NCBI RefSeq assembly: GCF_000384075.1
Contig: NZ_KB913025.1
Location: 4,286,187-4,350,186 of the forward strand
From: Methylovulum miyakonense HT12
GTDB taxonomy: Bacteria > Pseudomonadota > Gammaproteobacteria > Methylococcales > Methylomonadaceae
Direction of reading: 5' to 3'
Length of the DNA: 64,000 bases
Part shown: piece by piece, positions 1 through 64,000 of the stretch
Position numbering within the stretch: the stretch's first letter is position 1
Layout: each line of letters begins with the position of its first letter
Program-made: the position numbers and the translations under genes
Notes under the pieces: model-generated
Databases searched by the model: none
Seen by the model: only the letters and a program-made list of their open reading frames with translations
Told to the model about the DNA's origin: nothing

Positions 1-3000
1 CATGTCCGGGCTACGCTCGGCGCACAGGGCGACCAATTGGTCGGGGCGGACGCCGTGGGCGATGAGGCCGTGGGCGAGGCGGTTGGCTAGTCGGTTGAGT
101 CCGCCGTAGCTTAAGGTTTGCCCTTGGTAGCTCAGGGCGATGGCGTTGGGGGCGCTTGCCGCGTGGGCTTCGAAGCGTTGGTGCAGGCACGGTTGCGCCG
201 GGTAAGCCGTCAGGTGGGCGTTGCCGTTTTGCAATAGCTGCTGGCGTTCGCTATCAGGCAAAATACTAAGTTGGCACACCCTAAAATCTGGAGTTTGCTG
301 TAACGCCTCGGTCAATTTATCAAGCGCGGTTTCAAAATAAGCGGCGATCCTCACTGCATCTATGTCCTGGACACATTGTGCGGTGATACGGATGCCCTCC
401 CCTAAATCGTCAACACACAGCGTGACCGGATAATTGGTACGTTCTTCCGTAGCCAATAACTCAATATCTTGCCAAGCAAATAACTCCGTTGAATTTTCCG
501 CAATCAAATTGCTGTGCCGGTAATTCAGCAACGTAGTGAATAATGGTAAACCCGCCGCGACACCACTACAGCGTTGCGCCAATGCCAAAGCAGCGTGTTC
601 GTGATCCAACAAACGCCCAAGCCGGGAGTAGCAATCAGCGACAATTTGCCTGACGCTATAGCCATCTAAACTGAGCCGTATCGGCAAGGTATTGATGAAC
701 ACGCCCAGGGCTTGGCTTGCGCCTGTTTGGGTTTGCAAGCGTCCTGACAACACCGTGCCAAACACCACATCATCACGCCCCGTACATTGCGCCAGCACTT
801 GCGCCCAAGCGACATGGCACAACACAGCGACGGTCACACCTTGCTGACGCGCTGTGCTGTACAGGCGTTGCGCCAAACTCTCATCTAAAACTAAATGGGC
901 TTCATTGATTTGGCTGCCATTGCCTTGAATATCCAAAACCCCGAACGGGGCGGTGGGGGCATCTATATCACCCAATTGGCTGCGGAAATACGCTTCATGC
1001 TCGGTTTCAGGAACGCTGATGACTTGGGCAATAAAATGACGGTACGGCAAAGGCGGCAATAATTGATCGCCCTGCCCTAGAAAAATTTGGTTAATTTCTG
1101 AAAGGATAAGTTGGAGCGTGTAATTATCGTCAATCAAATGATGGTTGACCAAAGCCAGTAACCACTTGTCGGCAATCGGATCAAATAGAATGTAGGCGAC
1201 AAACAGCGGCGCTTTCTGTAAACCCATGCGTAAATGGATAAGCTGGGTTTGTTCCTGAAGGGTTTGCAAAGCGTCAACACCTGCTTCCACTGAAAGATGG
1301 ATTATCGGCAACCGGGCTTGCCGTTGCACCACTTGCACCGCATGGGGTAAGCCTTGCCAATGGATGGCGGTGCGGAGAATATCGTGGCGGTCGATGACAA
1401 TCTGCAGCGCGGCTAAAAAACTATCCAATCGTTCCCGCGAAGCAAAACACAGCAGCGAACGTTTTAAATAAGCATCGCTATCCGTCGCCAGCAAATGATG
1501 GAACAAAATGCCATCTTGTAACGGCGCCAGCGGATAAATGTCTTGGATATTGGCAATTCCTCCTGGCACTTCGGCGATTAACGCGTTTATTGCTTCTTGT
1601 GTCAAACTGACCAAGGGCAACATGTCCGGCGTGATCACTGTGCTGCCTTCCGGGATAGCCCCGAATGCCACCCTGTTTGTAGTTGGCACGTCAGCCACTA
1701 AAGTCGCTGCCATCTCAGCAAGCACGGGCATCGTGAACACGTTCATCACTTCCGCTGAAAAACCTTGTTGCTGTAGCTGCTCAACCAAGCTAATCGCCAT
1801 CAGCGAATGTCCGCCCAACTCAAAAAAGTGATCGTCACGCCCGACTTTTTCCACACCTAACAACTCTTGCCACAACTTAGCCAGTACCGTTTCTGCCAAA
1901 GTTTGCGGGGCGGCATAATCTTGCGTTGACACTGCCATCCTATCGGGTTCAGGCAAGGCACGGCGGTCTAGCTTGCCGTTTGGGGTTAACGGAAATTCCG
2001 CCAGCCTAACAAACGCGCCAGGGATCATGTAGTCGGGCAGCACCAAGGATAAATGCTCACGCAAATCACTGATGTTAAGCTCAACATCGGCTAACAAATA
2101 CGCCACTAGCCGTTTGTCGCCTGGATTATCTTCCCTTGCCAGCACAACGGCGGCACGCACACTAGGAAAGCAAGTAAGCCGCGCTTCAATCTCACCCAAC
2201 TCAATCCTAAAACCCCGGATTTTGACTTGATAATCCATGCGGCCTAGAAATTCGATATTGCCATCGTCACGGAACTTCGCTAGGTCGCCTGTTTTGTATA
2301 AACGGCTACCCGCCACGCCGAAAGGGTTAGGGATAAATTTTTCCGCCGTCAAACCGGGGCGGTTGATATAGCCTTGCGCGATACCTGCACCAGCAATATA
2401 CAACTCACCACTGACACCCATTGGTACAGGTTCACTATGCTTATCAAGAATATACATCTGCACCCGGTCAATGGCGCGGCCTATAGTCAAGGTGCCTGTG
2501 GCTTCCGATGTTTCGCTGTGATAAACACTGCTCCACACCGTCGCTTCGGTCGGGCCGTATTCGTTGAACAACTTAACCTGCGGCAGTTTGCGCTGATGTT
2601 CGTTAGCCAGTTCGCCAGAACACGCTTCCCCGGCAACTATGACGGCCTTAAGCGTAGCCAATAACGGCAGATTAGCCTCGCTGATGAGGGCGGCATAAAA
2701 TGATGGCAAGGCCAAAACATGGCTGACCTGATGCTTTTGGATCAATTTGGCTAAAGCATTTGGATTGGTGGTATCGGCGGTTTGGGGTAAACACAAACAG
2801 CCGCCTTGGCTTAAAGTCCAAAAAATACCCGCCACCGAACTGTCAAAAGCAAATGAAGACAACAATAGGAAACAATCAGGCGATTCTTGATAATATTCAA
2901 ACCGCGCCAGCGTCGAATGCAGCAAGTTACGATGGCTAACTGCCACGCCTTTGGGCTGGCCTGATGAACCGGAGGTATAAATCAGGTAGGCGGTATTGTC

Positions 3001-4908
3001 CAAGCTGGCAGGACACACCAAAGGTTCACGGGCGGTTGCGTTTTGTTTGATACTGACGATAGGACACAGAAGTTTTTGGAATCTATCGACGAACGCGGTT
3101 TGCACCAGAAGCAGCGCCACCGCCGCATCTTTGGCCATAAAATCCAGCCGTTCCTGCGGGTAGCTGGGATCTAGCGGCAAATAAGCCGCCCCGGCTTTCA
3201 ACACGGCCAATAAGGCCACCACCAAATCGACCGAGCGTTCCGCACAAACACCAACCCGGCTTTCCGGTTTGATGCCTAAGTCGTGGAGTGTGTGAGCCAA
3301 ATCATTGGCACGCTGATTAAGCTCACGATAACTGAGTTTTTCTTCGACAAACACCAAAGCCATGTGATCGGGCGTAACTTGCGCTTGCTTGGCAAACCGT
3401 TGCGTCAGCGGTTGTGACAAAACATCGTCGGATGCTGATTTTGAAGTATTCCAATCAACGACCATTTGTTGCCATTCTGCTGGCGTGAGTATCGGCAATT
3501 GCTTCAAGGCCAATTCAGGATTAGCCACCATCGCCGTTAATAAGGTTTGTAAATGCCCTGCCAGCCTTCCCAAAGTCGCTGATGCAAACAAATCCGTGCT
3601 GTATTCAATAGTGCCTTGTAAAACACCTTCCTGTTCTTCAAACAGAAACGTCAAATCAAATTGCGCGGCTTTGCCATCTAAACGGACAGGCGTAACCTCA
3701 AGTCCAGGCAGACGAAAATCAACACGCGGGGCGTTCTGCACAGTGAGCATGACTTGGAATAACGGTGCATAACTGGGATTGCGCACCGGATTAACGGCTT
3801 CCAATAATTGCCCAAAAGCAATATCCTGATGGGCTTGATCGTCTAAGGCTTGGCTACGGGTTTTTGCCAATAAATCCGCAAAGCCATTGTCATCATCCAA
3901 CTGCCCGCGCAACACCAAGGTATTGACGAAAAAACCAATTAATTCGGTAACTTGGCTTTGGGTGCGTCCAGCGACGGTATAACCAATCGCAATATCATCG
4001 CTGCCTGTGTAACGGTGCAACAAAACTTGCAACGCCGCCGCCATGACCATAAACAAGGTGGCGTTGTATTGCTTCGCCAACTGGTTAATCGCCACACTAA
4101 GTCCGGGGGGCAATGCAAAATGGTATAAATCCCCCCGATAACTAAGCGAGGCGGGTCTTGGGTAGTCAGTCGGCAAGGCCAGTAACGGCGGCAGACCTTG
4201 CAATTTTTGTTGCCAGTAATCCTGATGGTTTTGCACCAAACTGCCTTGTTGACGTTGCCATGCGGCAAAATCGCCATAGTCAATGCCTAATTCCGGCAAC
4301 GTTGACGGCAAACCACTGCCGAATTGGCGATATAATCCGGCGACTTCGCGCATCAAAATGCCAACCGACCAACGGTCAGCCACGATGTGGTGCAAGGCCA
4401 ACACCAAGATATGCCGCTGGCTAACCAACTTCAGCAGCATGGCGCGTAACGGCGCGGCATTGTTGAGGTCAAACGGCATACGGATGAATTCGTCGGCGCA
4501 GTGTTGGAAACAACCGTCAGCTAGGGCTGCATCGACATTATCCAAATCCAACAGCCGCAAACTAAGCTGGCAACAACCGTCAACGCGCTGGATGACGGTT
4601 CCCTGTTCGGAACCAAAACGGCTGTGCAGGATTTCATGACGGCGCACCACCTCATCCAAGCTTTGTTGCAAGGCGGCGATATTGAGCCTGCCGTTAAATT
4701 CCAAAGCCCCCGCGACATTGTAAATCGGGTTGTCCGGTGCTAAGTGCGACATTAGCCATAAGGCTTCTTGCCCAAAAGAAAGCGGTGCCATGCCTGGGCT
4801 TTCGCGGCGGCTGATGGAATTTACAGGCGCATTGTTTGTGAGCTTTGCAATTAGCCGCGCACGTTTTTGTTGGGCGGCGTCTAGGGGAGTTGCTGTGGCA
4901 TCTTGCAT
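1..4908 (-). CDS. Nonribosomal peptide synthetase, C-A-T-C-A..., C-terminus beyond the left edge
   Basis: Elongation synthetase; 1636 codons are open from ATG at 4908 to base 1 and the gene continues outside. Domains in order: condensation (about residues 45-480, HHIVADR at 173-179, so Arg replaces the usual Gly of HHxxxDG), adenylation (about 510-990, A3 core YTSGSSGQPKG near 645, FDSSVAGIFW in the specificity region), carrier (LGGHSL, phosphopantetheine Ser1035), a second condensation domain (DIYPLAPLQDG near 1122, HHLIDD near 1254), and the start of a second adenylation domain from about 1575. My reading of the first specificity code is D-S-A-F-I-A-E-V-W, which I cannot assign to a substrate. 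It lies 136 bp after the hydroxylase gene and should receive the acyl-aminoacyl chain from the synthetase encoded at 6688-11976. No thioesterase is visible, so chain release must be encoded further left. Confidence 0.93.
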   Translation of the reverse strand, partial: MQDATATPLDAAQQKRARLIAKLTNNAPVNSISRRESPGMAPLSFGQEALWLMSHLAPDNPIYNVAGALEFNGRLNIAALQQSLDEVVRRHEILHSRFGSEQGTVIQRVDGCCQLSLRLLDLDNVDAALADGCFQHCADEFIRMPFDLNNAAPLRAMLLKLVSQRHILVLALHHIVADRWSVGILMREVAGLYRQFGSGLPSTLPELGIDYGDFAAWQRQQGSLVQNHQDYWQQKLQGLPPLLALPTDYPRPASLSYRGDLYHFALPPGLSVAINQLAKQYNATLFMVMAAALQVLLHRYTGSDDIAIGYTVAGRTQSQVTELIGFFVNTLVLRGQLDDDNGFADLLAKTRSQALDDQAHQDIAFGQLLEAVNPVRNPSYAPLFQVMLTVQNAPRVDFRLPGLEVTPVRLDGKAAQFDLTFLFEEQEGVLQGTIEYSTDLFASATLGRLAGHLQTLLTAMVANPELALKQLPILTPAEWQQMVVDWNTSKSASDDVLSQPLTQRFAKQAQVTPDHMALVFVEEKLSYRELNQRANDLAHTLHDLGIKPESRVGVCAERSVDLVVALLAVLKAGAAYLPLDPSYPQERLDFMAKDAAVALLLVQTAFVDRFQKLLCPIVSIKQNATAREPLVCPASLDNTAYLIYTSGSSGQPKGVAVSHRNLLHSTLARFEYYQESPDCFLLLSSFAFDSSVAGIFWTLSQGGCLCLPQTADTTNPNALAKLIQKHQVSHVLALPSFYAALISEANLPLLATLKAVIVAGEACSGELANEHQRKLPQVKLFNEYGPTEATVWSSVYHSETSEATGTLTIGRAIDRVQMYILDKHSEPVPMGVSGELYIAGAGIAQGYINRPGLTAEKFIPNPFGVAGSRLYKTGDLAKFRDDGNIEFLGRMDYQVKIRGFRIELGEIEARLTCFPSVRAAVVLAREDNPGDKRLVAYLLADVELNISDLREHLSLVLPDYMIPGAFVRLAEFPLTPNGKLDRRALPEPDRMAVSTQDYAAPQTLAETVLAKLWQELLGVEKVGRDDHFFELGGHSLMAISLVEQLQQQGFSAEVMNVFTMPVLAEMAATLVADVPTTNRVAFGAIPEGSTVITPDMLPLVSLTQEAINALIAEVPGGIANIQDIYPLAPLQDGILFHHLLATDSDAYLKRSLLCFASRERLDSFLAALQIVIDRHDILRTAIHWQGLPHAVQVVQRQARLPIIHLSVEAGVDALQTLQEQTQLIHLRMGLQKAPLFVAYILFDPIADKWLLALVNHHLIDDNYTLQLILSEINQIFLGQGDQLLPPLPYRHFIAQVISVPETEHEAYFRSQLGDIDAPTAPFGVLDIQGNGSQINEAHLVLDESLAQRLYSTARQQGVTVAVLCHVAWAQVLAQCTGRDDVVFGTVLSGRLQTQTGASQALGVFINTLPIRLSLDGYSVRQIVADCYSRLGRLLDHEHAALALAQRCSGVAAGLPLFTTLLNYRHSNLIAENSTELFAWQDIELLATEERTNYPVTLCVDDLGEGIRITAQCVQDIDAVRIAAYFETALDKLTEALQQTPDFRVCQLSILPDSERQQLLQNGNAHLTAYPAQPCLHQRFEAHAASAPNAIALSYQGQTLSYGGLNRLANRLAHGLIAHGVRPDQLVALCAERSPDM

Positions 4909-5043
4909 GGTCGTCGTCCTGTTTTTTTGCCAATTTATGGTTATTTTTCTTGGCGTTCCCACACCTGTGCGTGCGGTCGGCCATTTAGCGTGTTGGGTTT
5001 GAATACTGCCTTATGCGAGGTAGGTGATGCGTCACCTAAACAC

Positions 5044-6648
5044 TTACCTCTCCAAGAAAATCTCATCCCTGCCATACAGCCGTCTGGCCTCAATGAAACC
5101 TTGGTTTTGGCAAGCCGTCAGCAATTGGTTGATTTCTTGGATATACACATCATCATCTTCAGGTTCCAAGGCCATGAAATATTGCAGCCACGGTTCGCGG
5201 CCTATGGCGTAAACGTAAACTTGATGGTTACCAACCGCCTGCAACAAGTCCATCGCCACGGCGGCGTTACTGCCGTTGGAGCGGCGGGATTGGCAATGTT
5301 TGTAATCAGGCAGTTTCGGCAGGATCGGCCCGTAAACCCACGATAACGGCGCGCCGACGCATTCCATGCCCAAAAACACCACATCAACCGCGCCGCGTTC
5401 GGCGCACAGGTTTTCGTACATGCGTTTGTCCAAGCAATTGGAATCGGCGGCGAACAGGATTTGCTTAGTGCCTGCTTTGACCAGATAAGCGGATTTGGCG
5501 AACGGTAAATCGTTATGCTCGCCTAAGAAGGGCACGGCGACGATTTCGCCATTCAACACGGCAATCGTATCTAAGGGCTCAACTTCCACTACATTCGAAA
5601 AGCCCAAAGCCTGAGCCATTAATTTCAGGGAAATATCGCCATAAAAAATGCCGGATGCTTTCGGTACGACCAAGCAGCCAATTTTGTGACGGATCCTGAG
5701 CAGGGTTTCAAACACAAAATGGTCGTGATGGCCATGCGTGATCAGCACATAGTCAATTTTGGGCGGCAAATCTTGGAAGGTGTACCTCTCGATGCCGCCT
5801 TGGCCGGGTTGTACGGTAAGGAAGGGGTCTATCAGAATGGCGGTGCCGTTAAATTCGACCAACATGCTGGCATGCCCAAAATAGCGTATGCGCGTCCCCT
5901 GCCCTTGCCAGTTTGCTGTGGTTTTGGGCGGTTGGTTGGTCAACAAGGGCAAGAGCTTTCCATCATCGGCGGCGGCCAAACCCAACAGTTCGCGGATAAA
6001 CGCCAAGGGCTGTGGCTGGCTGTCCAACTTAAACAATCCGTCCAACTCGGCTTGCGCGAACGGGAGTGTCCAATCAATGCTATTTGAATCAGGCAAACGC
6101 GGCGTGCTCATGTAATAAGCCCGCATCCGGTCATGGGTTTGGGTAAACAAATGCAAAGATTGCAACTGTTTTTTGTAATGGCGGCTGTGGTAAAACAGGC
6201 TCTCAATGCAACGGACAATGGGGCGGCTGTGGTAGTCATACAGCAATTCGACATAGCCGCGCAGGCTTTCGGGCAAGTGTGGGTAATAGCTGTTCAGGCT
6301 TTGCCCGACGGCTTCCTTATCCAACAGATTTTGGAAATCAACCAGTTCTTGGGCTAAGGCCAGATCATCACTATGCACCCTCTCCAAACGCTCCAGCAAC
6401 GCTACAATATCAGGGACACGTTCGACAGGCAGGTTGACGAACGCCCCGCCCAATAATTTGGGGTTTTGGCTGGACTTGACATGCAAGGCCGGGTTTTGCA
6501 AATACGAGGCCAAGGTTTTTTTCTGATAATTCAACAGGTGCAGGCTGTAGGGCACGGGCGAGAACGTGTGCGGCCACGCCACCCAGTTATCGACCAAGGC
6601 TTCCGCCACAGTGGCGTCTGCCAAACGATATGAAGTTTGCTTGTTCAT
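5044..6648 (-). CDS. CmlA-type di-iron beta-hydroxylase (metallo-beta-lactamase fold), NRPS-associated
   Basis: 534 aa. The N-terminal ~240 residues have no simple motif; residues ~250-534 form a metallo-beta-lactamase-fold domain with HGHHDH at 305-310, Glu377 (GEH) and Asp402 (AADSN). As I recall, CmlA of chloramphenicol synthesis (532 aa) hydroxylates the beta carbon of an aminoacyl group on an NRPS carrier, and its iron ligands include His305, His307, Asp309, His310, Glu377 and Asp403. The numbering here matches almost exactly, including Glu377, where ordinary metallo-lactamases have His. I could not place the last His ligand with confidence. The gene lies between two synthetase genes on the same strand, 40 bp after one and 136 bp before the other. 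This predicts beta-hydroxylation of a carrier-bound residue. A plain UlaG-like lactonase is less likely, given the length, the Glu and the context. Confidence 0.85.
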   Translation of the reverse strand: MNKQTSYRLADATVAEALVDNWVAWPHTFSPVPYSLHLLNYQKKTLASYLQNPALHVKSSQNPKLLGGAFVNLPVERVPDIVALLERLERVHSDDLALAQELVDFQNLLDKEAVGQSLNSYYPHLPESLRGYVELLYDYHSRPIVRCIESLFYHSRHYKKQLQSLHLFTQTHDRMRAYYMSTPRLPDSNSIDWTLPFAQAELDGLFKLDSQPQPLAFIRELLGLAAADDGKLLPLLTNQPPKTTANWQGQGTRIRYFGHASMLVEFNGTAILIDPFLTVQPGQGGIERYTFQDLPPKIDYVLITHGHHDHFVFETLLRIRHKIGCLVVPKASGIFYGDISLKLMAQALGFSNVVEVEPLDTIAVLNGEIVAVPFLGEHNDLPFAKSAYLVKAGTKQILFAADSNCLDKRMYENLCAERGAVDVVFLGMECVGAPLSWVYGPILPKLPDYKHCQSRRSNGSNAAVAMDLLQAVGNHQVYVYAIGREPWLQYFMALEPEDDDVYIQEINQLLTACQNQGFIEARRLYGRDEIFLER

Positions 6649-6687
6649 GAAGGCTACGATGGGTTGGTTTAGGAGGGGAAAGGGCGG

Positions 6688-9600
6688 CTAATCGGTTTGG
6701 TGTTCGCCAACTTTGTCGACAAACTCGGCGATGGTCGGGGCTTCAAACAGCGTTTTCACCGGCACGTCAACCGCAAAAGTTTCGCGGATTTTGCTGACGA
6801 CTTGCACGGCGGATAAGGAATGCCCTCCCAACTCGAAAAAATCGTCATGTATGCCCAACCGTTCAACACCCAAGATTTGTTGCCAGATCTCGGCAACCGC
6901 CTGCTCCGCCTCATCCCGTGGAGGCGTGTATTCACGGCGTTGCCAACCTTGGCTGGCCATAGCCAGCAAGGCCTTGCGGTCGAGCTTACCGTTGGCGGTC
7001 AACGGCAGGTCGTCGAGAAAAACAAAAGCGGCCGGAACCATATAATCGGGCAACGTTTGTTTAAGGAAGGCTTTAAGCGCGTGGACGTCTGGCGGCGATT
7101 CGGCCCGGGCAACAAGATAGGCAATCAGGTATTTATTGCCTGGCTCTTGCTTAAGCAACACCACGGTTTTTTTAATGGCTTCATGTTGCAATAACCGGGC
7201 TTCGATTTCGCCTAACTCAATCCTGAAACCGCGTATTTTGACTTGGGTGTCGATGCGCCCTAGATATTCAATCTGGCCGTCAGGACGGTAACGCGCCACA
7301 TCACCCGTCCGGTACAAGCGTTGGCCTGGCTTTACCGGATAAGGATGGGGGATGAACCTTTCCGCTGTCAGTCCAGGGCGGTTCAGATAGCCTCTCGCCA
7401 ACCCTGCGCCGCCCACATACAGTTCTCCGGCAACCCCGATAGGCACGGGAGCCAGCCGCGGATCAAATATAAATGTTTGCAAATCGCCTAAAGGGCGGCC
7501 GATGATGCTCGCCGCGTCGGTGTTCGGGCTTGCCGGAAGGCCATGGTGGGTGACATGCACGGTCGTTTCGGTGATGCCATACATATTGACGAGCCGTGGG
7601 CCCGTTCCGGCATGGCGCGCAAACCATCCCCGTAAGCGCCAAGGCTCCAATGCTTCCCCGCCAAAAATCACCCAGCGTAGGGATAAAGCCTGGCCCTTGC
7701 CTAGTTCCCCATCGAAAGCGTCAAGCTGATAAAAACTGGAAGGGGTTTGGCTCAATACCGTCACACCCTCTACGGATAAAAGCCGATGGAAGGCTTCCGG
7801 GGACCGGCAAGCCCAATACGGCACAACAACCAGCTTGCCGCCATAAAGCAAAGCCCCCCATATTTCCCAGACCGAAAAATCAAATGCGAAAGAATGGAAC
7901 AGGCTCCACACATCAGCGGAGGAAAAATCAAACAGCCGACCTGCTGCGGCAAACAGCCGCCGGACATTTTGATGGGTGATGGCCACGCCTTTAGGGTTCC
8001 CGCTGGAACCCGATGTGTAAATGACATAAGCAAGGTTCTCCGGGCTACCCACATTAACCGGATTGGCAAGGCTGTAGGTTTCAAGCGGCACCGCGTCAAG
8101 GCATAGCAACCGCAAGTTTGCCGGCAGTGACCCGGCCAGGGGCTGTTCCGTCAGCACGAGCAGGGGCTTGGCATCCGCCACAAGGTAAACCAGACGGTCT
8201 TGGGGATAATCGGGGTCTAGGGGAAGATAGGCGCCGCCTGCTTTTAAAGTCCCCAACAAACCAACAATCATCGTTAACGAGCGGGACACACAAATCCCCA
8301 CCAAGGTATCGGCCACCACGCCTTGGCTGCGTAAAAAATGGGCCAACTGGTTGGCCTTGGCGTTTAGTTCGGCATAACTTAAAACCTGGCCTTCAAAAAC
8401 CACCGCGATAGCGTCCGGCGTTGCCATCGCCTGCTTTTCAAACCGGTGGTGGATGCAAACATCAGCCGGGCAGTCAACAATCGCGCCACTCCAAGCCATC
8501 AATTGCCGTAACTCGGACACCGCCAGCAAGGGCAATGCGCTTAGCGGCTGGTAGGGATTATCTAAGATGCCCTGCAAGAGCCGCTGGAAATGCCCCGCCA
8601 TGCGCATGACCGTCTCTTGCTCCAGCACACCATGGTTGTATTGGAATGAAGCGCCCAAACCGTCGCCCGTCACCGCCATCATCAAATTGAGGTCAAACTG
8701 GGCAACCGTTTCAGGCAAGCAAACCGTCCTGGCGGTGATGCCCGCCCAAGCCAGCTGACAATCGGGCAAACCTAAGGCCAACGCCGCCGCGCCAGCATCA
8801 CCGTGGACATCACTTTGCAAAACAAAGCTGGCCCGGTAAAACGCCGACAGCCCTGGCTCACGCGCAGGCTGCAATTTTTCCACCAATAAGCCATGCGGAT
8901 AATCTTGGTGCCGTAAAGCCGCCAACACGGTTTGCTTGGTTTCATGAAGAAACCCAATGAAAGGCTTGCCGCCTTCGGGGAAACTGCGTAAGGCCACCGG
9001 ATTGACGAAATACCCGACGACTTGGGAAAAATCTTGTTTAGGCCGTCCGAACATCGGCGAGCCCACGATAATATCTTCTTGGCCGCTGTAGCGGTAAAGC
9101 AAGACCTTGAACACCGCCAGCAGCAACATATACAAAGTCACCCCTTGTTGTGCCGCCATGTCTTGCAACTGGCGCAGGGTGGCAAACCCTATCGCCAGGG
9201 TTTCTATGCCACCGTGGTAAGTGGCCGTGTTCGGACGCACCTTCCCGACGGGCAGGGACAGCTTGGGCAAATCCCCCGCCAATTGCCCTTGCCAGTAACC
9301 CAAAGCCTGGCCCGCAAGCGCACTGCTTAAGTAGTTTTGCTGCCAAGCAATAAAATCATCATAAGTGGCGGCCAAGGTTGGCAAACTAAACGCTTGCCCG
9401 ATGCTGCACGCGCCATACACGGCCTGCAATTCTCCGAGCAAAATGACCAATGAGCGGAAATCGACGGCAATATGGTGGGCGCAAAACAACAGGATAGGGT
9501 CGTCGGCGGCGGTGCTAAATAAGGCCGCCCTTAACTTCAGATCGTGTTCCAAATCAAATGGCCGCTGGATTTCAGCGATAAGCAGCCGATCCCTGGCCTG

Positions 9601-11976
9601 TGCGTCCTTACAAGTATGCTGCACAAACACCGGGTTAATCTCCGGCAACAACACGGGCATGGGCAGGCCGTTTTCAAGCCGGTACCCGGTGCGTAATTGC
9701 GTGTGCCTACTAACTAAAACGCGCAATGCATGGCGGAAACTGTCAACCTCAATTTTGCCGCTGATCTGCAAGGCGACAGGCAAATTGTAAACGGGTGTGT
9801 TGGCTTCAAACTGGCATACCGTCCAGACCGCCCGTTGCCCTAAGGATAATGCCAGGTTAGCCGCGGTGTCGGGTTCCGCAGTAGCCACCAGGGCCAGGTG
9901 CTTTTGGTGTCCTAAATCCAACGCGCAAGCCGCCAATTCCATAATTGATGTGTCCGCCAATATCAAAGTGACGGGCACATCAATCGCCAGCAAATCATCA
10001 ATGGCATATTTCAGTTCCATCGCCTTCAAGGAGTCTATGCCTAAGGCTAATACCGGGGCAGACCAGTCGACGGCTTCCACGGACAATCCGGACAAGGCCC
10101 GGATTTTGCCGCTTAAAAAATTGGCGAGCAGTTCTTTGCCACTCTCCAATGATGCCGCCAGTAAAGTGTGCCTAAGCAAAGCACCTTCCGGCCCGGACGG
10201 ATGCGTGGCGGCTGGCGGGGCGGGTTCGTATCCGTCCTTAGCCACCACCTCCATCTGCTGGTCTAGAAAAGCTTTTTTACAATCGCTACGGCGGATTTTG
10301 CCGCTAGTCGTCTTTAAAATGGCTCCTGGCCTGACAAACACAATGGCAGCGGCCTGGATGCCACATTCTTCAACCAAACGCCCACGGATTGCCGCGAATT
10401 CCACGCGGAAATCTGTTTGTCTTAAATGGCCACGTTTTAATTCGGCAAGCAAGACCAGCTTTTCTTCATTCCCATCCGCCACTGAAAAAGCCGCCAAGCC
10501 ATTGGGGTTTAAACAAGCCACCGAAGCGGCGGCGGCCATCTCCAAATCGTGGGGATAGTAATTACGGCCCCTGATAATAATCAGGTCTTTGCTTCGGCCA
10601 ACGACAAACAGCTCGCCTTCGTCAATAAACCCCAAATCGCCCGTGCGCAACCAAATTTGATGGTTGCCATCCTCGACAAAACTTTCAGAGGTGGCCACGG
10701 TATTTTGCCAATAACCTTGGGCAACACCCGCGCCGCTGACTTGGATTTCTCCAACACATCCCGGCCCGCAAAGCGCTTGGGTTTGCGTATCGGTTATCCT
10801 GAGCCGGTGGTTTTCACCGACAAAACCGCAACCTACCAAAAACCGGCTGGCATCGCCCACAAAACCGGTACTGGCAATATGCCCTTCCAGCTGCTCTTTA
10901 TGGAAAGCCTTAACCGTCGGTGGCGCCGCCTTATCACCGCCCGTAACCAACAAAGTCGCTTCCGCCAAACCATAACAAGGATAAAACGCCCGGCGTTGGA
11001 ACCCGCACCCGGCAAACGCCTCGGTGAACCGTTCTAAAGTTGCCGCATAGACTGGCTCGGCCCCGTTAAAAGCCACTTGCCATGCACTTAGATCAAGCCG
11101 GCTTTTTTCTTCGGCGGAAATTTTTTGCACACAAAAATCAAAAGCAAAATTGGGGCCGCCGCTGGTATGGGCGCGGTAATCGGAAACCGCCTGCAACCAG
11201 CGCAAGGGCTTCTCCAAAAATGCCAGTGGCGGCATCAGCACCACGGGCGCACCGATGTACAAAGGCTGCATGACATTACCAATCAAGCCCATATCGTGAT
11301 ACAACGGCAACCAGCCTACCACGGTGGATTGCGGGCCATGGCCGAAACCTTGTTTGATCAGGCGTTGGTTCGCCATCAGGTTGGCATGCGTCACCATCAC
11401 CCCTTTGGCATCACCGGTAGACCCTGAGGTATATTGCAGAAAAGCCACGTCCTGCGGTTTGGAACCAGGCAATTGCCAGCCGCCATCAGCATTATCCAAA
11501 ACGTCGGTTGCCACTATTGGCACGGTCGGGACTGCCCCAAACAGGGCTTCTAATGTTTGTGAGGTCGATTGATTGGTTAAGATGGCCGCCGCTTGGCAAT
11601 CAGCCAGAATGGTTTGCAAACGTGGCAAATGGCGGTTGTTGCGCGGCGGGTAAGCCGGAACGGCGACCACGCCCGCATAAAGGCAGCCGAAAAATGCGGC
11701 GATATAGTCCAAGCCTTGGGGATAAAGCAATACGGCGCGTCCGCCCTGCAAACCTAAATCCTGCAAATTGGCGGCGATCACGCGGGCTTGTTGGTCCAAC
11801 TCGCCATAACTGAGATGAAAGGCTTGTTTTTCACCATCAGGCAAAAACGTATAGGCACGACGATGGCTTTGTTGCGCCGCCCTGGCCCTCAACACCTCCA
11901 CCAATGAATAGGCCCCGTCCACATCCACATGCGCATCGGCGCCCCGAACGGGCTGCTTGGCATTGGGCATGTTCAT
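6688..11976 (-). CDS. Loading NRPS: fatty acyl-AMP ligase, carrier, condensation, adenylation (Thr-like code), carrier
   Basis: 1762 aa from ATG at 11976, which overlaps the upstream ankyrin gene's TGA (ATGA); an in-frame upstream start at 12030 would lie inside that gene. Domains: fatty acyl-AMP ligase (about 20-590, YTSGSTGDAKG core), acyl carrier (LGIDSLKAMEL, Ser649), condensation (HHIAVDF at 834-840), adenylation (about 1170-1660, YTSGSSGNPKG near 1320, FDFSVWEIWG), carrier (LGGHSL, Ser1720). The specificity residues read D-F-W-S-I-G-M-V-H-K, one position from the classic threonine code DFWNIGMVHK. Inference: the enzyme activates a free fatty acid, loads it on its own carrier, condenses it with Thr (or a close analogue) and passes acyl-Thr to the next synthetase. 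No reductase or thioesterase is present. Confidence 0.94.
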   Translation of the reverse strand: MNMPNAKQPVRGADAHVDVDGAYSLVEVLRARAAQQSHRRAYTFLPDGEKQAFHLSYGELDQQARVIAANLQDLGLQGGRAVLLYPQGLDYIAAFFGCLYAGVVAVPAYPPRNNRHLPRLQTILADCQAAAILTNQSTSQTLEALFGAVPTVPIVATDVLDNADGGWQLPGSKPQDVAFLQYTSGSTGDAKGVMVTHANLMANQRLIKQGFGHGPQSTVVGWLPLYHDMGLIGNVMQPLYIGAPVVLMPPLAFLEKPLRWLQAVSDYRAHTSGGPNFAFDFCVQKISAEEKSRLDLSAWQVAFNGAEPVYAATLERFTEAFAGCGFQRRAFYPCYGLAEATLLVTGGDKAAPPTVKAFHKEQLEGHIASTGFVGDASRFLVGCGFVGENHRLRITDTQTQALCGPGCVGEIQVSGAGVAQGYWQNTVATSESFVEDGNHQIWLRTGDLGFIDEGELFVVGRSKDLIIIRGRNYYPHDLEMAAAASVACLNPNGLAAFSVADGNEEKLVLLAELKRGHLRQTDFRVEFAAIRGRLVEECGIQAAAIVFVRPGAILKTTSGKIRRSDCKKAFLDQQMEVVAKDGYEPAPPAATHPSGPEGALLRHTLLAASLESGKELLANFLSGKIRALSGLSVEAVDWSAPVLALGIDSLKAMELKYAIDDLLAIDVPVTLILADTSIMELAACALDLGHQKHLALVATAEPDTAANLALSLGQRAVWTVCQFEANTPVYNLPVALQISGKIEVDSFRHALRVLVSRHTQLRTGYRLENGLPMPVLLPEINPVFVQHTCKDAQARDRLLIAEIQRPFDLEHDLKLRAALFSTAADDPILLFCAHHIAVDFRSLVILLGELQAVYGACSIGQAFSLPTLAATYDDFIAWQQNYLSSALAGQALGYWQGQLAGDLPKLSLPVGKVRPNTATYHGGIETLAIGFATLRQLQDMAAQQGVTLYMLLLAVFKVLLYRYSGQEDIIVGSPMFGRPKQDFSQVVGYFVNPVALRSFPEGGKPFIGFLHETKQTVLAALRHQDYPHGLLVEKLQPAREPGLSAFYRASFVLQSDVHGDAGAAALALGLPDCQLAWAGITARTVCLPETVAQFDLNLMMAVTGDGLGASFQYNHGVLEQETVMRMAGHFQRLLQGILDNPYQPLSALPLLAVSELRQLMAWSGAIVDCPADVCIHHRFEKQAMATPDAIAVVFEGQVLSYAELNAKANQLAHFLRSQGVVADTLVGICVSRSLTMIVGLLGTLKAGGAYLPLDPDYPQDRLVYLVADAKPLLVLTEQPLAGSLPANLRLLCLDAVPLETYSLANPVNVGSPENLAYVIYTSGSSGNPKGVAITHQNVRRLFAAAGRLFDFSSADVWSLFHSFAFDFSVWEIWGALLYGGKLVVVPYWACRSPEAFHRLLSVEGVTVLSQTPSSFYQLDAFDGELGKGQALSLRWVIFGGEALEPWRLRGWFARHAGTGPRLVNMYGITETTVHVTHHGLPASPNTDAASIIGRPLGDLQTFIFDPRLAPVPIGVAGELYVGGAGLARGYLNRPGLTAERFIPHPYPVKPGQRLYRTGDVARYRPDGQIEYLGRIDTQVKIRGFRIELGEIEARLLQHEAIKKTVVLLKQEPGNKYLIAYLVARAESPPDVHALKAFLKQTLPDYMVPAAFVFLDDLPLTANGKLDRKALLAMASQGWQRREYTPPRDEAEQAVAEIWQQILGVERLGIHDDFFELGGHSLSAVQVVSKIRETFAVDVPVKTLFEAPTIAEFVDKVGEHQTD

Positions 11977-12560
11977 AGCTCTGGCTGGGCGGCCGTAACA
12001 GGTTTTTTTGCGGAAAAGGCGGCCGCCCATTCCAAATCGCCCGGAACCTTAAACGCCAGTTGCTGTTTGCAAAATATTTCCCAAGCAACCGATGTCCCGG
12101 CGAACAGCACCTCTTTGCCCGCCAGCATAGAGCGGGTGACGCTCAGGTCAGCATGCAAAAACACAAGGTCTTCGTCAGCCAGGCCCGGCAGTTGTGAAGG
12201 CCAACCGGGAAATTGTTTTAAATCTGCGGCAACATAAGCTTTGCAATAATCCTGAATGCCGGGGCCAAGGCGGATGCCGGCCTCTTGTTCGGCACGGTAT
12301 AAAACCGCCGCGTTTTCGGTTTGTGCGGCGGCCAAGGCGATTTGGTACGCCGTCCGCTTGTCCCTGCCGGCATGGGTTATATCCGCACCGGCCGCCAACA
12401 ATAGGCGGATGGTGTCGGGGTTGCCTTTACCCGCCGCCCAATTTAATGCCGTCCAACCGTAACCGTCTTGTTGCCCGATAGCCTCCCCGCTATCTAGCAA
12501 AGCCGCCACATTTTCAACATCCCCCGCCTTTACCGCTTCAACCAGCTTTAAAACAGACAT
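11973..12560 (-). CDS. Ankyrin-repeat protein leading the lipopeptide operon
   Basis: 195 aa from ATG at 12560 (AGGA seven bases upstream; an in-frame TTG lies 6 bp earlier). The first ~100 residues carry about three ankyrin-type repeats (GWTALNWAAGKGNPDTIRLL, ...LLAAGADITHAG...). The C-terminal half (DEDLVFLHADLSVTRSML, then ...LAFKVPGDLEWA) is a different domain that I do not recognise. No signal peptide or membrane segment is seen, so it is probably cytoplasmic. Its stop overlaps the ATG of the loading synthetase, so the two are translationally coupled and presumably work together. The role is unknown; a scaffold, regulator or accessory protein for the synthetase is possible. Confidence 0.85.
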   Translation of the reverse strand: MSVLKLVEAVKAGDVENVAALLDSGEAIGQQDGYGWTALNWAAGKGNPDTIRLLLAAGADITHAGRDKRTAYQIALAAAQTENAAVLYRAEQEAGIRLGPGIQDYCKAYVAADLKQFPGWPSQLPGLADEDLVFLHADLSVTRSMLAGKEVLFAGTSVAWEIFCKQQLAFKVPGDLEWAAAFSAKKPVTAAQPEL

Positions 12561-12870
12561 AGACAATTCCTAAACAAGCAATCAGGTTCCAATCAGCCCA
12601 ACACGGACAAAGACCTTTATCCGATGGTTTTTATAAACCTTATGACGAATGAATCTTGGAACAACCTCATCGGCGGAATTGCTAATTTAAAAACGGCCTG
12701 CCCGGTGGCGGCTTTTTTTGTGGGGAAGTAAAAGTTGGCTATCCCATTAACTTGAAAGTTACTGAGGGGATCCGATTATTGGCGCGTCTTGTTAGGGCAA
12801 GCAAAAACACGCCTCCTTTTTTTGAAACCGTCAAAAATTCTTAACCCTTTATTATCTATATAAAAAACCA
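12561..12870. promoter_or_regulatory. Divergent intergenic region with a GC stem and T-runs on both sides
   Basis: This is the gap between the minus-strand synthetase operon (start 12560) and the plus-strand methyltransferase gene (start 12871), so promoters for both should lie here. A bulged stem at 12696-12712 (GCC-T-GCC, loop CGGT, GGC-GGC) is followed on the plus strand by seven T (12713-12719) and on the minus strand by CG then five T, so it could terminate in either direction. No gene reads into it from the left on the plus strand, so for the synthetase operon it would act as a leader hairpin (attenuator) if the promoter lies to its right. I see no clear FecI-type promoter box. Confidence 0.5.
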
Positions 12871-14307
12871 ATGGATAACCTGCCCCTGTACCAATGTATT
12901 GTCTGTGCCAATGAATTGACCGCCACCCCTGTGGGGCAATGGGCTTGTCCCCACTGCGGAAGATATTATCCGTCCATAAAAGGCATCGGCGTGTTCATCC
13001 CCGGTGCGGCGGTTTCCATACAAGGTTATGTGCAGGAAATGGCGGAAGCCCAAGCGGGCTTGGCCCAAATGGCTGATAACTTGCGTGCCTTCCAAGCGCA
13101 ATTTCCAGACAGCGAATTTTCTGAACGGATAGGCGCGGCCCTTAAGGGCATAGGAAAAAATACTGGCGTCCTGGAAAGGCCTTACCAGCCCATCATCGAA
13201 TTTCTGCAAGACCATCCCGTACAAGCCGATTTACTGGCTTGGAGCATGATAAAAACCGGTACGACCTTCCATGACATGTTGCCGTATTTTTATCAGGACT
13301 GGTCGGGAACCACTGATTTTGAAAAAGTTGCCGCACAGCTTGGCAAAACGGTCCATGAGCATTGTGATGACCGGCAAGCAGTGGCGGTATTGGGCGCGGG
13401 GGCCTGTGGCTTGCTGCATAGCGTCGCCAAGCATTTTGTAGTGGCGTATGGCGTAGATTTATCACTGCCAACCTTGTTGGCGGCCAAAACATTGATGGCA
13501 GGCGAAGCGTTGGAGCTTCATTTGCCAGAAGCCAATTGGCGGCAGGTCACGCTCACGCCGCCCGTACAGGAAGCCGGCAACATCCATTTCCTGACGGCGA
13601 ACGTCAATAACTTACCGTTTAAGGACGCGTCCTTATCCGTTGTCGTCACCCAATATATGCTGGACATTGTCAGCAATCCGCTGGGCTTGGCAAAAGAAAT
13701 CCGCCGCATACTTAAGCCGGAAGGTAGATGGATCAATTTCTCCAAACCCTTCCGGGTCGCCACCGACCCGCCGGAATTGGGTATGCGCAACCTGGCTGAA
13801 TTGCCGCCCTTATTCAATACCCTGGGTTTTGACGTCATCGAGCTGGAAAACCAACGGTTTATCTATCTTAATATGGAAAAGGCCTATCCTGAGGCCGATT
13901 CCATCAATCAATTAGTCCATTATTTTGTATTAAGAAAAAATAACCCGCATCCAGATGGCGCAAACCTCAAGGATGTCAGCCGATTTTTTGAACCCAATGA
14001 CGCTGTTTGGCAGGAAATACCGCGGCTCGTCCAGAATCGGGCCTTAACATTCACAACCGGGAAATCGTTTGACGGGAAAGGCGGCGTTAATGAATGCTTA
14101 CAGGTCAGCGTCATGGGGCACATTTTTTCAATCCCCGCCGACTTTTCCAGGTTACTGGAAACCGTGTTTGCAGCGGTTGACGGGCAAAGGGACTTGCGGG
14201 AAATTTTTCAAATCCAACGCCCCATTTTCGGCTTGGACGAGCAGCCGTTCCTGAAATTAATTTATATCCTGAACGTGTTGCATTACTTGCTTGAATTCCA
14301 CCGCTGA
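12871..14307 (+). CDS. Zinc-ribbon class I SAM methyltransferase, N2227/carnosine methyltransferase-like
   Basis: 478 aa. The N-terminus has a zinc ribbon (Cys9, Cys12, Cys26, Cys29). A YQDWS segment near 141-145 recalls the RDWS motif of the N2227/carnosine N-methyltransferase family. The SAM-binding Rossmann motif is VAVLGAGACG (171-180), followed by an acidic GVDLS strand end and a typical late motif (EIRRILKPEGRWINFS). About 130 C-terminal residues are outside the methyltransferase core and look like a small winged-helix or PqqD-like module. It overlaps or abuts the phosphopantetheinyl transferase gene, so both form a plus-strand unit divergent from the synthetases. Inference: N- or O-methylation of the lipopeptide or a precursor. 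The substrate cannot be read from the sequence. Confidence 0.82.
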   Translation: MDNLPLYQCIVCANELTATPVGQWACPHCGRYYPSIKGIGVFIPGAAVSIQGYVQEMAEAQAGLAQMADNLRAFQAQFPDSEFSERIGAALKGIGKNTGVLERPYQPIIEFLQDHPVQADLLAWSMIKTGTTFHDMLPYFYQDWSGTTDFEKVAAQLGKTVHEHCDDRQAVAVLGAGACGLLHSVAKHFVVAYGVDLSLPTLLAAKTLMAGEALELHLPEANWRQVTLTPPVQEAGNIHFLTANVNNLPFKDASLSVVVTQYMLDIVSNPLGLAKEIRRILKPEGRWINFSKPFRVATDPPELGMRNLAELPPLFNTLGFDVIELENQRFIYLNMEKAYPEADSINQLVHYFVLRKNNPHPDGANLKDVSRFFEPNDAVWQEIPRLVQNRALTFTTGKSFDGKGGVNECLQVSVMGHIFSIPADFSRLLETVFAAVDGQRDLREIFQIQRPIFGLDEQPFLKLIYILNVLHYLLEFHR

Positions 14308-14317
14308 ACCTACAGCG

Positions 14318-15019
14318 ATGGTTGGTGTGCCTACCGGTGCGGTTGATGTGTGGCTAGAAGACCTATCGGCGGATGATGCCCTGTACGCCTATTTCCGGGA
14401 GATACTGGATGCTGATGAAAAAACCAAAGCGATGCGGTTTGTACACGAAACCCATCGCCGCCAATACATTATCAGCCACGGCAAGCTAAGGGCCATCTTG
14501 GCTTCGTACCTGGGCATGGCGCCCGCCACCATAAGCTTTACCATAGCCGCCTATGGCAAGCCCCACCTAACGGGGAAAGCCGCCGCGCTTAAATTCAATT
14601 TATCGCATTCCGGTGACAAAATGGCGGTTGCCGTTGGCGGCTATGATTATCTTGGCGTGGATATAGAAGTGTGGAATAGCGGCATGGACCTGTCCGGTGC
14701 CGCCAAAACCTGCTTTGGCGATAGTGAGCAAGCAACGTGGCACACCGCAACCGGGCAAGAAAAGCTGGCGGTGTTTTATCAATTATGGACGCGGAAAGAA
14801 AGTTTCCTAAAAGCCGTGGGGATGGGGATGACACTTGAAGCCGCAAAAGTCATTACCGCCACCGAAGGGGAACCCCGTTTTCTGTCATTGCCCGAAGGCT
14901 ACCCAACTCATGAATGGAAGCTCATTGATTTAAAGTTCGGCCACGGCCTAAGCGCCGCCTTGACGGTGAAAGCCCCGGACCGCCCCCCCATTAACCTGAA
15001 GCAATGGGCCAAGCCTTAG
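14318..15019 (+). CDS. 4'-phosphopantetheinyl transferase, Sfp type
   Basis: 233 aa from ATG at 14318; an upstream in-frame TTG at 14291 would overlap the methyltransferase stop by 17 bp and add nine residues. It transfers phosphopantetheine from CoA to the Ser of carrier domains and so activates Ser649, Ser1720 and Ser1035 of the synthetases. Diagnostic motifs are visible: KFNLSHSGD (P1-like), LGVDIEVW with the Mg-binding Asp and Glu, and LWTRKESFLKAVGMGM (W-x-x-KES). The length is normal for the Sfp family. No ribosome-binding site is obvious and it sits 10 bp after the methyltransferase stop, suggesting coupled translation. The gene converges on the mbtH-like gene, 21 bp away. Confidence 0.93.
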   Translation: MVGVPTGAVDVWLEDLSADDALYAYFREILDADEKTKAMRFVHETHRRQYIISHGKLRAILASYLGMAPATISFTIAAYGKPHLTGKAAALKFNLSHSGDKMAVAVGGYDYLGVDIEVWNSGMDLSGAAKTCFGDSEQATWHTATGQEKLAVFYQLWTRKESFLKAVGMGMTLEAAKVITATEGEPRFLSLPEGYPTHEWKLIDLKFGHGLSAALTVKAPDRPPINLKQWAKP

Positions 15020-15040
15020 GCATGGCCAAATGGGAGGGCA

Positions 15041-15262
15041 TTAGTGCATATCGGCTTGTTCCATATAATTGCGCAAACTCAAAGGGCGCATATCAGTCCA
15101 CACTTCTTCAATGTAATCAAGGCATTCTTTTTTGCTTCCGCTGATATTCAGAGCTTTCCAGCCCACAGGGACCTCCTTATAAGTAGGCCAAATCGAATAT
15201 TGTTCCTCATCATTAACGACCACTTCGTAAACGGTTTTATCTTCTTCATTATCGTAAGCCAT
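15041..15262 (-). CDS. MbtH-like protein, NRPS adenylation-domain partner
   Basis: 73 aa. Start chosen at ATG 15262 because AGGAG stands six bases upstream; an in-frame upstream start at 15301 lacks such a site. Family signature residues are all present: [25 protein letters not shown] and [12 protein letters not shown]. MbtH proteins bind adenylation domains and are needed for the solubility or activity of many of them; the two visible adenylation genes are the obvious partners. It lies 54 bp after the sigma factor gene on the same strand and is probably cotranscribed with it, the arrangement seen in pyoverdine-like systems where an extracytoplasmic-function sigma factor drives peptide synthesis. 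Confidence 0.95.
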
Positions 15263-15316
15263 ATTAACTCCTAAGTTGTTTTGTACCCTGACTGCAATCA
15301 ATGTTTATCCCTATTC

Positions 15317-15853
15317 CTAGACGGTGGATGCCTGATATGGCCTCACCCGCGATTTTTTTGGCAAAAACTCGGGAATCTTTTTCCGGCAATGCCTTAAGCC
15401 CTTCATCATGTGCTTCTCAACGCCACTTTCAGAAATTCCCGTGAATTTGGCTATTTCGGCATAGTTCATTTCATGGAACTTGTTTAATAGAAAAGTTTCC
15501 CGGCAACGGGGGGGCAATTCATCAATCACTTGCTTGATCATTTCCACATATTGGCCATCCGCAATAAGCTGCTCGACCGAAGGCGAAAGGCCGCCATAAT
15601 CAGATGACAGCTGTTGGGTCTGCATATAATTGTTAATGACTTTGTTGTGTTTTAGGTGATCGAAGGCGAGATTTTTTGCAACTTGGTATAAAAACCCACG
15701 CGGATTTTCAATATGTTGCTGCTTTTTTTCCCGAAAAAAAATAATGAAGCTTTCTTGGGTAATATCCTCGGCAACTTCCCGGTTGGAAACAATCCGAGCC
15801 GAGAAATCTATCAGTTCATGCTGATGGTTTTGATAAAGTTTTTCTATATTCAT
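15317..15853 (-). CDS. ECF RNA polymerase sigma factor, FecI-like
   Basis: 178 aa, the usual length for the class. Sigma region 2 is in the N-terminal half (VAEDITQESFIIFFREKKQQ, then NPRGFLYQVAKNLAFDHLKH) and region 4 in the C-terminal half (LPPRCRETFLLNKFHEMNYA, ending in a helix-turn-helix, IAKFTGISESGVEKHMMKGL). The PRGFLY and RCREVF-like features point to the FecI/PvdS branch, which is normally controlled by a FecR anti-sigma factor and a TonB-dependent receptor. Neither is in this window. The gene heads a unit with the MbtH-like gene and probably directs transcription of the adjacent synthetase operon. An iron link is inferred from the family only. Confidence 0.9.
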   Translation of the reverse strand: MNIEKLYQNHQHELIDFSARIVSNREVAEDITQESFIIFFREKKQQHIENPRGFLYQVAKNLAFDHLKHNKVINNYMQTQQLSSDYGGLSPSVEQLIADGQYVEMIKQVIDELPPRCRETFLLNKFHEMNYAEIAKFTGISESGVEKHMMKGLRHCRKKIPEFLPKKSRVRPYQASTV

Positions 15854-16621
15854 GGCATCAATGTGGATTAGTGGATACGATCAACCCCATAAACAATCAC
15901 TAACCTGAATGGCTAACTAAGTAACCAAGCGACTGATTAATAAGATTAAACAGTTAATAGCACAATCCACGCCAAATTTAATTGATTGCAAGAAAACTTT
16001 ATAAGGCCCAATTACCCCCTATTTATTAGCCACTTAAAAACCATACTTTAATTAAAAACCCATTCTTGGACTAAACACGCTAGCCAACATTAAGTATGTC
16101 AAGATTTTTAGTACGCCATTTGCCATACTGACCATGTCAAATGACATACTTTTTTACTAGCGGCATTTCGGATAGGCGAAAAGGCGGTTATGGCGCTGCG
16201 GCCCGAAGCGTGGCGCTGGTGGTCTTGCACGGCATAGTGCGGGTGAATGGCACGGTTGCCAAAGCACACCATGATGATATGGGCTAAGTCCGCGGCCAAA
16301 GCCCATCTATCACGGCCGGCACCGATGCCGTGCTGATTGCCGCGTGGCGAACCCATAGCCTGGCCCATCGTCGGCCATGGCCCTTTCGTGTTAGCGCCAG
16401 CCAAAACTGGCCCACGCTAACCGCCCGTATCCGACATAAATCTGATAACTGCCTCTCAAAAATACATAAACAAAAACCAAGCGAGCACCTCAACTATTTT
16501 TATGCTGCTATTATTCAAAGACCCCCTTTGGAAGCCTTCCCCAAATAGGGGCACTATCCCTAACAGGACGATTCTATTAGACATTCGGGGCTGTTAAATC
16601 CCTAACGCAAGAGGAAAAAGT
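15854..16621. other. 768-bp intergenic region, AT-rich then GC-rich, no gene supported
   Basis: The half next to the sigma factor gene (15854-16150) is AT-rich and should contain its promoter. From about 16155 to 16430 the base composition becomes GC-rich and small open frames appear on both strands, but none has a ribosome-binding site, a recognisable domain or convincing codon use; this part may be a relic of a lost gene. A purine-rich AGAGGA at 16609-16614 serves the lectin-type gene that starts at 16622. Confidence 0.5.
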
Positions 16622-19294
16622 ATGAGCTACATCACTGTGAACGATGTCGGGGAGCAAATCAGCACACCCAGCCTCCAACCCGGCGCCACCCTGGCCCAGG
16701 GGCAATGGATCATGAGCCCTAACAACGCCTGCCTACTGATCATGCAGACCGATGGGAACCTGGTCCTTTACCAAATCGCTGGCGCCCCGCCGATAGGCAG
16801 CACGAGTTTCGTTGGCCGCGCCCTGTGGGCGACCGGGACAAACAACGAGGGAACCCTGTTCGTTGTGGGCTTGGATGGCTCTTTGACCGTACAAGGGAAC
16901 AACTTCATTGACACCCTCTTTAGCGGTGACAATATCACCCCGGGATACTTGGCGATCCAAACCGACGGCAACCTCGTGCTCTACGACGCGTCGGACAGTC
17001 CGGTTTGGGCGACCGGCACCGTGTTGGTGTGGCCGTCCCCACGCTGGGTGAACATCCAATTCACGGACGCCAATAACGATACCTACCTGCTCACAGCCAG
17101 CGGCAGCGCCTCTGGCTCCAGTGTCACCCTGGCCGATTCGGCAAACTCGCCGGGGCAAACTTGGCAGATTTCCCCCGATGGGCGCATCCTTAGCGGCCTG
17201 CTTCAAAACCTTGTGCTCACCCAAGGGACGGCCAGCAACGGCGAAGCCCCGGTGACGGTGAGTAGCCAAATTCTAACGGTGGCCTCGGTCTGCTGGAACT
17301 GGGGCAACGGCCTGGGCCCGACCACACTCCAGAACCGCGAGGGAGGGCTGTTCCTGGCTCCGCAAGGTGATGTCAATTCCGGAACCACCGTCATCACCAC
17401 CACACAGGACTATACCGGCGGGCAGTGGTATCTTGTGCCAGCCAGCCCGCTGGACACGGTCATGGGCTGGCCCGCGTCGGATCCGGCGTTCCCCACGTTC
17501 ACCCCGGCGCAACAGGACATCTACACTTACGTCAATAGCCAACTGTTACCACCTTGGGTGATGATCCAAAGCACCTTGGCGGACACCAACGGCCATTTCT
17601 ACGTGCTCACGGCTGGCGGCAGTGTTTCTGGCTCCGGTGTTGTCATGGCCACCGTGGAGAATACGCCGGACCAGATTTGGCAGCTTTCCCCTGATGGGCG
17701 CATCCTTAGCGAATTGCTCCAGAATCTCGTGCTCACCCAAGGGCTTGCCAATGGCGGCCAAGCCCCGGTGACGGTGGGTAGCCAAACGACAGTGGATGGG
17801 GCTATCTATTGGAGCTGGAACCTGGACGATTACAGCACCCCGACCACAATCCAAGACCGCGATAGCGGGCTGTTCCTGAGCCCCTTAGGCCCCGTCGCCT
17901 CCGGCGTGCCAGTGATCGCGGCCGCACCGTCCGATGCGGATGCGCAGTGGCTGCTCATCCCCGTCTCCGCCCCGGATCTGCGCAACCAATATGCAAACCT
18001 TGACGCCCCCTTGTCTAGCTACCAGGACACGTTGAACAACCTCACCCAACCGGGCCAGTTCCAAGAGCAGGATTGGCTAGCGGTGGTGCAGCAGCTCAAT
18101 GACGAGCTCACCGCCGCCATCGCGGTGCAGGCGCTGTTCGCCAATTACACCCAGTTCCACACCGACTTGTTCATGGACAAGGGCGACCTCCTGAACCAGC
18201 TCGGACAGGAAGCGGGCTTCGAGCAAGGGGAATCAACCAGCGTGGGCGGCCTGCTCCTCTCGATCTTTTCAGGCATCCTCTATACCGTGCTCGAGGCGAT
18301 CCCAGTGGTCGGGGAAGGCGTCAACCTGTTCGCGACGCTCGGCAATGTCATCCAATCCGCCATTAACGTTGCGGTCAGTTCGCAAAGTGCCAACAGCAGC
18401 ATCTCGCCTAGCCCCTTCCAAGTCGCCTACGCGGAACTGTGGGGCGAGCTCAGCACCAATTTCGAGTCCCTGCTGACGGCGACAGGCACGATGGAACAGG
18501 CTATCCTTACCGACTGGGCCAAACTCCAGACCGCCTACCAATTAACGCTATCCACCGGCCCCGACTCGCTGGCATGGTCGGGCACGCTGACCTCCGAACT
18601 GGTTACCCAAGCCAAACCCGGCTACATCATCTCCGTGATGCAAATGTTGCTCCCTGCCAAGTACCAAATCTACCTGTACGTCGACGATAACGGCGATCCG
18701 GTTGACGATGTGCCCCCGTACGCCCAACTCGTCCAGGAGGATCCGGGCAATGCGGGACAGTATTACAAATATTGGATCGCCGACAACCAGAGTTGGTCGA
18801 CCTATCCTGACGAATCGGCCATGGACGAGGTCTGGAACAATAGCGTTTCACCCTCGGATTTCTTCACCAGCGCGAACAGTTGGGGTTTTGCCAATGCGTT
18901 TGTTTATGATTTCCTCGGCCTCGACAATAACGGCCTAACCGTGACACTGACCAACCTCACGGCCTACCCGATGACCGTCAACGCGAGCTGCGCCTCCGGC
19001 GGCACCCTGGTCACGGGCGCTTCCCAACGGCTAGCCCCTTACGAAAGCATCATTATCGGGGCCGAATACAACGGGGGCTTGCAAATTGACGTTACGGTCG
19101 CGGATCTGCGTGACGGCGCCACTGTCGCCTCGTTCTCGGCCCATCAGAGCGTCTCGATTGAAAAAGGCGCCTGGCCGTGGATCGACCCCCTATCCAGCTC
19201 CGGCGGCTACCAGTTGGGCACGCCGATCTGTAATGAGGGCGCGTACTTGGATAGTTACTCGGGCGCGATCCAACTCAGCCTCTCGTTCAGTTGA
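16622..19294 (+). CDS. Large lectin/beta-trefoil protein with probable pore-forming helical region
   Basis: 890 aa with a good ribosome-binding site (AGAGGA, seven bases before ATG). No signal peptide. Residues ~10-134 form a bulb-type mannose-binding lectin domain with two QTDGNLVLY repeats (42-50, 113-121). Two homologous beta-trefoil-like units follow (~142-275 and ~312-448), sharing SPDGRIL, LLQNLVLTQG and GLFL-P blocks and ending in a QW segment typical of ricin-type folds. Residues ~450-640 look alpha-helical and contain a long uncharged stretch at 541-586 (GGLLLSIFSGILYTVLEAIP, then VVGEGVNLFATLGNVI) resembling a membrane hairpin of a pore-forming toxin. The last ~150 residues are beta-rich. 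Inference: a sugar-binding cytolysin or bacteriocin-like toxin released by lysis or an unseen exporter. The base composition is richer in G+C than its neighbours, suggesting transfer. No immunity or export gene is adjacent. Confidence 0.8.
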   Translation: MSYITVNDVGEQISTPSLQPGATLAQGQWIMSPNNACLLIMQTDGNLVLYQIAGAPPIGSTSFVGRALWATGTNNEGTLFVVGLDGSLTVQGNNFIDTLFSGDNITPGYLAIQTDGNLVLYDASDSPVWATGTVLVWPSPRWVNIQFTDANNDTYLLTASGSASGSSVTLADSANSPGQTWQISPDGRILSGLLQNLVLTQGTASNGEAPVTVSSQILTVASVCWNWGNGLGPTTLQNREGGLFLAPQGDVNSGTTVITTTQDYTGGQWYLVPASPLDTVMGWPASDPAFPTFTPAQQDIYTYVNSQLLPPWVMIQSTLADTNGHFYVLTAGGSVSGSGVVMATVENTPDQIWQLSPDGRILSELLQNLVLTQGLANGGQAPVTVGSQTTVDGAIYWSWNLDDYSTPTTIQDRDSGLFLSPLGPVASGVPVIAAAPSDADAQWLLIPVSAPDLRNQYANLDAPLSSYQDTLNNLTQPGQFQEQDWLAVVQQLNDELTAAIAVQALFANYTQFHTDLFMDKGDLLNQLGQEAGFEQGESTSVGGLLLSIFSGILYTVLEAIPVVGEGVNLFATLGNVIQSAINVAVSSQSANSSISPSPFQVAYAELWGELSTNFESLLTATGTMEQAILTDWAKLQTAYQLTLSTGPDSLAWSGTLTSELVTQAKPGYIISVMQMLLPAKYQIYLYVDDNGDPVDDVPPYAQLVQEDPGNAGQYYKYWIADNQSWSTYPDESAMDEVWNNSVSPSDFFTSANSWGFANAFVYDFLGLDNNGLTVTLTNLTAYPMTVNASCASGGTLVTGASQRLAPYESIIIGAEYNGGLQIDVTVADLRDGATVASFSAHQSVSIEKGAWPWIDPLSSSGGYQLGTPICNEGAYLDSYSGAIQLSLSFS

Positions 19295-19712
19295 CCACTG
19301 GCCGACCCGTCACGCAACCTTGTATCCAGCCAATCTTGAATTGCCGACATTGTTTTCGCAGGGGCGGGCCGGCCGCCTGATGGCTTTGGCTTTCTGCATG
19401 GCCTATCAAAAGGGCGGAGCCATCCGCCCCTACTGGCGTTTAGATTTAACTGACAAAAAAACATTGGCCGGGCACTAGTATTCGATGTCCAAGTTTTTGG
19501 CTTTTCCACATTTTGATTTTTGGAAAAGTTATCCAGGAGCCCTGTGTTGTAAGCCCAATTTCCCCAAATTTCTTCCAACCAAATGTTTTTCAGAAGGCGT
19601 TGGCTGAAACTTTATCTCAGAGCCCGACCTCATTTTCTACCAAAATATTTTTGCTAAAGTTAAACAGCCAAAGCCTGTAGAATTATCAAATTGACCTATC
19701 TGAAGCGTCCCA
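19295..19712. other. 418-bp intergenic region before hsdR
   Basis: No gene is supported here. A perfect 7-bp GC stem with loop GCCA lies at 19412-19429 and might end lectin-gene transcription, although no T-run follows. The last ~200 bases are AT-rich and presumably hold the hsdR promoter. No clear ribosome-binding site precedes the ATG at 19713. Confidence 0.45.
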
Positions 19713-22682
19713 ATGACAACAACAGAAAACCGGATCGAAAACGATCTCATCGAAAAGCTAAGCCAACTCAAATACACCTACCGCCAAGACATCCGTGACC
19801 GCGACGCGCTGGAGACAAACTTCCGCGAAAAATTCGAGGCGCTCAACCGGGTGCATTTGACGGATACCGAATTTTCCCGGCTGATGGAACAACTCATTAA
19901 CCCGGATGTTTTCGCCGCCGCCCGCACGTTGCGCGAACGTAACAGCTTCGAGCGTGACGATGGTACGCCGCTCCACTATACCTTGGTCAACATCAAAGAC
20001 TGGTGCAAGAACACCTTCGAGGTCGTTAACCAGCTGCGCATCAACACGCACAGCAGCCATCATCGCTATGACGTGCTGCTGCTCATCAATGGCGTGCCCG
20101 TTGTACAGATCGAACTTAAGGCTTTGAAGATCAGCCCGCGCCGCGCCATGCAGCAAATCGTCGAGTACAAAAACGACCCCGGCAACGGCTATACGCGTTC
20201 GTTGCTCTGCTTCCTGCAACTGTTCATCGTCAGCAATCGCAGCGACACTTGGTATTTCGCCAACAATAACAGCCGACACTTCAGCTTTGATGCGGATGAA
20301 CGCTTCCTGCCTCTCTACCAGTTCGCCGATGAACTCAACCAAAAGATCACCCATCTCGACACCTTTGCCGAAAAATTCCTCGCCAAGTGCAATCTCGGCG
20401 AAATGGTCAGCCGCTACATGGTGCTGGTCGCCAGCGAGCAAAAGCTGATGATGATGCGCCCCTACCAAATCTATGCGGTGCGGAACATCGTGGATTGCAT
20501 CCACCAAAACCGGGGCAACGGTTACATCTGGCACACCACGGGCAGCGGCAAGACGCTAACCTCCTTCAAAGCCTCGACCTTGCTCAAGGATAACCCGGAC
20601 ATCGAAAAATGCCTGTTCGTTGTTGACCGCAAGGATCTCGATCGGCAAACACGGGAAGAATTCAACAAATTCCAGGAAGGCTGCGTCGAAGAAAACACCA
20701 ACACCGAAACCTTAGTCCGGCGACTGCTTTCCGATGATTACGCCAACAAAGTTATTGTCACCACCATCCAAAAGCTTGGCCTCGCGCTCGACGGCAACAA
20801 CAAACGCAAATACAAGGAGCGCCTGGAACACTTACGCAATCAGCGCATCGTGTTCATCTTCGACGAATGCCACCGCTCGCAGTTTGGCGAAAATCACAAG
20901 GCCATCAAAGCCTTCTTCCCCAACGCCCAGCTTTTCGGTTTTACCGGCACGCCGATCTTTCCAGAAAATGGCAGTTACCAGCAAATCGAAGGCCAAGAAG
21001 CCTCGATCATCACCACCGAAGACATTTTTCAGCAACAACTCCACGCCTACACCATCACCCACGCCATTGAAGACCGCAACGTCCTGCGCTTCCACATCGA
21101 CTACTACAAGGCGGAAGGCGCGGCAAAACCCAAGGCGGGCGAAACCCTGACCCAGGAAGCTGTGGTCAAAGCCATTTTGGACAAACACGATGCCGCTACC
21201 GCCGGGCGCAAGTTCAACGCTATCCTGGCAAGCGCCTCGATCAACCACGCCATTGAGTACCACCGCCTGTTCAAGGCTATCCAAGCCCAGCGGCAGACAG
21301 AAGATAGTAGTTTCCGGCCTCTGAACATCGCCTGCGTATTCTCGCCCCCTGCCGAAGGCAACAAGGATGTGCAGCAAATTCAGGAAGACTTGCCGCAGGA
21401 AAAAGCCGACAACGCCGAAGCCCCGGACGAAAAGAAAGCCGCGCTGAAAGCCATTATCACCGACTACAACGCCGTTTACGGCACCAATCACAGCATCAAC
21501 AACTTCGACCTATACTACCAAGACGTGCAAAAGCGCATCAAGGATCAGCAATACCCAAACCACGACTATCCGCACGCCCAAAAGCTCGACATCGTCATTG
21601 TGGTGGACATGCTGCTCACCGGCTTCGATTCCAAGTTTCTCAACACATTGTATGTCGACAAAAACCTTAAATACCATGGCCTGATCCAAGCCTTCTCGCG
21701 CACCAACCGCATCCTCAACGACACCAAACCCTATGGCAACGTGCTGGACTTTCGCCAACAACAAGATGCTGTGGACGAAGCCATCCAATTATTTTCTGGC
21801 GAAAAAACCGACCGCGCCAAGGAAATTTGGCTGGTTGATGCCGCCCCGGCGGTCATCGGCAAATTGGAAAAAGCCGTGGCCGCACTAGACAAATTCATGG
21901 CCTCCCAGAACTTGCCCAGCTCCCCGGAACAGGTCGCCAACATCAAAGGCGATGAAGCACGTAGCCAGTTCATCAATCTGTTCAAGGAAGTGCAGCGCCT
22001 CAAGACGCAGCTCGACCAATACACTGACCTCACTCCGGAAAACACCGAAAGTATCGCCCAGATCATAGCACCAGACCGCCTGCAAGCCTTCCGTGGCGTG
22101 TACCTGGAAACCGCCCAACGGCTCAAGACCCAACAGGGCAAGGGCGGCGGCGATTCCAGCACGGTGCAGCAATTGGATTTTGAATTTGTGCTGTTCGCTT
22201 CCGCCGTCATCGACTACGACTACATCATCGGGCTGATCGCCCGCTACAGCCAAGGCCAGACAGAACAACAGAAAATGACCCGCGACGAATTGATCGGCCT
22301 GATCGAAGCCGACGCCAAATTCATCGACGAGCGCGAAGGAATCGCCGCCTACATAGGCACGCTGAAAGCGGGCGCAGGTTTAAGCGAGCAAGCCATCCGC
22401 CAAGGTTATGAAAACTTCAAGGCCGAAAAAACCGCCCGCGAACTGGCGGCGATAGCCGGACAGCACAGCCTGGAAACCGCCGCGCTGCAAGCCTTTGTCG
22501 ATGCCATCATGCAGCGCATGATTTTCGACGGGGAAAAATTAAGCGACCTGCTCGCGCCGCTAAATTTGGGCTGGAAAGCCCGGACGCAAAAGGAATTGGC
22601 TTTGATGGAAGACCTGACACCGCTACTGCACAAACTGGCGCAAGGGCGTGATATTTCAGGGTTGAATGCCTATGAATCGTAG
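19713..22682 (+). CDS. hsdR: Type I restriction enzyme, HsdR subunit
   Basis: 989 aa, normal for a type I R subunit. The N-terminal nuclease domain shows Asp119 (YDVLLL) and the E-x-K of VVQIELKA near 133-135, the PD-(D/E)xK pattern. A superfamily 2 translocase follows, with Walker A HTTGSGKT near 276-283, DECH near 384, FTGTP (motif III) and later helicase motifs including VDMLLTGFDSK and QAFSRTNRI. The C-terminal ~300 residues are the helical part that contacts the methylase complex. HsdR cuts DNA only together with HsdM2-HsdS. Here hsdM is absent and hsdS is broken, so the gene is intact but probably idle unless subunits are supplied from elsewhere. A REP hairpin overlaps its stop codon. 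Confidence 0.96.
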   Translation: MTTTENRIENDLIEKLSQLKYTYRQDIRDRDALETNFREKFEALNRVHLTDTEFSRLMEQLINPDVFAAARTLRERNSFERDDGTPLHYTLVNIKDWCKNTFEVVNQLRINTHSSHHRYDVLLLINGVPVVQIELKALKISPRRAMQQIVEYKNDPGNGYTRSLLCFLQLFIVSNRSDTWYFANNNSRHFSFDADERFLPLYQFADELNQKITHLDTFAEKFLAKCNLGEMVSRYMVLVASEQKLMMMRPYQIYAVRNIVDCIHQNRGNGYIWHTTGSGKTLTSFKASTLLKDNPDIEKCLFVVDRKDLDRQTREEFNKFQEGCVEENTNTETLVRRLLSDDYANKVIVTTIQKLGLALDGNNKRKYKERLEHLRNQRIVFIFDECHRSQFGENHKAIKAFFPNAQLFGFTGTPIFPENGSYQQIEGQEASIITTEDIFQQQLHAYTITHAIEDRNVLRFHIDYYKAEGAAKPKAGETLTQEAVVKAILDKHDAATAGRKFNAILASASINHAIEYHRLFKAIQAQRQTEDSSFRPLNIACVFSPPAEGNKDVQQIQEDLPQEKADNAEAPDEKKAALKAIITDYNAVYGTNHSINNFDLYYQDVQKRIKDQQYPNHDYPHAQKLDIVIVVDMLLTGFDSKFLNTLYVDKNLKYHGLIQAFSRTNRILNDTKPYGNVLDFRQQQDAVDEAIQLFSGEKTDRAKEIWLVDAAPAVIGKLEKAVAALDKFMASQNLPSSPEQVANIKGDEARSQFINLFKEVQRLKTQLDQYTDLTPENTESIAQIIAPDRLQAFRGVYLETAQRLKTQQGKGGGDSSTVQQLDFEFVLFASAVIDYDYIIGLIARYSQGQTEQQKMTRDELIGLIEADAKFIDEREGIAAYIGTLKAGAGLSEQAIRQGYENFKAEKTARELAAIAGQHSLETAALQAFVDAIMQRMIFDGEKLSDLLAPLNLGWKARTQKELALMEDLTPLLHKLAQGRDISGLNAYES

Positions 22683-22771
22683 GAGCGGGCCATGCCCGCG
22701 AAGGGTTGCAAAGGATCGCGTAATGTCTGCAAATCCACCATCCAGAAATCGCGCCCATGGGGCGCTCCTAC
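22679..22771. repeat. Inverted pair of REP hairpins upstream of the RAYT gene
   Basis: Two REP-type elements in opposite orientation. The first starts GTAGGAGC at 22679 and has stem GCGGGC/GCCCGC at 22685-22699 with loop CAT. The second is inverted, with stem GCGCCC/GGGCGC at 22751-22765, and ends in GCTCCTAC. The shared GTAGGAGC foot and short GC stem are typical of REPs mobilised by RAYT transposases, and the gene that follows encodes one. Confidence 0.88.
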
Positions 22772-22781
22772 GAAGAATGTT

Positions 22782-23252
22782 ATGAATCCCAAGCCCGGCC
22801 ACGCCGCCTTGCGTAAAGGGCGGGTTTCGATTGAGGGGCAAGTCTATCTTGTCACCACGACGACCTTAGAGCGCCAACCTTTTTTTGCCGATTTCAGGGC
22901 TGCACAATCCGCCGCGCAAGCTTTCGAGGATAAAGCGGTGCTGGCCGACGCAAAATTATTGGCCTGGGTTTTGATGCCCGACCATTTTCATGGTTTGCTG
23001 CAATTGGATGGAAAAACCAGTTTGCAAAACATAATGAACCGATTGAAATCCGCCAGCGCCCGGCGGGCTAACCAGGTGATGCAGCGTGAAGGCCCATTGT
23101 GGTCCAGAGCGTATCATGACCATGCGTTGCGGCAGGAGGAGGATTTATTGGAAACCGCCCGATATATTGTCGCCAACCCGATGCGTGCCAGATCGGTTCG
23201 GCGTGTCGGCGATTACCCATTTTGGAACGCAATATGGTTACCCACTCCGTAG
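22782..23252 (+). CDS. REP-associated tyrosine transposase (RAYT, Y1/HUH family)
   Basis: 156 aa from ATG at 22782 (MNPKPGH); an in-frame upstream start at 22692 would lie inside the REP pair and gives a sequence that does not look coding. HUH motif MPDHFHGLLQL and the catalytic Tyr in ETARYIVANPMRA are present, as is the family's W-SRAYHDHALR block. RAYTs act on single-stranded REP hairpins and are thought to spread them. The gene is bracketed by two REPs on each side, and its stop codon lies inside the first downstream REP. It has inserted between hsdR and the next restriction-locus gene. Confidence 0.93.
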   Translation: MNPKPGHAALRKGRVSIEGQVYLVTTTTLERQPFFADFRAAQSAAQAFEDKAVLADAKLLAWVLMPDHFHGLLQLDGKTSLQNIMNRLKSASARRANQVMQREGPLWSRAYHDHALRQEEDLLETARYIVANPMRARSVRRVGDYPFWNAIWLPTP

Positions 23253-23333
23253 GAGCGGCCCATGGCCGCGAAACCCACGAAATCTTCCATATGCCCTTAT
23301 CGCAAGCAAGTCGCGGGCATGACCCGCTCCTAC
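23249..23333. repeat. Inverted pair of REP hairpins downstream of the RAYT gene
   Basis: The first element starts GTAGGAGC at 23249 with stem GCGGCC/GGCCGC at 23255-23269 and loop CAT. The second is inverted, spans about 23311-23333, has an imperfect stem GCGGGC/ACCCGC, and ends GCTCCTAC. This mirrors the arrangement at 22679-22771, so the transposase gene sits between two BIME-like units. Confidence 0.87.
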
Positions 23334-23369
23334 CCCTCGGACACACCGCTGACTGAATGGAAATTATAA

Positions 23370-24391
23370 ATGTCATCTCCCATAACCCAACAAGACTTTA
23401 GCGACCTGTTACAGCATATTCAGCAATCACGCCAAAACGTCTTTGCCCACATCAACACCGCGCTAATCGACTTATATTGGCATATCGGCCTTACCATCAG
23501 CCACAAAGTCCAAACTGAGGCATGGGGCAAAGGCGTGGTCAGTGAATTGGCGCACTACATTGCCGAAACGACCCCAGCATCAAAGGCTTTAACGACAAGA
23601 ACCTCTGGCGCATGAAGCAGTTTTATGAAACCTACCAAGCCGATGAAAAACTCGCGCCACTGGTGCGGGCATTGCCGTGGACGCACAACACCATTATCTT
23701 TTCGCGCTGCAAAACGCCAGAAGAAAGAGAATACTACCTCAATCTGACGGCAACGGATAAACTGACTAAACGGGAGTTGGAACGTCAAATTGACACATCA
23801 AATTTTGAGCGCAGCAGAATGGGCGCAAATCTCTCACCACTGGTGAGAGAATTACACCCCAGCATCGGCAACACCTTCAAAGACAATTATGTCCTGGAGT
23901 TTTTAGGCTTGCCGCCAGTGCACAACGAAAACCACCTGCAAAAAGCCCTGGTGCAGCACATGAAGCCATTCATCTTAGAATTGGGCAAAGACTTCATCTT
24001 CATGGGCGAAGAGTATCGCCTGCAAGTGGGCAACCAGGACTTCTTTATTGACCTGTTGTTTTACCATCGCGGCTTATCCGCACTGGTGGCCTTTGAGCTT
24101 AAAATCGGCAAGTTCATGCCTGAATACATCGGGCAAATCAATTTCTACCTCGAAGCCCTAGACCGCGACGTTAAAAAACCGCACGAAAACCCCAGCATCG
24201 GCGTGCCGCTGTGCCGAGATAAAGATGACGAAGTGGTGGAATACGCGTTATCGCGCAACCTATCGCCCACGCTGATCGCCCAATATCAGCTACAACTACC
24301 CGATAAAAAGTTAATCCAAGCCAAGCTGCATGAACTGTATGACTATGAAGAGGTTTTGAACTGGGAAGTGCGGCAAGGGGGTGAGTTATGA
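23370..24391 (+). pseudogene. PDDEXK nuclease family protein (YhcG/DUF1016-like), frameshifted
   Basis: Two overlapping frames make one gene. The N-terminal DUF1016 helical domain reads from ATG 23370 to about ELAHYIAET. Near 23568-23575 one base appears to be missing, after which the frame ending at 24391 continues as IKGFNDKNLWRMKQFYETYQ, exactly what the family has at this point. The C-terminal half carries the PD-(D/E)xK nuclease pattern (FFIDLLFY, then VAFELKIG). The family often accompanies type I restriction loci. The stop overlaps the hsdS start (ATGA at 24388), so it was in the same operon. Either a true pseudogene or a sequencing error; the remaining coding sequence is undecayed, so the lesion is recent if real. 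Confidence 0.88.
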
Positions 24392-25454
24392 GTGTGCCTA
24401 AATTGCGGTTTCCTGAGTTTTGTAATTCGGCAGAATGGCAAAAAAAACAACTTAAATTGACCTGTCAGATGCAAGCAGGAAAGTTTGTATCGGCTTCAGA
24501 AATAAAAGATAAGTTTGAAGTAGGCTTGTATCCTTGTTTCGGCGGAAATGGGTTACGAGGATTCACGAAGACGTTTACACATACAGGGAAATATTCACTT
24601 ATTGGTCGCCAAGGTGCTTTATGTGGAAACATTAATCTTGCAGCAGGGCAATTTCATGCGACCGAACATGCAATTGTTGTCACTCCAAGAAATAAAATGG
24701 CTATGTCACCGTTAATTATGGAAGGCTTAAACAACGTGGCTTTGAGCGAAAACCACAAGCCGCATTAAATATGGCTTTTGTCAGAAAGTAAAAAATTTTC
24801 AACAATTAACGGTGACATAGCTAATAAAATTGATAGTAACTGGCTTTATTATCAATTAGTTTTTCTTAACTTGAATCAATATGCAACAGGCCAAGCGCAA
24901 CCCGGATTATCTGTTGAGAATCTTAAAAAAATTACTATTACAGTTCCCACACAAGAAAAGGAACAACAAAAAATTGCCGACTGCCTGTCTTCCATCGACG
25001 AACTCATCACCGCACAAACCCAAAAACCCGACACGCTCAAAGCCCATAAAAAAGGCCTGATGCAGCAGCTTTTTCCGGCAGAAGGTGAAACCGTCCCTAA
25101 GTTGCGCTTTCCTGAGTTTGGTGATGCGGGGGAATGGAAAATTAAGACTTTAGGCAATGTTGTAGAGTTTTTAGATGGACAAAGAAAACCAATTCGAGAA
25201 TCAGATAGAGCTACTATACAGGGACAATACCCGTATTATGGTGCGTCAGGAATCATTGACTACATAAATGATTTTATATTTGATGAAGATTTGATTTTGC
25301 TTGGCGAAGATGGCGAAAATATTGTTTCAAGAAATTTGCCGCTTGTATTTAAAGTATCCGGTAAGTGCTGGGTAAATAACCATGCTCACGTTCTAAAACC
25401 AAATAAGCCGCACCATTTAGATTTCTTAGTTCAATACATGGAAAATCTATCTTA
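24388..25454 (+). pseudogene. hsdS: Type I restriction specificity subunit HsdS, broken by a MITE and cut by an IS
   Basis: One continuous reading frame with a stop introduced by the element at 24699-24822. Target recognition domain 1 begins at MSVPKLRFPEF and is resumed after the element as IDSNWLYYQLVFL and QAQPGLSVENLKKITITVP. A conserved spacer (EQQKIADCLSSIDELITAQT) follows, then domain 2 starts with a second VPKLRFPEF repeat and breaks off at QYMENLS where an IS5-family element has inserted. Removing the MITE and one 8-bp target copy (132 bp) restores an uninterrupted frame. The last part of domain 2 is missing. HsdS sets the DNA target of both modification and restriction, so this locus should be inactive. 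Confidence 0.92.
24699..24822. mobile_element. 124-bp MITE with 8-bp target duplication, derived from the IS1595-family element at 52042-53093
   Basis: The terminal inverted repeat is GGCTATGTCACCGTTAATT at the left and its near-complement at the right. Direct copies of AATAAAAT flank it (24691-24698 and 24823-24830), an 8-bp duplication as made by IS1595-family transposases. About 24 bases at its left match the right end of the IS at 52042-53093, and about 28 bases at its right match that IS's left end, so it is an internally deleted, non-autonomous copy lying in opposite orientation. It supplies the TAA at 24766-24768 that stops hsdS. Confidence 0.93.
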
Positions 25455-26297
25455 GAAGCTGTCTGGTAAAAAGTTTAAACACATTTTGCAAATGTTATTT
25501 TGACCATGGCGATGCGGACAACATTTTCGGCGGAAGCGGCCAGCACCTCGAAATCTTTGGCCAGACGGCGGAATCCACCTAGCCACGCGAAGGTGCGTTC
25601 GACCACCCAGCGCTTGGGCAGGACGGCGAAGCCGTCCTTGATCTTTTCCGAGATGTGCAGGGTGACACCCAGTTCCCCGTCGGCATACTTGACCGCCGTG
25701 CCACGGTAGCCCGCATCGCCGGAAAAGTTTCCGATGCCGGGGTACATCTCCTTCGCACGGCGCATCACCTCGCCCGCCGCCACCGTGTCGTGGATGTTGG
25801 CGGCATGGACTCCGACATGCAGCAGGTTGCCCAGGATGTCGACGACGATATGCCGCTTGCGGCCTTTGACCTTCTTGTTGCCGTCAATCCCCCGCTCTTC
25901 GCTGTTGTACTGGGTCTTTGCGCTTTGCGAATCGATGATGCCGTAGCTCGGCCCGGGGTTCCGCCCGGCCTCCTTACGGCATCGCCCGTTCAGGCTTTTC
26001 AGCATCGCCTCCCAGACGCCGCCCTTGTTCCAGCGGCTGTAATGGTCGTACACCGTCTTCCAAGGCGGGAAGTCGTTGGGCAGCATCCGCCATTGCACGC
26101 CGGATTTCGCCCAATAGAATATCGCGTCGACAACCTGTTTACGGTCATGCTTGCAGGCATTCCCACGCAGGTCTTCTGGTTCAAAGTAGTGTTTTATCAG
26201 CCCCCATTCTTTATCGGTCAAATCGCTTGGATAACCCATTTTCCATACCCCAAAAAAATGGTTGACTTTAACATTTATTTTTTTGCCAGACAGCTTC
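25455..26297 (-). mobile_element. IS5-family insertion sequence, about 843 bp
   Basis: Terminal inverted repeats GAAGCTGTCTGG(T/C)AAAAA lie at both ends and enclose one transposase gene on the minus strand. The flanks read TA on both sides, compatible with a 2-bp duplication. Size and ends fit the IS427-like branch of IS5. Its insertion removed the 3' part of hsdS from the reading frame. Confidence 0.87.
25475..26239 (-). CDS. IS5-family transposase
   Basis: 254 aa, intact. It starts with the family block YPSDLTDKEWGLIKHYFEP. A DDE catalytic domain follows, with Asp in YGIIDSQSAKT, Asp in FSGDAGYRG and Glu in VVERTFAWLGGFRRLAKDFE. Also typical are QWRMLPNDFPPWKTVYDHY and GRKRHIVVDILGNLLHV. 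It moves the element whose ends are at 25455 and 26297. A single frame without programmed frameshift is normal for this subgroup. Confidence 0.95.
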   Translation of the reverse strand: MGYPSDLTDKEWGLIKHYFEPEDLRGNACKHDRKQVVDAIFYWAKSGVQWRMLPNDFPPWKTVYDHYSRWNKGGVWEAMLKSLNGRCRKEAGRNPGPSYGIIDSQSAKTQYNSEERGIDGNKKVKGRKRHIVVDILGNLLHVGVHAANIHDTVAAGEVMRRAKEMYPGIGNFSGDAGYRGTAVKYADGELGVTLHISEKIKDGFAVLPKRWVVERTFAWLGGFRRLAKDFEVLAASAENVVRIAMVKITFAKCV

Positions 26298-26324
26298 TAA
26301 GTTCTTTGAGATAACTGGCGGTAC

Positions 26325-27185
26325 TCATCTTTTCTCTAATTGGATAATGTCTAACGTTACGGTAAGGGGCTGCCCGCGTGATGGCTTTTGGCAAAGCCGC
26401 TTACCTTTGACGGCTTTGCTTCGGTGATAGCCCGATTGGTCTAAGATGATGTGCAGTTTTTCTGCTTGCGGGTAGCCTTTCTTCAGTTTTGCAAAGAAAC
26501 TGTTGATGGCGCTTGCATTGACGGTTTCGACAAACTCACTGGTGACCGTCATGGTGTTGAGTTCAATGGCGCCGATAATGTTGACCCGTGTTCTGGACGC
26601 TATGGTCGCGATGGATTTGTCCACGCCTTTTTTGATCCAGCCACAGCTGATTTTGGTTGCCATCGTCGGGTGTACGGCATCAATGAACAGGATGGGGTCA
26701 TGCGCCGGGGTGTCTTCGAGCAACTTCAGATAGGTTCCGATAAACGCCTCTTGCAGGCGGATGTCCGCTTTGGCAGGCGTGGCTTTGGGTTGTTTATAGC
26801 GGAAACCGTGGGCTTGCAGCCATTTGGTCATGCCTGAGACGGTGTAAGCCACTTGCCATGTGTGTGCGGCATAGCCACAGATGTCTGATACTTTCAGGTA
26901 GGTCTTTTCTTGCAGGTGCTGCTCCAATGCCTGTGTTTGTTGCCCGTTTAATTTGCCTTCCGAGCCACCATTTTCAGGCTTGAGCTTTTCTTCTTGCGCC
27001 CAATCTTACAGGTGTCCGGCAACCGTCTCCGGGTGGATCCTGAGGGCTTGCCCTATGGCTTTGTTTGTCCAGCCTTCCGACTTCAACAACACGGCTTTTA
27101 TTCTGTCCCGCACACGCCCGTTCCTTTCCACCCGGTGTTGGGTTTCCAGTGCGTCCTTTTGGGCTGTGCTTAGTTGAGGTGTCAT
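26325..27185 (-). pseudogene. Degenerate IS630-family transposase
   Basis: The N-terminal part reads from ATG at 27185 (MTPQLSTAQKDALETQHRV) through a helix-turn-helix (GWTNKAIGQALRIHPETVAG) to an in-frame TAA just after HL, where the family usually has a coding codon. The same frame then continues as DWAQEEKLKPENGG and on through the DDE domain (ILFIDAVHPT, ...HIILDQSGYHRSKAVK) to 26325. The expected HYLPPYSPNLNPIERLWK block and the final Glu are missing, so the 3' end is truncated or scrambled. I find no inverted repeats for it. It is a dead IS remnant between the IS5 insertion and the repeat-protein gene. Confidence 0.85.
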
Positions 27186-27288
27186 GGCGGACTATTTGAC
27201 AGGCAGGGAGTCGTGTTGTTTAAAGGTGATGGGTATAAACCATTCCTCCATTGGATAGGGGGAATGGTGTCAATCACTTAATTTGAGG

Positions 27289-28581
27289 CTAGGGCGTGAT
27301 TTTAAAGAAAGTACCTAAGCCTAATTTACCGCCCCAAAAAGTCGTGCCGTAGAGGTTGCCGTCTGGCCCCCAAGTTAGGCTGGCTTCAGGATTTCTGCCG
27401 TTCGAACCGTCGAAATCGACTATGGTTTGAAATTTCCAAACGGTTTTTCCGACCGCTGGCGGAGTCAGCTTGAACACCCGGCCTGCATTGTATTTGCCTT
27501 CCTGGACAGTTGTCCCGTAAAGGCTGCCGTCTGCCGCCGCCGTCAGCCCACCAGTGGGGCCTTCCCACTGTGCACCGCGAAAAGCTTTTATGGTGCTGAA
27601 ATTCCAAACATCCTCCCCAGCGGCGGGTGGCGTCAATTGGAAAACGGTGCCGCCGCCATTTTCCCCGTCGCTGGTGGTCGTGCCATAAAGCCTACCATCA
27701 GCCCCCCAAGTCAATTCCGACAGTGGATGAGAGCCATTTGAGCCGTCAAAATCGACCAAGGTTTGGAAGCCCCAGGCGGTTTGTCCCGCCAAAGGTGGGG
27801 TCAGTTCGAACACTGTGCCGGATTTGTGCAGGCCACCCCCCAAGGTAGTGCCATACAGTTTGCCATTATTTCCCATCACCAGCCCCGCTTCCGGTGACGC
27901 GCCGTTGGCGACATCAAAATCGACCAAAGTTTGGAAACCCCATTCGGTTTGTCCAGCCACAGGTGGAGCCAGTTGGAACACCACGCCCGCACCGCCTTGA
28001 CCACCATACCGAGTGACCCCGTATATATTGCCCGCCGGATCCAACAACAGTTTAGGGAACGGATATACCCCGTCCGCCGGATCGCCAAATGTTTTCAGTA
28101 TCTTGCGGACTTTTTTACCATTTTCGTGGGTGATTTGAAACACTAGGCCATTCTGATTTTTGCCACCGCCTTGGGAAGCAGTCCCGTATATATTGCCTAC
28201 CGAATCTACGATAACACCGGAAAATGGGTATTCACCATTTCTCCCATTAAAATTTGCCACAGTCTTGACATCACTAATACTCCAGCCCACTTCCCCCTTC
28301 GGAGGGAGCTTGACCTGAAATACCTCGCCTTTACTGTATATGCCGCCCAACAGGAATGTGCCGTAAACATAATGGCCTTTAGGGGCAAATGTTAGGCCGC
28401 CCGAAGCACCGTAAGGCAAATCGTCAATTAAGGGGGTGAACTCAAAAGCCAACGCCGATTGCTGCCAACCAATGCCGACCAGCAACGGGATAACTGCGTT
28501 GAGGCAAAGTTGGCGCCACTGCCGTGAGTAAGTCCTGCCTGCACGGTTGGTAAAATGTAAATCATGATTTTTTTGTAACAT
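27289..28581 (-). CDS. Secreted repeat protein with YGTT/GG...GTVF motifs (TIGR03803-like)
   Basis: 430 aa. A long N-terminal region (about 46 residues) ends in a hydrophobic signal-like segment (LNAVIPLLVGIGWQQSALAF). The rest is seven to eight repeats of about 50 residues with the core G-LYGTT--GG----GTVF-LTPP and a WGFQTLVDFDGSNG link, the pattern of the beta-strand repeat often called the Gloeo_Verruco repeat. It is probably an exported beta-propeller-like or elongated beta protein. The function is unknown. It stands alone on the minus strand, divergent from the yfa-like operon. Confidence 0.8.
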   Translation of the reverse strand: MLQKNHDLHFTNRAGRTYSRQWRQLCLNAVIPLLVGIGWQQSALAFEFTPLIDDLPYGASGGLTFAPKGHYVYGTFLLGGIYSKGEVFQVKLPPKGEVGWSISDVKTVANFNGRNGEYPFSGVIVDSVGNIYGTASQGGGKNQNGLVFQITHENGKKVRKILKTFGDPADGVYPFPKLLLDPAGNIYGVTRYGGQGGAGVVFQLAPPVAGQTEWGFQTLVDFDVANGASPEAGLVMGNNGKLYGTTLGGGLHKSGTVFELTPPLAGQTAWGFQTLVDFDGSNGSHPLSELTWGADGRLYGTTTSDGENGGGTVFQLTPPAAGEDVWNFSTIKAFRGAQWEGPTGGLTAAADGSLYGTTVQEGKYNAGRVFKLTPPAVGKTVWKFQTIVDFDGSNGRNPEASLTWGPDGNLYGTTFWGGKLGLGTFFKITP

Positions 28582-28901
28582 AAGAAAACCTCAATAAAGA
28601 AAACAACAAAATGTCCGCATCGCCTACTTGTGCGCCGCACTATGGCGGCTAATCAAGCACTTGCATTGTTCCAATAACAGGGACTCAAGCACAAGGCTGT
28701 ATTGACAAACACCTTAGGTATTTTGCACATCGCGACCCGGACTGGGTATGAGTTCTAGTCTTTAACATTTCAAATACCCATTGACGCCAATAAGCTTACA
28801 GAACAGGCTGCTTTGTCAATTGCCCTACGTTTGCCAGCCAGCCTTTTTTCCGTTACATTCTGTACACCTTAAATACTCCACAAACTTTGCTGGATGTGCC
28901 T
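28582..28901. promoter_or_regulatory. Divergent promoter region between the repeat protein and the yfa-like operon
   Basis: 320 bp without a gene. It separates a minus-strand start at 28581 from a plus-strand start at 28902, so it should hold two promoters. A TTG in frame 15 bases before the chosen plus-strand ATG is a possible alternative start. I see no strong palindrome or riboswitch-like structure. Confidence 0.45.
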
Positions 28902-30443
28902 ATGCGTAAACTACCCCCGTTTTTGGGCTTGCTGATAGTCTTTTTTTTCTTGCTAGGTTTGGGTTTGGCAAATCTTGTTTACGCCACGCCTAGTGATGAT
29001 CCCGATATTCTGGCAAGGCGTGGTCAACAGCAAGCTCCGCACCAAGCCTCCGCACTTCCTGTCCTGACACTTAGTAAACCCGCAGGTGGCTGGACTAGCA
29101 GTATGCAAATGGGAGTGGCGGGTACGTGTTCCGATGCTGAAGCCGACCCGATCATCATTAATATCAACGGCGTACGCTATTACGCCCGTAACAATAACGG
29201 CAGTTTCTCCCGCTCATTCCCGGCGGGCAAGGGCAAAAACAGCATTATCGCCGAATGCGCCAATAGCGCCGGGAGTTCTAAGGCATCCGTGACCGTTGAT
29301 GCGGTGATTCCGGCGATCCCGTTCAAAGTGGTGCTGACCAGCGACACCAATTCGGTCTACACCGACTTGCATATTTATGAACCCGATAACAGCCATGTGT
29401 ATTGGGCCGATACCGAATCTGCCAGCGGCGGCATTTTTTTCCTGAACAATGACGGCGAAAGCTTCGACAAGGCGGGTTACGGGCCGTATATGTATGTCCA
29501 CCCTGCCCCGCCGCTAGGCGTGTTCCGTATCGACACCAATTACTGGCCCGGTGGCGCGGTGCAACATACCTTGGCGAATTTGGACATCATCTTGGATGAA
29601 GGCCTGCCGACCGAAACCCACCGCCGCATCCAAATCCCCTTGGCACGGCCTAACGAAACCCGGACATTGGCTTATGTGGCCTTCGTCGGCAACCGCCAGC
29701 CTGCAAAAATCTTTGTCCCCAGCCAGGATAATCCCCGCGATACGCCCGCAGAAATTCAAGAGTACATGAGCCACGAACCTCCCCGCGAAGGTGAAAGTGA
29801 AGAACAAAGCAGTATTGACAGCCCAGCTTATCTGATCCCGCAGGACGAAACGGCCTTGCGCCAAGCCGTCACCGATGTCGCGCTGTTCCAGGCGCAACGG
29901 CCCAGCCCGATGTGGCATCCTAACCAGCGGGATTGCGCGGGCCTGATCCGCTTTGCTTACCGCACGGCCTTGGAAGCACGCGACACCGGACGGATTGCGA
30001 AATTGGGCATCCCGGCAAAACTGAATTTACCGCCGCTATCTGACCAGGCGCGGCAACTGTTCCCGGAATTCCCGAAAATCTGGCAAACCGGATTGGACAA
30101 TAAGGGCCCGCGTTTTGGCTATTTTGCCGATGCCGAAACCTTGGTCGGCTACAATTTCCGCTTGAAATCGCGCAATGTCACGACAGCGCGTAGCGGCGAT
30201 TTGCTGGTCTACCAAAAACCGATGGACAATGACGAACCTTTTCACTTGATGATGTTCGCCAGCGGACGCGCCGACAATCTGGCGGTTTACCACAATGGCG
30301 TACAGGGTGACGATGCCCAAGTCCGCGTGGTGCGCATCAGTGAATTATTGGAGTCGCCCGATCCGGTGTGGATACCCAGTAGCCAAAACCCTTATTTCCT
30401 CGGAGTCTACGAATGGAACCGCTTACGCCCACAAAACGGCTAA
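28902..30443 (+). CDS. Exported DUF2135-DUF1175 fusion protein (YfaP + YfaT-like)
   Basis: 513 aa from ATG 28902. The signal peptide is [20 protein letters not shown] and continues to an A-x-A site (VYATPS). Residues ~50-270 include a beta-sandwich and a DUF2135-like part ([40 protein letters not shown]). Residues ~300-513 match the DUF1175 family ([40 protein letters not shown]) with a Cys and a His that recall NlpC/P60-like peptidases; that resemblance is inference. In E. coli these parts are separate genes (yfaP, yfaT) of the yfaPQST cluster next to the alpha-2-macroglobulin gene yfaS. It overlaps the next gene by 31 bp. Its likely place is the periplasm, assisting the macroglobulin. Confidence 0.85.
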
Positions 30444-32119
30444 TCCTCATCGGGACTGCGCTGATATTGGCAATTGCCGCCACCGCCGGCATCCTTAGCT
30501 ACCGCCGATTGTCAGAAGTGCCATTAGGCAAAATGGTCAGGGGCGGTTTGCCGATGCTGGATTTGACGGTCATCTTACGCGATCGGGATAATAAAAATCT
30601 GGACGCGCACGATACCCTGTTGGGCAGCAATGAAAAACCACCTGTAGAAGTAGAGAACCCCCATTGCCCTACCTTAATTGGCGGCGACAGCAGTTCGGCT
30701 ACCGTTATCGGCGCTTGGGACAAACGTCCGGCGGATTGCCCGCAACAGGCGTTTTGGTATGTCAAACAACACCCGATTGCCTTGACACTGTATTTCCACC
30801 AAGGCGAAGCTTTCCTAAAATGGTGGGATGGACAAGCACAAATCAAAGCCTTGCGTGATAGCCGTTTCATGCAAGGCTTATTTTTTGGCTTGCTGAAAAG
30901 CCTGAAAATCAAAGCCGAGGAACTCCATCTGCAAGGCTTGCAAGGCGAGTTTCTGGGCCAATTGCTGCGCGATGCTATCGGCGCTAATGCCGAACTGCAT
31001 TACGACATGAGCCACGGCGAACGCGGCTGGGTGCTGGCTTATCAACGCAGTGACAGCGCTTTTGCCGAACAGGCCCTGCCAGCGATGGCGGGCTTGCTCG
31101 CCGACAACGGTTATCAGTTGGACAATCTGCCGGAACCGATTCTGGCTATGCGTATTGGTTTGCAGCATTTTTTCCTGACCGAATACGAGCGGCACATTTA
31201 CTTGGCACAAAGCCTGGAAGCCTTGCTGAATGTCCTCGAAAACAAAGATACAATGGAAGAATATGACGATGATGTCCCGCTACGCCTAGTGCTGAGGACA
31301 GACGCTTTTGTTGACCATTTGCCAGCCGTGTTAACGACCTCGGCTAAAGCTGACATCGCCTTGGATTTTACTTTACAAGCAAACACCTTAGGCAATTTGC
31401 AACTGCCCGCCGGCCCGTGGCAAACACCCTTGCATGACAAAATCTTCGAAGGGGTGTTGGCTAGCATTCCGCATGACGTGTTCGCCGCCGTCGCCACCAG
31501 TTTCCGCATACCCGCGACGTTAACTAGCGAAGATTGGCAAAAGCTGTCCAGCAACGGCCCGCCACAATCGCCGCCGGGCCCGGAACCAGGAGGATTGGCC
31601 TTGCTTTGGGATTTTGACAAGGCCACGCCCGGCGGGGCTATCGGTATCGTCATCGCCAATCCCGGCGAACCCCAGGCCAGCCCCGCTTACCGTCAATATT
31701 TGCGCAATGGCGAATTGGCCGAAGAATGCGCGGGTGGCAGCGTGTTCCTTGCCGCCAGTTCGCAAGGGCTGCTCAACCGTATGAAAGAAGCCTGCGCCCG
31801 ACAATCCTTAAGTCCGCTGGACTGGCAACACGGCGTTGATAAGCCCCGCTATTTGTCGGCGCAATTGGCCAGCTTCATCAACCCCGGCACGGCGATGCGC
31901 GAATTGTTCTTAGCGGGAGGGGCTGGAGATAATACTGACGAAAGCGATCTGGCCCCGCGTTGGCAGCAAAATTATGAGCAAGCCAAAGCCGCCATGCGTC
32001 AAGATGGCGAAAAACTGTTCCGTAGCTTGCCGATTTTTAGTTATGCCGGACGTGTCGCAAACGACAACGGCCTAGCAAGCCTGGAAGGCAAAGCCATCAG
32101 TCAGGAGGCAGGGCAATGA
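30413..32119 (+). CDS. DUF2138 family membrane-anchored protein (YfaA-like)
   Basis: 568 aa. A single N-terminal membrane anchor ([20 protein letters not shown]) precedes a large periplasmic domain. Family-type blocks are [32 protein letters not shown], the [15 protein letters not shown] segment and [14 protein letters not shown]. The function of DUF2138 is unknown, but it is found beside yfaS-type macroglobulin genes, as here. The start codon lies inside the preceding gene and its TGA overlaps the ATG of the next (ATGA at 32116), so translation of the three genes is coupled. Confidence 0.83.
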
Positions 32120-35100
32120 GAGTCAACCAACCAACCACTAACCCCAGATTCGGATTAATCTTTTTCCCCTGGATTTTGCTATTATTGCTTTGGCACTGTT
32201 GCGCCTTTTCACCCGCAGTGCTAGCGGGTAGCCCGTTTTATCTGACCGCCGAACGTAGTTTCAGCAATACCGAAGCACCGACACTACGGCTGGATTACAC
32301 CGACATCGACCCGCCCATGCTCTTGAGAGTGTTGAAGCCAAGCAATCTGGATAGTTTTTTGGATGGCCAATTTAATATCAGCCGCAGCTACGAACAGCCG
32401 ATCAGCGAGCTGAACCCAGGCCATTATTTTGCCAGGGGCTTAAATGCCGCCGAGTCGCCATTACGTTTGTTCCGGGGCATGATGGCTAGCGATTTCCGTA
32501 AATCCTTAAAAGGCACGGCCTTTAACCATGCCTTGCTCAACGTCACCCAAAAACCCTTGGTAGCCGTCCCGCAGCAAGTCTTGGTCGCCCCGCCCTCCGG
32601 TTTCCAAATCCTCAAAGAAGAGTTCCTAGACCTGAAACACAATAAAGGCAGGGACACCCATGACCTAAGTTGGTGGTTCGGGCAAGATTATTATCTGAGC
32701 AGTGAATATAAAATCCGCCCCATCCAGCTGCCGCCACTGCCGGACGGCATTTATCTGGTGCAAGCCGTCCAGGGCAAAAGTGAAGCGCAATGCCTAGTGC
32801 AAGTCAGCAGCCTGTCCGTACAAGTCAAACAATCCAGCGAACAATTGCTGGTGCGGATTATGGACAGAGGGCTGCACCCCGTGGCGGATGCCAAAGTCAG
32901 TTACCGCGACGGGCGCGGGGCGTGGCAAGTTTTGCAAGGCACGAGCAATACCGCTGGCGAAGTGGCTTTTAACAATCCTGACGGCAACTTGGACGGCAAA
33001 TTGCTCATCAAAGTCGATGCGCCCCCTGCCAGCACTGGCGGAACGGGACGCACCGCCTTGACATCCACAGATTTTCTCCCTGCCCAAGCCAAAGGCAACA
33101 CGGTCTTTATCATGACCGACAGGCCGATCTTCAAACCAGGGGAAACGTTTTTCTACAAAGGCATCATCCGCACCTTACAAGACGGGCATTTGCAAATTCC
33201 GCCCCTGCCATCACGGCAAAGCCAAGTGTCGTTACTGCGTGCCGACGGCAACGCGACGGGCTTGCAGGGCAATAGCACCATCAGCGATTTCGGTTCTTTC
33301 TCCGGCAGCTTCTATCTTGATCCAGGCCAAACCCCAGGACTGTACCGCTTGCTAGCGCAAATCGACCAACAAGCTTACGCGGGGGAGTTTCGGGTACGCG
33401 ATTATGTCAAGCCCACTTATTATTTGGAATGGCTGGAACGCAGCCCCAGTATTGTCCCTGGGCAAACCTTCAAATTGAAATTCCGCGCCAAACGCTACAG
33501 CGGCGGCGTCCCTCAAAACGTCAAATTCGAAGTGTTTTTGTACCGCAAAAAATTCGAAACGCCCCAATTTGTTGAAGAAGCGGGCGAAGGCTTAAGTGCA
33601 GGCAGCGATTATACCGGCCAAGTCAAATCCGCCGCCCCGCTCAGCCAACCGCAACGTTTGTTCAGTTCCATCGAAGCGCGCCAAGCGGCGGAACTCAGCA
33701 ATCCGTGGGAAAATGCCGCCCAACTTGATGATAACGGCGACGGCAGCTTCGAATTTACTGTGCCGACAAACGCTGATAACAAGCCCGATCAAGAATGGGT
33801 GTATTCCCTGATGGTACGCGCCCAAGATAACAGCGGTGGCTTGGCGGTGCTGACAGAAAACATCTACGCGACCTTATCCGAAGCGCAGCCTGTTTTGGGA
33901 TTCAACAAGACTATCGCGGCTGTCGGTGAAGCCAATTTGCAATTGCAGGTGCAATCGAATTATGCCGATGGTAAACCCGCCGCCAATGCGGGTGGCGTGA
34001 TTGATGTGACGCTGGAACAACCCGGCAGCGGCAAGCGCGACATGCTCAAACTGCCCTTCACAACCGACAGCCAAGGCCGCCAACAATTGCCGATTCCGGC
34101 TTTGCAAACCTTCGGTAGGCTCAGCGCGGTGGCGAAATTAGAAACCTTGGACGGACACGCGCTCAGCCATCCTTCCAGCTCACAAGTCGCGACGGTCATC
34201 GTCGCAGGTAACGGCGGCGAAGCGGTCGTTGATAAGCAAGAACTGGCGTTGTACACGTCCAGCACGATACTCAGCCCTGGGGAACAGGCCAAAGTGTTTG
34301 CCTTGTTGCCTAAAGGCTGGGGCAATCAGGAAAGCGGGACGATCTGGGAAACCGTGGCGGGCGGGCGTATTTTCGATAGCCGTGGCAGCCTGACGAAAGG
34401 CAGCAGCCACTGGTTTGAAATCACCGCCAAACCGGAATACGGCACGGGTTTTTACCACACTGTCACCGTGCCGGTAGCGGGTGGCAAATACGCCGAACAA
34501 ACTTTGGGCTTCCGTATCGTGCCAAAAGATAAGCGTTTGCACATCACCATCTTGCCTGAAAAAGCCGAAACCGAACCATTGAAACCCACCCGCATCACTT
34601 TGGAGGTCAAACGCGCCGATGGCACGCCTGCCGCCGACACCGAATTGGCGATGTCCATCGTTGACCGCGCCGTGTATGCCGTGCAAGCGGAATTCCGGCC
34701 CGGCATTTTCGACTTTTTTTATCCTCTGCAACGCAGCAATGTCAGCACTTTTTATTCTGACGAACTGCAAGGCTATGGTTATGCCGATTTATTGCGCAAA
34801 CCCAATTTTGCTTTGAGCGCCTTAAAAAGCCAAAGCAAGTTGGCAAAAAAAGCCATGCGCGACACCGCCGATTGGTTCCCGCATCTGCTGACCGATGCCC
34901 AAGGGCGGGTCAGTGTCGATGTCGATATGCCCGCCAATATCACCGAGTGGTTGGTCACGGCGATTGCCAATGACAAGGACGGGCGCATCGGCGAAGCCAC
35001 GGGGCAATTCCGCACCGTCACCGATGTGGCGGTCGAAATGGTCGGCCCGCAATTCCTGCGCGATGGTGACGGGATGGAAGTGGCGGTCAAGCTGATTAAC

Positions 35101-37005
35101 CAGCTGGCCTATCCGGTAACCATCAGCGGCAATATCACCTTGCCTGATTCCTTGCAGTTATTAAATGGCGAAACTAGCCGCCAAATCGAGCTCGCCGCTA
35201 ACAGCGAACAGCTTTGGCCTTTACTCTTAAGAGCCTCAGGGCAAACGGGTTCGGCGGCAATCCAAATCAGCCTAACGGCACCGGACAAGGTCAGGGTCGG
35301 CGGGGCTGAGGAATTTGACATCCCGCTCAAACCAGCGGCCTTAGCGCAAGTTTACAGCAGCAAGGCGCACATCAATCTGCTGCACACCGACATTCCGGCA
35401 ACGGCGCAAATCCGCCAGTTGGATGTGCGGGTCAATTCCGGCCTGTTAGGAGCGGCTTTACAAGCTGCGGTGATGCTCGTCGAGTATCCTTACGGCTGTA
35501 CCGAACAGCTTGCGCACAGCACAGCCCCTAATCTGGTGCTGATGGATTTGATAGCCCGTGCCGGGTTCAAGCCGGAAGAACTGGGGCCGTTGGCGGAAGT
35601 ATTGAACCGCGCCCGCCAAAACGCCGCTTTGGGCATACGTAAATTGCGCGGCAACCAAAAAGCCAACGGCGGCTTTAGCCTCTGGCCTAACGAAAGCGAA
35701 GCCAGTTTGCCAGTGACCCAAATCGCCATGCAAGCCTTGAAATACGCGCAAGAATTAAAAGTGGAAGGGGCCAGCAAAGCCTACTCAAAAGCCCAGGAAT
35801 GGCTGTCAGAACAATCCGGCACTAGCCAAGCGACTGACGGTTTCACCTTGGCGGGGTTTACCCAATTCGAGACTTGGTCAACGCCTTGGGAACGGCAAGC
35901 GGATTTTGTCAGCCAATTGGCGGCTAACCCCCAAGCCAGTGCCGATGATCTGATCTATGCCTTGCGTATCCTGCATTATTATCAAGCCATGCCTTACCAT
36001 AGTTTCAACCAACGCTTCCCTAATCTTGAGCAAGTGCGAAAAGATTTGCTTGGGCGCTTGCAACAGGCTTTGGGACAACTTGATCCCGCCGTTTATCAGG
36101 CGCAGCCAAACCCGCAATTGGGTTTTAGCACGGGTCTGTCTAGCTTGGTTTCCGCCGGATTGGGCGTGTTGGATGACGCCCAAGCCCTGCCGCAGGAATT
36201 AGCGAATAAATTAAAGCTTGTTTTGTTGAGCAGCCAGAAAAACGGCTACTGGACATCGACTTACGACACGGCGCAAGTGATTTACAACAGCCGGAACCTT
36301 CTCAGCAAAGAAGCGGCAGCCGCCCGTGACGCTAAAAGCCCGGCCCATGTCATAAAAGCCTTAGATAAGAACGGTAAGTTTTTGGGTAAATTATCCGCCA
36401 TTCCAGGCGGTTATATGGGAAGCTTTACCCAATTCACTAAGCAAGCCGACCTCAGCGACATCCGTCTGGCGGAGCTGAACATTGACGAAACCGCCAGTGC
36501 CAATATCCACACGGATGTCCCTTATCCCGTGGTCGCTGCCAAAGCCGACGGTTTGCAAATCGAGCGCAGTTATAGGCGCATCATCGCCAATGGCACTAGC
36601 CCCTTGGATATGAACCAAAGCTTGAAAATAGGTGATCTGGTCATTAGTGAAGTGCATGTCAAACGCATAGGTGATACCAAGATTGCGGGCAGCGATTTTG
36701 TCGTGATAGAAGACGGCATCCCCGCCCTAGCCGAAGGCATGGAAAACGACCAGACCTATTTGGCGGATGCCAAAGTCCAAGTCAAAGAAGGCAGTTATTG
36801 GGGCAATATCAAAGAAACCCAGCGTTATCCAGACCGCATCGTCCGTGTCGCCAAATTGCTGTCGGGCGGGGAATTGTCGCTGTTCCAAGTGTGGCGGGTC
36901 ACCCGTCCTGGCAAAGTGGCTGTCGCCCCGGCGGTGGCATTTGATATGTATAACGAAGCCATCCAAGGCAATAGCACGGCGGACAAGGTGAGTGCCGAAA
37001 AATAG
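32116..37005 (+). CDS. Bacterial alpha-2-macroglobulin (YfaS-like) with thioester motif
   Basis: 1629 aa. The signal peptide ends near AVLAG. There are many macroglobulin-type beta domains, including the conserved VFIMTDRPIFKPGETFFYKG region (MG3) and the PANITEWLVTAIANDKDGRI region. A thioester site CTEQ has Cys1128 (YPYGCTEQLAHS) and is followed by a helical TED domain (GGFSLWPNESEASLPVTQIA). Bacterial macroglobulins trap attacking proteases in the periplasm, covalently when the thioester is present. From memory, E. coli YfaS lacks the thioester and YfhM has it; here a yfa-type operon member keeps it. It is part of a four-gene operon with DUF2135/DUF1175, DUF2138 and DUF2300 proteins, and no pbpC is adjacent. 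Confidence 0.93.
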   Translation: MRVNQPTTNPRFGLIFFPWILLLLLWHCCAFSPAVLAGSPFYLTAERSFSNTEAPTLRLDYTDIDPPMLLRVLKPSNLDSFLDGQFNISRSYEQPISELNPGHYFARGLNAAESPLRLFRGMMASDFRKSLKGTAFNHALLNVTQKPLVAVPQQVLVAPPSGFQILKEEFLDLKHNKGRDTHDLSWWFGQDYYLSSEYKIRPIQLPPLPDGIYLVQAVQGKSEAQCLVQVSSLSVQVKQSSEQLLVRIMDRGLHPVADAKVSYRDGRGAWQVLQGTSNTAGEVAFNNPDGNLDGKLLIKVDAPPASTGGTGRTALTSTDFLPAQAKGNTVFIMTDRPIFKPGETFFYKGIIRTLQDGHLQIPPLPSRQSQVSLLRADGNATGLQGNSTISDFGSFSGSFYLDPGQTPGLYRLLAQIDQQAYAGEFRVRDYVKPTYYLEWLERSPSIVPGQTFKLKFRAKRYSGGVPQNVKFEVFLYRKKFETPQFVEEAGEGLSAGSDYTGQVKSAAPLSQPQRLFSSIEARQAAELSNPWENAAQLDDNGDGSFEFTVPTNADNKPDQEWVYSLMVRAQDNSGGLAVLTENIYATLSEAQPVLGFNKTIAAVGEANLQLQVQSNYADGKPAANAGGVIDVTLEQPGSGKRDMLKLPFTTDSQGRQQLPIPALQTFGRLSAVAKLETLDGHALSHPSSSQVATVIVAGNGGEAVVDKQELALYTSSTILSPGEQAKVFALLPKGWGNQESGTIWETVAGGRIFDSRGSLTKGSSHWFEITAKPEYGTGFYHTVTVPVAGGKYAEQTLGFRIVPKDKRLHITILPEKAETEPLKPTRITLEVKRADGTPAADTELAMSIVDRAVYAVQAEFRPGIFDFFYPLQRSNVSTFYSDELQGYGYADLLRKPNFALSALKSQSKLAKKAMRDTADWFPHLLTDAQGRVSVDVDMPANITEWLVTAIANDKDGRIGEATGQFRTVTDVAVEMVGPQFLRDGDGMEVAVKLINQLAYPVTISGNITLPDSLQLLNGETSRQIELAANSEQLWPLLLRASGQTGSAAIQISLTAPDKVRVGGAEEFDIPLKPAALAQVYSSKAHINLLHTDIPATAQIRQLDVRVNSGLLGAALQAAVMLVEYPYGCTEQLAHSTAPNLVLMDLIARAGFKPEELGPLAEVLNRARQNAALGIRKLRGNQKANGGFSLWPNESEASLPVTQIAMQALKYAQELKVEGASKAYSKAQEWLSEQSGTSQATDGFTLAGFTQFETWSTPWERQADFVSQLAANPQASADDLIYALRILHYYQAMPYHSFNQRFPNLEQVRKDLLGRLQQALGQLDPAVYQAQPNPQLGFSTGLSSLVSAGLGVLDDAQALPQELANKLKLVLLSSQKNGYWTSTYDTAQVIYNSRNLLSKEAAAARDAKSPAHVIKALDKNGKFLGKLSAIPGGYMGSFTQFTKQADLSDIRLAELNIDETASANIHTDVPYPVVAAKADGLQIERSYRRIIANGTSPLDMNQSLKIGDLVISEVHVKRIGDTKIAGSDFVVIEDGIPALAEGMENDQTYLADAKVQVKEGSYWGNIKETQRYPDRIVRVAKLLSGGELSLFQVWRVTRPGKVAVAPAVAFDMYNEAIQGNSTADKVSAEK

Positions 37006-37021
37006 GCCAAAAAACAGAGTC

Positions 37022-37220
37022 CACGAAATACACGAAATACACGAAATACACGAAATACACGAAAATTTTATCATATTGTTTTTTTAGTACTTTTTGTGCC
37101 TCGGCAATTTTTTCTTACATTGCGAAACCTCCTATATCCATGCAATCGTAATGCAACTACTGTTGGTTTAACCTCCATCTTGCGCTAGCTTTTTCGTGCC
37201 TTTCGTGATTTTCGTGGACA
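37022..37220. repeat. 9-bp tandem repeat (CACGAAATA, five copies) with an inverted partner 130 bp away
   Basis: Four exact copies and one degenerate copy of CACGAAATA stand at 37022-37066. Preceded by GTC, they are roughly inverted relative to TTTCGTGCCTTTCGTGATTT and the following TCGTGGAC at about 37188-37220. The two arms enclose an AT-rich core and fill the gap between the macroglobulin gene and the DUF2300 gene. This could be a folded mRNA element or a small non-coding repeat unit. Copy number in such runs often varies. Confidence 0.75.
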
Positions 37221-37242
37221 ATTTTTTAATTCAGTTAACTCT

Positions 37243-39378
37243 GTGAATCTCAGACGGTTTAATTTTTGCGGCTTAGCTAAACGCAGCTCCTGTGGCTTCC
37301 GGCTTTATGATGCCGGAGCCGCCATTTTGTTGTTTGGCCTTTTCAGCCAACACGCCGGACTGAAACAAACCGGAACTGCGGCGCTCACCGAATTGGCGGC
37401 CCAAGGCTACCAAATCCCCAATGGACAAGAGCCAGTGCGCGTCTTCCCCGCGCTGACCCAAGCGCAATTTTCGACCCATCATGCCGGAGGTTGGCGACCG
37501 GGCAGCATTTATTTACGCGCCGAACCGGAAGGAGATATTGATGCCAGCGTGTACTTGCGCCACGAACTCTTCCATGAAGCCAGTTTCCGGACTTGCGGCG
37601 GACGCTTGCCAGCTTGGGCTGAGGAAGCCGCCGCCATGCACTTTAGCGGCGAATTGGTGGGTTTTGAAAGCAGTCCGCCCAGCACCATAGAATTGCAAGA
37701 TTTTCAAACGCGCTTGCAGCAAAGCCAAGCGCTGGACAACACCGACCGCCAACTGCTCAAACGCTTGGCAGCCAACACCGTTTGGCCTGACACGCCCTGT
37801 ACCATACCGACTAAATTGCAAGCCTTGCTAGGGAACAATTCCGGCCCGGCAGGAAGCCGCGCATATTTATTGATAAGCTTGCCGTCCGCGCGGATATTGG
37901 CAAGCAGCGGCAATCAGGACATCCGGCTACCGCCTGGATCGTTATTAAAAATCCCCTACGCGGCGGCTTTGCAACACGCCGATCCCGAAACGCTAGGCAA
38001 AGAACTGGCGACCAGCGACACTGACAAATTGCTGCAACGCAGCGAACACTACCAACACCCGCGTTACCGCCTCTTGTTATCCGCCATCAAAGGTAACTCC
38101 GTACCGCCCGATAAACCCCAACAACCGCAAGACTGGCGGGCTTTGTTAGGCGAACGCAAAACTGATGGCAGTTTTTTCGTGCAAGCCACTTTGCCGGAAC
38201 TGGCCTTGACGATGCGGGCGGCGTTGCTCTCGCAACCGGATTATTTCCGTGGCCTAAGCCAAAACGGCGTATTGAAAGGCTCGACTTTAGAAGGCCAACG
38301 CACGGCGGATAAAAACGTCATTCAACACATCCAGGCAATGGTCAAAACAGGCAGCGTCACCAGCGCTGACGGGCAGCCCCAAGTCGGGCATTTGCTCGTA
38401 GCATGGCCCTCACCGCATCCGGTTTTTTTGGCAATATTTCGCCAGCAAGGTTTACGCGGCGCGGCACTCTTGCCTTGGGCCGCCAGCCTCCTCAAACAAT
38501 GGCAAGACGACTATCCCGTAGACCTAGCCACCGTCCGTGTCAGGTTGCTGACGCTAACCCCGCGCAACAGTTGGGAAGCCAGCGCAGAATGTCCCGAATT
38601 GCCTGGATCAGACAGCCGTTTTAGCCTATGCGGACAATACCGCCTGATTTCCAGCGCCCACGGTAGCCGCCCCGAACGGCTGGTAAACGGCATCTTGCAT
38701 GAACCACCTGGACACGGGCCAGCGGTTTTGGAAACCGACACCCTCAGCTACACCGATGCGGTCATCAACGCCGAAGCCCCTGCCCTCACAGGCGAAGCAC
38801 GGGCCGCCATGCGTGCGGTCATCGCCTGGAACGGCAGCCACGGTGCGCATCGCCATCAGGATAAAAATGACAGCGGCTCCCTGTGCGACACCACGCATTG
38901 CATGGTGTTTATGGGCAAATTGCCGACGGACAAAACCGCCAGCGGCGGTGACATCAATCACAAGCTGCTGAAATGGCTAGACCAACTGGCGGCGGCGAAC
39001 CAACTCAATTGGCTGCCGTTCGAGATAGGCGGCGAACAAGCCTGGCAACAACAAATTTCCTCAGCCACCTTACAAGCGTTGTTTAAGGAAAACTGGATTT
39101 TGGACATCCGCCGAGAACGGCGTAAAGATGGAGGGCGGTTTGTCCATCTGTACTATCCTGAGCATGAGGAAACCCTCAGTTGCGAGATTTTCCGCAACAC
39201 CCTAAAACTCCCCTCCTGCCCTGACACCATCAAATCGGTTGACCAAAATGCCTGGTACTTCGAAGGAATCGGCGCAGGCCACGGCCTAGGCTTGTCTATT
39301 CTGAGGGCCGACGCTTTAGCCGCCCATGGACGGAGTGCCGAAGAGATTTTAGAAGACGCTTACCAGCGTAAAAGGTGA
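37243..39378 (+). CDS. DUF2300 / SpoIID-LytB-like exported protein (YfaQ-like)
   Basis: 711 aa from GTG 37243. An N-terminal hydrophobic stretch (AGAAILLFGLFSQHAGL) probably exports or anchors it. Residues ~70-170 carry a peptidase-like DUF2300 block (YLRHELFHEASFRTCGG with HELFH, AWAEEAAAMHF). The C-terminal ~200 residues resemble the SpoIID/LytB region (GRFVHLYYPEHEETLSCEIF, GAGHGLGLSILRADALAAHG). HELFH with the downstream Glu looks like a zinc-peptidase HExxH variant; that is inference. E. coli YfaQ belongs to the same cluster as yfaS. The 237-bp gap to the macroglobulin gene contains repeats, so it may have its own promoter. Confidence 0.8.
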   Translation: MNLRRFNFCGLAKRSSCGFRLYDAGAAILLFGLFSQHAGLKQTGTAALTELAAQGYQIPNGQEPVRVFPALTQAQFSTHHAGGWRPGSIYLRAEPEGDIDASVYLRHELFHEASFRTCGGRLPAWAEEAAAMHFSGELVGFESSPPSTIELQDFQTRLQQSQALDNTDRQLLKRLAANTVWPDTPCTIPTKLQALLGNNSGPAGSRAYLLISLPSARILASSGNQDIRLPPGSLLKIPYAAALQHADPETLGKELATSDTDKLLQRSEHYQHPRYRLLLSAIKGNSVPPDKPQQPQDWRALLGERKTDGSFFVQATLPELALTMRAALLSQPDYFRGLSQNGVLKGSTLEGQRTADKNVIQHIQAMVKTGSVTSADGQPQVGHLLVAWPSPHPVFLAIFRQQGLRGAALLPWAASLLKQWQDDYPVDLATVRVRLLTLTPRNSWEASAECPELPGSDSRFSLCGQYRLISSAHGSRPERLVNGILHEPPGHGPAVLETDTLSYTDAVINAEAPALTGEARAAMRAVIAWNGSHGAHRHQDKNDSGSLCDTTHCMVFMGKLPTDKTASGGDINHKLLKWLDQLAAANQLNWLPFEIGGEQAWQQQISSATLQALFKENWILDIRRERRKDGGRFVHLYYPEHEETLSCEIFRNTLKLPSCPDTIKSVDQNAWYFEGIGAGHGLGLSILRADALAAHGRSAEEILEDAYQRKR

Positions 39379-39436
39379 TTAAGGGCATACCCCTATACTC
39401 TGAACGGGCAAGTTTTCGGTTTTTTTATGGTTCATC

Positions 39437-39531
39437 CTCCCCCGTTGAAAAAGCACCCGGAGGGCATAAAGGGGATTGGGGAGGATTTATTTAAAAAATC
39501 TCCCCTAACCCCTCTTTTTCAAAGAGGGGAA
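39437..39531. repeat. Nested stem-loop repeat of about 95 bp
   Basis: Outer arms CCTCCCCCGTTGAAAAAG and CTTTTTCAAAGAGGGGA pair imperfectly. An inner pair AGGGGATTGGGGAGGATTT / AAATCTCCCCTAACCCCT forms a long stem, and the right arm CCCCTCTTTTTCAAAGAGGGG also folds alone. It has the look of a dispersed non-coding repeat, and could also end transcription of the DUF2300 gene. Confidence 0.7.
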
Positions 39532-39629
39532 CCGCAAACTGATATGTTTTAAATCAACAAGATAGCTCATACAAAAACCAAAAATGTGACCGTTTGAAGT
39601 ATATATAGCGGGGATCAATAGCAAGACCA

Positions 39630-39803
39630 ATAGGATGTTCCCACCGATTGACCAACCCCGACAGGCCATACGCAAAGTGAAAATCCACACCACGCCTGTT
39701 GCTTGGATTGCAACCCTGCTGGGTTGCCAGATACCATGAAAATGACCAACAACGCTTAGCCAAATTCATCCAAGACCAATACAATTGGTATCTTGATATG
39801 TAG
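39630..39803 (+). pseudogene. Remnant of a second sulfatase gene
   Basis: About 170 bp aligning with the intact sulfatase gene downstream. The segment ending HTTPVAWIATLLG corresponds to HTTHVDWIPTLLG (around 42180-42220). CCAAATTCATCCAAG is identical to 42256-42270, and ACAATTGGTATCTTGA matches near 42412. The last two blocks are adjacent here but about 150 bp apart in the intact gene, so an internal deletion has joined them. Stops and frameshifts abound. It is a decayed paralogue or a partial duplication of the sulfatase. Confidence 0.8.
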
Positions 39804-40050
39804 CCTGATTGGCAAAACTATGGCTATACAACCACTCACTGTGCGAATACATCGACGAAAAAGCATGGCGAAAATACAGGACTTGACTTGTAAGTGGGAA
39901 AGTCTCAAAAAACAGTACTACTTGCCCCTGTCTCTGCGGTGTTACGAATCATTCTTAATTAAGGGGAAAAGCAACTGTACAATAAAAGCGGGTCACCATG
40001 CCAGGTAGTGTGTTAACCAAATTCAGATAATCACTTGTAGCACAATCCCT

Positions 40051-40623
40051 ATGAAATACTTATCGCTGTTCCGAATGCCAACCCCGATGAAGATCACCGG
40101 GCGCTCTTCAAGCATTACAAACGCATTCATCAATTCCATAATTCCCGTCGTGCCGCCGAGCGCGAAAGATGTCAAACAGGCCTTGGAAATTCTCGGGATG
40201 ACCCCAGAAACATTTCAGTGCGCATACTGTGGCAGTGTTGCTTCGGAATGGGATCACCTCCGCTCACTCGTCAAAGATAAAAAACCAACTGGCTATATTT
40301 CAGAAATCCACAACCTCGTACCATGCTGCGGAAAGTGCAATCAGTCAAAAGGCAACAAGGAATGGAAAACCTGGATGCATAGTAATGCGAAACTGTCTCC
40401 AAAAGCGCGTGGCATTAAAGACATTCCAGAACGAGTCAAACGACTGGAGGCTTACGAGAGTTCCAGGGCTCCAACAAAAATGGATTTTGCGGCCATTGTT
40501 GGGCTGGATATTTGGGCACAGCACCAAAGTAATCTAGAGCGGGTGCAATCCCTTATGCGAGAATCGCAGGAGCTTGCTGCAAAAATAAATGTCGAAATCG
40601 CAAATGCATACAAAGCGCTCTAA
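40051..40623 (+). CDS. HNH endonuclease
   Basis: 190 aa. The HNH zinc-finger nuclease motif spans residues 57-102: CAYC (57-60), WDH (His69), HNLVPCCGKCNQSKG with His87, Asn88, Cys93, Cys96 and Asn97. These make the beta-beta-alpha metal site with two structural CxxC pairs. The C-terminal ~80 residues look helical. There is no partner methyltransferase, intron or Cas gene nearby, so it may be a solitary restriction-type or homing-type nuclease. No clear ribosome-binding site precedes ATG 40051; ATG 40075 is an alternative. A perfect GC hairpin follows 33 bp after the stop. Confidence 0.87.
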   Translation: MKYLSLFRMPTPMKITGRSSSITNAFINSIIPVVPPSAKDVKQALEILGMTPETFQCAYCGSVASEWDHLRSLVKDKKPTGYISEIHNLVPCCGKCNQSKGNKEWKTWMHSNAKLSPKARGIKDIPERVKRLEAYESSRAPTKMDFAAIVGLDIWAQHQSNLERVQSLMRESQELAAKINVEIANAYKAL

Positions 40624-40655
40624 CCCGCTCAACCTCGCATAATGCGCCTCCAACT

Positions 40656-40679
40656 GGACGGGGTTTTACAACCCCGTCC
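40656..40679. terminator. Perfect 10-bp GC-rich hairpin after the HNH gene
   Basis: Stem GGACGGGGTT / AACCCCGTCC with loop TTAC. The next bases are CTAACGTTTTG, so the T-run is weak. It could be a terminator or a copy of a dispersed hairpin. Confidence 0.55.
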
Positions 40680-40897
40680 CTAACGTTTTGCCGGTGCTAT
40701 TATTTCCGAATGGCAGTGGAACCTTGCGGACATGGCAACATGCCCCATCCGGCTGAGGAGCCAAAATATATTTCTAAAATGTTAACTATTCACTACCTCT
40801 GTGCATGCCCGAAAAGTATACTCCCCGGGCATTAAAAAAATGAACGGGGCTCAACGTAAAGCCCGCCCATAAATTTTCTCACTCAGGAAGGATGGCC

Positions 40898-42835
40898 ATG
40901 AATACGACAAGACCCAATATCCTCTTCATTTTAGTCGACCAAATGCGTTACCCGCCGCATTATCCCGATGACCCGCTCGACCCTTTATACCAGATACTCC
41001 GCTTCCAAAAAGGCGACCTGCAAGACAATCCCTATGCCGACCTGTTTCCGGGATTCCGGTTGTTGCGTGACCACGGCGTGTCCTTGCAAAACCACACCAC
41101 GTCCAGCATCGCTTGCGTGCCCAGCCGCTCAACCATCATGACGGGGCAATACAGTGCGCGCAGCGGCGTGACCCAAACCGAAGGCATGTTCAAGGTGGAC
41201 ACCGACCCGGCCTTCCCCTGGTTACCGCAAGATGGCGTGCCGACCATGGGCGACTGGTTCCGCGCCGCTGGCTATGAAACCCATTATTTTGGCCGCTGGG
41301 ACTTATCCAACCCCCCGATGGCTAATTTGGAGCAATGGGGCTTTAGCAACTGGGAATATTCCTACCCTTCCGACCAACGTTTTGGCACACCTAACCTCGG
41401 AGTTTATCGTGACAAAAGCTACACCGATTTGGTCAACACCTTCCTGCGCCGCAAAGCGTTGGGTGTGGAGGCCAATATCATCAACAGCAACAACGCCACC
41501 AACGCCACCTTCGACCAACGGCCTTGGCTGGCGGTGGCCTCATTTGTCAACCCGCATGATATAGGTGCGTACCCGTTCCCGTGGCGGCCCGGCGTCGAGG
41601 CTCCAGGCCCTGAGGCGCAGAACGCCCGACCGCCTGGACGCATCACCCCCTATGGTGCGCCAACCAAAGGCCGGCATAGCCAACCGCCAGCCTACGGCGG
41701 TAAACCCGCGACCTACCGCGTGCCGCTTAACCCCGGTGGCTTCAAGTTGGACAAGGTCAAGCTGCCCGCCAGTTGGTCTTCTGACCTGAAAGGCAAGCCC
41801 GACTGCCAATACGATTATTCTTACAAATTCCAGTTGGCCCTAACTACCTTACGGGGTCAAAACGCCGTCATCCCTTCGCCTTATCCGTTTAAGATGCAAA
41901 AAGATGCCGAAGATTGGTACAGCAGTTATCTGGAGTTTTACCTGTATTTGCAATATTTGGTGAACCTGGAAGTCAGCGCAGTCCTGGAGCGTTTATACGA
42001 GAGCGGTTTGGCGGAGAACACCATCGTGGTCTTCACTTCAGACCATGGCGAATTGGCGGGTGCCCACGGCGGGCAACTGGAAAAATGGCACGGGGCGTAT
42101 CAGGAAAGCATCCACGTCCCCGCCATCATTTCCTCACCTAGGGTCAACCATCGCAAGGAAATGCGCATTGTGGAAACCCACACCACGCATGTGGACTGGA
42201 TCCCGACCCTATTGGGCTTGGCAGGATACGACGAAAACGACCAAGCCAGCTTGGCCAAATTCATCCAAGGCCACGATGTCCGTCCGCTGGCCGGGGAAGA
42301 CCTCTCACACGTCATCAGGCACGGGGCGGAGAGCAAACGCCAAGGCGTGTTGTTCGTGTCGGATGACAACATCACCGCACCGCTGGACACCAACTATATC
42401 CAAGACAAGTACAATTGGTATCTTGACATCACCCAACGCCTGACCAGCCCGACTGGCGAACCTACGCCCCATCAACCGCTCATCGTGCCGGGCCCCGTGG
42501 TGCAGCCTAACCATGTGCAATCCTATTTCGAAAACCCTTGGAAACTGGTGCGCTACTGGGATCCTGGCAATATCAAAAACACCCAATGGGAGCTGTACAA
42601 CCTGTTGGTTGACCAAAATGAAAATTGCAATTTGCTAGGTTGGGACAAACAAACGGGGGCGCCTGAAATTCGCGGGGAAGTTGTTGAGCGGCTAGGCTTG
42701 TCGGTTGCGGGTGTCAAACAAGCTTTGGCCTATCTGCAAGAACAGCTCAACCAAGCATTGCTCAACGCGGGCTACAACCGGCAGGGCGCACAGGATCTAG
42801 GTTATGTGGCTGACGGGTTGCCGCCCGAAACTTAA
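40898..42835 (+). CDS. Sulfatase family hydrolase, Cys-type (arylsulfatase/choline-sulfatase-like)
   Basis: 645 aa from ATG 40898 (AGGAAGG seven bases upstream; ATG 40892 is two codons earlier). It hydrolyses sulfate or a related ester; the substrate is not readable. The catalytic motif CVPSRSTIMTGQ has Cys75 (numbered from the 40892 start), to be converted to formylglycine. Metal-binding residues include Asp16 (LVDQMR) and Asp384-His385 (FTSDHGELAGAHG). There is no signal peptide, so it is probably cytoplasmic. The product is longer than typical arylsulfatases because of a ~90-residue insertion rich in Pro and Gly near 230-320. No maturase is in the window. A decayed relative lies 1.1 kb upstream. 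Confidence 0.92.
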   Translation: MNTTRPNILFILVDQMRYPPHYPDDPLDPLYQILRFQKGDLQDNPYADLFPGFRLLRDHGVSLQNHTTSSIACVPSRSTIMTGQYSARSGVTQTEGMFKVDTDPAFPWLPQDGVPTMGDWFRAAGYETHYFGRWDLSNPPMANLEQWGFSNWEYSYPSDQRFGTPNLGVYRDKSYTDLVNTFLRRKALGVEANIINSNNATNATFDQRPWLAVASFVNPHDIGAYPFPWRPGVEAPGPEAQNARPPGRITPYGAPTKGRHSQPPAYGGKPATYRVPLNPGGFKLDKVKLPASWSSDLKGKPDCQYDYSYKFQLALTTLRGQNAVIPSPYPFKMQKDAEDWYSSYLEFYLYLQYLVNLEVSAVLERLYESGLAENTIVVFTSDHGELAGAHGGQLEKWHGAYQESIHVPAIISSPRVNHRKEMRIVETHTTHVDWIPTLLGLAGYDENDQASLAKFIQGHDVRPLAGEDLSHVIRHGAESKRQGVLFVSDDNITAPLDTNYIQDKYNWYLDITQRLTSPTGEPTPHQPLIVPGPVVQPNHVQSYFENPWKLVRYWDPGNIKNTQWELYNLLVDQNENCNLLGWDKQTGAPEIRGEVVERLGLSVAGVKQALAYLQEQLNQALLNAGYNRQGAQDLGYVADGLPPET

Positions 42836-43217
42836 GCTTTAGTTGGCAACGCCCCGAAACCGGGTTGGCATGGCGTATCCCATGCCAACTTCCACCTACT
42901 GAAAAACAGCTGCCAAGGCGATAAGGTGTACGGCAAACGGCCCGACAACCTCAGCGGCACGGTCTTGTCGGGCATCACCCTTGCCAGCCAAAACAGTATC
43001 GGCCTTTTCTGGGTTTTAAATTACGCCGCCATAAACCATATAAGCATCCCCCTCATCGTTATTATCGGCGTCCCCCCAGTTACCTAGAATGAACGCATTA
43101 AAACGAAACACATTGATAATCAATATGTTATAAACACGCAAAACAATCAAAACTTTTACCGTTTTTTATACCCATTGATTTTGTAATGAATAAAAAAGCC
43201 AAATGCGTTTGCCCTGG
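42836..43217. other. Intergenic region with possible gene relic
   Basis: A plus-strand frame from about 42860 to 43088 (containing KNSCQGDKVYGKRPDNLSG and VLSGITLASQNSIGLFWVLN) has protein-like composition but no start codon and no recognisable family, and looks like a fragment of a lost gene. The rest is AT-rich and without features. Confidence 0.35.
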
Positions 43218-43415
43218 CTGATAACGGCACAATGTGCGGTGTTTGGGTTTTAGTGACCAGATACCGCCATTCTTTAGCTTCAACGTCGATGTGTTCCCAT
43301 TAGGCTTGTCTGGGTTCACCCTGTCTGACGAACACCAAGGTGACAAGCTGTAACGCGGACATTGGACAATAAAAAACCCGCCAAGCCAGTCAGCTTGCGG
43401 GTTTCTGTACTTCTT
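43218..43415 (-). pseudogene. Integrase-gene scar, internally deleted duplicate of 53470-54430
   Basis: From about 43218 to 43360 the sequence is about 85-90% identical by eye to 53466-53610 inside the integrase gene (e.g. TTTTAGTGACCAGATACCGC in both). It then jumps straight to GGACAATAAAAAACCCGC, the terminator stretch found at 54390-54430 upstream of the other integrase. So about 780 bp of an integrase 5' part have been lost. It marks an earlier integration of a related element and defines the probable left border zone of the island. Confidence 0.82.
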
Positions 43416-43558
43416 TGGCCAAGGCCTATCTAATGTTAGCCTGTATGCCTTGATAATAAAGGCTTTGTGTTTTCCATTTTTAAAATGTACCCCCAAAAGT
43501 ACCCCCAACTAAGCGGGGTTGCCCATCTTTTGGGCTAATTTTGGGAATTAGGCCACCG

Positions 43559-43738
43559 TTATTCCATCAGTTCCGCTTTCTCGATTTGTTCCCTTAGCCA
43601 GACGACACCGCCTAAAGCTATAAATTTTTGATGCTGTGCGGGGGTCAGCCGGATAGCGGTGTTCATTGCCCTTTCTTCTATCGGTAACGGCTTTCTTCCA
43701 CCACCTTTGGCGCGTGTCTTTTTGGGTTGTTGTTCCAT
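43559..43738 (-). CDS. Small island protein, possible ribbon-helix-helix-type DNA-binding protein
   Basis: 59 aa. A basic N-terminus (MEQQPKKTRAKGGGRKPLPI) is followed by MNTAIRLTPAQHQKFIALGG and VVWLREQIEKA, the pattern of small plasmid and phage RHH-like repressors (short strand, then two helices). No strong ribosome-binding site. A nested palindrome stands 35 bp upstream of its ATG and would be a natural operator for autoregulation. The assignment rests on composition and layout only; a longer overlapping frame over the same region looks non-coding. Confidence 0.6.
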   Translation of the reverse strand: MEQQPKKTRAKGGGRKPLPIEERAMNTAIRLTPAQHQKFIALGGVVWLREQIEKAELME

Positions 43739-43772
43739 TGTGTAGCCTTTGAAAAGTGCCTGAATAAATTCT

Positions 43773-43810
43773 TAAGGCATACCGCAACCGTTGCGGTTCT
43801 GTATGCCTTA
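43773..43810. promoter_or_regulatory. Nested palindrome upstream of the small island gene
   Basis: Perfect 10-bp outer arms TAAGGCATAC (43773-43782) and GTATGCCTTA (43801-43810) enclose an inner palindrome CCGCAACCGTTGCGG. It lies 35 bp before the small gene's start on the minus strand. This is a candidate operator for a dimeric repressor. Confidence 0.6.
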
Positions 43811-43915
43811 TAATTGTTAATATTGTAAAACATTAATAAATGATAATGTCAATATATTTTTATTGGGGTAAAAAATGGCTGTAGGCCGCGTGTTTCCTGT
43901 GTTCCTGAAAGTCAA

Positions 43916-43995
43916 GTTATTTATGTAAAACATTAATAACTTCGCATAAGGGGCATTATGTTAAATTATGTTAAATTATGTTTTACATAAATAAC
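43916..43995. repeat. 18-bp perfect inverted repeat with internal direct repeats, AT-rich
   Basis: GTTATTTATGTAAAACAT (43916-43933) and its exact complement (43978-43995) enclose 44 bp containing tandem TTAAATTATG units. The core TGTAAAACATTAATAA also occurs once more at about 43823-43838. An AT-rich region with inverted and direct repeats beside replication genes suggests a replication origin, an operator, or a recombination site. Confidence 0.7.
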
Positions 43996-44717
43996 TGCAA
44001 GCGTTGCGGTCAGGCGGTTAAGGCGGACAAAATGCGCCGTTCAGTTTTCGCCTATAGGCGAATTTAAAGGTTTTCGGGTTTGTCCGGTATTCACCAGAAA
44101 GCTTGTTTTACCTGCAATGGCTTACCTCAAATGTGAGACGGCGCGAAGAGTCCAGCGACACCCAAGCTATAAGCACTTACTCTCCCCCCGCCCCCATCAG
44201 ATACGCCAAAAGGTAGGGCTTGGCATGGTCATCACCTGCAAGCCAAGGCGAAATAACATAATATTATCAATTAATTACAGGCTTGTAGTCGAGACCATAG
44301 GGATTGCAAATCTTTCCAGCCGCCGCACCTTCGAGTCGCTTGGCTATAAAAAACGTTTCGGTAGTACCTTTTTATTTTCTGGCCTTTATGCCCGATACCG
44401 GATTGAATTCCCGCCTGTGGGCTTTGTTGGGTAACAAACTTATCTTGTAGTGCCTTTGCCGTTTAGTCATAGCTAACAGAACCCCCCTATAAACCCAAGA
44501 ATTCAGGAAAAAAGCGCGGTTGTTCAAGCCCGTGCAGACTAATAGCAGCGTAGTACCTTTTCCGTCCAACCCGCGCCGCCCGTGGGCTTTTTCTATTCAA
44601 TTATCGGGAAGCCTGAACACGATTAGGGCGACGCAAAGGCAAGGGAAAACCCTAGAGATTTGACCCCGCCCCCACGGGGCTATAAAAATATTCCTCTACC
44701 CCCTCCTATGTGTAGGA
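43996..44717. other. 722-bp region without a supported gene
   Basis: Several short frames exist on both strands but none has a ribosome-binding site or protein-like character that I trust. Part of it (44117-44440) may be a relic. It separates the AT-rich repeats from the octamer-rich inverted repeat next to the helicase gene. Confidence 0.4.
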
Positions 44718-45002
44718 TGTGGGGAATGTGGGGAGATAGGCTTCTAGCCCTTGTGTGGCGCGGCTTCCAGCTCCCCACATGGCCTCAAAATGAGGGGAAT
44801 CTCCCCACACAATTTGGCTGTTTTGTGGGGAGTTGGGCTTTTTTAGGTCGTTTTTGTGGTCATCAGGCGGCATTTTTGGTTCCGGCGCGGTTTTTCTTGC
44901 TCCCCACATTTGTGGGGAATCTCCCCACAAAAAAAATCCCTGTGGGGAGCTGTAAGACTTGATATATAAGGGCTAGAAGCCTATCTCCCCACATTCCCCA
45001 CA
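44718..45002. repeat. 35-bp perfect inverted repeat enclosing an array of TGTGGGGA octamers
   Basis: Left arm 44718-44752 (begins TGTGGGGAATGTGGGGAGAT) and right arm 44968-45002 are exact complements over 35 bp. Within the 285 bp I count eleven TGTGGGGA/TCCCCACA octamers in both orientations, some in back-to-back pairs (CCCCACATTTGTGGGG), giving many alternative hairpins. It starts 28 bp beyond the stop of the DUF927 helicase gene. The iteron-like character fits an origin or copy-control region of the island; a terminator or packaging site is also possible. Confidence 0.85.
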
Positions 45003-45029
45003 AAATAATACTATATCCACTTAACTTTT

Positions 45030-47027
45030 TTATTCGCCCGACTCGACCAGCTCGGCGGACAAGACCATCACGCGAAGCTCACGCCCTGCAATCATGCGCT
45101 TGACAGCCAAGCGGGGTTGGTTGCGGCTGGCGTTCGGTTCAGTCTTAAGGATCAAGCCCCGTTCGTGCATCCGCCGCCATAAGCTGGCAGGGCTAATCAG
45201 GAAGGTATCGCCTTGGTTTCTGGCGAACTGTTGCACCACCTTGAACGCCGTTTCCTGCTGTAGCCATAGCTCGGCGTGGGTGTTGCCTGTTGGGTCACAG
45301 TACCAGCCGATACAATCCCCCATCGGGCTATGAGTTTTATCACCCATAGGGCTGACACCGTCCAGCCGCCAACCCCACGCATACGGCCTCAATGTCGGTT
45401 CGCGTTGCTTTAATCGGCAAGCCACATGGGCATTGCCGGAACTGAACACAGCGCGAAGTAGCTGTAAGAACCGCTCGATTTCGTCCTGTTCGCTTAAATA
45501 CGTGCCTTGCTCGCTAAAAGCTTGCTGTAGGTTGGCCTCGACCGCTAACAGGCAATCGTTCCCGCTTTCACTGCTGGCACCGCCCACGGCTTCCAAGAAC
45601 GCCAAGAACTGCTCAGCCCCCGCCACCATATTGGCGTAAATCTCAGGGGCGCGGGGGTGTGAGGTGGCAAGACCATCGCGAATGCTGGCATTGCGTAACG
45701 CCTCCACATTTTTAGGAAAAGTTTTTTTCAATTCATCCAAGCGCGGGGCTAACCATTGCAGGTAAGCCGACATCAAGCCCGACAACCGCCCCGACTCGGC
45801 GGCTTGCTGTAATCTGGTCAATACCGCGTTATCGACATCAGAACGGCTAAGCTCCAGAATCAGCAAGCGGCCTAACAGCGATTGACCACGCGGCAAATCT
45901 TCGGCGGTAACGATCATCAGCGAACGGTTATAGGGCGCGGCCTTGGCTTGCATGTCCGCCCCACGCCTCCCACGGCCTGCCTGATTGCCTGTATTGCGTA
46001 TCAGCCGTTCGGCCATCGCGTGGAGCTTTGCCGCCTCGCTTTGGGATATGGAGGGCTTGAAGTCATCGACCACAAACACCGCATCCTTGGCTTGGTGGCT
46101 CTTCATTTCGCAATCGTTCACACTGTCCGACCAATTGGCGGGAAAGCTTCGGGCGGTGAAGTTGCCGAAAAAGGCTTGGGCAATCGCGGCAACTGCACTT
46201 TTGCGCGATCCGGTCAGGCCATGCAACCAGATGGCAAAGTCTGTCGGGTGGCATTCCCCCAAGGGCGCACGGGCAACCGCCGCGAACAAAGCCGCACCCA
46301 CATAAGGCTTGCTAGGGCATAACGCAAATAACGCCAAGGTGTCGGCTACGGCTTGGCTCAAGGCTTCACCTGTCAGAGGTGCGGCCAGTTGGTAGCGGCT
46401 CATGTGGCCACCGCCCAAATCCACCTCAGCCCCGCTTATCAGGCCATCGGCGGTTAACGAACCCGAACCCGTGAGATAGTGCCAACGGTCATTAATCAGC
46501 TTCCAGCCCGTATATTTGTAGATGGAACGGCGCGGCACATCGCCCGGTAAGCGGGAATGCAAATGGATACAGGCGCGTAGGTTGTCTTTTTTTGCCGCAC
46601 CCGGATAAATAAAGGGCAACGTCCCCCAATATTCATTCGCCCAATTGCCTTGCGAAGAATAAAACGCCTTTGCCGGAACATCCACCAAGGGCAAGGCCAC
46701 GCCGTCCGACCGCTTGCCCTCGACACGCAAAAAAGCGGTGTCGGTCAGCCCGTCATCCGCTATGATTTCCTCGACAATCCGGCAAGTGAAGTCACACAAA
46801 GGAAAATCAACGCTTTTAAAGCCGCCCTCACCATCCTTTACCACTTTGACCTGATGGAACGCGCCGTTAATCACTTTGTAATCGCCAAACTGTTCAGGGC
46901 TTTTTGAGCCTTTGCTACCACCGCTATTATTGCCGCCATTTCCGCCCGTGTTGCTTGGCTTTTTAGGTGGCGGTTTCTTGGCGGAATTCACCACTTCCAA
47001 AACAGGTTTTTTCGTGTCCTTATCCAT
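45030..47027 (-). CDS. DUF927 domain protein, island replicative helicase
   Basis: 665 aa. A low-complexity Lys/Pro/Gly/Ser N-terminus (1-50) precedes a DUF927 core. Walker A-like GLTGSRKSAVAAIAQ is near residue 258, Walker B VFVVDDF near 305, and a sensor-like region follows (RSLMIVTAEDLPRGQSLLGR). The C-terminus looks like a winged-helix DNA-binding part. DUF927 proteins are encoded by plasmids, phages and integrative elements beside a Toprim/primase gene and are thought to unwind DNA for element replication. Its ATG overlaps the upstream Toprim gene by 8 bp. It is the last gene before the octamer-rich repeat. Confidence 0.87.
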   Translation of the reverse strand: MDKDTKKPVLEVVNSAKKPPPKKPSNTGGNGGNNSGGSKGSKSPEQFGDYKVINGAFHQVKVVKDGEGGFKSVDFPLCDFTCRIVEEIIADDGLTDTAFLRVEGKRSDGVALPLVDVPAKAFYSSQGNWANEYWGTLPFIYPGAAKKDNLRACIHLHSRLPGDVPRRSIYKYTGWKLINDRWHYLTGSGSLTADGLISGAEVDLGGGHMSRYQLAAPLTGEALSQAVADTLALFALCPSKPYVGAALFAAVARAPLGECHPTDFAIWLHGLTGSRKSAVAAIAQAFFGNFTARSFPANWSDSVNDCEMKSHQAKDAVFVVDDFKPSISQSEAAKLHAMAERLIRNTGNQAGRGRRGADMQAKAAPYNRSLMIVTAEDLPRGQSLLGRLLILELSRSDVDNAVLTRLQQAAESGRLSGLMSAYLQWLAPRLDELKKTFPKNVEALRNASIRDGLATSHPRAPEIYANMVAGAEQFLAFLEAVGGASSESGNDCLLAVEANLQQAFSEQGTYLSEQDEIERFLQLLRAVFSSGNAHVACRLKQREPTLRPYAWGWRLDGVSPMGDKTHSPMGDCIGWYCDPTGNTHAELWLQQETAFKVVQQFARNQGDTFLISPASLWRRMHERGLILKTEPNASRNQPRLAVKRMIAGRELRVMVLSAELVESGE

Positions 47028-47949
47028 TGCCTAGCTCCTTGAGAAAAACGGCGTAATCGTTAAAATCCCCATGAATCGGGGGTACGGCAACGCTACCATT
47101 GACCGCTTGCGCGGCCTCCGTGGCTTTGGTCAAGCCGGGATTTCCTAGTGTTTTCGTGTCATTGTCCGCACAGAACACCAGTTCGGCATCAGGCAGTTTT
47201 TCCCGTAACAGCCGCCCGACCGCAAGCAGGTTATTTGCCGTAAAGGCGATATAAACGCGGTGTCCGGTTTCTTCGTGCAGGGTGGCGGCGGTGGCAAAGC
47301 CCTCGGCGATCAAGACCGTGTCAGATTTTGCCCCAAGCCACCAAAACAAACCCGCAAGGCCACCACCTGAAAGCATATCTTTATCCCTGTCCAGTTCTGG
47401 CGATCTGGCAGGAAATATGGCCTGTAGGCTACGGATAGCCCCACTCGCGTTATAAAGTGGCACTAGCAGGGCGTTTTCTATCACCAGCTTGGCAGGTTTG
47501 CGGTTTTCTTGAAGTATCAGCCGTTCCCAAGTGGCCACCCGCAACCAGTGCGGCTTAACGTGCTTGCGGACAAGGTAAGGATGGCTGGCAGGTGCGGGGC
47601 TGGCGTTATCCCAAAGCGATTTCGCCCGTTTGGCGGCCTTGTTTTGGCGTTGCAATAGCCCAGCCTCACGGCGGCGTTTTTCGCCCTCGATACGGGCGCG
47701 TTCTTCGGGGGATAGGCTGCCTTGCTGCATCCTGTTGATAAAGAACGTCTGCCTTTCACCGCTTTTATGATTCCAGACAATCCCGCCTTGCCGGTCAGGG
47801 AACAGCTTAATCCGTGCATCGTTCTTGCCTTTGTGGTCATCGCTCAGGTTCGCCACATGCCACACACCATCGGCGGCAACGGGTTGGTAATCCACGCCAA
47901 TTTGTTCACAGGCTTGGCGGCAAGCGTCTTCAAGGTGTTGTATGTTCAT
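47020..47949 (-). CDS. Toprim domain protein, island primase-like
   Basis: 309 aa from ATG 47949, chosen for AAGGAG seven bases upstream rather than an in-frame start 21 bases earlier. The N-terminal ~110 residues resemble DUF7146-like primase-associated modules. The Toprim fold contains VLIAEGFATAATLHEETGH, then ELVFCADND with the metal-binding acidic residues. It lacks a CHC2 zinc finger, so it may be a reduced primase or accessory to the DUF927 helicase, with which it overlaps. Together they form the replication module of the island. Confidence 0.87.
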   Translation of the reverse strand: MNIQHLEDACRQACEQIGVDYQPVAADGVWHVANLSDDHKGKNDARIKLFPDRQGGIVWNHKSGERQTFFINRMQQGSLSPEERARIEGEKRRREAGLLQRQNKAAKRAKSLWDNASPAPASHPYLVRKHVKPHWLRVATWERLILQENRKPAKLVIENALLVPLYNASGAIRSLQAIFPARSPELDRDKDMLSGGGLAGLFWWLGAKSDTVLIAEGFATAATLHEETGHRVYIAFTANNLLAVGRLLREKLPDAELVFCADNDTKTLGNPGLTKATEAAQAVNGSVAVPPIHGDFNDYAVFLKELGNG

Positions 47950-48057
47950 GCTTTTGCTCCTTGCGGGCAAAACGCTGGCAAAAAACCACCCCTCGGGCTA
48001 AATAAGCCCGCTGTGCACAGCACGTTTTTACCAGCAGAAAGCCCGCTTAATCTTGAG

Positions 48058-48510
48058 TTAAGAGGGCTTTCTTGCGAGTGTTTCCCGCATAAATTCAGCC
48101 AGTTCGGGCTTGAGCAAGAAAGACTTGGCCTGCTGTGACACATGCAGCAACCCTGCCAGCACATCCATCTGGTAAGACACGCTGAACAGCAACGCCGCCA
48201 TTTGGTCAGTGCTTGGAGCTTCTTCCTCTTCCTTCAGGTTGCCGTGCAATTGCTCGCCAAAGGCCGCTAAGGCTGATGACAGGTTTTGCGCCATGTTGAT
48301 GGCATCCTCGTCCAAGTTTGCCAAGCATTCCAGCCCTGACTTGTCGAGATGGTGACAGCCAGCCAAAGCAAGGGTAGATAGGGCGAACAAAACAGATTTT
48401 TTGCCGCCTTTTGCCCCGCTGGCTGTTAGGTTTTCGTTTGGATTTAAGTTTGGGGGGGCGATGGATTGGTCGTTGGCCGGATTTTGGGTGGTATTTGATT
48501 GGGTGTTCAT
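48058..48510 (-). CDS. Hypothetical island protein, 150 aa
   Basis: I do not recognise a family. The N-terminus is polar and Asn/Thr/Pro-rich (1-30), then SVLFALSTLALAGCHHLDKS and mostly helical sequence with an acidic patch (LKEEEEAPSTDQ). The segment near 38-52 is hydrophobic but weak for a signal peptide, since it is preceded by a 38-residue polar stretch. The start overlaps the upstream gene's stop (ATGA) and has AGGAG upstream, so it is a real member of the operon that ends in the Toprim and DUF927 genes. Confidence 0.75.
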   Translation of the reverse strand: MNTQSNTTQNPANDQSIAPPNLNPNENLTASGAKGGKKSVLFALSTLALAGCHHLDKSGLECLANLDEDAINMAQNLSSALAAFGEQLHGNLKEEEEAPSTDQMAALLFSVSYQMDVLAGLLHVSQQAKSFLLKPELAEFMRETLARKPS

Positions 48511-48878
48511 ACGGTGGCTCCTAGTCTTGAAAGGGAATAACCGCCGGTCATGCTTTCCACGGCATGGGCGACGGGTTGCAATGGGGTGGAAATACCGCGA
48601 CTAGGTGCGGCCGGCGTTGAACGCCGCCCAAAGCAACCCGCCATAACAGAATAGGCACGGCTTGCCGCCTGCCTGAATGATGGGCATAAAAAAGCCGCAA
48701 AGAATCGCGGCGTTTTAACGCCTAGTCTAAAAAACAGGTTTCCACGCCCGGCCTTACTTTTTTTGTAAGGCATGGCAAGCGTAACCGCCAAACGATAAGC
48801 CGTCAAGAGTGGGCAACAATACGGCCTTTTTCGGCCAATGGGGTTGGGTGCGGTGGTGTCGTCAAAATACGCAATCAT
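48507..48878 (-). CDS. Small basic island protein, possibly Ash-like
   Basis: 123 aa, very basic. Both ends overlap neighbours by ATGA, which argues for a translated gene even though the composition is unusual. The C-terminal YSVMAGCFGRRSTPAAPSRG and VESMTGGYSLSRLGA recall the loosely conserved Ash proteins of P4-like satellites, whose genes overlap regulatory RNA; I hold this weakly. The function is unknown. Confidence 0.5.
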   Translation of the reverse strand: MIAYFDDTTAPNPIGRKRPYCCPLLTAYRLAVTLAMPYKKSKAGRGNLFFRLGVKTPRFFAAFLCPSFRQAASRAYSVMAGCFGRRSTPAAPSRGISTPLQPVAHAVESMTGGYSLSRLGATV

Positions 48879-49402
48879 TCCGCCCCCTCATGATAGTGGC
48901 CTTTCAAGTGGCAACGTATCTCGGACAGGAACTTAATGACGTTTCCCCTAAAATCACTATCCGTATGGAGTTGATTTTCATACATAAAGTAGGATGCGGC
49001 TTCGTAAAGACCAATGACAAAGTTTTCTAAAAAATCAATGCCCTCTTGGTTTCCGTCTCTACAAAGCCTTACCAGCCAATCAATAAAAGCAAATGTATCG
49101 GCATCATGACATTTCAAGAAGGCTTCAAAGCGTTCGGTGCGGCTTGCCTCGCTGGCTACCGTAGTTTCAACGCTGCTGGCGGTGACTTTTGGGACTGTTT
49201 GAAGCGACGCAATAGCGTATAGGGCGATAAGTGTAGTCTTTGCTCTTTCTGCACCTTCTGTGAAATCATTAGTTTGTTCAGTTTCCCCATACTGTGGCTT
49301 TAGCACTTCTATTTCATTGAATAAGTGACCAATGTCAAAATCCAATGAGGCCAATAAGGATAATAGAAGGCAATGCAACTGCCTTGGTGTTAGTGTGTTC
49401 AT
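48875..49402 (-). CDS. Hypothetical island protein, 175 aa
   Basis: No family recognised. The sequence is soluble and helix-rich (MNTLTPRQLHCLLLSLLASL; FDIGHLFNEIEVLKPQYGE), acidic, and without a signal peptide or membrane segment. It overlaps the AlpA-like gene before it and the small basic gene after it by ATGA each, so it is in the same tightly packed operon. It is probably an element-specific accessory protein. Confidence 0.78.
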   Translation of the reverse strand: MNTLTPRQLHCLLLSLLASLDFDIGHLFNEIEVLKPQYGETEQTNDFTEGAERAKTTLIALYAIASLQTVPKVTASSVETTVASEASRTERFEAFLKCHDADTFAFIDWLVRLCRDGNQEGIDFLENFVIGLYEAASYFMYENQLHTDSDFRGNVIKFLSEIRCHLKGHYHEGAE

Positions 49403-49716
49403 TTTTCGCCCCCCAATTCAGCAACTAAAGCCCTGATTGAATCAACATCCCAGACACGGCAACGCGGGGATAGGAGCTTTCCGGCTGGATAGCGGCCTTC
49501 CTTCACGCCGTTAAGAAAACTGGTTTTGGAGATATTCAAGAACGCCAGAATAGAAGGCAGACGCGCCACACCTTCAGGCGGCAATGGCGAAGGAACGTAG
49601 GTTACTTTGTTGCGGGGTTTGGGTGTGGGGCATGTGGTTTCCTGCCCGTGGTGAACCGCCGCACTTATCGGCTTGATTTTGTGGGGCGGGGTTTTTTGGT
49701 TGGTTTTCGTTGGCAT
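49399..49716 (-). CDS. AlpA-like helix-turn-helix regulator / excisionase
   Basis: 105 aa from ATG 49716 (an in-frame GTG lies 9 bp upstream; AGAGG precedes both). The N-terminal half is basic and Pro-rich. The C-terminal half is a MerR/AlpA-type winged helix: LPSILAFLNISKTSFLNGVK, then GRYPAGKLLSPRCRVWDVDSIRALVAEL. AlpA-type proteins act as excision factors and activators in P4-like satellites and integrative elements. As first gene of the island operon it may control both the operon and integrase action. Confidence 0.87.
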   Translation of the reverse strand: MPTKTNQKTPPHKIKPISAAVHHGQETTCPTPKPRNKVTYVPSPLPPEGVARLPSILAFLNISKTSFLNGVKEGRYPAGKLLSPRCRVWDVDSIRALVAELGGEK

Positions 49717-49822
49717 TTTTTGCACCTCTTTGATATTTAAATAAAAGAAAGTGCAAGTTTATGGGGCTTGTTTTTTAATGTCGGTGGAAATTGGAAAAAA
49801 ATAAGGCCGACCATTTCCACCC

Positions 49823-50644
49823 TTACTGATTTTTTACTTTTCGCCTAAAGTCTTTTATGTGTTGTTCTGTAATAGTTACGCCTAAAGCCACACTGAATAT
49901 ATCGCTCCAATTGGCTAAGGTAATAATCTTTTCTTCCAAAATCTTTGGTGAAAAGCATTTAATATCAATTTGATGTTGCAATTCATCATAAAAATTCATG
50001 AAAAAATCATTAGCGATAGTGGTTTGGTTATTTACATCAACCAAAACAGAATAATGTGTTGAGTTGTAGCCTTGCTTATACTGCCTTGAGATTTCATCCA
50101 GCAAACTGTTTGTGGACGGATAATATTTAAGGTCAAGGTTTCTTGCCTTTCCAATCAAATCCCTAGCATAGAGGTTATACCTGACTTTTGTTTCGGCATC
50201 GGCTTGATTTTCAATAGTGCTTTGTAAAAGCCCTAATGGGTGAAAATCAACTTTTTCACATAGCCCGTACTCAGTGCCTATCATGTCAGCCAACCGCATC
50301 AGGGTTGATAATTCGTTGGCACGCTTGCTGATGTCCAACAATCTTTTGGCAAAGTCTTTTTTGGCGTTCCTTATCTTGTTTGCATTTTCTTGTGGATAAG
50401 CAACTGAACAGTGAACAAGCCAATCTAGGAACTTGCCCCATTGAGAATAAGCAGAATAATGATCATGATCTTTGATGATGCCATCAATTTTCTGGAAAGC
50501 ATTCAAAAAACCACAATCTGTTGAATTTATCAGCCGTTCTACAACGGGTAATTCTCTTTTTAGGAAATGGTCTTTGTCACTTAACCAGAAGTAAGCAAAC
50601 TCAGGCAATTTCAGCCTGTTTTGTCGGTTTTTATGTTCAGACAT
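49823..50644 (-). CDS. Hypothetical protein, 273 aa
   Basis: No domain recognised. It is helical and charged throughout (FYDELQHQIDIKCFSPKILE), with no signal peptide or membrane helix. Codon use is more AT-rich than the neighbouring operon, so it is probably a cargo gene with a different history. It is separated by ~107 bp from the AlpA-like gene and by ~188 bp from the toxin genes, and so forms its own unit. As cargo of a satellite-like island, a role in phage defence is conceivable but unsupported. Confidence 0.75.
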   Translation of the reverse strand: MSEHKNRQNRLKLPEFAYFWLSDKDHFLKRELPVVERLINSTDCGFLNAFQKIDGIIKDHDHYSAYSQWGKFLDWLVHCSVAYPQENANKIRNAKKDFAKRLLDISKRANELSTLMRLADMIGTEYGLCEKVDFHPLGLLQSTIENQADAETKVRYNLYARDLIGKARNLDLKYYPSTNSLLDEISRQYKQGYNSTHYSVLVDVNNQTTIANDFFMNFYDELQHQIDIKCFSPKILEEKIITLANWSDIFSVALGVTITEQHIKDFRRKVKNQ

Positions 50645-50831
50645 AACGCCCCATTAAAGCGCGATCATTACGAAGGGATTAACCGGAAATAGGGTAATGA
50701 CTCCTACTTATTGCCCCGTCGGGCTATCCGGTCAGGTTGGATTATATCAAAAGAGTACGCCAAGGGTGAAAATAGGGCGTTATTTCATATAGCTAGGTGG
50801 TTTTATTGGTCTAAATAGGTTTTGAAAGGTG

Positions 50832-51239
50832 TCATATTGACAAAAACGGGTTAATAACGACCAGCCGCCCATCAATGACTTGCCCGTGCTGCATGTCTTC
50901 CGAATACAACAGGGTGCAATCGGCTTGTAGGGCGGCGGCAATGATGAGGCTGTCGTAATGGGAAAAACCGTAACGTCCGGCTATGTCGATGGCGTTGTTA
51001 AGCGTGTTCAGGGTAAGCGGTTGCAAGTTTAGGCATTCTTGGCTGATCCTGTTAATAACGGCGCGGATAGCGGCTGTATCAAAGCCTAGCTTGCGCCTCA
51101 TGATATTGGCGGTCTCGCTCAATACTTGCACGGACATAACGGGCTTGTCCGCCAATAATGCCAAGGCTTTTTGTTGTTTTTGCCCGTCTTTGCTCAAGCT
51201 GTAAATGACGATATTGGTGTCGATAAACTCACCGGGCAT
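50832..51239 (-). CDS. VapC-type PIN-domain toxin
   Basis: 135 aa from ATG 51239 (MPGEFIDTNI), inside the antitoxin gene by 11 bp, the usual coupling. PIN-domain acidic residues are Asp in FIDTNIVIYS, Glu in SVQVLSETANI, Asp in SHYDSLIIAAAL and Asp near LYSEDMQHG. PIN toxins are Mg-dependent ribonucleases, often cutting tRNA, neutralised by the cognate antitoxin that precedes it. It stabilises the island or acts in stress response. Confidence 0.93.
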   Translation of the reverse strand: MPGEFIDTNIVIYSLSKDGQKQQKALALLADKPVMSVQVLSETANIMRRKLGFDTAAIRAVINRISQECLNLQPLTLNTLNNAIDIAGRYGFSHYDSLIIAAALQADCTLLYSEDMQHGQVIDGRLVVINPFLSI

Positions 51240-51441
51240 TGGCTTCTTCCCGATCAAAGGTAAAGCCTGTCATATCTTTCTGATAAGGCTTGAAAAACGC
51301 TTGTAATTCGCGCCGTTTAGCCTGTTCGTTACGGTGTTTTTCAATGAGCTGTTCAATGAGTTCGGCAGGGGCAAGGTGTTCTTGCCGCGCCATGTCGTTT
51401 AGGTTGTTGGCGGCTTGGTCACTGATTTGTAGAGTTTGCAT
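51229..51441 (-). CDS. Antitoxin partner of the PIN toxin
   Basis: 70 aa from ATG 51441 (MQTLQISDQAANNLNDMARQ); a longer in-frame start at 51507 would overlap the RelE-type toxin gene and adds a region without family character. A short strand and two helices at the N-terminus fit a ribbon-helix-helix DNA-binding domain, and the charged tail (FFKPYQKDMTGFTFDREEAN) is the likely toxin-binding part. It overlaps the toxin start by 11 bp. Confidence 0.85.
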   Translation of the reverse strand: MQTLQISDQAANNLNDMARQEHLAPAELIEQLIEKHRNEQAKRRELQAFFKPYQKDMTGFTFDREEANAR

Positions 51442-51472
51442 AGTGGGTTTCACTGGTAAGGTTGGTTGTTGG

Positions 51473-51736
51473 TCAGCGGTAAATGCCTTTCCTGTGTCCG
51501 ATTTCAATCGCTAAGATAAGCAGTTCGCCGTCTTTGATTTGGCAGATGATCCGGTAATCACCGACACGGTATCGCCAATATCCGGCAAGTTGGCCTTGTA
51601 GGGCTTTTCCGCAGGCGCGTGGGTTGCCTGTTGTCTGTAAGCCGTCAATAAATGCCTCCAGCCTTTGTTTTTGTGGTTTGTCCAACGATTTCAAAATCTT
51701 TGCGGCTTTATCATCGACCTTAACTGTCCACGTCAT
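51473..51736 (-). CDS. RelE/ParE-type toxin
   Basis: 87 aa from ATG 51736 (MTWTVKVDDKAAKILKSLDK); a longer in-frame start at 51838 lies in the antitoxin gene. It ends in the family's DYRIICQIKDGELLILAIEI and GHRKGIYR block, with the Arg/Tyr/His residues typical of RelE-like ribosome-dependent mRNases. It overlaps its antitoxin by 17 bp. Confidence 0.92.
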   Translation of the reverse strand: MTWTVKVDDKAAKILKSLDKPQKQRLEAFIDGLQTTGNPRACGKALQGQLAGYWRYRVGDYRIICQIKDGELLILAIEIGHRKGIYR

Positions 51737-51947
51737 AAAGCCCCGCTTTAACTTTTCCCCACTCCAAAAGCGTACTGTTGCCGCTTTGAAGTTTTGCCAA
51801 TGCTTCATCAGCCGCCCGTGCGTCCTGCCAATCCTCAAGGCATTCGGTCAATAGCCTGTTTGCCAGTTGCGCCAAGGTGGTATGTTCCTGTTCCGCCATC
51901 TCAGCCAGCAAGGCGGTGGTTTCGTTGTCGAGTTCTACGGTTGTCAT
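51720..51947 (-). CDS. RelB-type antitoxin (ribbon-helix-helix)
   Basis: 75 aa. The N-terminal MTTVELDNETTALLAEMAEQ, then EHTTLAQLANRLLTECLEDW, is a ribbon-helix-helix; the acidic tail (AADEALAKLQSGNSTLLEWG) should wrap the toxin. It is the first gene of the relBE-like pair and is followed 32 bp after the toxin by the second toxin-antitoxin pair, so four genes may be one transcript. Confidence 0.9.
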   Translation of the reverse strand: MTTVELDNETTALLAEMAEQEHTTLAQLANRLLTECLEDWQDARAADEALAKLQSGNSTLLEWGKVKAGLYDVDS

Positions 51948-52041
51948 GTCTTGCCCCTGTTGGTGTCTTGTCGGACTTTATTATACGTCTCTGGACAATT
52001 CAAGCCACAAAAGCAATCCGGCATCACACGGCTTTTTTAAA

Positions 52042-53093
52042 GGCTATGTCACCGTTGATTGTTGAAAATTCCCCAAGGCGGCATTGAGCAGCCATTGGGG
52101 TGTTGGGTTATGGTGCTGCTCAAAGACCCGCCGCCAGCCGAGATAGTGCGGCAAATAGTCGGTGGCGACACCATGAAAGCGGTCTAGCCACAGCTTGAAG
52201 CGGCTGTGGTAGGCATTGACGTTCTGTATGTGGTAAGCCCCTTTGACCCGCTGGTGTTGGCTAAGGTTGACGGCTTCGTGGCTGATGCCTTCCGTCCGGC
52301 AGAACGCGCTGTAGGTGGGGTTGCCGTCACTGACCAGCAGCGCGTCCGTGGCCAGCAGCCGCTTGAGGGCTTCCGACAAACGCGTCCTGGCCAGCTGGCC
52401 GTTGCCGGTGACGAAATCCAGGGTGTGGCCGGAGCGGTCACGCGCCACCAAGATGCAGACCTGTTCGTCGGAGATGCCGCGCTTCTGGGCGCTGCCCCCA
52501 CGTTTCCTGGGCTGGCGGCTTAAGTTCCGCTTGCCCTTGTCCGATTCCAGGAGATAGGTTTCATCCGCTTCGGTGATGCCTTCGAGCGCACCGGGGTAGT
52601 CCAGGCTGATACCGTCCAGGAACCGGTGCCGCCACCGGAAACTGGTGTTACGGTGGACACCCGCCTCGGCGGCGGACTCGCGCACCGTTTTCGACTCCGC
52701 CAACGCCGCCAAGTAACCCGGCCATTTGGGCTTATGGCGCAACCGCGCCAAGGGCGATCCCGTCAGGGCGTTGAAGGTTTTCCGGAAACTTTGGCAACGG
52801 TAGCGCTGCAGGCCGCTGGCGAAGCCGTACCTCGACAGCAGGATACCCGCGCAATGCGGACAAGCCGGTTTCAGCTCAAAGCGGGTTTCAACCACTTCTA
52901 TGACTTCGGGCAGGTCGGTTTGACGGTCAAGTGCGGCCTTGGCCACGTTTCGCTGATGGTGGCTAAGCCCGCACAGGCTTGACAGCAATTCCTTAAAGTC
53001 TTCGGCAATCATGGGCTTGTCCTCGTCAAATGGCAGTTAACTGATCAGACAGGGCTTTGGGGGGGTGATTCCATAATTAACGGTGACATAGCC
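52042..53093 (-). mobile_element. IS1595-family insertion sequence, 1052 bp, with 8-bp target duplication
   Basis: Inverted repeats GGCTATGTCACCGTT(G/A)ATT lie at both ends, with direct flanks TTTTTAAA at 52034-52041 and 53094-53101. It encloses one transposase gene whose stop codon lies inside the left terminal repeat. It inserted three codons before the natural stop of the integrase gene. The MITE at 24699-24822 carries both of its ends. Confidence 0.95.
52044..53012 (-). CDS. IS1595-family transposase
   Basis: 322 aa. A zinc-ribbon (CPHCAGILLSRYG; YRCQSFRKTFNALTGSPLAR) is followed by a helix-turn-helix (ESAAEAGVHRNTSFRWRHRF) and the ISXO2-like catalytic domain (ADETYLLESDKGKR, LVSDGNPTYSAFCRTEGI, HIQNVNAYHSRFKLWLDRFHG). 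The last block shows the Asn-His variant that replaces the usual DDE Glu in part of this family. It appears intact and could also act on the MITE at 24.7 kb. Confidence 0.94.
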   Translation of the reverse strand: MIAEDFKELLSSLCGLSHHQRNVAKAALDRQTDLPEVIEVVETRFELKPACPHCAGILLSRYGFASGLQRYRCQSFRKTFNALTGSPLARLRHKPKWPGYLAALAESKTVRESAAEAGVHRNTSFRWRHRFLDGISLDYPGALEGITEADETYLLESDKGKRNLSRQPRKRGGSAQKRGISDEQVCILVARDRSGHTLDFVTGNGQLARTRLSEALKRLLATDALLVSDGNPTYSAFCRTEGISHEAVNLSQHQRVKGAYHIQNVNAYHSRFKLWLDRFHGVATDYLPHYLGWRRVFEQHHNPTPQWLLNAALGNFQQSTVT

Positions 53094-54300
53094 TTTTTAA
53101 ACGGTATCACTTGCGCCCCGTTCTTCAAGCCGTCGAGATAGTCCGCCCATGCTTGCATCATCTTATGGCGTTCGGGCAGGTGCGCCGTGCGGTTATATGC
53201 CCGCCCGTTGGGGTCTCTCACGGCGTGGGCTAATTGATGCTCGATAAAGTCAGGGCGAAAGCCTAGCACTTCATCCAGTACCGTTCGGGCTAATGCCCGA
53301 AAGCCGTGAATGGTCATTTCTTCTTTACTGATACCCATACGCCTTAGAGCCGCCAATAACGCCATATCAGACATTGGGCGCGATCCATTGGGCGTTCTGG
53401 CACTTGGGAAGATATAACGCCCGTTTCCAGTCAGGGGCTTGAGTTCTTGCAAGATGGTAATGGCTTGGGCTGATAACGGCACAATATGCGGGGTTTGGGT
53501 TTTAGTGACCAGATACCGCCACTCTTTGGCCTCAAGGTCGATGTGTTCCCATTCGGCTTGTCTGAGTTCGCCCGGTCTGACAAACACCAAGGGCGCAAGC
53601 TGTAACGCGGATTTAACGATAAACGAACCGCTATAGCCATCAATGGCGCGTAACAGTTCGGCGGCTTGTTTGGGTTCTGTGACGGCTGAAAAATGCCCGC
53701 CCTTGAGGTCATTAATGAGCCGCGTAAATCTGGCGTTATATCCCGCTCCGTGCGCCCCGTAGCAATGGCATAACGGAATACTTGCCCGCATATTTGCAAG
53801 GCGCGGTGTGCGGTTTCTATGGCGTTTCTGGCTTCTATACGCCGTAATGCCGCCAACAGTTCGGGGGCTTTTAAGTCGGTTATAGGCTTACCGCCAAGGT
53901 ATGGAAATAAATCACGCTCGAACAATCCCGTTACACGCTTTTTATGATCTGTGGATTTATCGCCCATGTTCCTTTCGTACCATTCGCGGGCGATCACTTC
54001 AAAGCTGTTTGCCGCCCTTTCGGCTTTGGATTGTTTAACGGCTTTTTTGTTTTCGTTGGGGTCGATACCATCAGCAAGTTGTTTTCTGGCATTGTCCCGA
54101 TCTTCTCTGGCTTTTTTTAAACTGGTTTCTGGATATACCCCCAAAGCTAACATTTTTTCCTTACCATCAAATCGGCACTTCAATCGAAAGTATTTTGAAC
54201 CGTTGGGGTTTACCAACAAAAACAAGCCCTTTTCATCAGCTAGTTTATAGGGCTTGTCCTTGGGCTTGGCATTCTTACAGGCAGGGTCTGATAGTGGCAT
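53045..54300 (-). pseudogene. Tyrosine integrase of the island, frameshifted and with IS-altered C-terminus
   Basis: Starts at ATG 54300 (MPLSDPACKNAKPKDKPYKL, the N-terminal DUF4102 domain of P4-type integrases). The first frame runs through the core-binding domain to AIATGRTERDITPDLRG; near 53710 the frame shifts by one base and the catalytic domain continues as KGGHFSAVTEPKQAAELLRA. The tyrosine-recombinase residues are in RPGELRQAEWEHIDLEAKEW (Arg), HGFRALARTVLDE (His-x-x-Arg) and AYNRTAHLPERHKMMQ (Tyr). The natural end (KKAV-stop) is split by the IS, which supplies a 13-residue foreign tail to 53045. Unless the frameshift is an artefact, the element cannot integrate or excise itself. It starts 164 bp from the 3' end of tRNA-Arg. 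Confidence 0.92.
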
Positions 54301-54394
54301 TGGGGGTATCAAGTTTGTAAAAGTAGAATATACCCCCAAAGATACCCCCACGTTTGGGGGTATGTCAATGTATCTTGTTGCACTTCGCTGGACA

Positions 54395-54430
54395 ATAAAA
54401 AACCCGCTAAGCCAGTCAACTTGCGGGTTA
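54395..54430 (-). terminator. Rho-independent terminator of tRNA-Arg
   Basis: Read on the minus strand: AACCCGC stem, 15-nt loop, GCGGGTT, then TTTTTATTG. It lies 35 bp beyond the tRNA 3' end. A near-identical copy stands in the integrase scar at 43383-43410. Confidence 0.8.
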
Positions 54431-54463
54431 AGGCACTTCGTTGGATGCTGTTGCATCGGTGTT

Positions 54464-54540
54464 TGGCGTCCCAAGGCGGATTCGAACCGCCGGCCTGTCC
54501 CTTAGGAGGGGACCGCTCTATCCTGCTGAGCTATCGGGAC
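54464..54540 (-). tRNA. tRNA-Arg (anticodon CCT)
   Basis: 77 nt with encoded CCA. Acceptor GTCCCGA pairs with TTGGGAC (two G-T/A-T at the base); D arm GCTCAGCAGGATAGAGC; anticodon stem GTCCC/GGGAC with loop CTCCTAA, anticodon CCT; T arm GGCGG-TTCGAAT-CCGCC. It reads AGG codons. The integrase gene starts next to its 3' end on the same strand, the usual layout for islands that integrate in tRNA genes. I could not find a second copy of the tRNA 3' end in the window. Confidence 0.96.
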
Positions 54541-54688
54541 TTAACCCCATGGGTATTTAGCGGGCATTCTACCATAAATACGTGTGATAAATTACCACTT
54601 TTTATGTCCGCATCCTGCAAATGCCGTCAATCCTGAGCCCGCCGTCAGCCTTCCCTATAGACGTGATTTTAAAAAGATCAGGGAGATT

Positions 54689-54994
54689 TTATGGATAAAT
54701 GACTTTGGGTTTGAAATAAGCCGCGGGGTATTTAGGGTCGAATTTGTCTTCGGCGGCTTCGATTAAACCTTGATCTGCATAAATGACTTTAGGTTGGAAA
54801 TTGGCGGCTGGGTATTTGGCGTCGAATTCGGGTTCTGCATCGGCGGCGGCAGTTTGGACGGCATCTTTATCTAGGTAGATGACAATGGGTTGGAAATCGG
54901 CGGCGGGGTATTTGTCGTCGGTAGCGGCTGAAGACAAGGCTGGATTGAGTGCAACCACAGCAAAAGCAAAGCCTAACAGGATGTTGTTCTTCAT
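54689..54994 (-). CDS. Small secreted protein with three KYPAA-F-P-VIY repeats
   Basis: 101 aa. Signal peptide MKNNILLGFAFAVVALNPAL with cleavage after SSAA. The mature ~76 residues are three repeats of about 25: DDKYPAADFQPIVIYLDKDA, DAKYPAANFQPKVIYADQGL, DPKYPAAYFKPKVIYP, joined by acidic, Ala-rich linkers (AADAEPEFD, EAAEDKF). No cysteine or histidine, so it is not an obvious metal-binding peptide. I do not recognise the family. It stands alone between tRNA-Arg and the ABC operon. A periplasmic or extracellular structural or adhesive role is possible. The start is clear (ATG, GGAG twelve bases upstream). Confidence 0.83.
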   Translation of the reverse strand: MKNNILLGFAFAVVALNPALSSAATDDKYPAADFQPIVIYLDKDAVQTAAADAEPEFDAKYPAANFQPKVIYADQGLIEAAEDKFDPKYPAAYFKPKVIYP

Positions 54995-55127
54995 AGTTTA
55001 TGGTTCTCCGGGAGTAATAAATTAAATCCAGCAAAGTTCCTATTTAGCAAAACTGGATAACTTTGAAGTATCGAATATTTTCCCGGAATGCGCAACCGTT
55101 TTTGCGGAAATTGACGCCTGCAAAACT

Positions 55128-55859
55128 TTACAATAGTCCGCTGATGTCCGGGTATCCGCTTTTAAGCTGCTGCCTAAATGCTTCAATTGCCGCCTCGTCC
55201 GTCCGTCCGTCCCGGGCAATGGGCACGGCCATTTCACGGACTACGGTCATGGGCGAGGCTGACAAAAACACCAATTTGTCTGCCAAAGCAATGGCTTCGC
55301 GCAAATCGTGGGTGACGAACAGGACACGGTGCGGGCGCCGTTGCCAAAGCTGCATCAGCAATTCCCGCACTTGCCTGGCGGTCGGCGCATCAAGCGAAAC
55401 AAATGGCTCGTCCATAAGCAGCACATCCGGATTGACGGCGAAAGCGCGGATGATGGCGACGCGGCGGCTCATACCCAGCGACAGCCGTTCGGGATAAACG
55501 TGTTGGACGCTGGTCAATTGCATCATCTCCAGCAATTCGTCAACCATGCTGGCGGGTATCTGGCTATCCAACACCAATTCAATGTTTTCACGGACGGTGC
55601 GCCATGGCAGCAAGCGCGGGTTTTGGAATACGTAGCCAATTTTGGGGCTGGTGTTGGCTTTCGCGGTGAGGATCTCGCCGTCGTAATCTTGGTCGAGCCC
55701 GGCAATAATATTCAGCAACGTGGTTTTGCCGCAGCCGGAAGGGCCGACCAGACAGACGAATTCCCCTGGGTTTAAGGTTAAGGAGAAATCGACAATCGCT
55801 GGTTTGGCTACTGACCGTCCCGCCGCCAAGTAAGTTTTGTTGTTGATGAGGATGTTCAC
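55128..55859 (-). CDS. ABC transporter ATPase, NitT/TauT type
   Basis: 243 aa from GTG 55859, which overlaps the permease stop (GTGA); GTG 55868 is an alternative. Walker A is GPSGCGKTT, the Q-loop FQNPRLLPWR, Walker B VLLMDEP and the H-loop THD. The signature is LSLGMSRR instead of LSGGQRQR, a variation seen in some ATPases of the nitrate/sulfonate/bicarbonate class. With the permease and binding-protein genes before it, it forms one operon. The substrate is not readable. Confidence 0.91.
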   Translation of the reverse strand: MNILINNKTYLAAGRSVAKPAIVDFSLTLNPGEFVCLVGPSGCGKTTLLNIIAGLDQDYDGEILTAKANTSPKIGYVFQNPRLLPWRTVRENIELVLDSQIPASMVDELLEMMQLTSVQHVYPERLSLGMSRRVAIIRAFAVNPDVLLMDEPFVSLDAPTARQVRELLMQLWQRRPHRVLFVTHDLREAIALADKLVFLSASPMTVVREMAVPIARDGRTDEAAIEAFRQQLKSGYPDISGLL

Positions 55860-56620
55860 CGCCGCCACCGTTGCGCGGTTTTGTCCAGGGGTTTTAAAAC
55901 CAACAGCTCGATCAGCTGCATCACCACGACAAAAGCGATGGTGTAAGCCAATATGCTGGCGACATCAAACAGCTGGAAGAACAAATGCAATTGATAACCC
56001 ATGCCGTTGCTGCGGCCCAGCAGTTCAACCACCAAAATGATTTTCCAGATCAGCGCCAGCCCTGAGCGGGTCGCCGCCATAATAAAAGGGTGCAGTTGCG
56101 GCCAGATGACATGGAGCAAGGTCTTGCGTTTGCCAAAACCATAGCAACGCGCCATGTCCAGCAAGTCCTGATCTAAGGCGCGGGTGCCTTCCCTGACGGT
56201 GACGATGACATTGGGCAATTTGTTGATGACCACCGCCAATATCGCCGCCGATTCCACCAATCCTAACCAGACGTAACAGAGGATGATGGTGACGAGGGCG
56301 GGGACGTTCAGGAAGATCACTAGCCAGTTGTCAAAAAATGCATCCAGTTTCCGGCTGCGCCCCAACAGGATGCCAATCGCCGAACCCATCAGCATCGCGA
56401 TGGTGAAACTTGTCACCAACCTTAGCAAGGTCACGCCCAGATGGTATGGCAGTTGCCCCGAGGCGATGGCTTGCCACAACACCCAGGCAACCGCGTACGG
56501 GGTAGGCAAGGTGTGGCTGTTGACGAACACCGCCACACCTTGCCAGATGGCGGTTAACGCCAGCAAGGATAAGGTGGGGAGAAGTTTTTGGAAACCGATC
56601 AAAATGTTTATTGGGCCCAA
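55856..56620 (-). CDS. ABC transporter permease, NitT/TauT type
   Basis: 254 aa with about six membrane helices, typical of SsuC/TauC permeases. The coupling-helix region is EGTRALDQDLLDMARCYGFG, with KRKTLLHVIWPQLHPFIMAA following. The start is uncertain: the frame opens at TTG 56620, which overlaps the binding-protein stop by 13 bp, and there is no ATG nearby. It ends in an overlap with the ATPase gene. It should transport a small anion or aromatic-type compound inward. Confidence 0.9.
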   Translation of the reverse strand: MGPINILIGFQKLLPTLSLLALTAIWQGVAVFVNSHTLPTPYAVAWVLWQAIASGQLPYHLGVTLLRLVTSFTIAMLMGSAIGILLGRSRKLDAFFDNWLVIFLNVPALVTIILCYVWLGLVESAAILAVVINKLPNVIVTVREGTRALDQDLLDMARCYGFGKRKTLLHVIWPQLHPFIMAATRSGLALIWKIILVVELLGRSNGMGYQLHLFFQLFDVASILAYTIAFVVVMQLIELLVLKPLDKTAQRWRR

Positions 56621-57558
56621 AAAGTGCCGGCATCGAGAGTTTCAGCCGGGCCAGTGAGCTGGCCGTTGCTTAACTGGCGCAATAAGCTGTAAATGTGTGC
56701 GGCGGCTTGTTGTTCCTTGTCGCCCCATTGGCTGACCGCGCCTTCACAATAATGCCGACGCAGGACCGCTTGCGTGGTTGCGTCTTCGGTTTGTGTCAGG
56801 GGCAAGATGCCACTCCATGCCGCATCGGAAGTGCATAATTGTGTTTTTGCTTGCGAACTGGCCGCCAAAAAATGGTTTAGCGCTTGTTTATGGGCATTTG
56901 CCCAACTTTGCTTGAAAACATAACCTAAGGCCGGCACGTTTTCAGTGATGCCCAGGCCTTTTAAAATTTCCCGGCCATCAATGATTTGACGGTAACCTTG
57001 GGCTTCCAATTTGGCGGCGAAATTCCAATACGTCAGCAAGGCGTCCACCCGTTTTTGCAGGATTTGTTCGTTCAGCAACGGCGGCGCACCGACGGTTTTT
57101 TCCACCGATGTGTTTAAATCTAAATGGTCTTTTTGCGCCAGGGCTTGCAGCAACAACCAATTTTTATCCAGCTCGCCCCCCGCTATCCCTAAACGTTTGC
57201 CGGCCAAATCTTTAATGCTGTGGATAGGGCTGCCGTTAGCCACAACCAACGCGCCAGAGGTGCTTGAGTAGGGGTAAAACGTAAAATCTGCGCCTGTAGA
57301 GCGTAATCGTGACACCCATAGCCAGTCGGATACAATCACATCCACCGCGCCGGATTGCAAAGCCACCTTCCCTGCTTCAGGATTGGCGACTTTTTGGATG
57401 GCCAATTCAAAATCGGCTTCTGGGTTTTTAGGCAGGGCCGCCAATTCCCAAGCCACTGTGCCAGTGGCTTGCACACCAATGCGGATAGTGGTTTTTTCCG
57501 TAGCGAGGGCCAGGTTGGACATGAGCCACAAAGCCATAAGAAAGCCGTTAAATTTCAT
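56608..57558 (-). CDS. ABC transporter substrate-binding protein, NitT/TauT type
   Basis: 316 aa with signal peptide MKFNGFLMALWLMSNLALAT. A type II periplasmic-binding fold with IRIGVQATGTVAWELAALPK, SGAVDVIVSDWLWVSRLRST, NGSPIHSIKDLAGKRLGIAG and QILQKRVDALLTYWNFAAKL, all typical of the SsuA/NrtA family. No lipobox. It is the first gene of the three-gene operon, divergent from the yejF-like gene across ~200 bp. The ligand is unknown. Confidence 0.91.
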   Translation of the reverse strand: MKFNGFLMALWLMSNLALATEKTTIRIGVQATGTVAWELAALPKNPEADFELAIQKVANPEAGKVALQSGAVDVIVSDWLWVSRLRSTGADFTFYPYSSTSGALVVANGSPIHSIKDLAGKRLGIAGGELDKNWLLLQALAQKDHLDLNTSVEKTVGAPPLLNEQILQKRVDALLTYWNFAAKLEAQGYRQIIDGREILKGLGITENVPALGYVFKQSWANAHKQALNHFLAASSQAKTQLCTSDAAWSGILPLTQTEDATTQAVLRRHYCEGAVSQWGDKEQQAAAHIYSLLRQLSNGQLTGPAETLDAGTFWAQ

Positions 57559-57756
57559 AAAACCAATCGTCTTGTAGAAGTTTAAAATGTGCTATTTTAG
57601 CGTGTCTGTAAAACAGCGTGTGAGAATGTTTTTAACTTTTGTTTTTGCGTAGCGGGTTAAGGCTTATTGTAGGGTATATGCCACCTCCACTTTTCCTGCA
57701 TTCATTAACCACTATTTCGGATGGTATACGCACCGAACCGCCAATTTCCTGACCCC

Positions 57757-59361
57757 ATGAACCCACCTATCCTTTCAATTGAGCATTTAAGCGTCACTTT
57801 CAACCACGGACAGACTGTCGTTGACGACATTAGTTTTGCCGTTTACCCAGGCGAGACTTTCGCGTTGGTCGGCGAATCCGGTTCGGGCAAGTCGATTACG
57901 GCATTATCCGTATTGCGCCTGTTGCCGCCCAATGCCCAGATCAACGCCCAAGCAATTAACTTGCAAGACAGGAATCTTGCGCAATTGCCGGAAATGGAAC
58001 TGTGCAAAATCCGCGGACGCCGGATTGCTTATATTTTCCAAGATCCGATGTCGGCCTTGAACCCGGTCATGACCATAGGCCAGCAAATTGCCGAAACCGT
58101 CAACTTGCATTTTTCCTTACCCGCACAGGCATTGCAGCAACGGGTGCTGGAGTTATTGCAGCAAGTCGAAATCCCCAATCCGCAGCAACGGGTCAACGAT
58201 TTCCCTCACCAATTGTCCGGCGGCCAGCGGCAACGGGTGATGATCGCGATGGCCTTGGCGGGGCGGCCAGATTTATTGATTGCCGACGAACCGACGACCT
58301 CGCTGGACGTGACCATCCAAGCGCAAATCTTGGCGTTGTTGAAAAATATCCAGCAACAAACAGGCATGGCCTTGTGGCTCATTAGCCATGACCTGGCCTT
58401 GGTGTCCAGCGTCGCCGACCGGGTCGCTGTCATGCAGCAAGGCCAGATTGTTGAAACAGGTGTTACGGAGGTTTTTTTTAGCCAACCGAAACATCCCTAC
58501 ACGCGCAAACTACTCAACGCCCTGCCCTCCATCACCCATGTCAAAACGTCCGCCGGCACAACCGCCCCACCGTTATTGCAAGTGAAGGATTTTTGTTGTT
58601 ATTACCCGATACGCAAAGGCCTGTTCCAGCGCGTGGTCGATCATGTCAAAGCTGTGGACGGGGTCAGTTTTGAGCTGCACGCTGGAAAAACCCTGGCCTT
58701 GGTCGGCGAATCCGGTTGCGGCAAAACCACCTTGGGCAAAAGTTTGTTGAACCTGTTGCCGCATAATAGCGGGCAAGTGTTTATGGATGGCGTTGCCCTG
58801 CATGAATTGAGCGGCGAAGCGTTGCGCAAACAACGCGCCGCCATGCAGATGGTGTTCCAAGACCCGTTCGCGGCGATGAACCCGCGCATGTTGATTGGCG
58901 ACATCATCGCCGAAGGCATCACGGCTTTGTATCCAGAAGTCACCGGACAGGAAAGGAAAAACCGCGCCCGGCAATTGCTGCAACAAGTCGGGTTGCCGGA
59001 AGAGTCCGCGTCACGCTATCCGCATGAATTCTCCGGCGGCCAGCGGCAACGGATTTGCATAGCCCGTGCCTTGGCGGTCAATCCGCGCCTGATCGTGTGT
59101 GATGAGCCGACCAGCGCGTTGGATGTATCGGTGCAAGCGCAAATCATCGGCTTGCTGAAAACCTTGCAGCGCGAACAGGGCGTGAGTTATTTGTTCATCA
59201 CCCACGATCTGGCGGTGGTGGCGGAAATCGCCGATGACGTGGCGGTGATGTATAAAGGCAAGATCATTGAACACGGCAGCGCCAAACAGGTGTTGGCCCA
59301 GCCGCAACAGGCATACACGAAGAAATTATTATCCGCCGTGCCAGTGCTGCGGGCGGCTTGA
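57757..59361 (+). CDS. Peptide ABC transporter ATPase with two nucleotide-binding domains (YejF-like)
   Basis: 534 aa from ATG 57757 ([15 protein letters not shown]); ATG 57721 adds 12 residues without family character. Two complete ATPase units: Walker A GESGSGKS and GESGCGKT, signatures LSGGQRQR and FSGGQRQR, Walker [14 protein letters not shown] and [13 protein letters not shown], each followed by the dipeptide-class C-terminal HPYTRKLL and QAYTKKLL segments. It drives uptake of oligopeptides or related compounds in the YejABEF class. The membrane and binding subunits are not adjacent, which is unusual. A REP-like pair follows 62 bp downstream. Confidence 0.93.
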
Positions 59362-59423
59362 GGTTTGGGCAAAGACTTAAGGGTTTTTAGGTTTCCGTTG
59401 CATTTTAGTGGTATATCAATCGT

Positions 59424-59499
59424 AGGTCGGGTTAGCGTCAGCGTAACCCGACGCTTTTTGTGCTAATTACGTCGGGTTACGCTGACGCTAACCCGACCT
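59424..59499. repeat. Pair of REP-like hairpins, 29-bp perfect inverted arms
   Basis: AGGTCGGGTTAGCGTCAGCG begins the left arm (59424-59452), whose exact complement is at 59471-59499. Each arm is itself a hairpin (GTCGGGTTA / TAACCCGAC around CGCTGACGC). The loop between the arms holds TTTTT, so it may also end yejF-like transcription. It is a different REP family from those at 22.7-23.3 kb. Confidence 0.85.
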
Positions 59500-59550
59500 T
59501 GTATATTAAAGGCATCTCTAAAACACAGGATTATGTAAGACAAAAAAGTT

Positions 59551-60598
59551 CCTGATTAGTAAGATGCTTCAGCCAAGGCCGGGCATGGTACCAAATGAAG
59601 GCGTATACTCAGTTCCACATTCACCAAGAGGGCTGAGTCATGGCAATGAACCGTATCCAATTCCAAGCAGGGCTGTCGATGCCCGATTTTATCAGTCAGT
59701 TTGGCAGCGAAAGCCAATGTGAGGCCGTGCTGGAAAAAACCCGCTGGCCTGATGGCTTTGTGTGCCCTTGCTGTGCCGGGAAGTTGCACAGTGTGTTCAA
59801 GGTGGGCGCGCACAACACCTTCCAATGCAAGGCCTGCCGGCACCAGACCTCCCTGATTGCAGGCACGCTATTTCAAGGCACCAAGCTGCCGCTAACGGTA
59901 TGGTTTCTGGCGATTTACCTGATCAGCCAAGCCAAGACCGGACTGTCCTCGTTGGCCTTGAAACGGCAGCTCGGGGTCAGTTACCCGACGGCGTGGTCGA
60001 TCCAGCACAAGCTCATGGTGGCCATGTCGGAGCGCGACGGCGACTATAAGCTGGACGGCAAAGTCGACATCGACGACGCCTATCTGGGGGGCGAGCGTAG
60101 CGGCGGCAAGGCGGGGCGCGGGTCTGAGAACAAAGTGCCTTTTGTGGAGGCCTTGTCGTTCGATGGGGAGAGCCACCCGTTCCACCTGAAGCTCACCACC
60201 GTCCCGGGCTTCACCAGCAAGGCCATTGCCGACTGGGCGAGGGCAAACCTGGTTCCCGGTTGCGCGGTCTGTTCCGACGGCCTGGCCTGCTTCGCAGCGG
60301 TGACCGAAGCGGGTTGCCAACACCAGGCGATCATCGTCGGCGGGCGCAAACCCAAGGAGATGCTTGAGTTCACTTGGCTCAATACGGTGCTGGGGAACCT
60401 CAAAACCAGCCTGGGCGGTGCTTACCATGCCTTCGGCTTCGCCAAGTACGCCCCGCGCTATCTGGGGGCGTTCGCCTACCGTTTCAACCGCCGCTTCCAG
60501 CTCGACCAGCTGCCCCAGCGTCTGCTGGTGGCGGCCATCGCCGTTGGGCCGCGTCCTGTGCGTTGGTTACGCTCAGCTGAAGCATCTTGCTAATCAGG
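59551..60598 (+). mobile_element. IS1595-family insertion sequence (second type), 1048 bp, with 8-bp target duplication
   Basis: Inverted ends CCTGATTAG(T/C)AAGATGCTTC; direct flanks AAAAAGTT at 59543-59550 and 60599-60606. It encloses a single plus-strand transposase gene. Its ends are unrelated to those of the IS at 52042-53093. Confidence 0.94.
59640..60593 (+). CDS. IS1595-family transposase (ISXO2-like)
   Basis: 317 aa. A zinc ribbon (CPCCAGKLHSVFK; CKACRHQTSLIAGTLFQGTK) is followed by helix-turn-helix (ALKRQLGVSYPTAWSIQHKL) and the ISXO2-like catalytic core with VDIDDAYLGGERSGGKAGRG, VCSDGLACFAAVTEAGCQHQ and WLNTVLGNLKTSLGGAYHAF. It seems complete and the element's ends are intact, so it is probably still mobile. 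Confidence 0.95.
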   Translation: MAMNRIQFQAGLSMPDFISQFGSESQCEAVLEKTRWPDGFVCPCCAGKLHSVFKVGAHNTFQCKACRHQTSLIAGTLFQGTKLPLTVWFLAIYLISQAKTGLSSLALKRQLGVSYPTAWSIQHKLMVAMSERDGDYKLDGKVDIDDAYLGGERSGGKAGRGSENKVPFVEALSFDGESHPFHLKLTTVPGFTSKAIADWARANLVPGCAVCSDGLACFAAVTEAGCQHQAIIVGGRKPKEMLEFTWLNTVLGNLKTSLGGAYHAFGFAKYAPRYLGAFAYRFNRRFQLDQLPQRLLVAAIAVGPRPVRWLRSAEASC

Positions 60599-60606
60599 AA
60601 AAAGTT

Positions 60607-60818
60607 TATAGTGACAACTGATTTTCTGGGGAAGCCGCCCCGACCTTAAGCCTTGAGCTTGTTCGTAGAGAGGCTCCCCACCCTCGTCATCCATGCCGTG
60701 GAGTATCTGAGGCCTGTAAGCGTAAGCTTCTGAGCCTGCATTCACAAGGACGGCAGATGAAGTGCCAGGGTTGGGAAACCAGTTATCATCATAACAAAAT
60801 GAATGGGGGAGATGAAAA
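60607..60818 (+). ncRNA. Candidate IS110 bridge RNA region
   Basis: The left non-coding end of the IS110 element has strong pairing potential: GGGGAAGCCGCCCC, then CTTAAGCCTTGAGC, GAGAGGCTCCCC and CTTACAGG/CCTGTAAG-type stems. In the IS110 group such a 5' region is transcribed as a bridge RNA whose two loops specify target and donor DNA. The exact RNA ends and loops cannot be read by eye. Confidence 0.45.
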
Positions 60819-61820
60819 ATGAATCATGTGGGAATTGATGTCAGCAGCAAAGAACTGGCCGTTGTGGTCAGTGTAAAAGGCAAGGCCCGCAGTGCCAAAA
60901 CTTTTGAAAATACGGCATCCGGACATCAAGCCATTATTGGCATGCTGTCAAAACTGAAAGGCGGATCAAGGGCTTGCATTGAAGCGACGGGTATTTATCA
61001 TTTTGATTTGGCGGTCGCCCTCAGTCGTGCCGAAGGCATTGAGGTCATGGTTATCAACCCAAAGGTGGCCCATAACTTTGCCAAGGTGTTGATGAAACGC
61101 AGCAAAACCGATGCGGTTGATGCCGGAACCTTGGCGGTTTATTGTGAAAGGATGTCTTTTGAAGCGTGGCAACGCCCCGCTGACGGGCACCTTGCCTTAC
61201 GGGCGGTTTCGAGAAGAATAACCGCCTTAACCAAGCTGAAGACGCAAACTAAAAACCAGCTGCATGCGTTAAAAGCCACCGGGGGGACGCCGGATTTAGT
61301 GATCGGGCACACCGACGCCTTGATTGAAGTCTTGGAGAAGCAAATTCAAGCCCACCGCGACAGTGCGCTTGAACTTATCGCAGGGCATGACGGGTTAGCA
61401 ACCGCTTTTGCGTTAATCACGGGCATCAAGGGCATTGCACAGGCGAGCGCCGTCCAACTACTGGGCGAATTGATGATATTGCCCCAGGACATGACGGCAA
61501 AACAATGGGTCGCCTATGCAGGCTTAGACCCACGGCACTTTGAATCGGGCAGTAGCGTGTCGAAAAAGCCGCGTATCAGCAAGGCGGGCAATAAATTTAT
61601 CCGTCAGGCACTGTATATGCCAGCTCTGGTGGCAACGCGCTATGAGCCGAATATCAAAGGCTATTACGCCCATTTGGTTGAAGACAATGGCTTGAAGAAG
61701 ATTCAAGCGGTCTGTGCTGTAATGCGCAAGCTATTACATGCCATCCATGGCATGTTGAAAGCTAAAAAAGAATTTGACGGGACTCGTTTTTACACGCGAC
61801 CTGCTCAAGCAACTTCATAA
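60819..61820 (+). CDS. IS110-family recombinase
   Basis: 333 aa. The N-terminal RuvC-like DEDD domain starts MNHVGIDVSSKELAVVVSVK, with Glu in CIEATGIYHF and the Asp pair in KRSKTDAVDAGTLAVY. The C-terminal Tnp_20 domain contains ITGIKGIAQASAVQLLGELM, then YAGLDPRHFESGSSV, with the catalytic-type Ser in SGSSVSKKPRISKAGN. It acts with an RNA guide in characterised members of the family. Intact length. GGGGGAG precedes the start. Confidence 0.95.
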   Translation: MNHVGIDVSSKELAVVVSVKGKARSAKTFENTASGHQAIIGMLSKLKGGSRACIEATGIYHFDLAVALSRAEGIEVMVINPKVAHNFAKVLMKRSKTDAVDAGTLAVYCERMSFEAWQRPADGHLALRAVSRRITALTKLKTQTKNQLHALKATGGTPDLVIGHTDALIEVLEKQIQAHRDSALELIAGHDGLATAFALITGIKGIAQASAVQLLGELMILPQDMTAKQWVAYAGLDPRHFESGSSVSKKPRISKAGNKFIRQALYMPALVATRYEPNIKGYYAHLVEDNGLKKIQAVCAVMRKLLHAIHGMLKAKKEFDGTRFYTRPAQATS

Positions 61821-61943
61821 TAATTTTTATGATTTTTTGCAAAATGGGCTTGTGTTTTAAGAGTATCTACGAATTCGTAACACATTGTTTTAGCTACATA
61901 AACCCTCAACTTAATGGCAGTGCTGGCCTTCCCAGCGGAAAAC

Positions 61944-62879
61944 CTAACCCTTCCCCCGCGTCCTGGCCCTAGCCTTAGGCAACTTGTCCTTAGAAGTTTC
62001 CAGGGATTCAAAACGCTTTTCAATAAACTGGATAATCAAATCGGCAATGTCTTTGCCGCTAGCGGCCTCAATGCCCCTTAATCCGGGCGAGGAATTGACT
62101 TCCATAATGACCGGGCCGTGGTTGGAGCGGAGCATATCGACCCCGCATACATTCAGGCCCATGATTTTGGCGGCGCGTATTGCGGTCGAACGCTCTTCGG
62201 GGGTCAAACGCACCAGTTCAGCTGAACCGCCACGGTGCAAGTTGGAACGGAATTCACCATCAGCCCCCTGGCGTTTCATGGCGGCGACGACTTTATCGCC
62301 CACGACAAAACACCGGATATCGCTGCCGCCCGCTTCCTTGATGAACTCCTGTACCATGATGTTGGCCTTTAAGCCCATAAAAGCCTGGATGACACTTTCA
62401 GCAGCGTTATGGGTTTCGGCAAGCACCACGCCTATGCCTTGGGTGCCTTCAAGCAACTTAATCACCAAAGGCGCGCCGCCCACTTGGGCGATCAAGTCGG
62501 CGATGTCATCGGGATTGTTGGCAAAACCCGTGACGGGCAAGCCAATGCCTTTTCTGGCCAGCAACTGCGTGGAGCGCAGTTTGTCGCGGGAGCGGGAAAT
62601 GGCGACGGATTCGTTTAAGGGCATGACATTCATCATCTCAAACTGCCTTAACACTGCCGTGCCGTAAAACGTGACGGACGCGCCGATACGCGGGATGACC
62701 GCATCAAACCCGGTCAAATCTTCACCGCGGTAATGGATGGACGGGTTGTGTGAGGTGATGTTCATATAGCAACGCAAAACATCTAAAACCCTGACTTGAT
62801 GTCCCCGCGCTTCGGCAGCTTCAACGAGTCGGGATGTTGAATACAGTTTAGTGTTACGCGATAAAACGGCAATTTTCAT
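61944..62879 (-). CDS. rimK: Ribosomal protein S6 glutamate ligase RimK
   Basis: 311 aa. An ATP-grasp enzyme that adds glutamates to the C-terminus of ribosomal protein S6. Clear RimK features: [20 protein letters not shown] start, [20 protein letters not shown], the ATP-grasp core with [20 protein letters not shown], the DIRCFVVG strand, the basic RSNLHRGG loop and the metal-binding [15 protein letters not shown] end. The last ~15 residues are a basic tail ([13 protein letters not shown]). Usual length for the family. It is the first recognisable housekeeping gene after the mobile-element block. Confidence 0.96.
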
Positions 62880-63069
62880 AACTTCTCAAGTGGAGGGGAG
62901 GGTAAAATGGCGCATATTCTGTCATGAATCAGGGTAACAAGCATCAGAAATAACGGTGATGGGCTTGGCTTTTCCCGCCTGGGCTTGGCACGGATCGGCA
63001 ACGGGGCATTAAACCCCATTTCCGTTAAAATAACATTTCACGCTCCATTTTTTCAGGATAACTTAGGCA

Positions 63070-64000
63070 ATGGATATTTCTGTACTCGCCGGTGCTGACA
63101 TAACCACACCGGCGATGGTGTTGGACAAGGCACAACTCCTCAGCAACTTGCAATCTTTGGGCCGTTTGCGCCAGCAAAGCGGCTGCAAAGCCTTATACTC
63201 GATCAAATCACTGCCATTCACCCCCGTGCTGGCGGCGGCAAAACCCTATATTGACGGCTTTTCGGTCAGCTCGTTGTTTGAGGCCAAACTGGCGAATGAG
63301 ATTTTGGCGAACGCAGGCAGCCTGCATTTGACCACGCCAGGAATCAGGCCGGATGAAGTGGCTGAACTGTCGGGGCTATGTTCGCATATCAGCCTTAATT
63401 CCTTATCGCAACACCAACGTTTTGCCCCGCTCATTGGGGCGCAGACATCCATAGGCTTGCGCGTCAACCCGAAGCTGTCATTTGTGCAAGACCCCCGTTA
63501 CGACCCCTGTCGGCAGCATTCAAAACTGGGCGTCGATATTGATGCCTTATGGCAATCGTCGGCTATCGGCCATGTCCAGGGTTTACATATCCACACTAAT
63601 TTTTCAGGCTCCGATTACGGCCCTTTGGTCAAAACCGTACAAAAACTGACGCTCTATTTGCGTGACAAACTAGGCAAATTGCGTTGGCTGAACTTGGGTG
63701 GCGGCTATCTATATTGCCAAATTAACGGGCAACAAGCGTTTATTGAACAAGTCCGGTCCTTAAAAGACACGTTTGGTTTGGACGTTTATATTGAACCGGG
63801 CAAATCCGTGCTGGAAAACACCACGCATTTGGTGGCGTCCGTGATTGACCTGTTTGTTAGCGACGGCAAGACGGTCGCCATCCTTGACACCTCGGTCAAC
63901 CATCAACCTGAAGTCTTTGAATACCAATTCCATCCCGAAATTGTCGGGCAAACGGCACACGGGCAACACCAGGCGATACTGGCCGGTTCAACGTGCCTGG
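63070..64000 (+). CDS. PLP-dependent decarboxylase, carboxynorspermidine decarboxylase-like, partial at right edge
   Basis: About 310 codons visible. An alanine-racemase-type barrel with PLP Lys in ALYSIKSLPFTPVL, then FSVSSLFEAKLANEIL, LRVNPKLSF and KLGVD segments typical of the type III decarboxylases (NspC). Also GLHIHTNFSG, LNLGGGYLY and DVYIEPGKSV for phosphate binding. NspC makes norspermidine or spermidine in the alternative polyamine pathway. The partner carboxynorspermidine dehydrogenase gene is not seen; it may lie beyond the edge. A relative acting in siderophore or other amine synthesis is an alternative. Confidence 0.82.
   Translation, partial: MDISVLAGADITTPAMVLDKAQLLSNLQSLGRLRQQSGCKALYSIKSLPFTPVLAAAKPYIDGFSVSSLFEAKLANEILANAGSLHLTTPGIRPDEVAELSGLCSHISLNSLSQHQRFAPLIGAQTSIGLRVNPKLSFVQDPRYDPCRQHSKLGVDIDALWQSSAIGHVQGLHIHTNFSGSDYGPLVKTVQKLTLYLRDKLGKLRWLNLGGGYLYCQINGQQAFIEQVRSLKDTFGLDVYIEPGKSVLENTTHLVASVIDLFVSDGKTVAILDTSVNHQPEVFEYQFHPEIVGQTAHGQHQAILAGSTCL

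Follow-up and report, generated by a model that had tools for sequence, protein, structure and literature searches.

A predicted siderophore-type metallophore cluster joining a CmlA-type diiron hydroxylase to histidine modules in the methanotroph Methylovulum miyakonense

Layout of the locus

The stretch of DNA analysed here, called the window, comprises 64,000 nucleotides of Methylovulum miyakonense HT12 (GCF_000384075.1, contig NZ_KB913025.1) and corresponds to positions 4286187-4350186 of a single-piece 4.69-Mb assembly. In its first 15.9 kb, an ankyrin gene, a FAAL-ACP-C-A-T synthetase, a CmlA-type hydroxylase and the synthetase N1 follow each other in this order on the minus strand, and alongside this block lie a methyltransferase and a PPTase gene on the plus strand and an MbtH and an ECF sigma factor gene on the minus strand. 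Domain searches recovered every gene that an initial annotation of the sequence had named, each where it had been placed:

1..4962, minus strand: non-ribosomal peptide synthetase (NRPS) N1, C-A(His)-T-C-A..., extending across a 100-N gap beyond the left window edge (Pfam Condensation, AMP-binding, PP-binding)
about 1972-3396, minus strand: first A domain of N1, code DSALIAEVWK (code reading; His according to the available part of PMC12283262)
5044..6648, minus strand: CmlA-type diiron beta-hydroxylase (PF18456, 4.1e-87, and a metallo-beta-lactamase-type domain)
6688..11976, minus strand: FAAL-ACP-C-A-T loading synthetase, A code DFWSIGMVHK, Thr-type (Pfam/NCBIfam domains, FAAL models)
11973..12560, minus strand: ankyrin-repeat protein, 195 aa (Pfam Ank)
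12871..14307, plus strand: SAM methyltransferase, divergent from the ankyrin gene (PF08241, 5.8e-11)
14291..15019, plus strand: 4'-phosphopantetheinyl transferase, PPTase (PF01648, 1.2e-12)
15041..15262, minus strand: MbtH-like protein, 73 aa (PF03621, 2e-22)
15317..15853, minus strand: ECF sigma factor, adjoining MbtH (Sigma70_r2/r4; NCBIfam)

The PPTase scored 130.9 bits against the NCBIfam HetI model, under the cut-off of 370, and homologues of the methyltransferase were found in three related clusters (G007, 65%; G045, 49%; G599, 48%). To the right of the sigma factor, the ten ORFs scanned with Pfam between 16622 and 39378 include a ricin-B-lectin-like protein, HsdR and transposases, and no receptor is among them. 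FecR, receptor and exporter had been described as absent from the window, and this was upheld for the reference proteins used, as ORFs of at least 60 aa in the window gave no match to receptor, FecR, PvdE, PvdQ, MFP, RND or OEP proteins at E<=1e-8.

Assembly line and predicted peptide

The cluster as first drawn began at the start of the window, which proved not to be a natural boundary: a 100-N run stops one base before it, and the assembly line extends about 30 kb further left, to 4256448, as N2-N5. The initial annotation had pointed to this flank for a thioesterase, and two thioesterase-type GxSxGG motifs (GWSVGG and GHSFGG) lie in N5, the last synthetase, from which we assign a putative releasing thioesterase to the end of the line. 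Release motifs are thus present on the left, and beyond the synthetases there are only transposases and unrelated genes (by inspection, one small ORF, three transposase-like ORFs and then unrelated genes). The line therefore has the parts of a FAAL-initiated NRPS, namely FAAL, ACP and C-A-T in the first synthetase and thioesterase-type motifs in the last. All 12 condensation-type domains that a Pfam search found in the genome are in this region.

Three 100-N runs, taken as scaffold gaps, break the synthetase genes, and a piece of about 0.7 kb between two of them is inverted. Because of these runs and the inverted piece, at least two of the line's A domains could not be read; the piece itself encodes an A-domain end and a carrier and may be a twelfth A domain or a duplicate. 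At least 11 adenylation domains were counted, nine of them readable and two with a His code. The codes, extracted by alignment to motif anchors, are DFWSIGMVHK (Thr), DSALIAEVWK (His), unread, DAQDLGVVDK (Glu-like) and unread for domains 1-5, DFWNIGMVHK (Thr), DILQFGLVWK (Gly-like) and DSALIAEVWK (His) for domains 6-8, and DAWLIGAVFK (unassigned, x), DFWNIGMVHK (Thr) and DVGEIGSIDK (Orn) for domains 9-11. We take DFWSIGMVHK to fit threonine and DVGEIGSIDK to be an ornithine code. In the part of PMC12283262 available to us, DSALIAEVWK is assigned to histidine and the Thr signatures given resemble DFWSIGMVHK. From domains and codes, and with at least two modules unread, the predicted order is approximately acyl-Thr-His-?-Glu-?-Thr-Gly-His-x-Thr-Orn.

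A classic hydroxamate was considered and rejected. With the Orn code it would need an ornithine monooxygenase, and the one match to the Lys/Orn monooxygenase family in the genome is weak and partial, scoring 26.7 bits over positions 132-270 of 339; the family also matches 12 of 14 controls.

Hydroxylase and histidine modules

The hydroxylase combines a CmlA_N domain with a beta-lactamase fold carrying the HxHxDH motif, which is present in all eight aligned rows, one of them a 319-aa piece. Its relatives in the PDB are the non-heme diiron monooxygenase 8a90 (1.1e-98) and CmlA (4jo0, 5.9e-83), with which it shares near full-length homology and the HxHxDH motif. The known substrates of these two enzymes are amino acids other than histidine, whereas the partner modules here are histidine modules.

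Ten of 121 relatives matched the hydroxylase at E<=0.001, two of these weakly and partially, and within the order it was found in 21 of 311 genomes at E<=1e-40, with 62-100% identity. An even draw of the class gave two matches in 369 genomes (the window's genome and G249, at 38%), and in an even draw of the phylum CmlA_N was detected in five of 398, three of them above the cut-off and including the window's genome. Neighbourhoods were fetched, within contig limits, for all 21 hydroxylase genomes. All 19 clusters with at least one readable A domain have a His code, and histidine accounts for 39 of the 91 A domains read in the hydroxylase clusters (38 DSALIAEVWK and one DSALVAEVWK), counts that are not independent since the related clusters share descent. 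Three His codes occur in seven of the 19, compared to two of nine domains read in the window's own cluster. Outside the 19 are G654, where a 24% match is the sole synthetase beside the hydroxylase, and G666, a 5-kb contig. Near the more distant CmlA-type genes, His codes number one of four in G249 (38%), none of two in G854 (40%) and none of five in G950 (33%).

The co-occurrence with His modules suggests that the enzyme beta-hydroxylates histidine bound to the carrier. Aspartate as its main target was rejected, as the Asp-type code, which presumably selects Asp, was read only in G119, G045 and G586, against His in 19 of 19. Beta-hydroxylation does not seem essential to the cluster family, because four ankyrin-bearing clusters (G060, G034, G023 and G010) sit in genomes with no hydroxylase match and two of them, G060 and G034, have three His codes each.

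Beta-hydroxyhistidine is listed, in the available part of PMC12971057, as a chelator of NRP metallophores, most of them siderophores. The enzymes named there for it (IBH_His) are TauD-type and Fe(II)/alpha-ketoglutarate-dependent, whereas the enzyme here is a CmlA-type diiron protein and TauD (PF02668) had no match in the genome at E<=0.001. In the same part of that paper, the printed antiSMASH chelator rule lists IBH_His, IBH_Asp, TBH_Asp, Orn/Lys monooxygenase and others, and the printed metallophore rule has no CmlA-type term. If the proposed activity is true, it would be a second chemistry for beta-hydroxyhistidine.

Sigma factor

The sigma factor can be called FecI-like only if the term is taken broadly, to mean ECF. 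It scored 74.9 and 72.7 bits against FecI models with cut-offs of 185 and 260, and the window has no FecR match; we class it as an ECF regulator and do not assign it to the FecI type. An ECF gene adjoins MbtH in eight of the 21 hydroxylase neighbourhoods (G007, G069, G533, G586, G589, G595, G599 and the window) and also in G034. A tree gave no firm placement of the window's factor with the ECFs of the other clusters. A single origin of the nine MbtH-paired sigma factors was set aside: they cluster on the tree, none of 500 shuffles giving as low a value, yet two changes are needed. The promoter pattern searched, which we take to be PvdS-type, gave three scattered matches in 68 upstream stretches and none in the window.

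Receptor, exporter and acylase genes

In 13 of the 21 hydroxylase neighbourhoods, blastp (best match, E<=1e-8) detected a TonB receptor homologue (G007, G020, G037, G045, G069, G119, G489, G533, G540, G586, G589, G595 and G599), that of G020 being partial and at the contig end. Among the eight receptor-free ones, G526, G549, G588, G666 and G495 are on contigs of at most 27 kb, and the window's genome, G008 and G654 have longer flanks with no receptor within them. The receptor of G007, the nearest relative, lies above the TIGR01783 TonB-siderophor cut-off (303 versus 223.5). PvdE-like and PvdQ-like genes are present in eight of the 21 (G069, G119, G489, G533, G586, G589, G595 and G599; the acylase of G489 is split over three ORFs), and PepSY_TM proteins and FecR recur across the related clusters. 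G034, which has no hydroxylase match, carries the TonB receptor and the PvdE-like and PvdQ-like genes as well. Sulfotransferases, glycosyltransferases, carbamoyltransferases and a class-III aminotransferase come in addition, varying from cluster to cluster. Bleomycin-like sugar decoration is of the glycosyltransferase and carbamoyltransferase type; such genes occur in some relatives, the window region has no match, and this candidate was rejected.

The window's own cluster has no adjoining receptor or exporter, and the pairing with them rests on the relatives. Sixteen places in the genome match the G007 cluster receptor, the best being 2316538-2319189 (76% over 718 aa). Before this receptor gene come an ECF gene and a FecR-like one, which reaches 152 bits with the FecR model (cut-off 385); after it comes a gene sharing 76% identity with the Lcl_C gene found behind the receptor in G007. 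In a set of 26 sequences, in which the own receptors came only from three fetched stretches, the receptors at 2316538 and 4143561 were the mutual best matches of the G007 and G037 cluster receptors, respectively, the latter pair (4143561-4145933) at 55%. By inspection, a PepSY_TM-like gene follows the receptor at 4143561-4145933. At 2831978-2836083, a PvdE-like gene, which is 58% identical to its G034 counterpart and scores 467 bits against TIGR01194 (cut-off 286), adjoins a PvdQ-like gene of the penicillin-amidase family, which is 45% identical to that of G119. With 61.5 bits against the PvdQ model, whose cut-off is 950, this acylase is not a PvdQ equivalog.

Proposed function and alternatives

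It is likely, with a probability of roughly two in three, that the cluster encodes the core pathway for a siderophore-type metallophore in a Methylovulum-like methanotroph, with beta-hydroxyhistidine made by the diiron enzyme. The initial annotation had offered an acylated siderophore as a candidate product. The siderophore part gains from the thioesterase motifs, the His modules and the receptor, PepSY_TM, PvdE-like, PvdQ-like and FecR genes of the relatives, and the acylated state of the final product may not hold: the acyl chain is suggested to be removed, because the PvdQ-like acylase gene adjoins the PvdE-like exporter gene in the same genome.

In the proposed pathway, the ECF sigma factor would switch the locus on and the FAAL would load a fatty acid onto the line. 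PPTases activate carriers and MbtH proteins adenylation domains, and their counterparts here would make those of this line competent. The CmlA-type enzyme would act on carrier-bound histidine to give bidentate beta-hydroxyhistidine ligands, as its co-occurrence with His modules implies, and the acyl-peptide would be released at the thioesterase motifs. The PvdE-like ABC transporter at 2.83 Mb in the same genome may export the acyl-peptide, and the PvdQ-like acylase, also at 2.83 Mb, probably removes the acyl chain. The metal complex could then re-enter through a TonB receptor such as that at 2.317 Mb, which is accompanied by ECF and FecR genes of its own. The ankyrin protein is guessed to assist the loading synthetase.

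The FAAL start, the at least 11 modules and the two thioesterase-type motifs in the last synthetase would also suit an iron-binding lipopeptide antibiotic or surfactant, a metal-binding product made for competition as in chitinopeptins. In the available part of PMC9248904, the chitinopeptins of Chitinophaga are iron-chelating lipopeptides with CmlA-like genes in their clusters, as here, and their production is not iron-repressed; in contrast to our cluster, the hydroxylated residues given there are Asp, Phe and Ile, and no His is named in that part. The recurrence of receptor, PepSY_TM, FecR, PvdE-like and PvdQ-like genes in the related clusters speaks against such a product, and the acylase would strip its lipid tail; we consider this explanation unlikely.

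The metal may be another one, as a metallophore could serve copper, zinc or a lanthanide instead of iron. Histidine is a good ligand for both Cu and Zn; copper is required by methanotrophs, and lanthanides often are too. Of the 19 hydroxylase clusters that could be read, seven have three His codes, as do the hydroxylase-free G060 and G034, and the TIGR01783 receptor family does not reveal the metal. According to the available part of PMC12482762, cerium raises a TonB receptor and a cyclic-peptide exporter in Methylosinus trichosporium. Against a metal other than iron, ECF-FecR pairs and PepSY_TM proteins are typical of iron systems, and beta-hydroxyhistidine is listed among the chelators of NRP metallophores, most of them siderophores (PMC12971057, available part); we consider such a metal quite unlikely. 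The signalling lipopeptide that had also been put forward, here under a cell-surface sigma factor, would fit the acyl-peptide start and the ECF factor; nothing beyond these was found in its favour, the partner genes seen to recur in the related clusters serve uptake and export, and we regard it as highly improbable.

Comparison with known systems

Among the closest known systems is the pyoverdine system of Pseudomonas, which consists of PvdL, PvdS, PvdE, PvdQ and FpvA/FpvR and in which deacylation takes place in the periplasm. The cluster's acyl-loading synthetase aligns to positions 9-1709 of 4334 of PRK05691, which we take to be a PvdL-like model (1400.8 bits, cut-off 4090), and the genome has an ECF factor, MbtH, a PvdE-like exporter, a penicillin-amidase-family acylase, FecR and a TonB receptor. 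In contrast to pyoverdine, the residues are others, the acylase is far under the PvdQ cut-off and the genes are scattered over the chromosome. No work on pyoverdine, PvdQ or PvdE in methanotrophs was found in the open-access literature searched. Corrugatin is a beta-hydroxyhistidine siderophore, and with siderophores of this group the cluster shares His modules whose code is said to accept beta-hydroxyhistidine and, in the related clusters, TonB receptors.

A siderophore-type NRPS locus is of a known kind, and this one is set apart by its CmlA-type enzyme occurring together with His modules, by the three-His lines of the relatives and by the ankyrin partner; no description of this cluster type was found in the open-access literature searched. 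It was read in 19 of the 21 hydroxylase genomes among the 311 of the order, and since the apparent carriers include Methylovulum psychrotolerans Sph1, Methylobacter tundripaludum SV96, Methylomonas fluvii EbB and Methylomicrobium sp. RS1, the cluster type is testable. A broader idea, which we hold as a doubtful speculation, is a metallophore family in which a CmlA-type diiron enzyme beta-hydroxylates the ligands, mainly two or three histidines, and which the printed chelator rule does not cover; some of its members would perhaps be copper scavengers of methanobactin-free methanotrophs.

Ankyrin protein

The coupling of the ankyrin gene to the synthetase by ATGA, pointed out in the initial annotation, is exact, the ankyrin stop overlapping the synthetase ATG. 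The same junction was seen in six of 13 named relatives inspected (L064-L069) and the other seven differ, a count that leaves out L073 and L075, in which the ankyrin and FAAL genes are not adjacent. Among the 121 relatives, 42 match the protein at E<=0.001, 11 of them at E<=1e-45 over most of its length, and the remaining ones are ankyrin-repeat matches. The ankyrin gene is present in 15 of 28 neighbourhoods, 11 of the 21 with the hydroxylase and four without it (ten hydroxylase neighbourhoods lack it, some of them on short contigs), and therefore tracks the acyl-loading synthetase rather than the hydroxylase. As a guess, it may help the loading synthetase to fold or work. No work on ankyrin proteins and NRPS in methanotrophs was found in the open-access literature searched.

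A profile search of the PDB gave 471 matching sequences, and among the 60 matches listed the best-aligned region falls within the first 98 of 189 positions, which are the ankyrin repeats. The C-terminal half is not ankyrin and is conserved, with C106, A108, Y109, D138, V141, W160, C164, L168, F170 and P173 present in 17 of 17 rows. The protein matched at 29 loci when 84,980 named genomes were scanned, at 16 of them along most of its length and at 13 partially. The protein is a recurrent neighbour of acyl-loading synthetases: 14 of the 15 methanotroph loci have a FAAL synthetase and the fifteenth stops at a contig end. The sixteenth locus belongs to the actinobacterium Rhizocola hellebori, where about 1.1 kb separates the gene from one for a C-A-T synthetase, which is followed by a polyketide synthase gene.

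Related clusters in other genomes
In related genomes, possible sugar-decoration genes adjoin His-rich synthetases:
G034:C130:50798-61726 (locus L158), glycosyltransferase and carbamoyltransferase genes
G069:C64:115597-119212 (locus L160), glycosyltransferase and carbamoyltransferase genes
The same two gene types adjoin related His-rich synthetases in G540 and G586, and in G034 they are accompanied by RND-type exporter genes. In bleomycin, beta-hydroxyhistidine bears a sugar, and the arrangement in these genomes is reminiscent of it. Another related genome carries one further cluster:
G119:C1:4300488-4333904, synthetase cluster with one His code and three Asp-type codes
Its product is possibly a sulfated siderophore; the cluster also contains two sulfotransferases, an APS kinase and a PvdQ-like acylase.

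The actinobacterium Rhizocola hellebori encodes, at L079:9971-10558, a protein that is homologous over nearly its full length (39-41%) to the ankyrin protein of the methanotrophs; NRPS and PKS genes are close by.

Assembly and gene neighbourhood
Three runs of N lie inside the synthetase genes of the window's own genome (G000):
G000:C1:4279806-4279905, 100-N run
G000:C1:4285306-4285405, 100-N run
G000:C1:4286087-4286186, 100-N run, directly left of window base 1
A piece of about 0.7 kb, flanked by two of these runs, is in the opposite reading direction, and the runs and the inverted piece together likely reflect scaffolding trouble with repetitive A domains.

Beyond the sigma factor gene, the window continues with:
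16622-19294, adjoining gene for an 890-aa protein, without a Pfam family besides a weak ricin-B-lectin match
19713-26927, type I restriction HsdR, then IS200-like transposase, YhcG-type nuclease and further transposase genes

Elsewhere in this genome, G000:C1:2283000-2329000 is an island of TonB receptor, ECF, FecR and PepSY_TM-like genes that also holds transposases.
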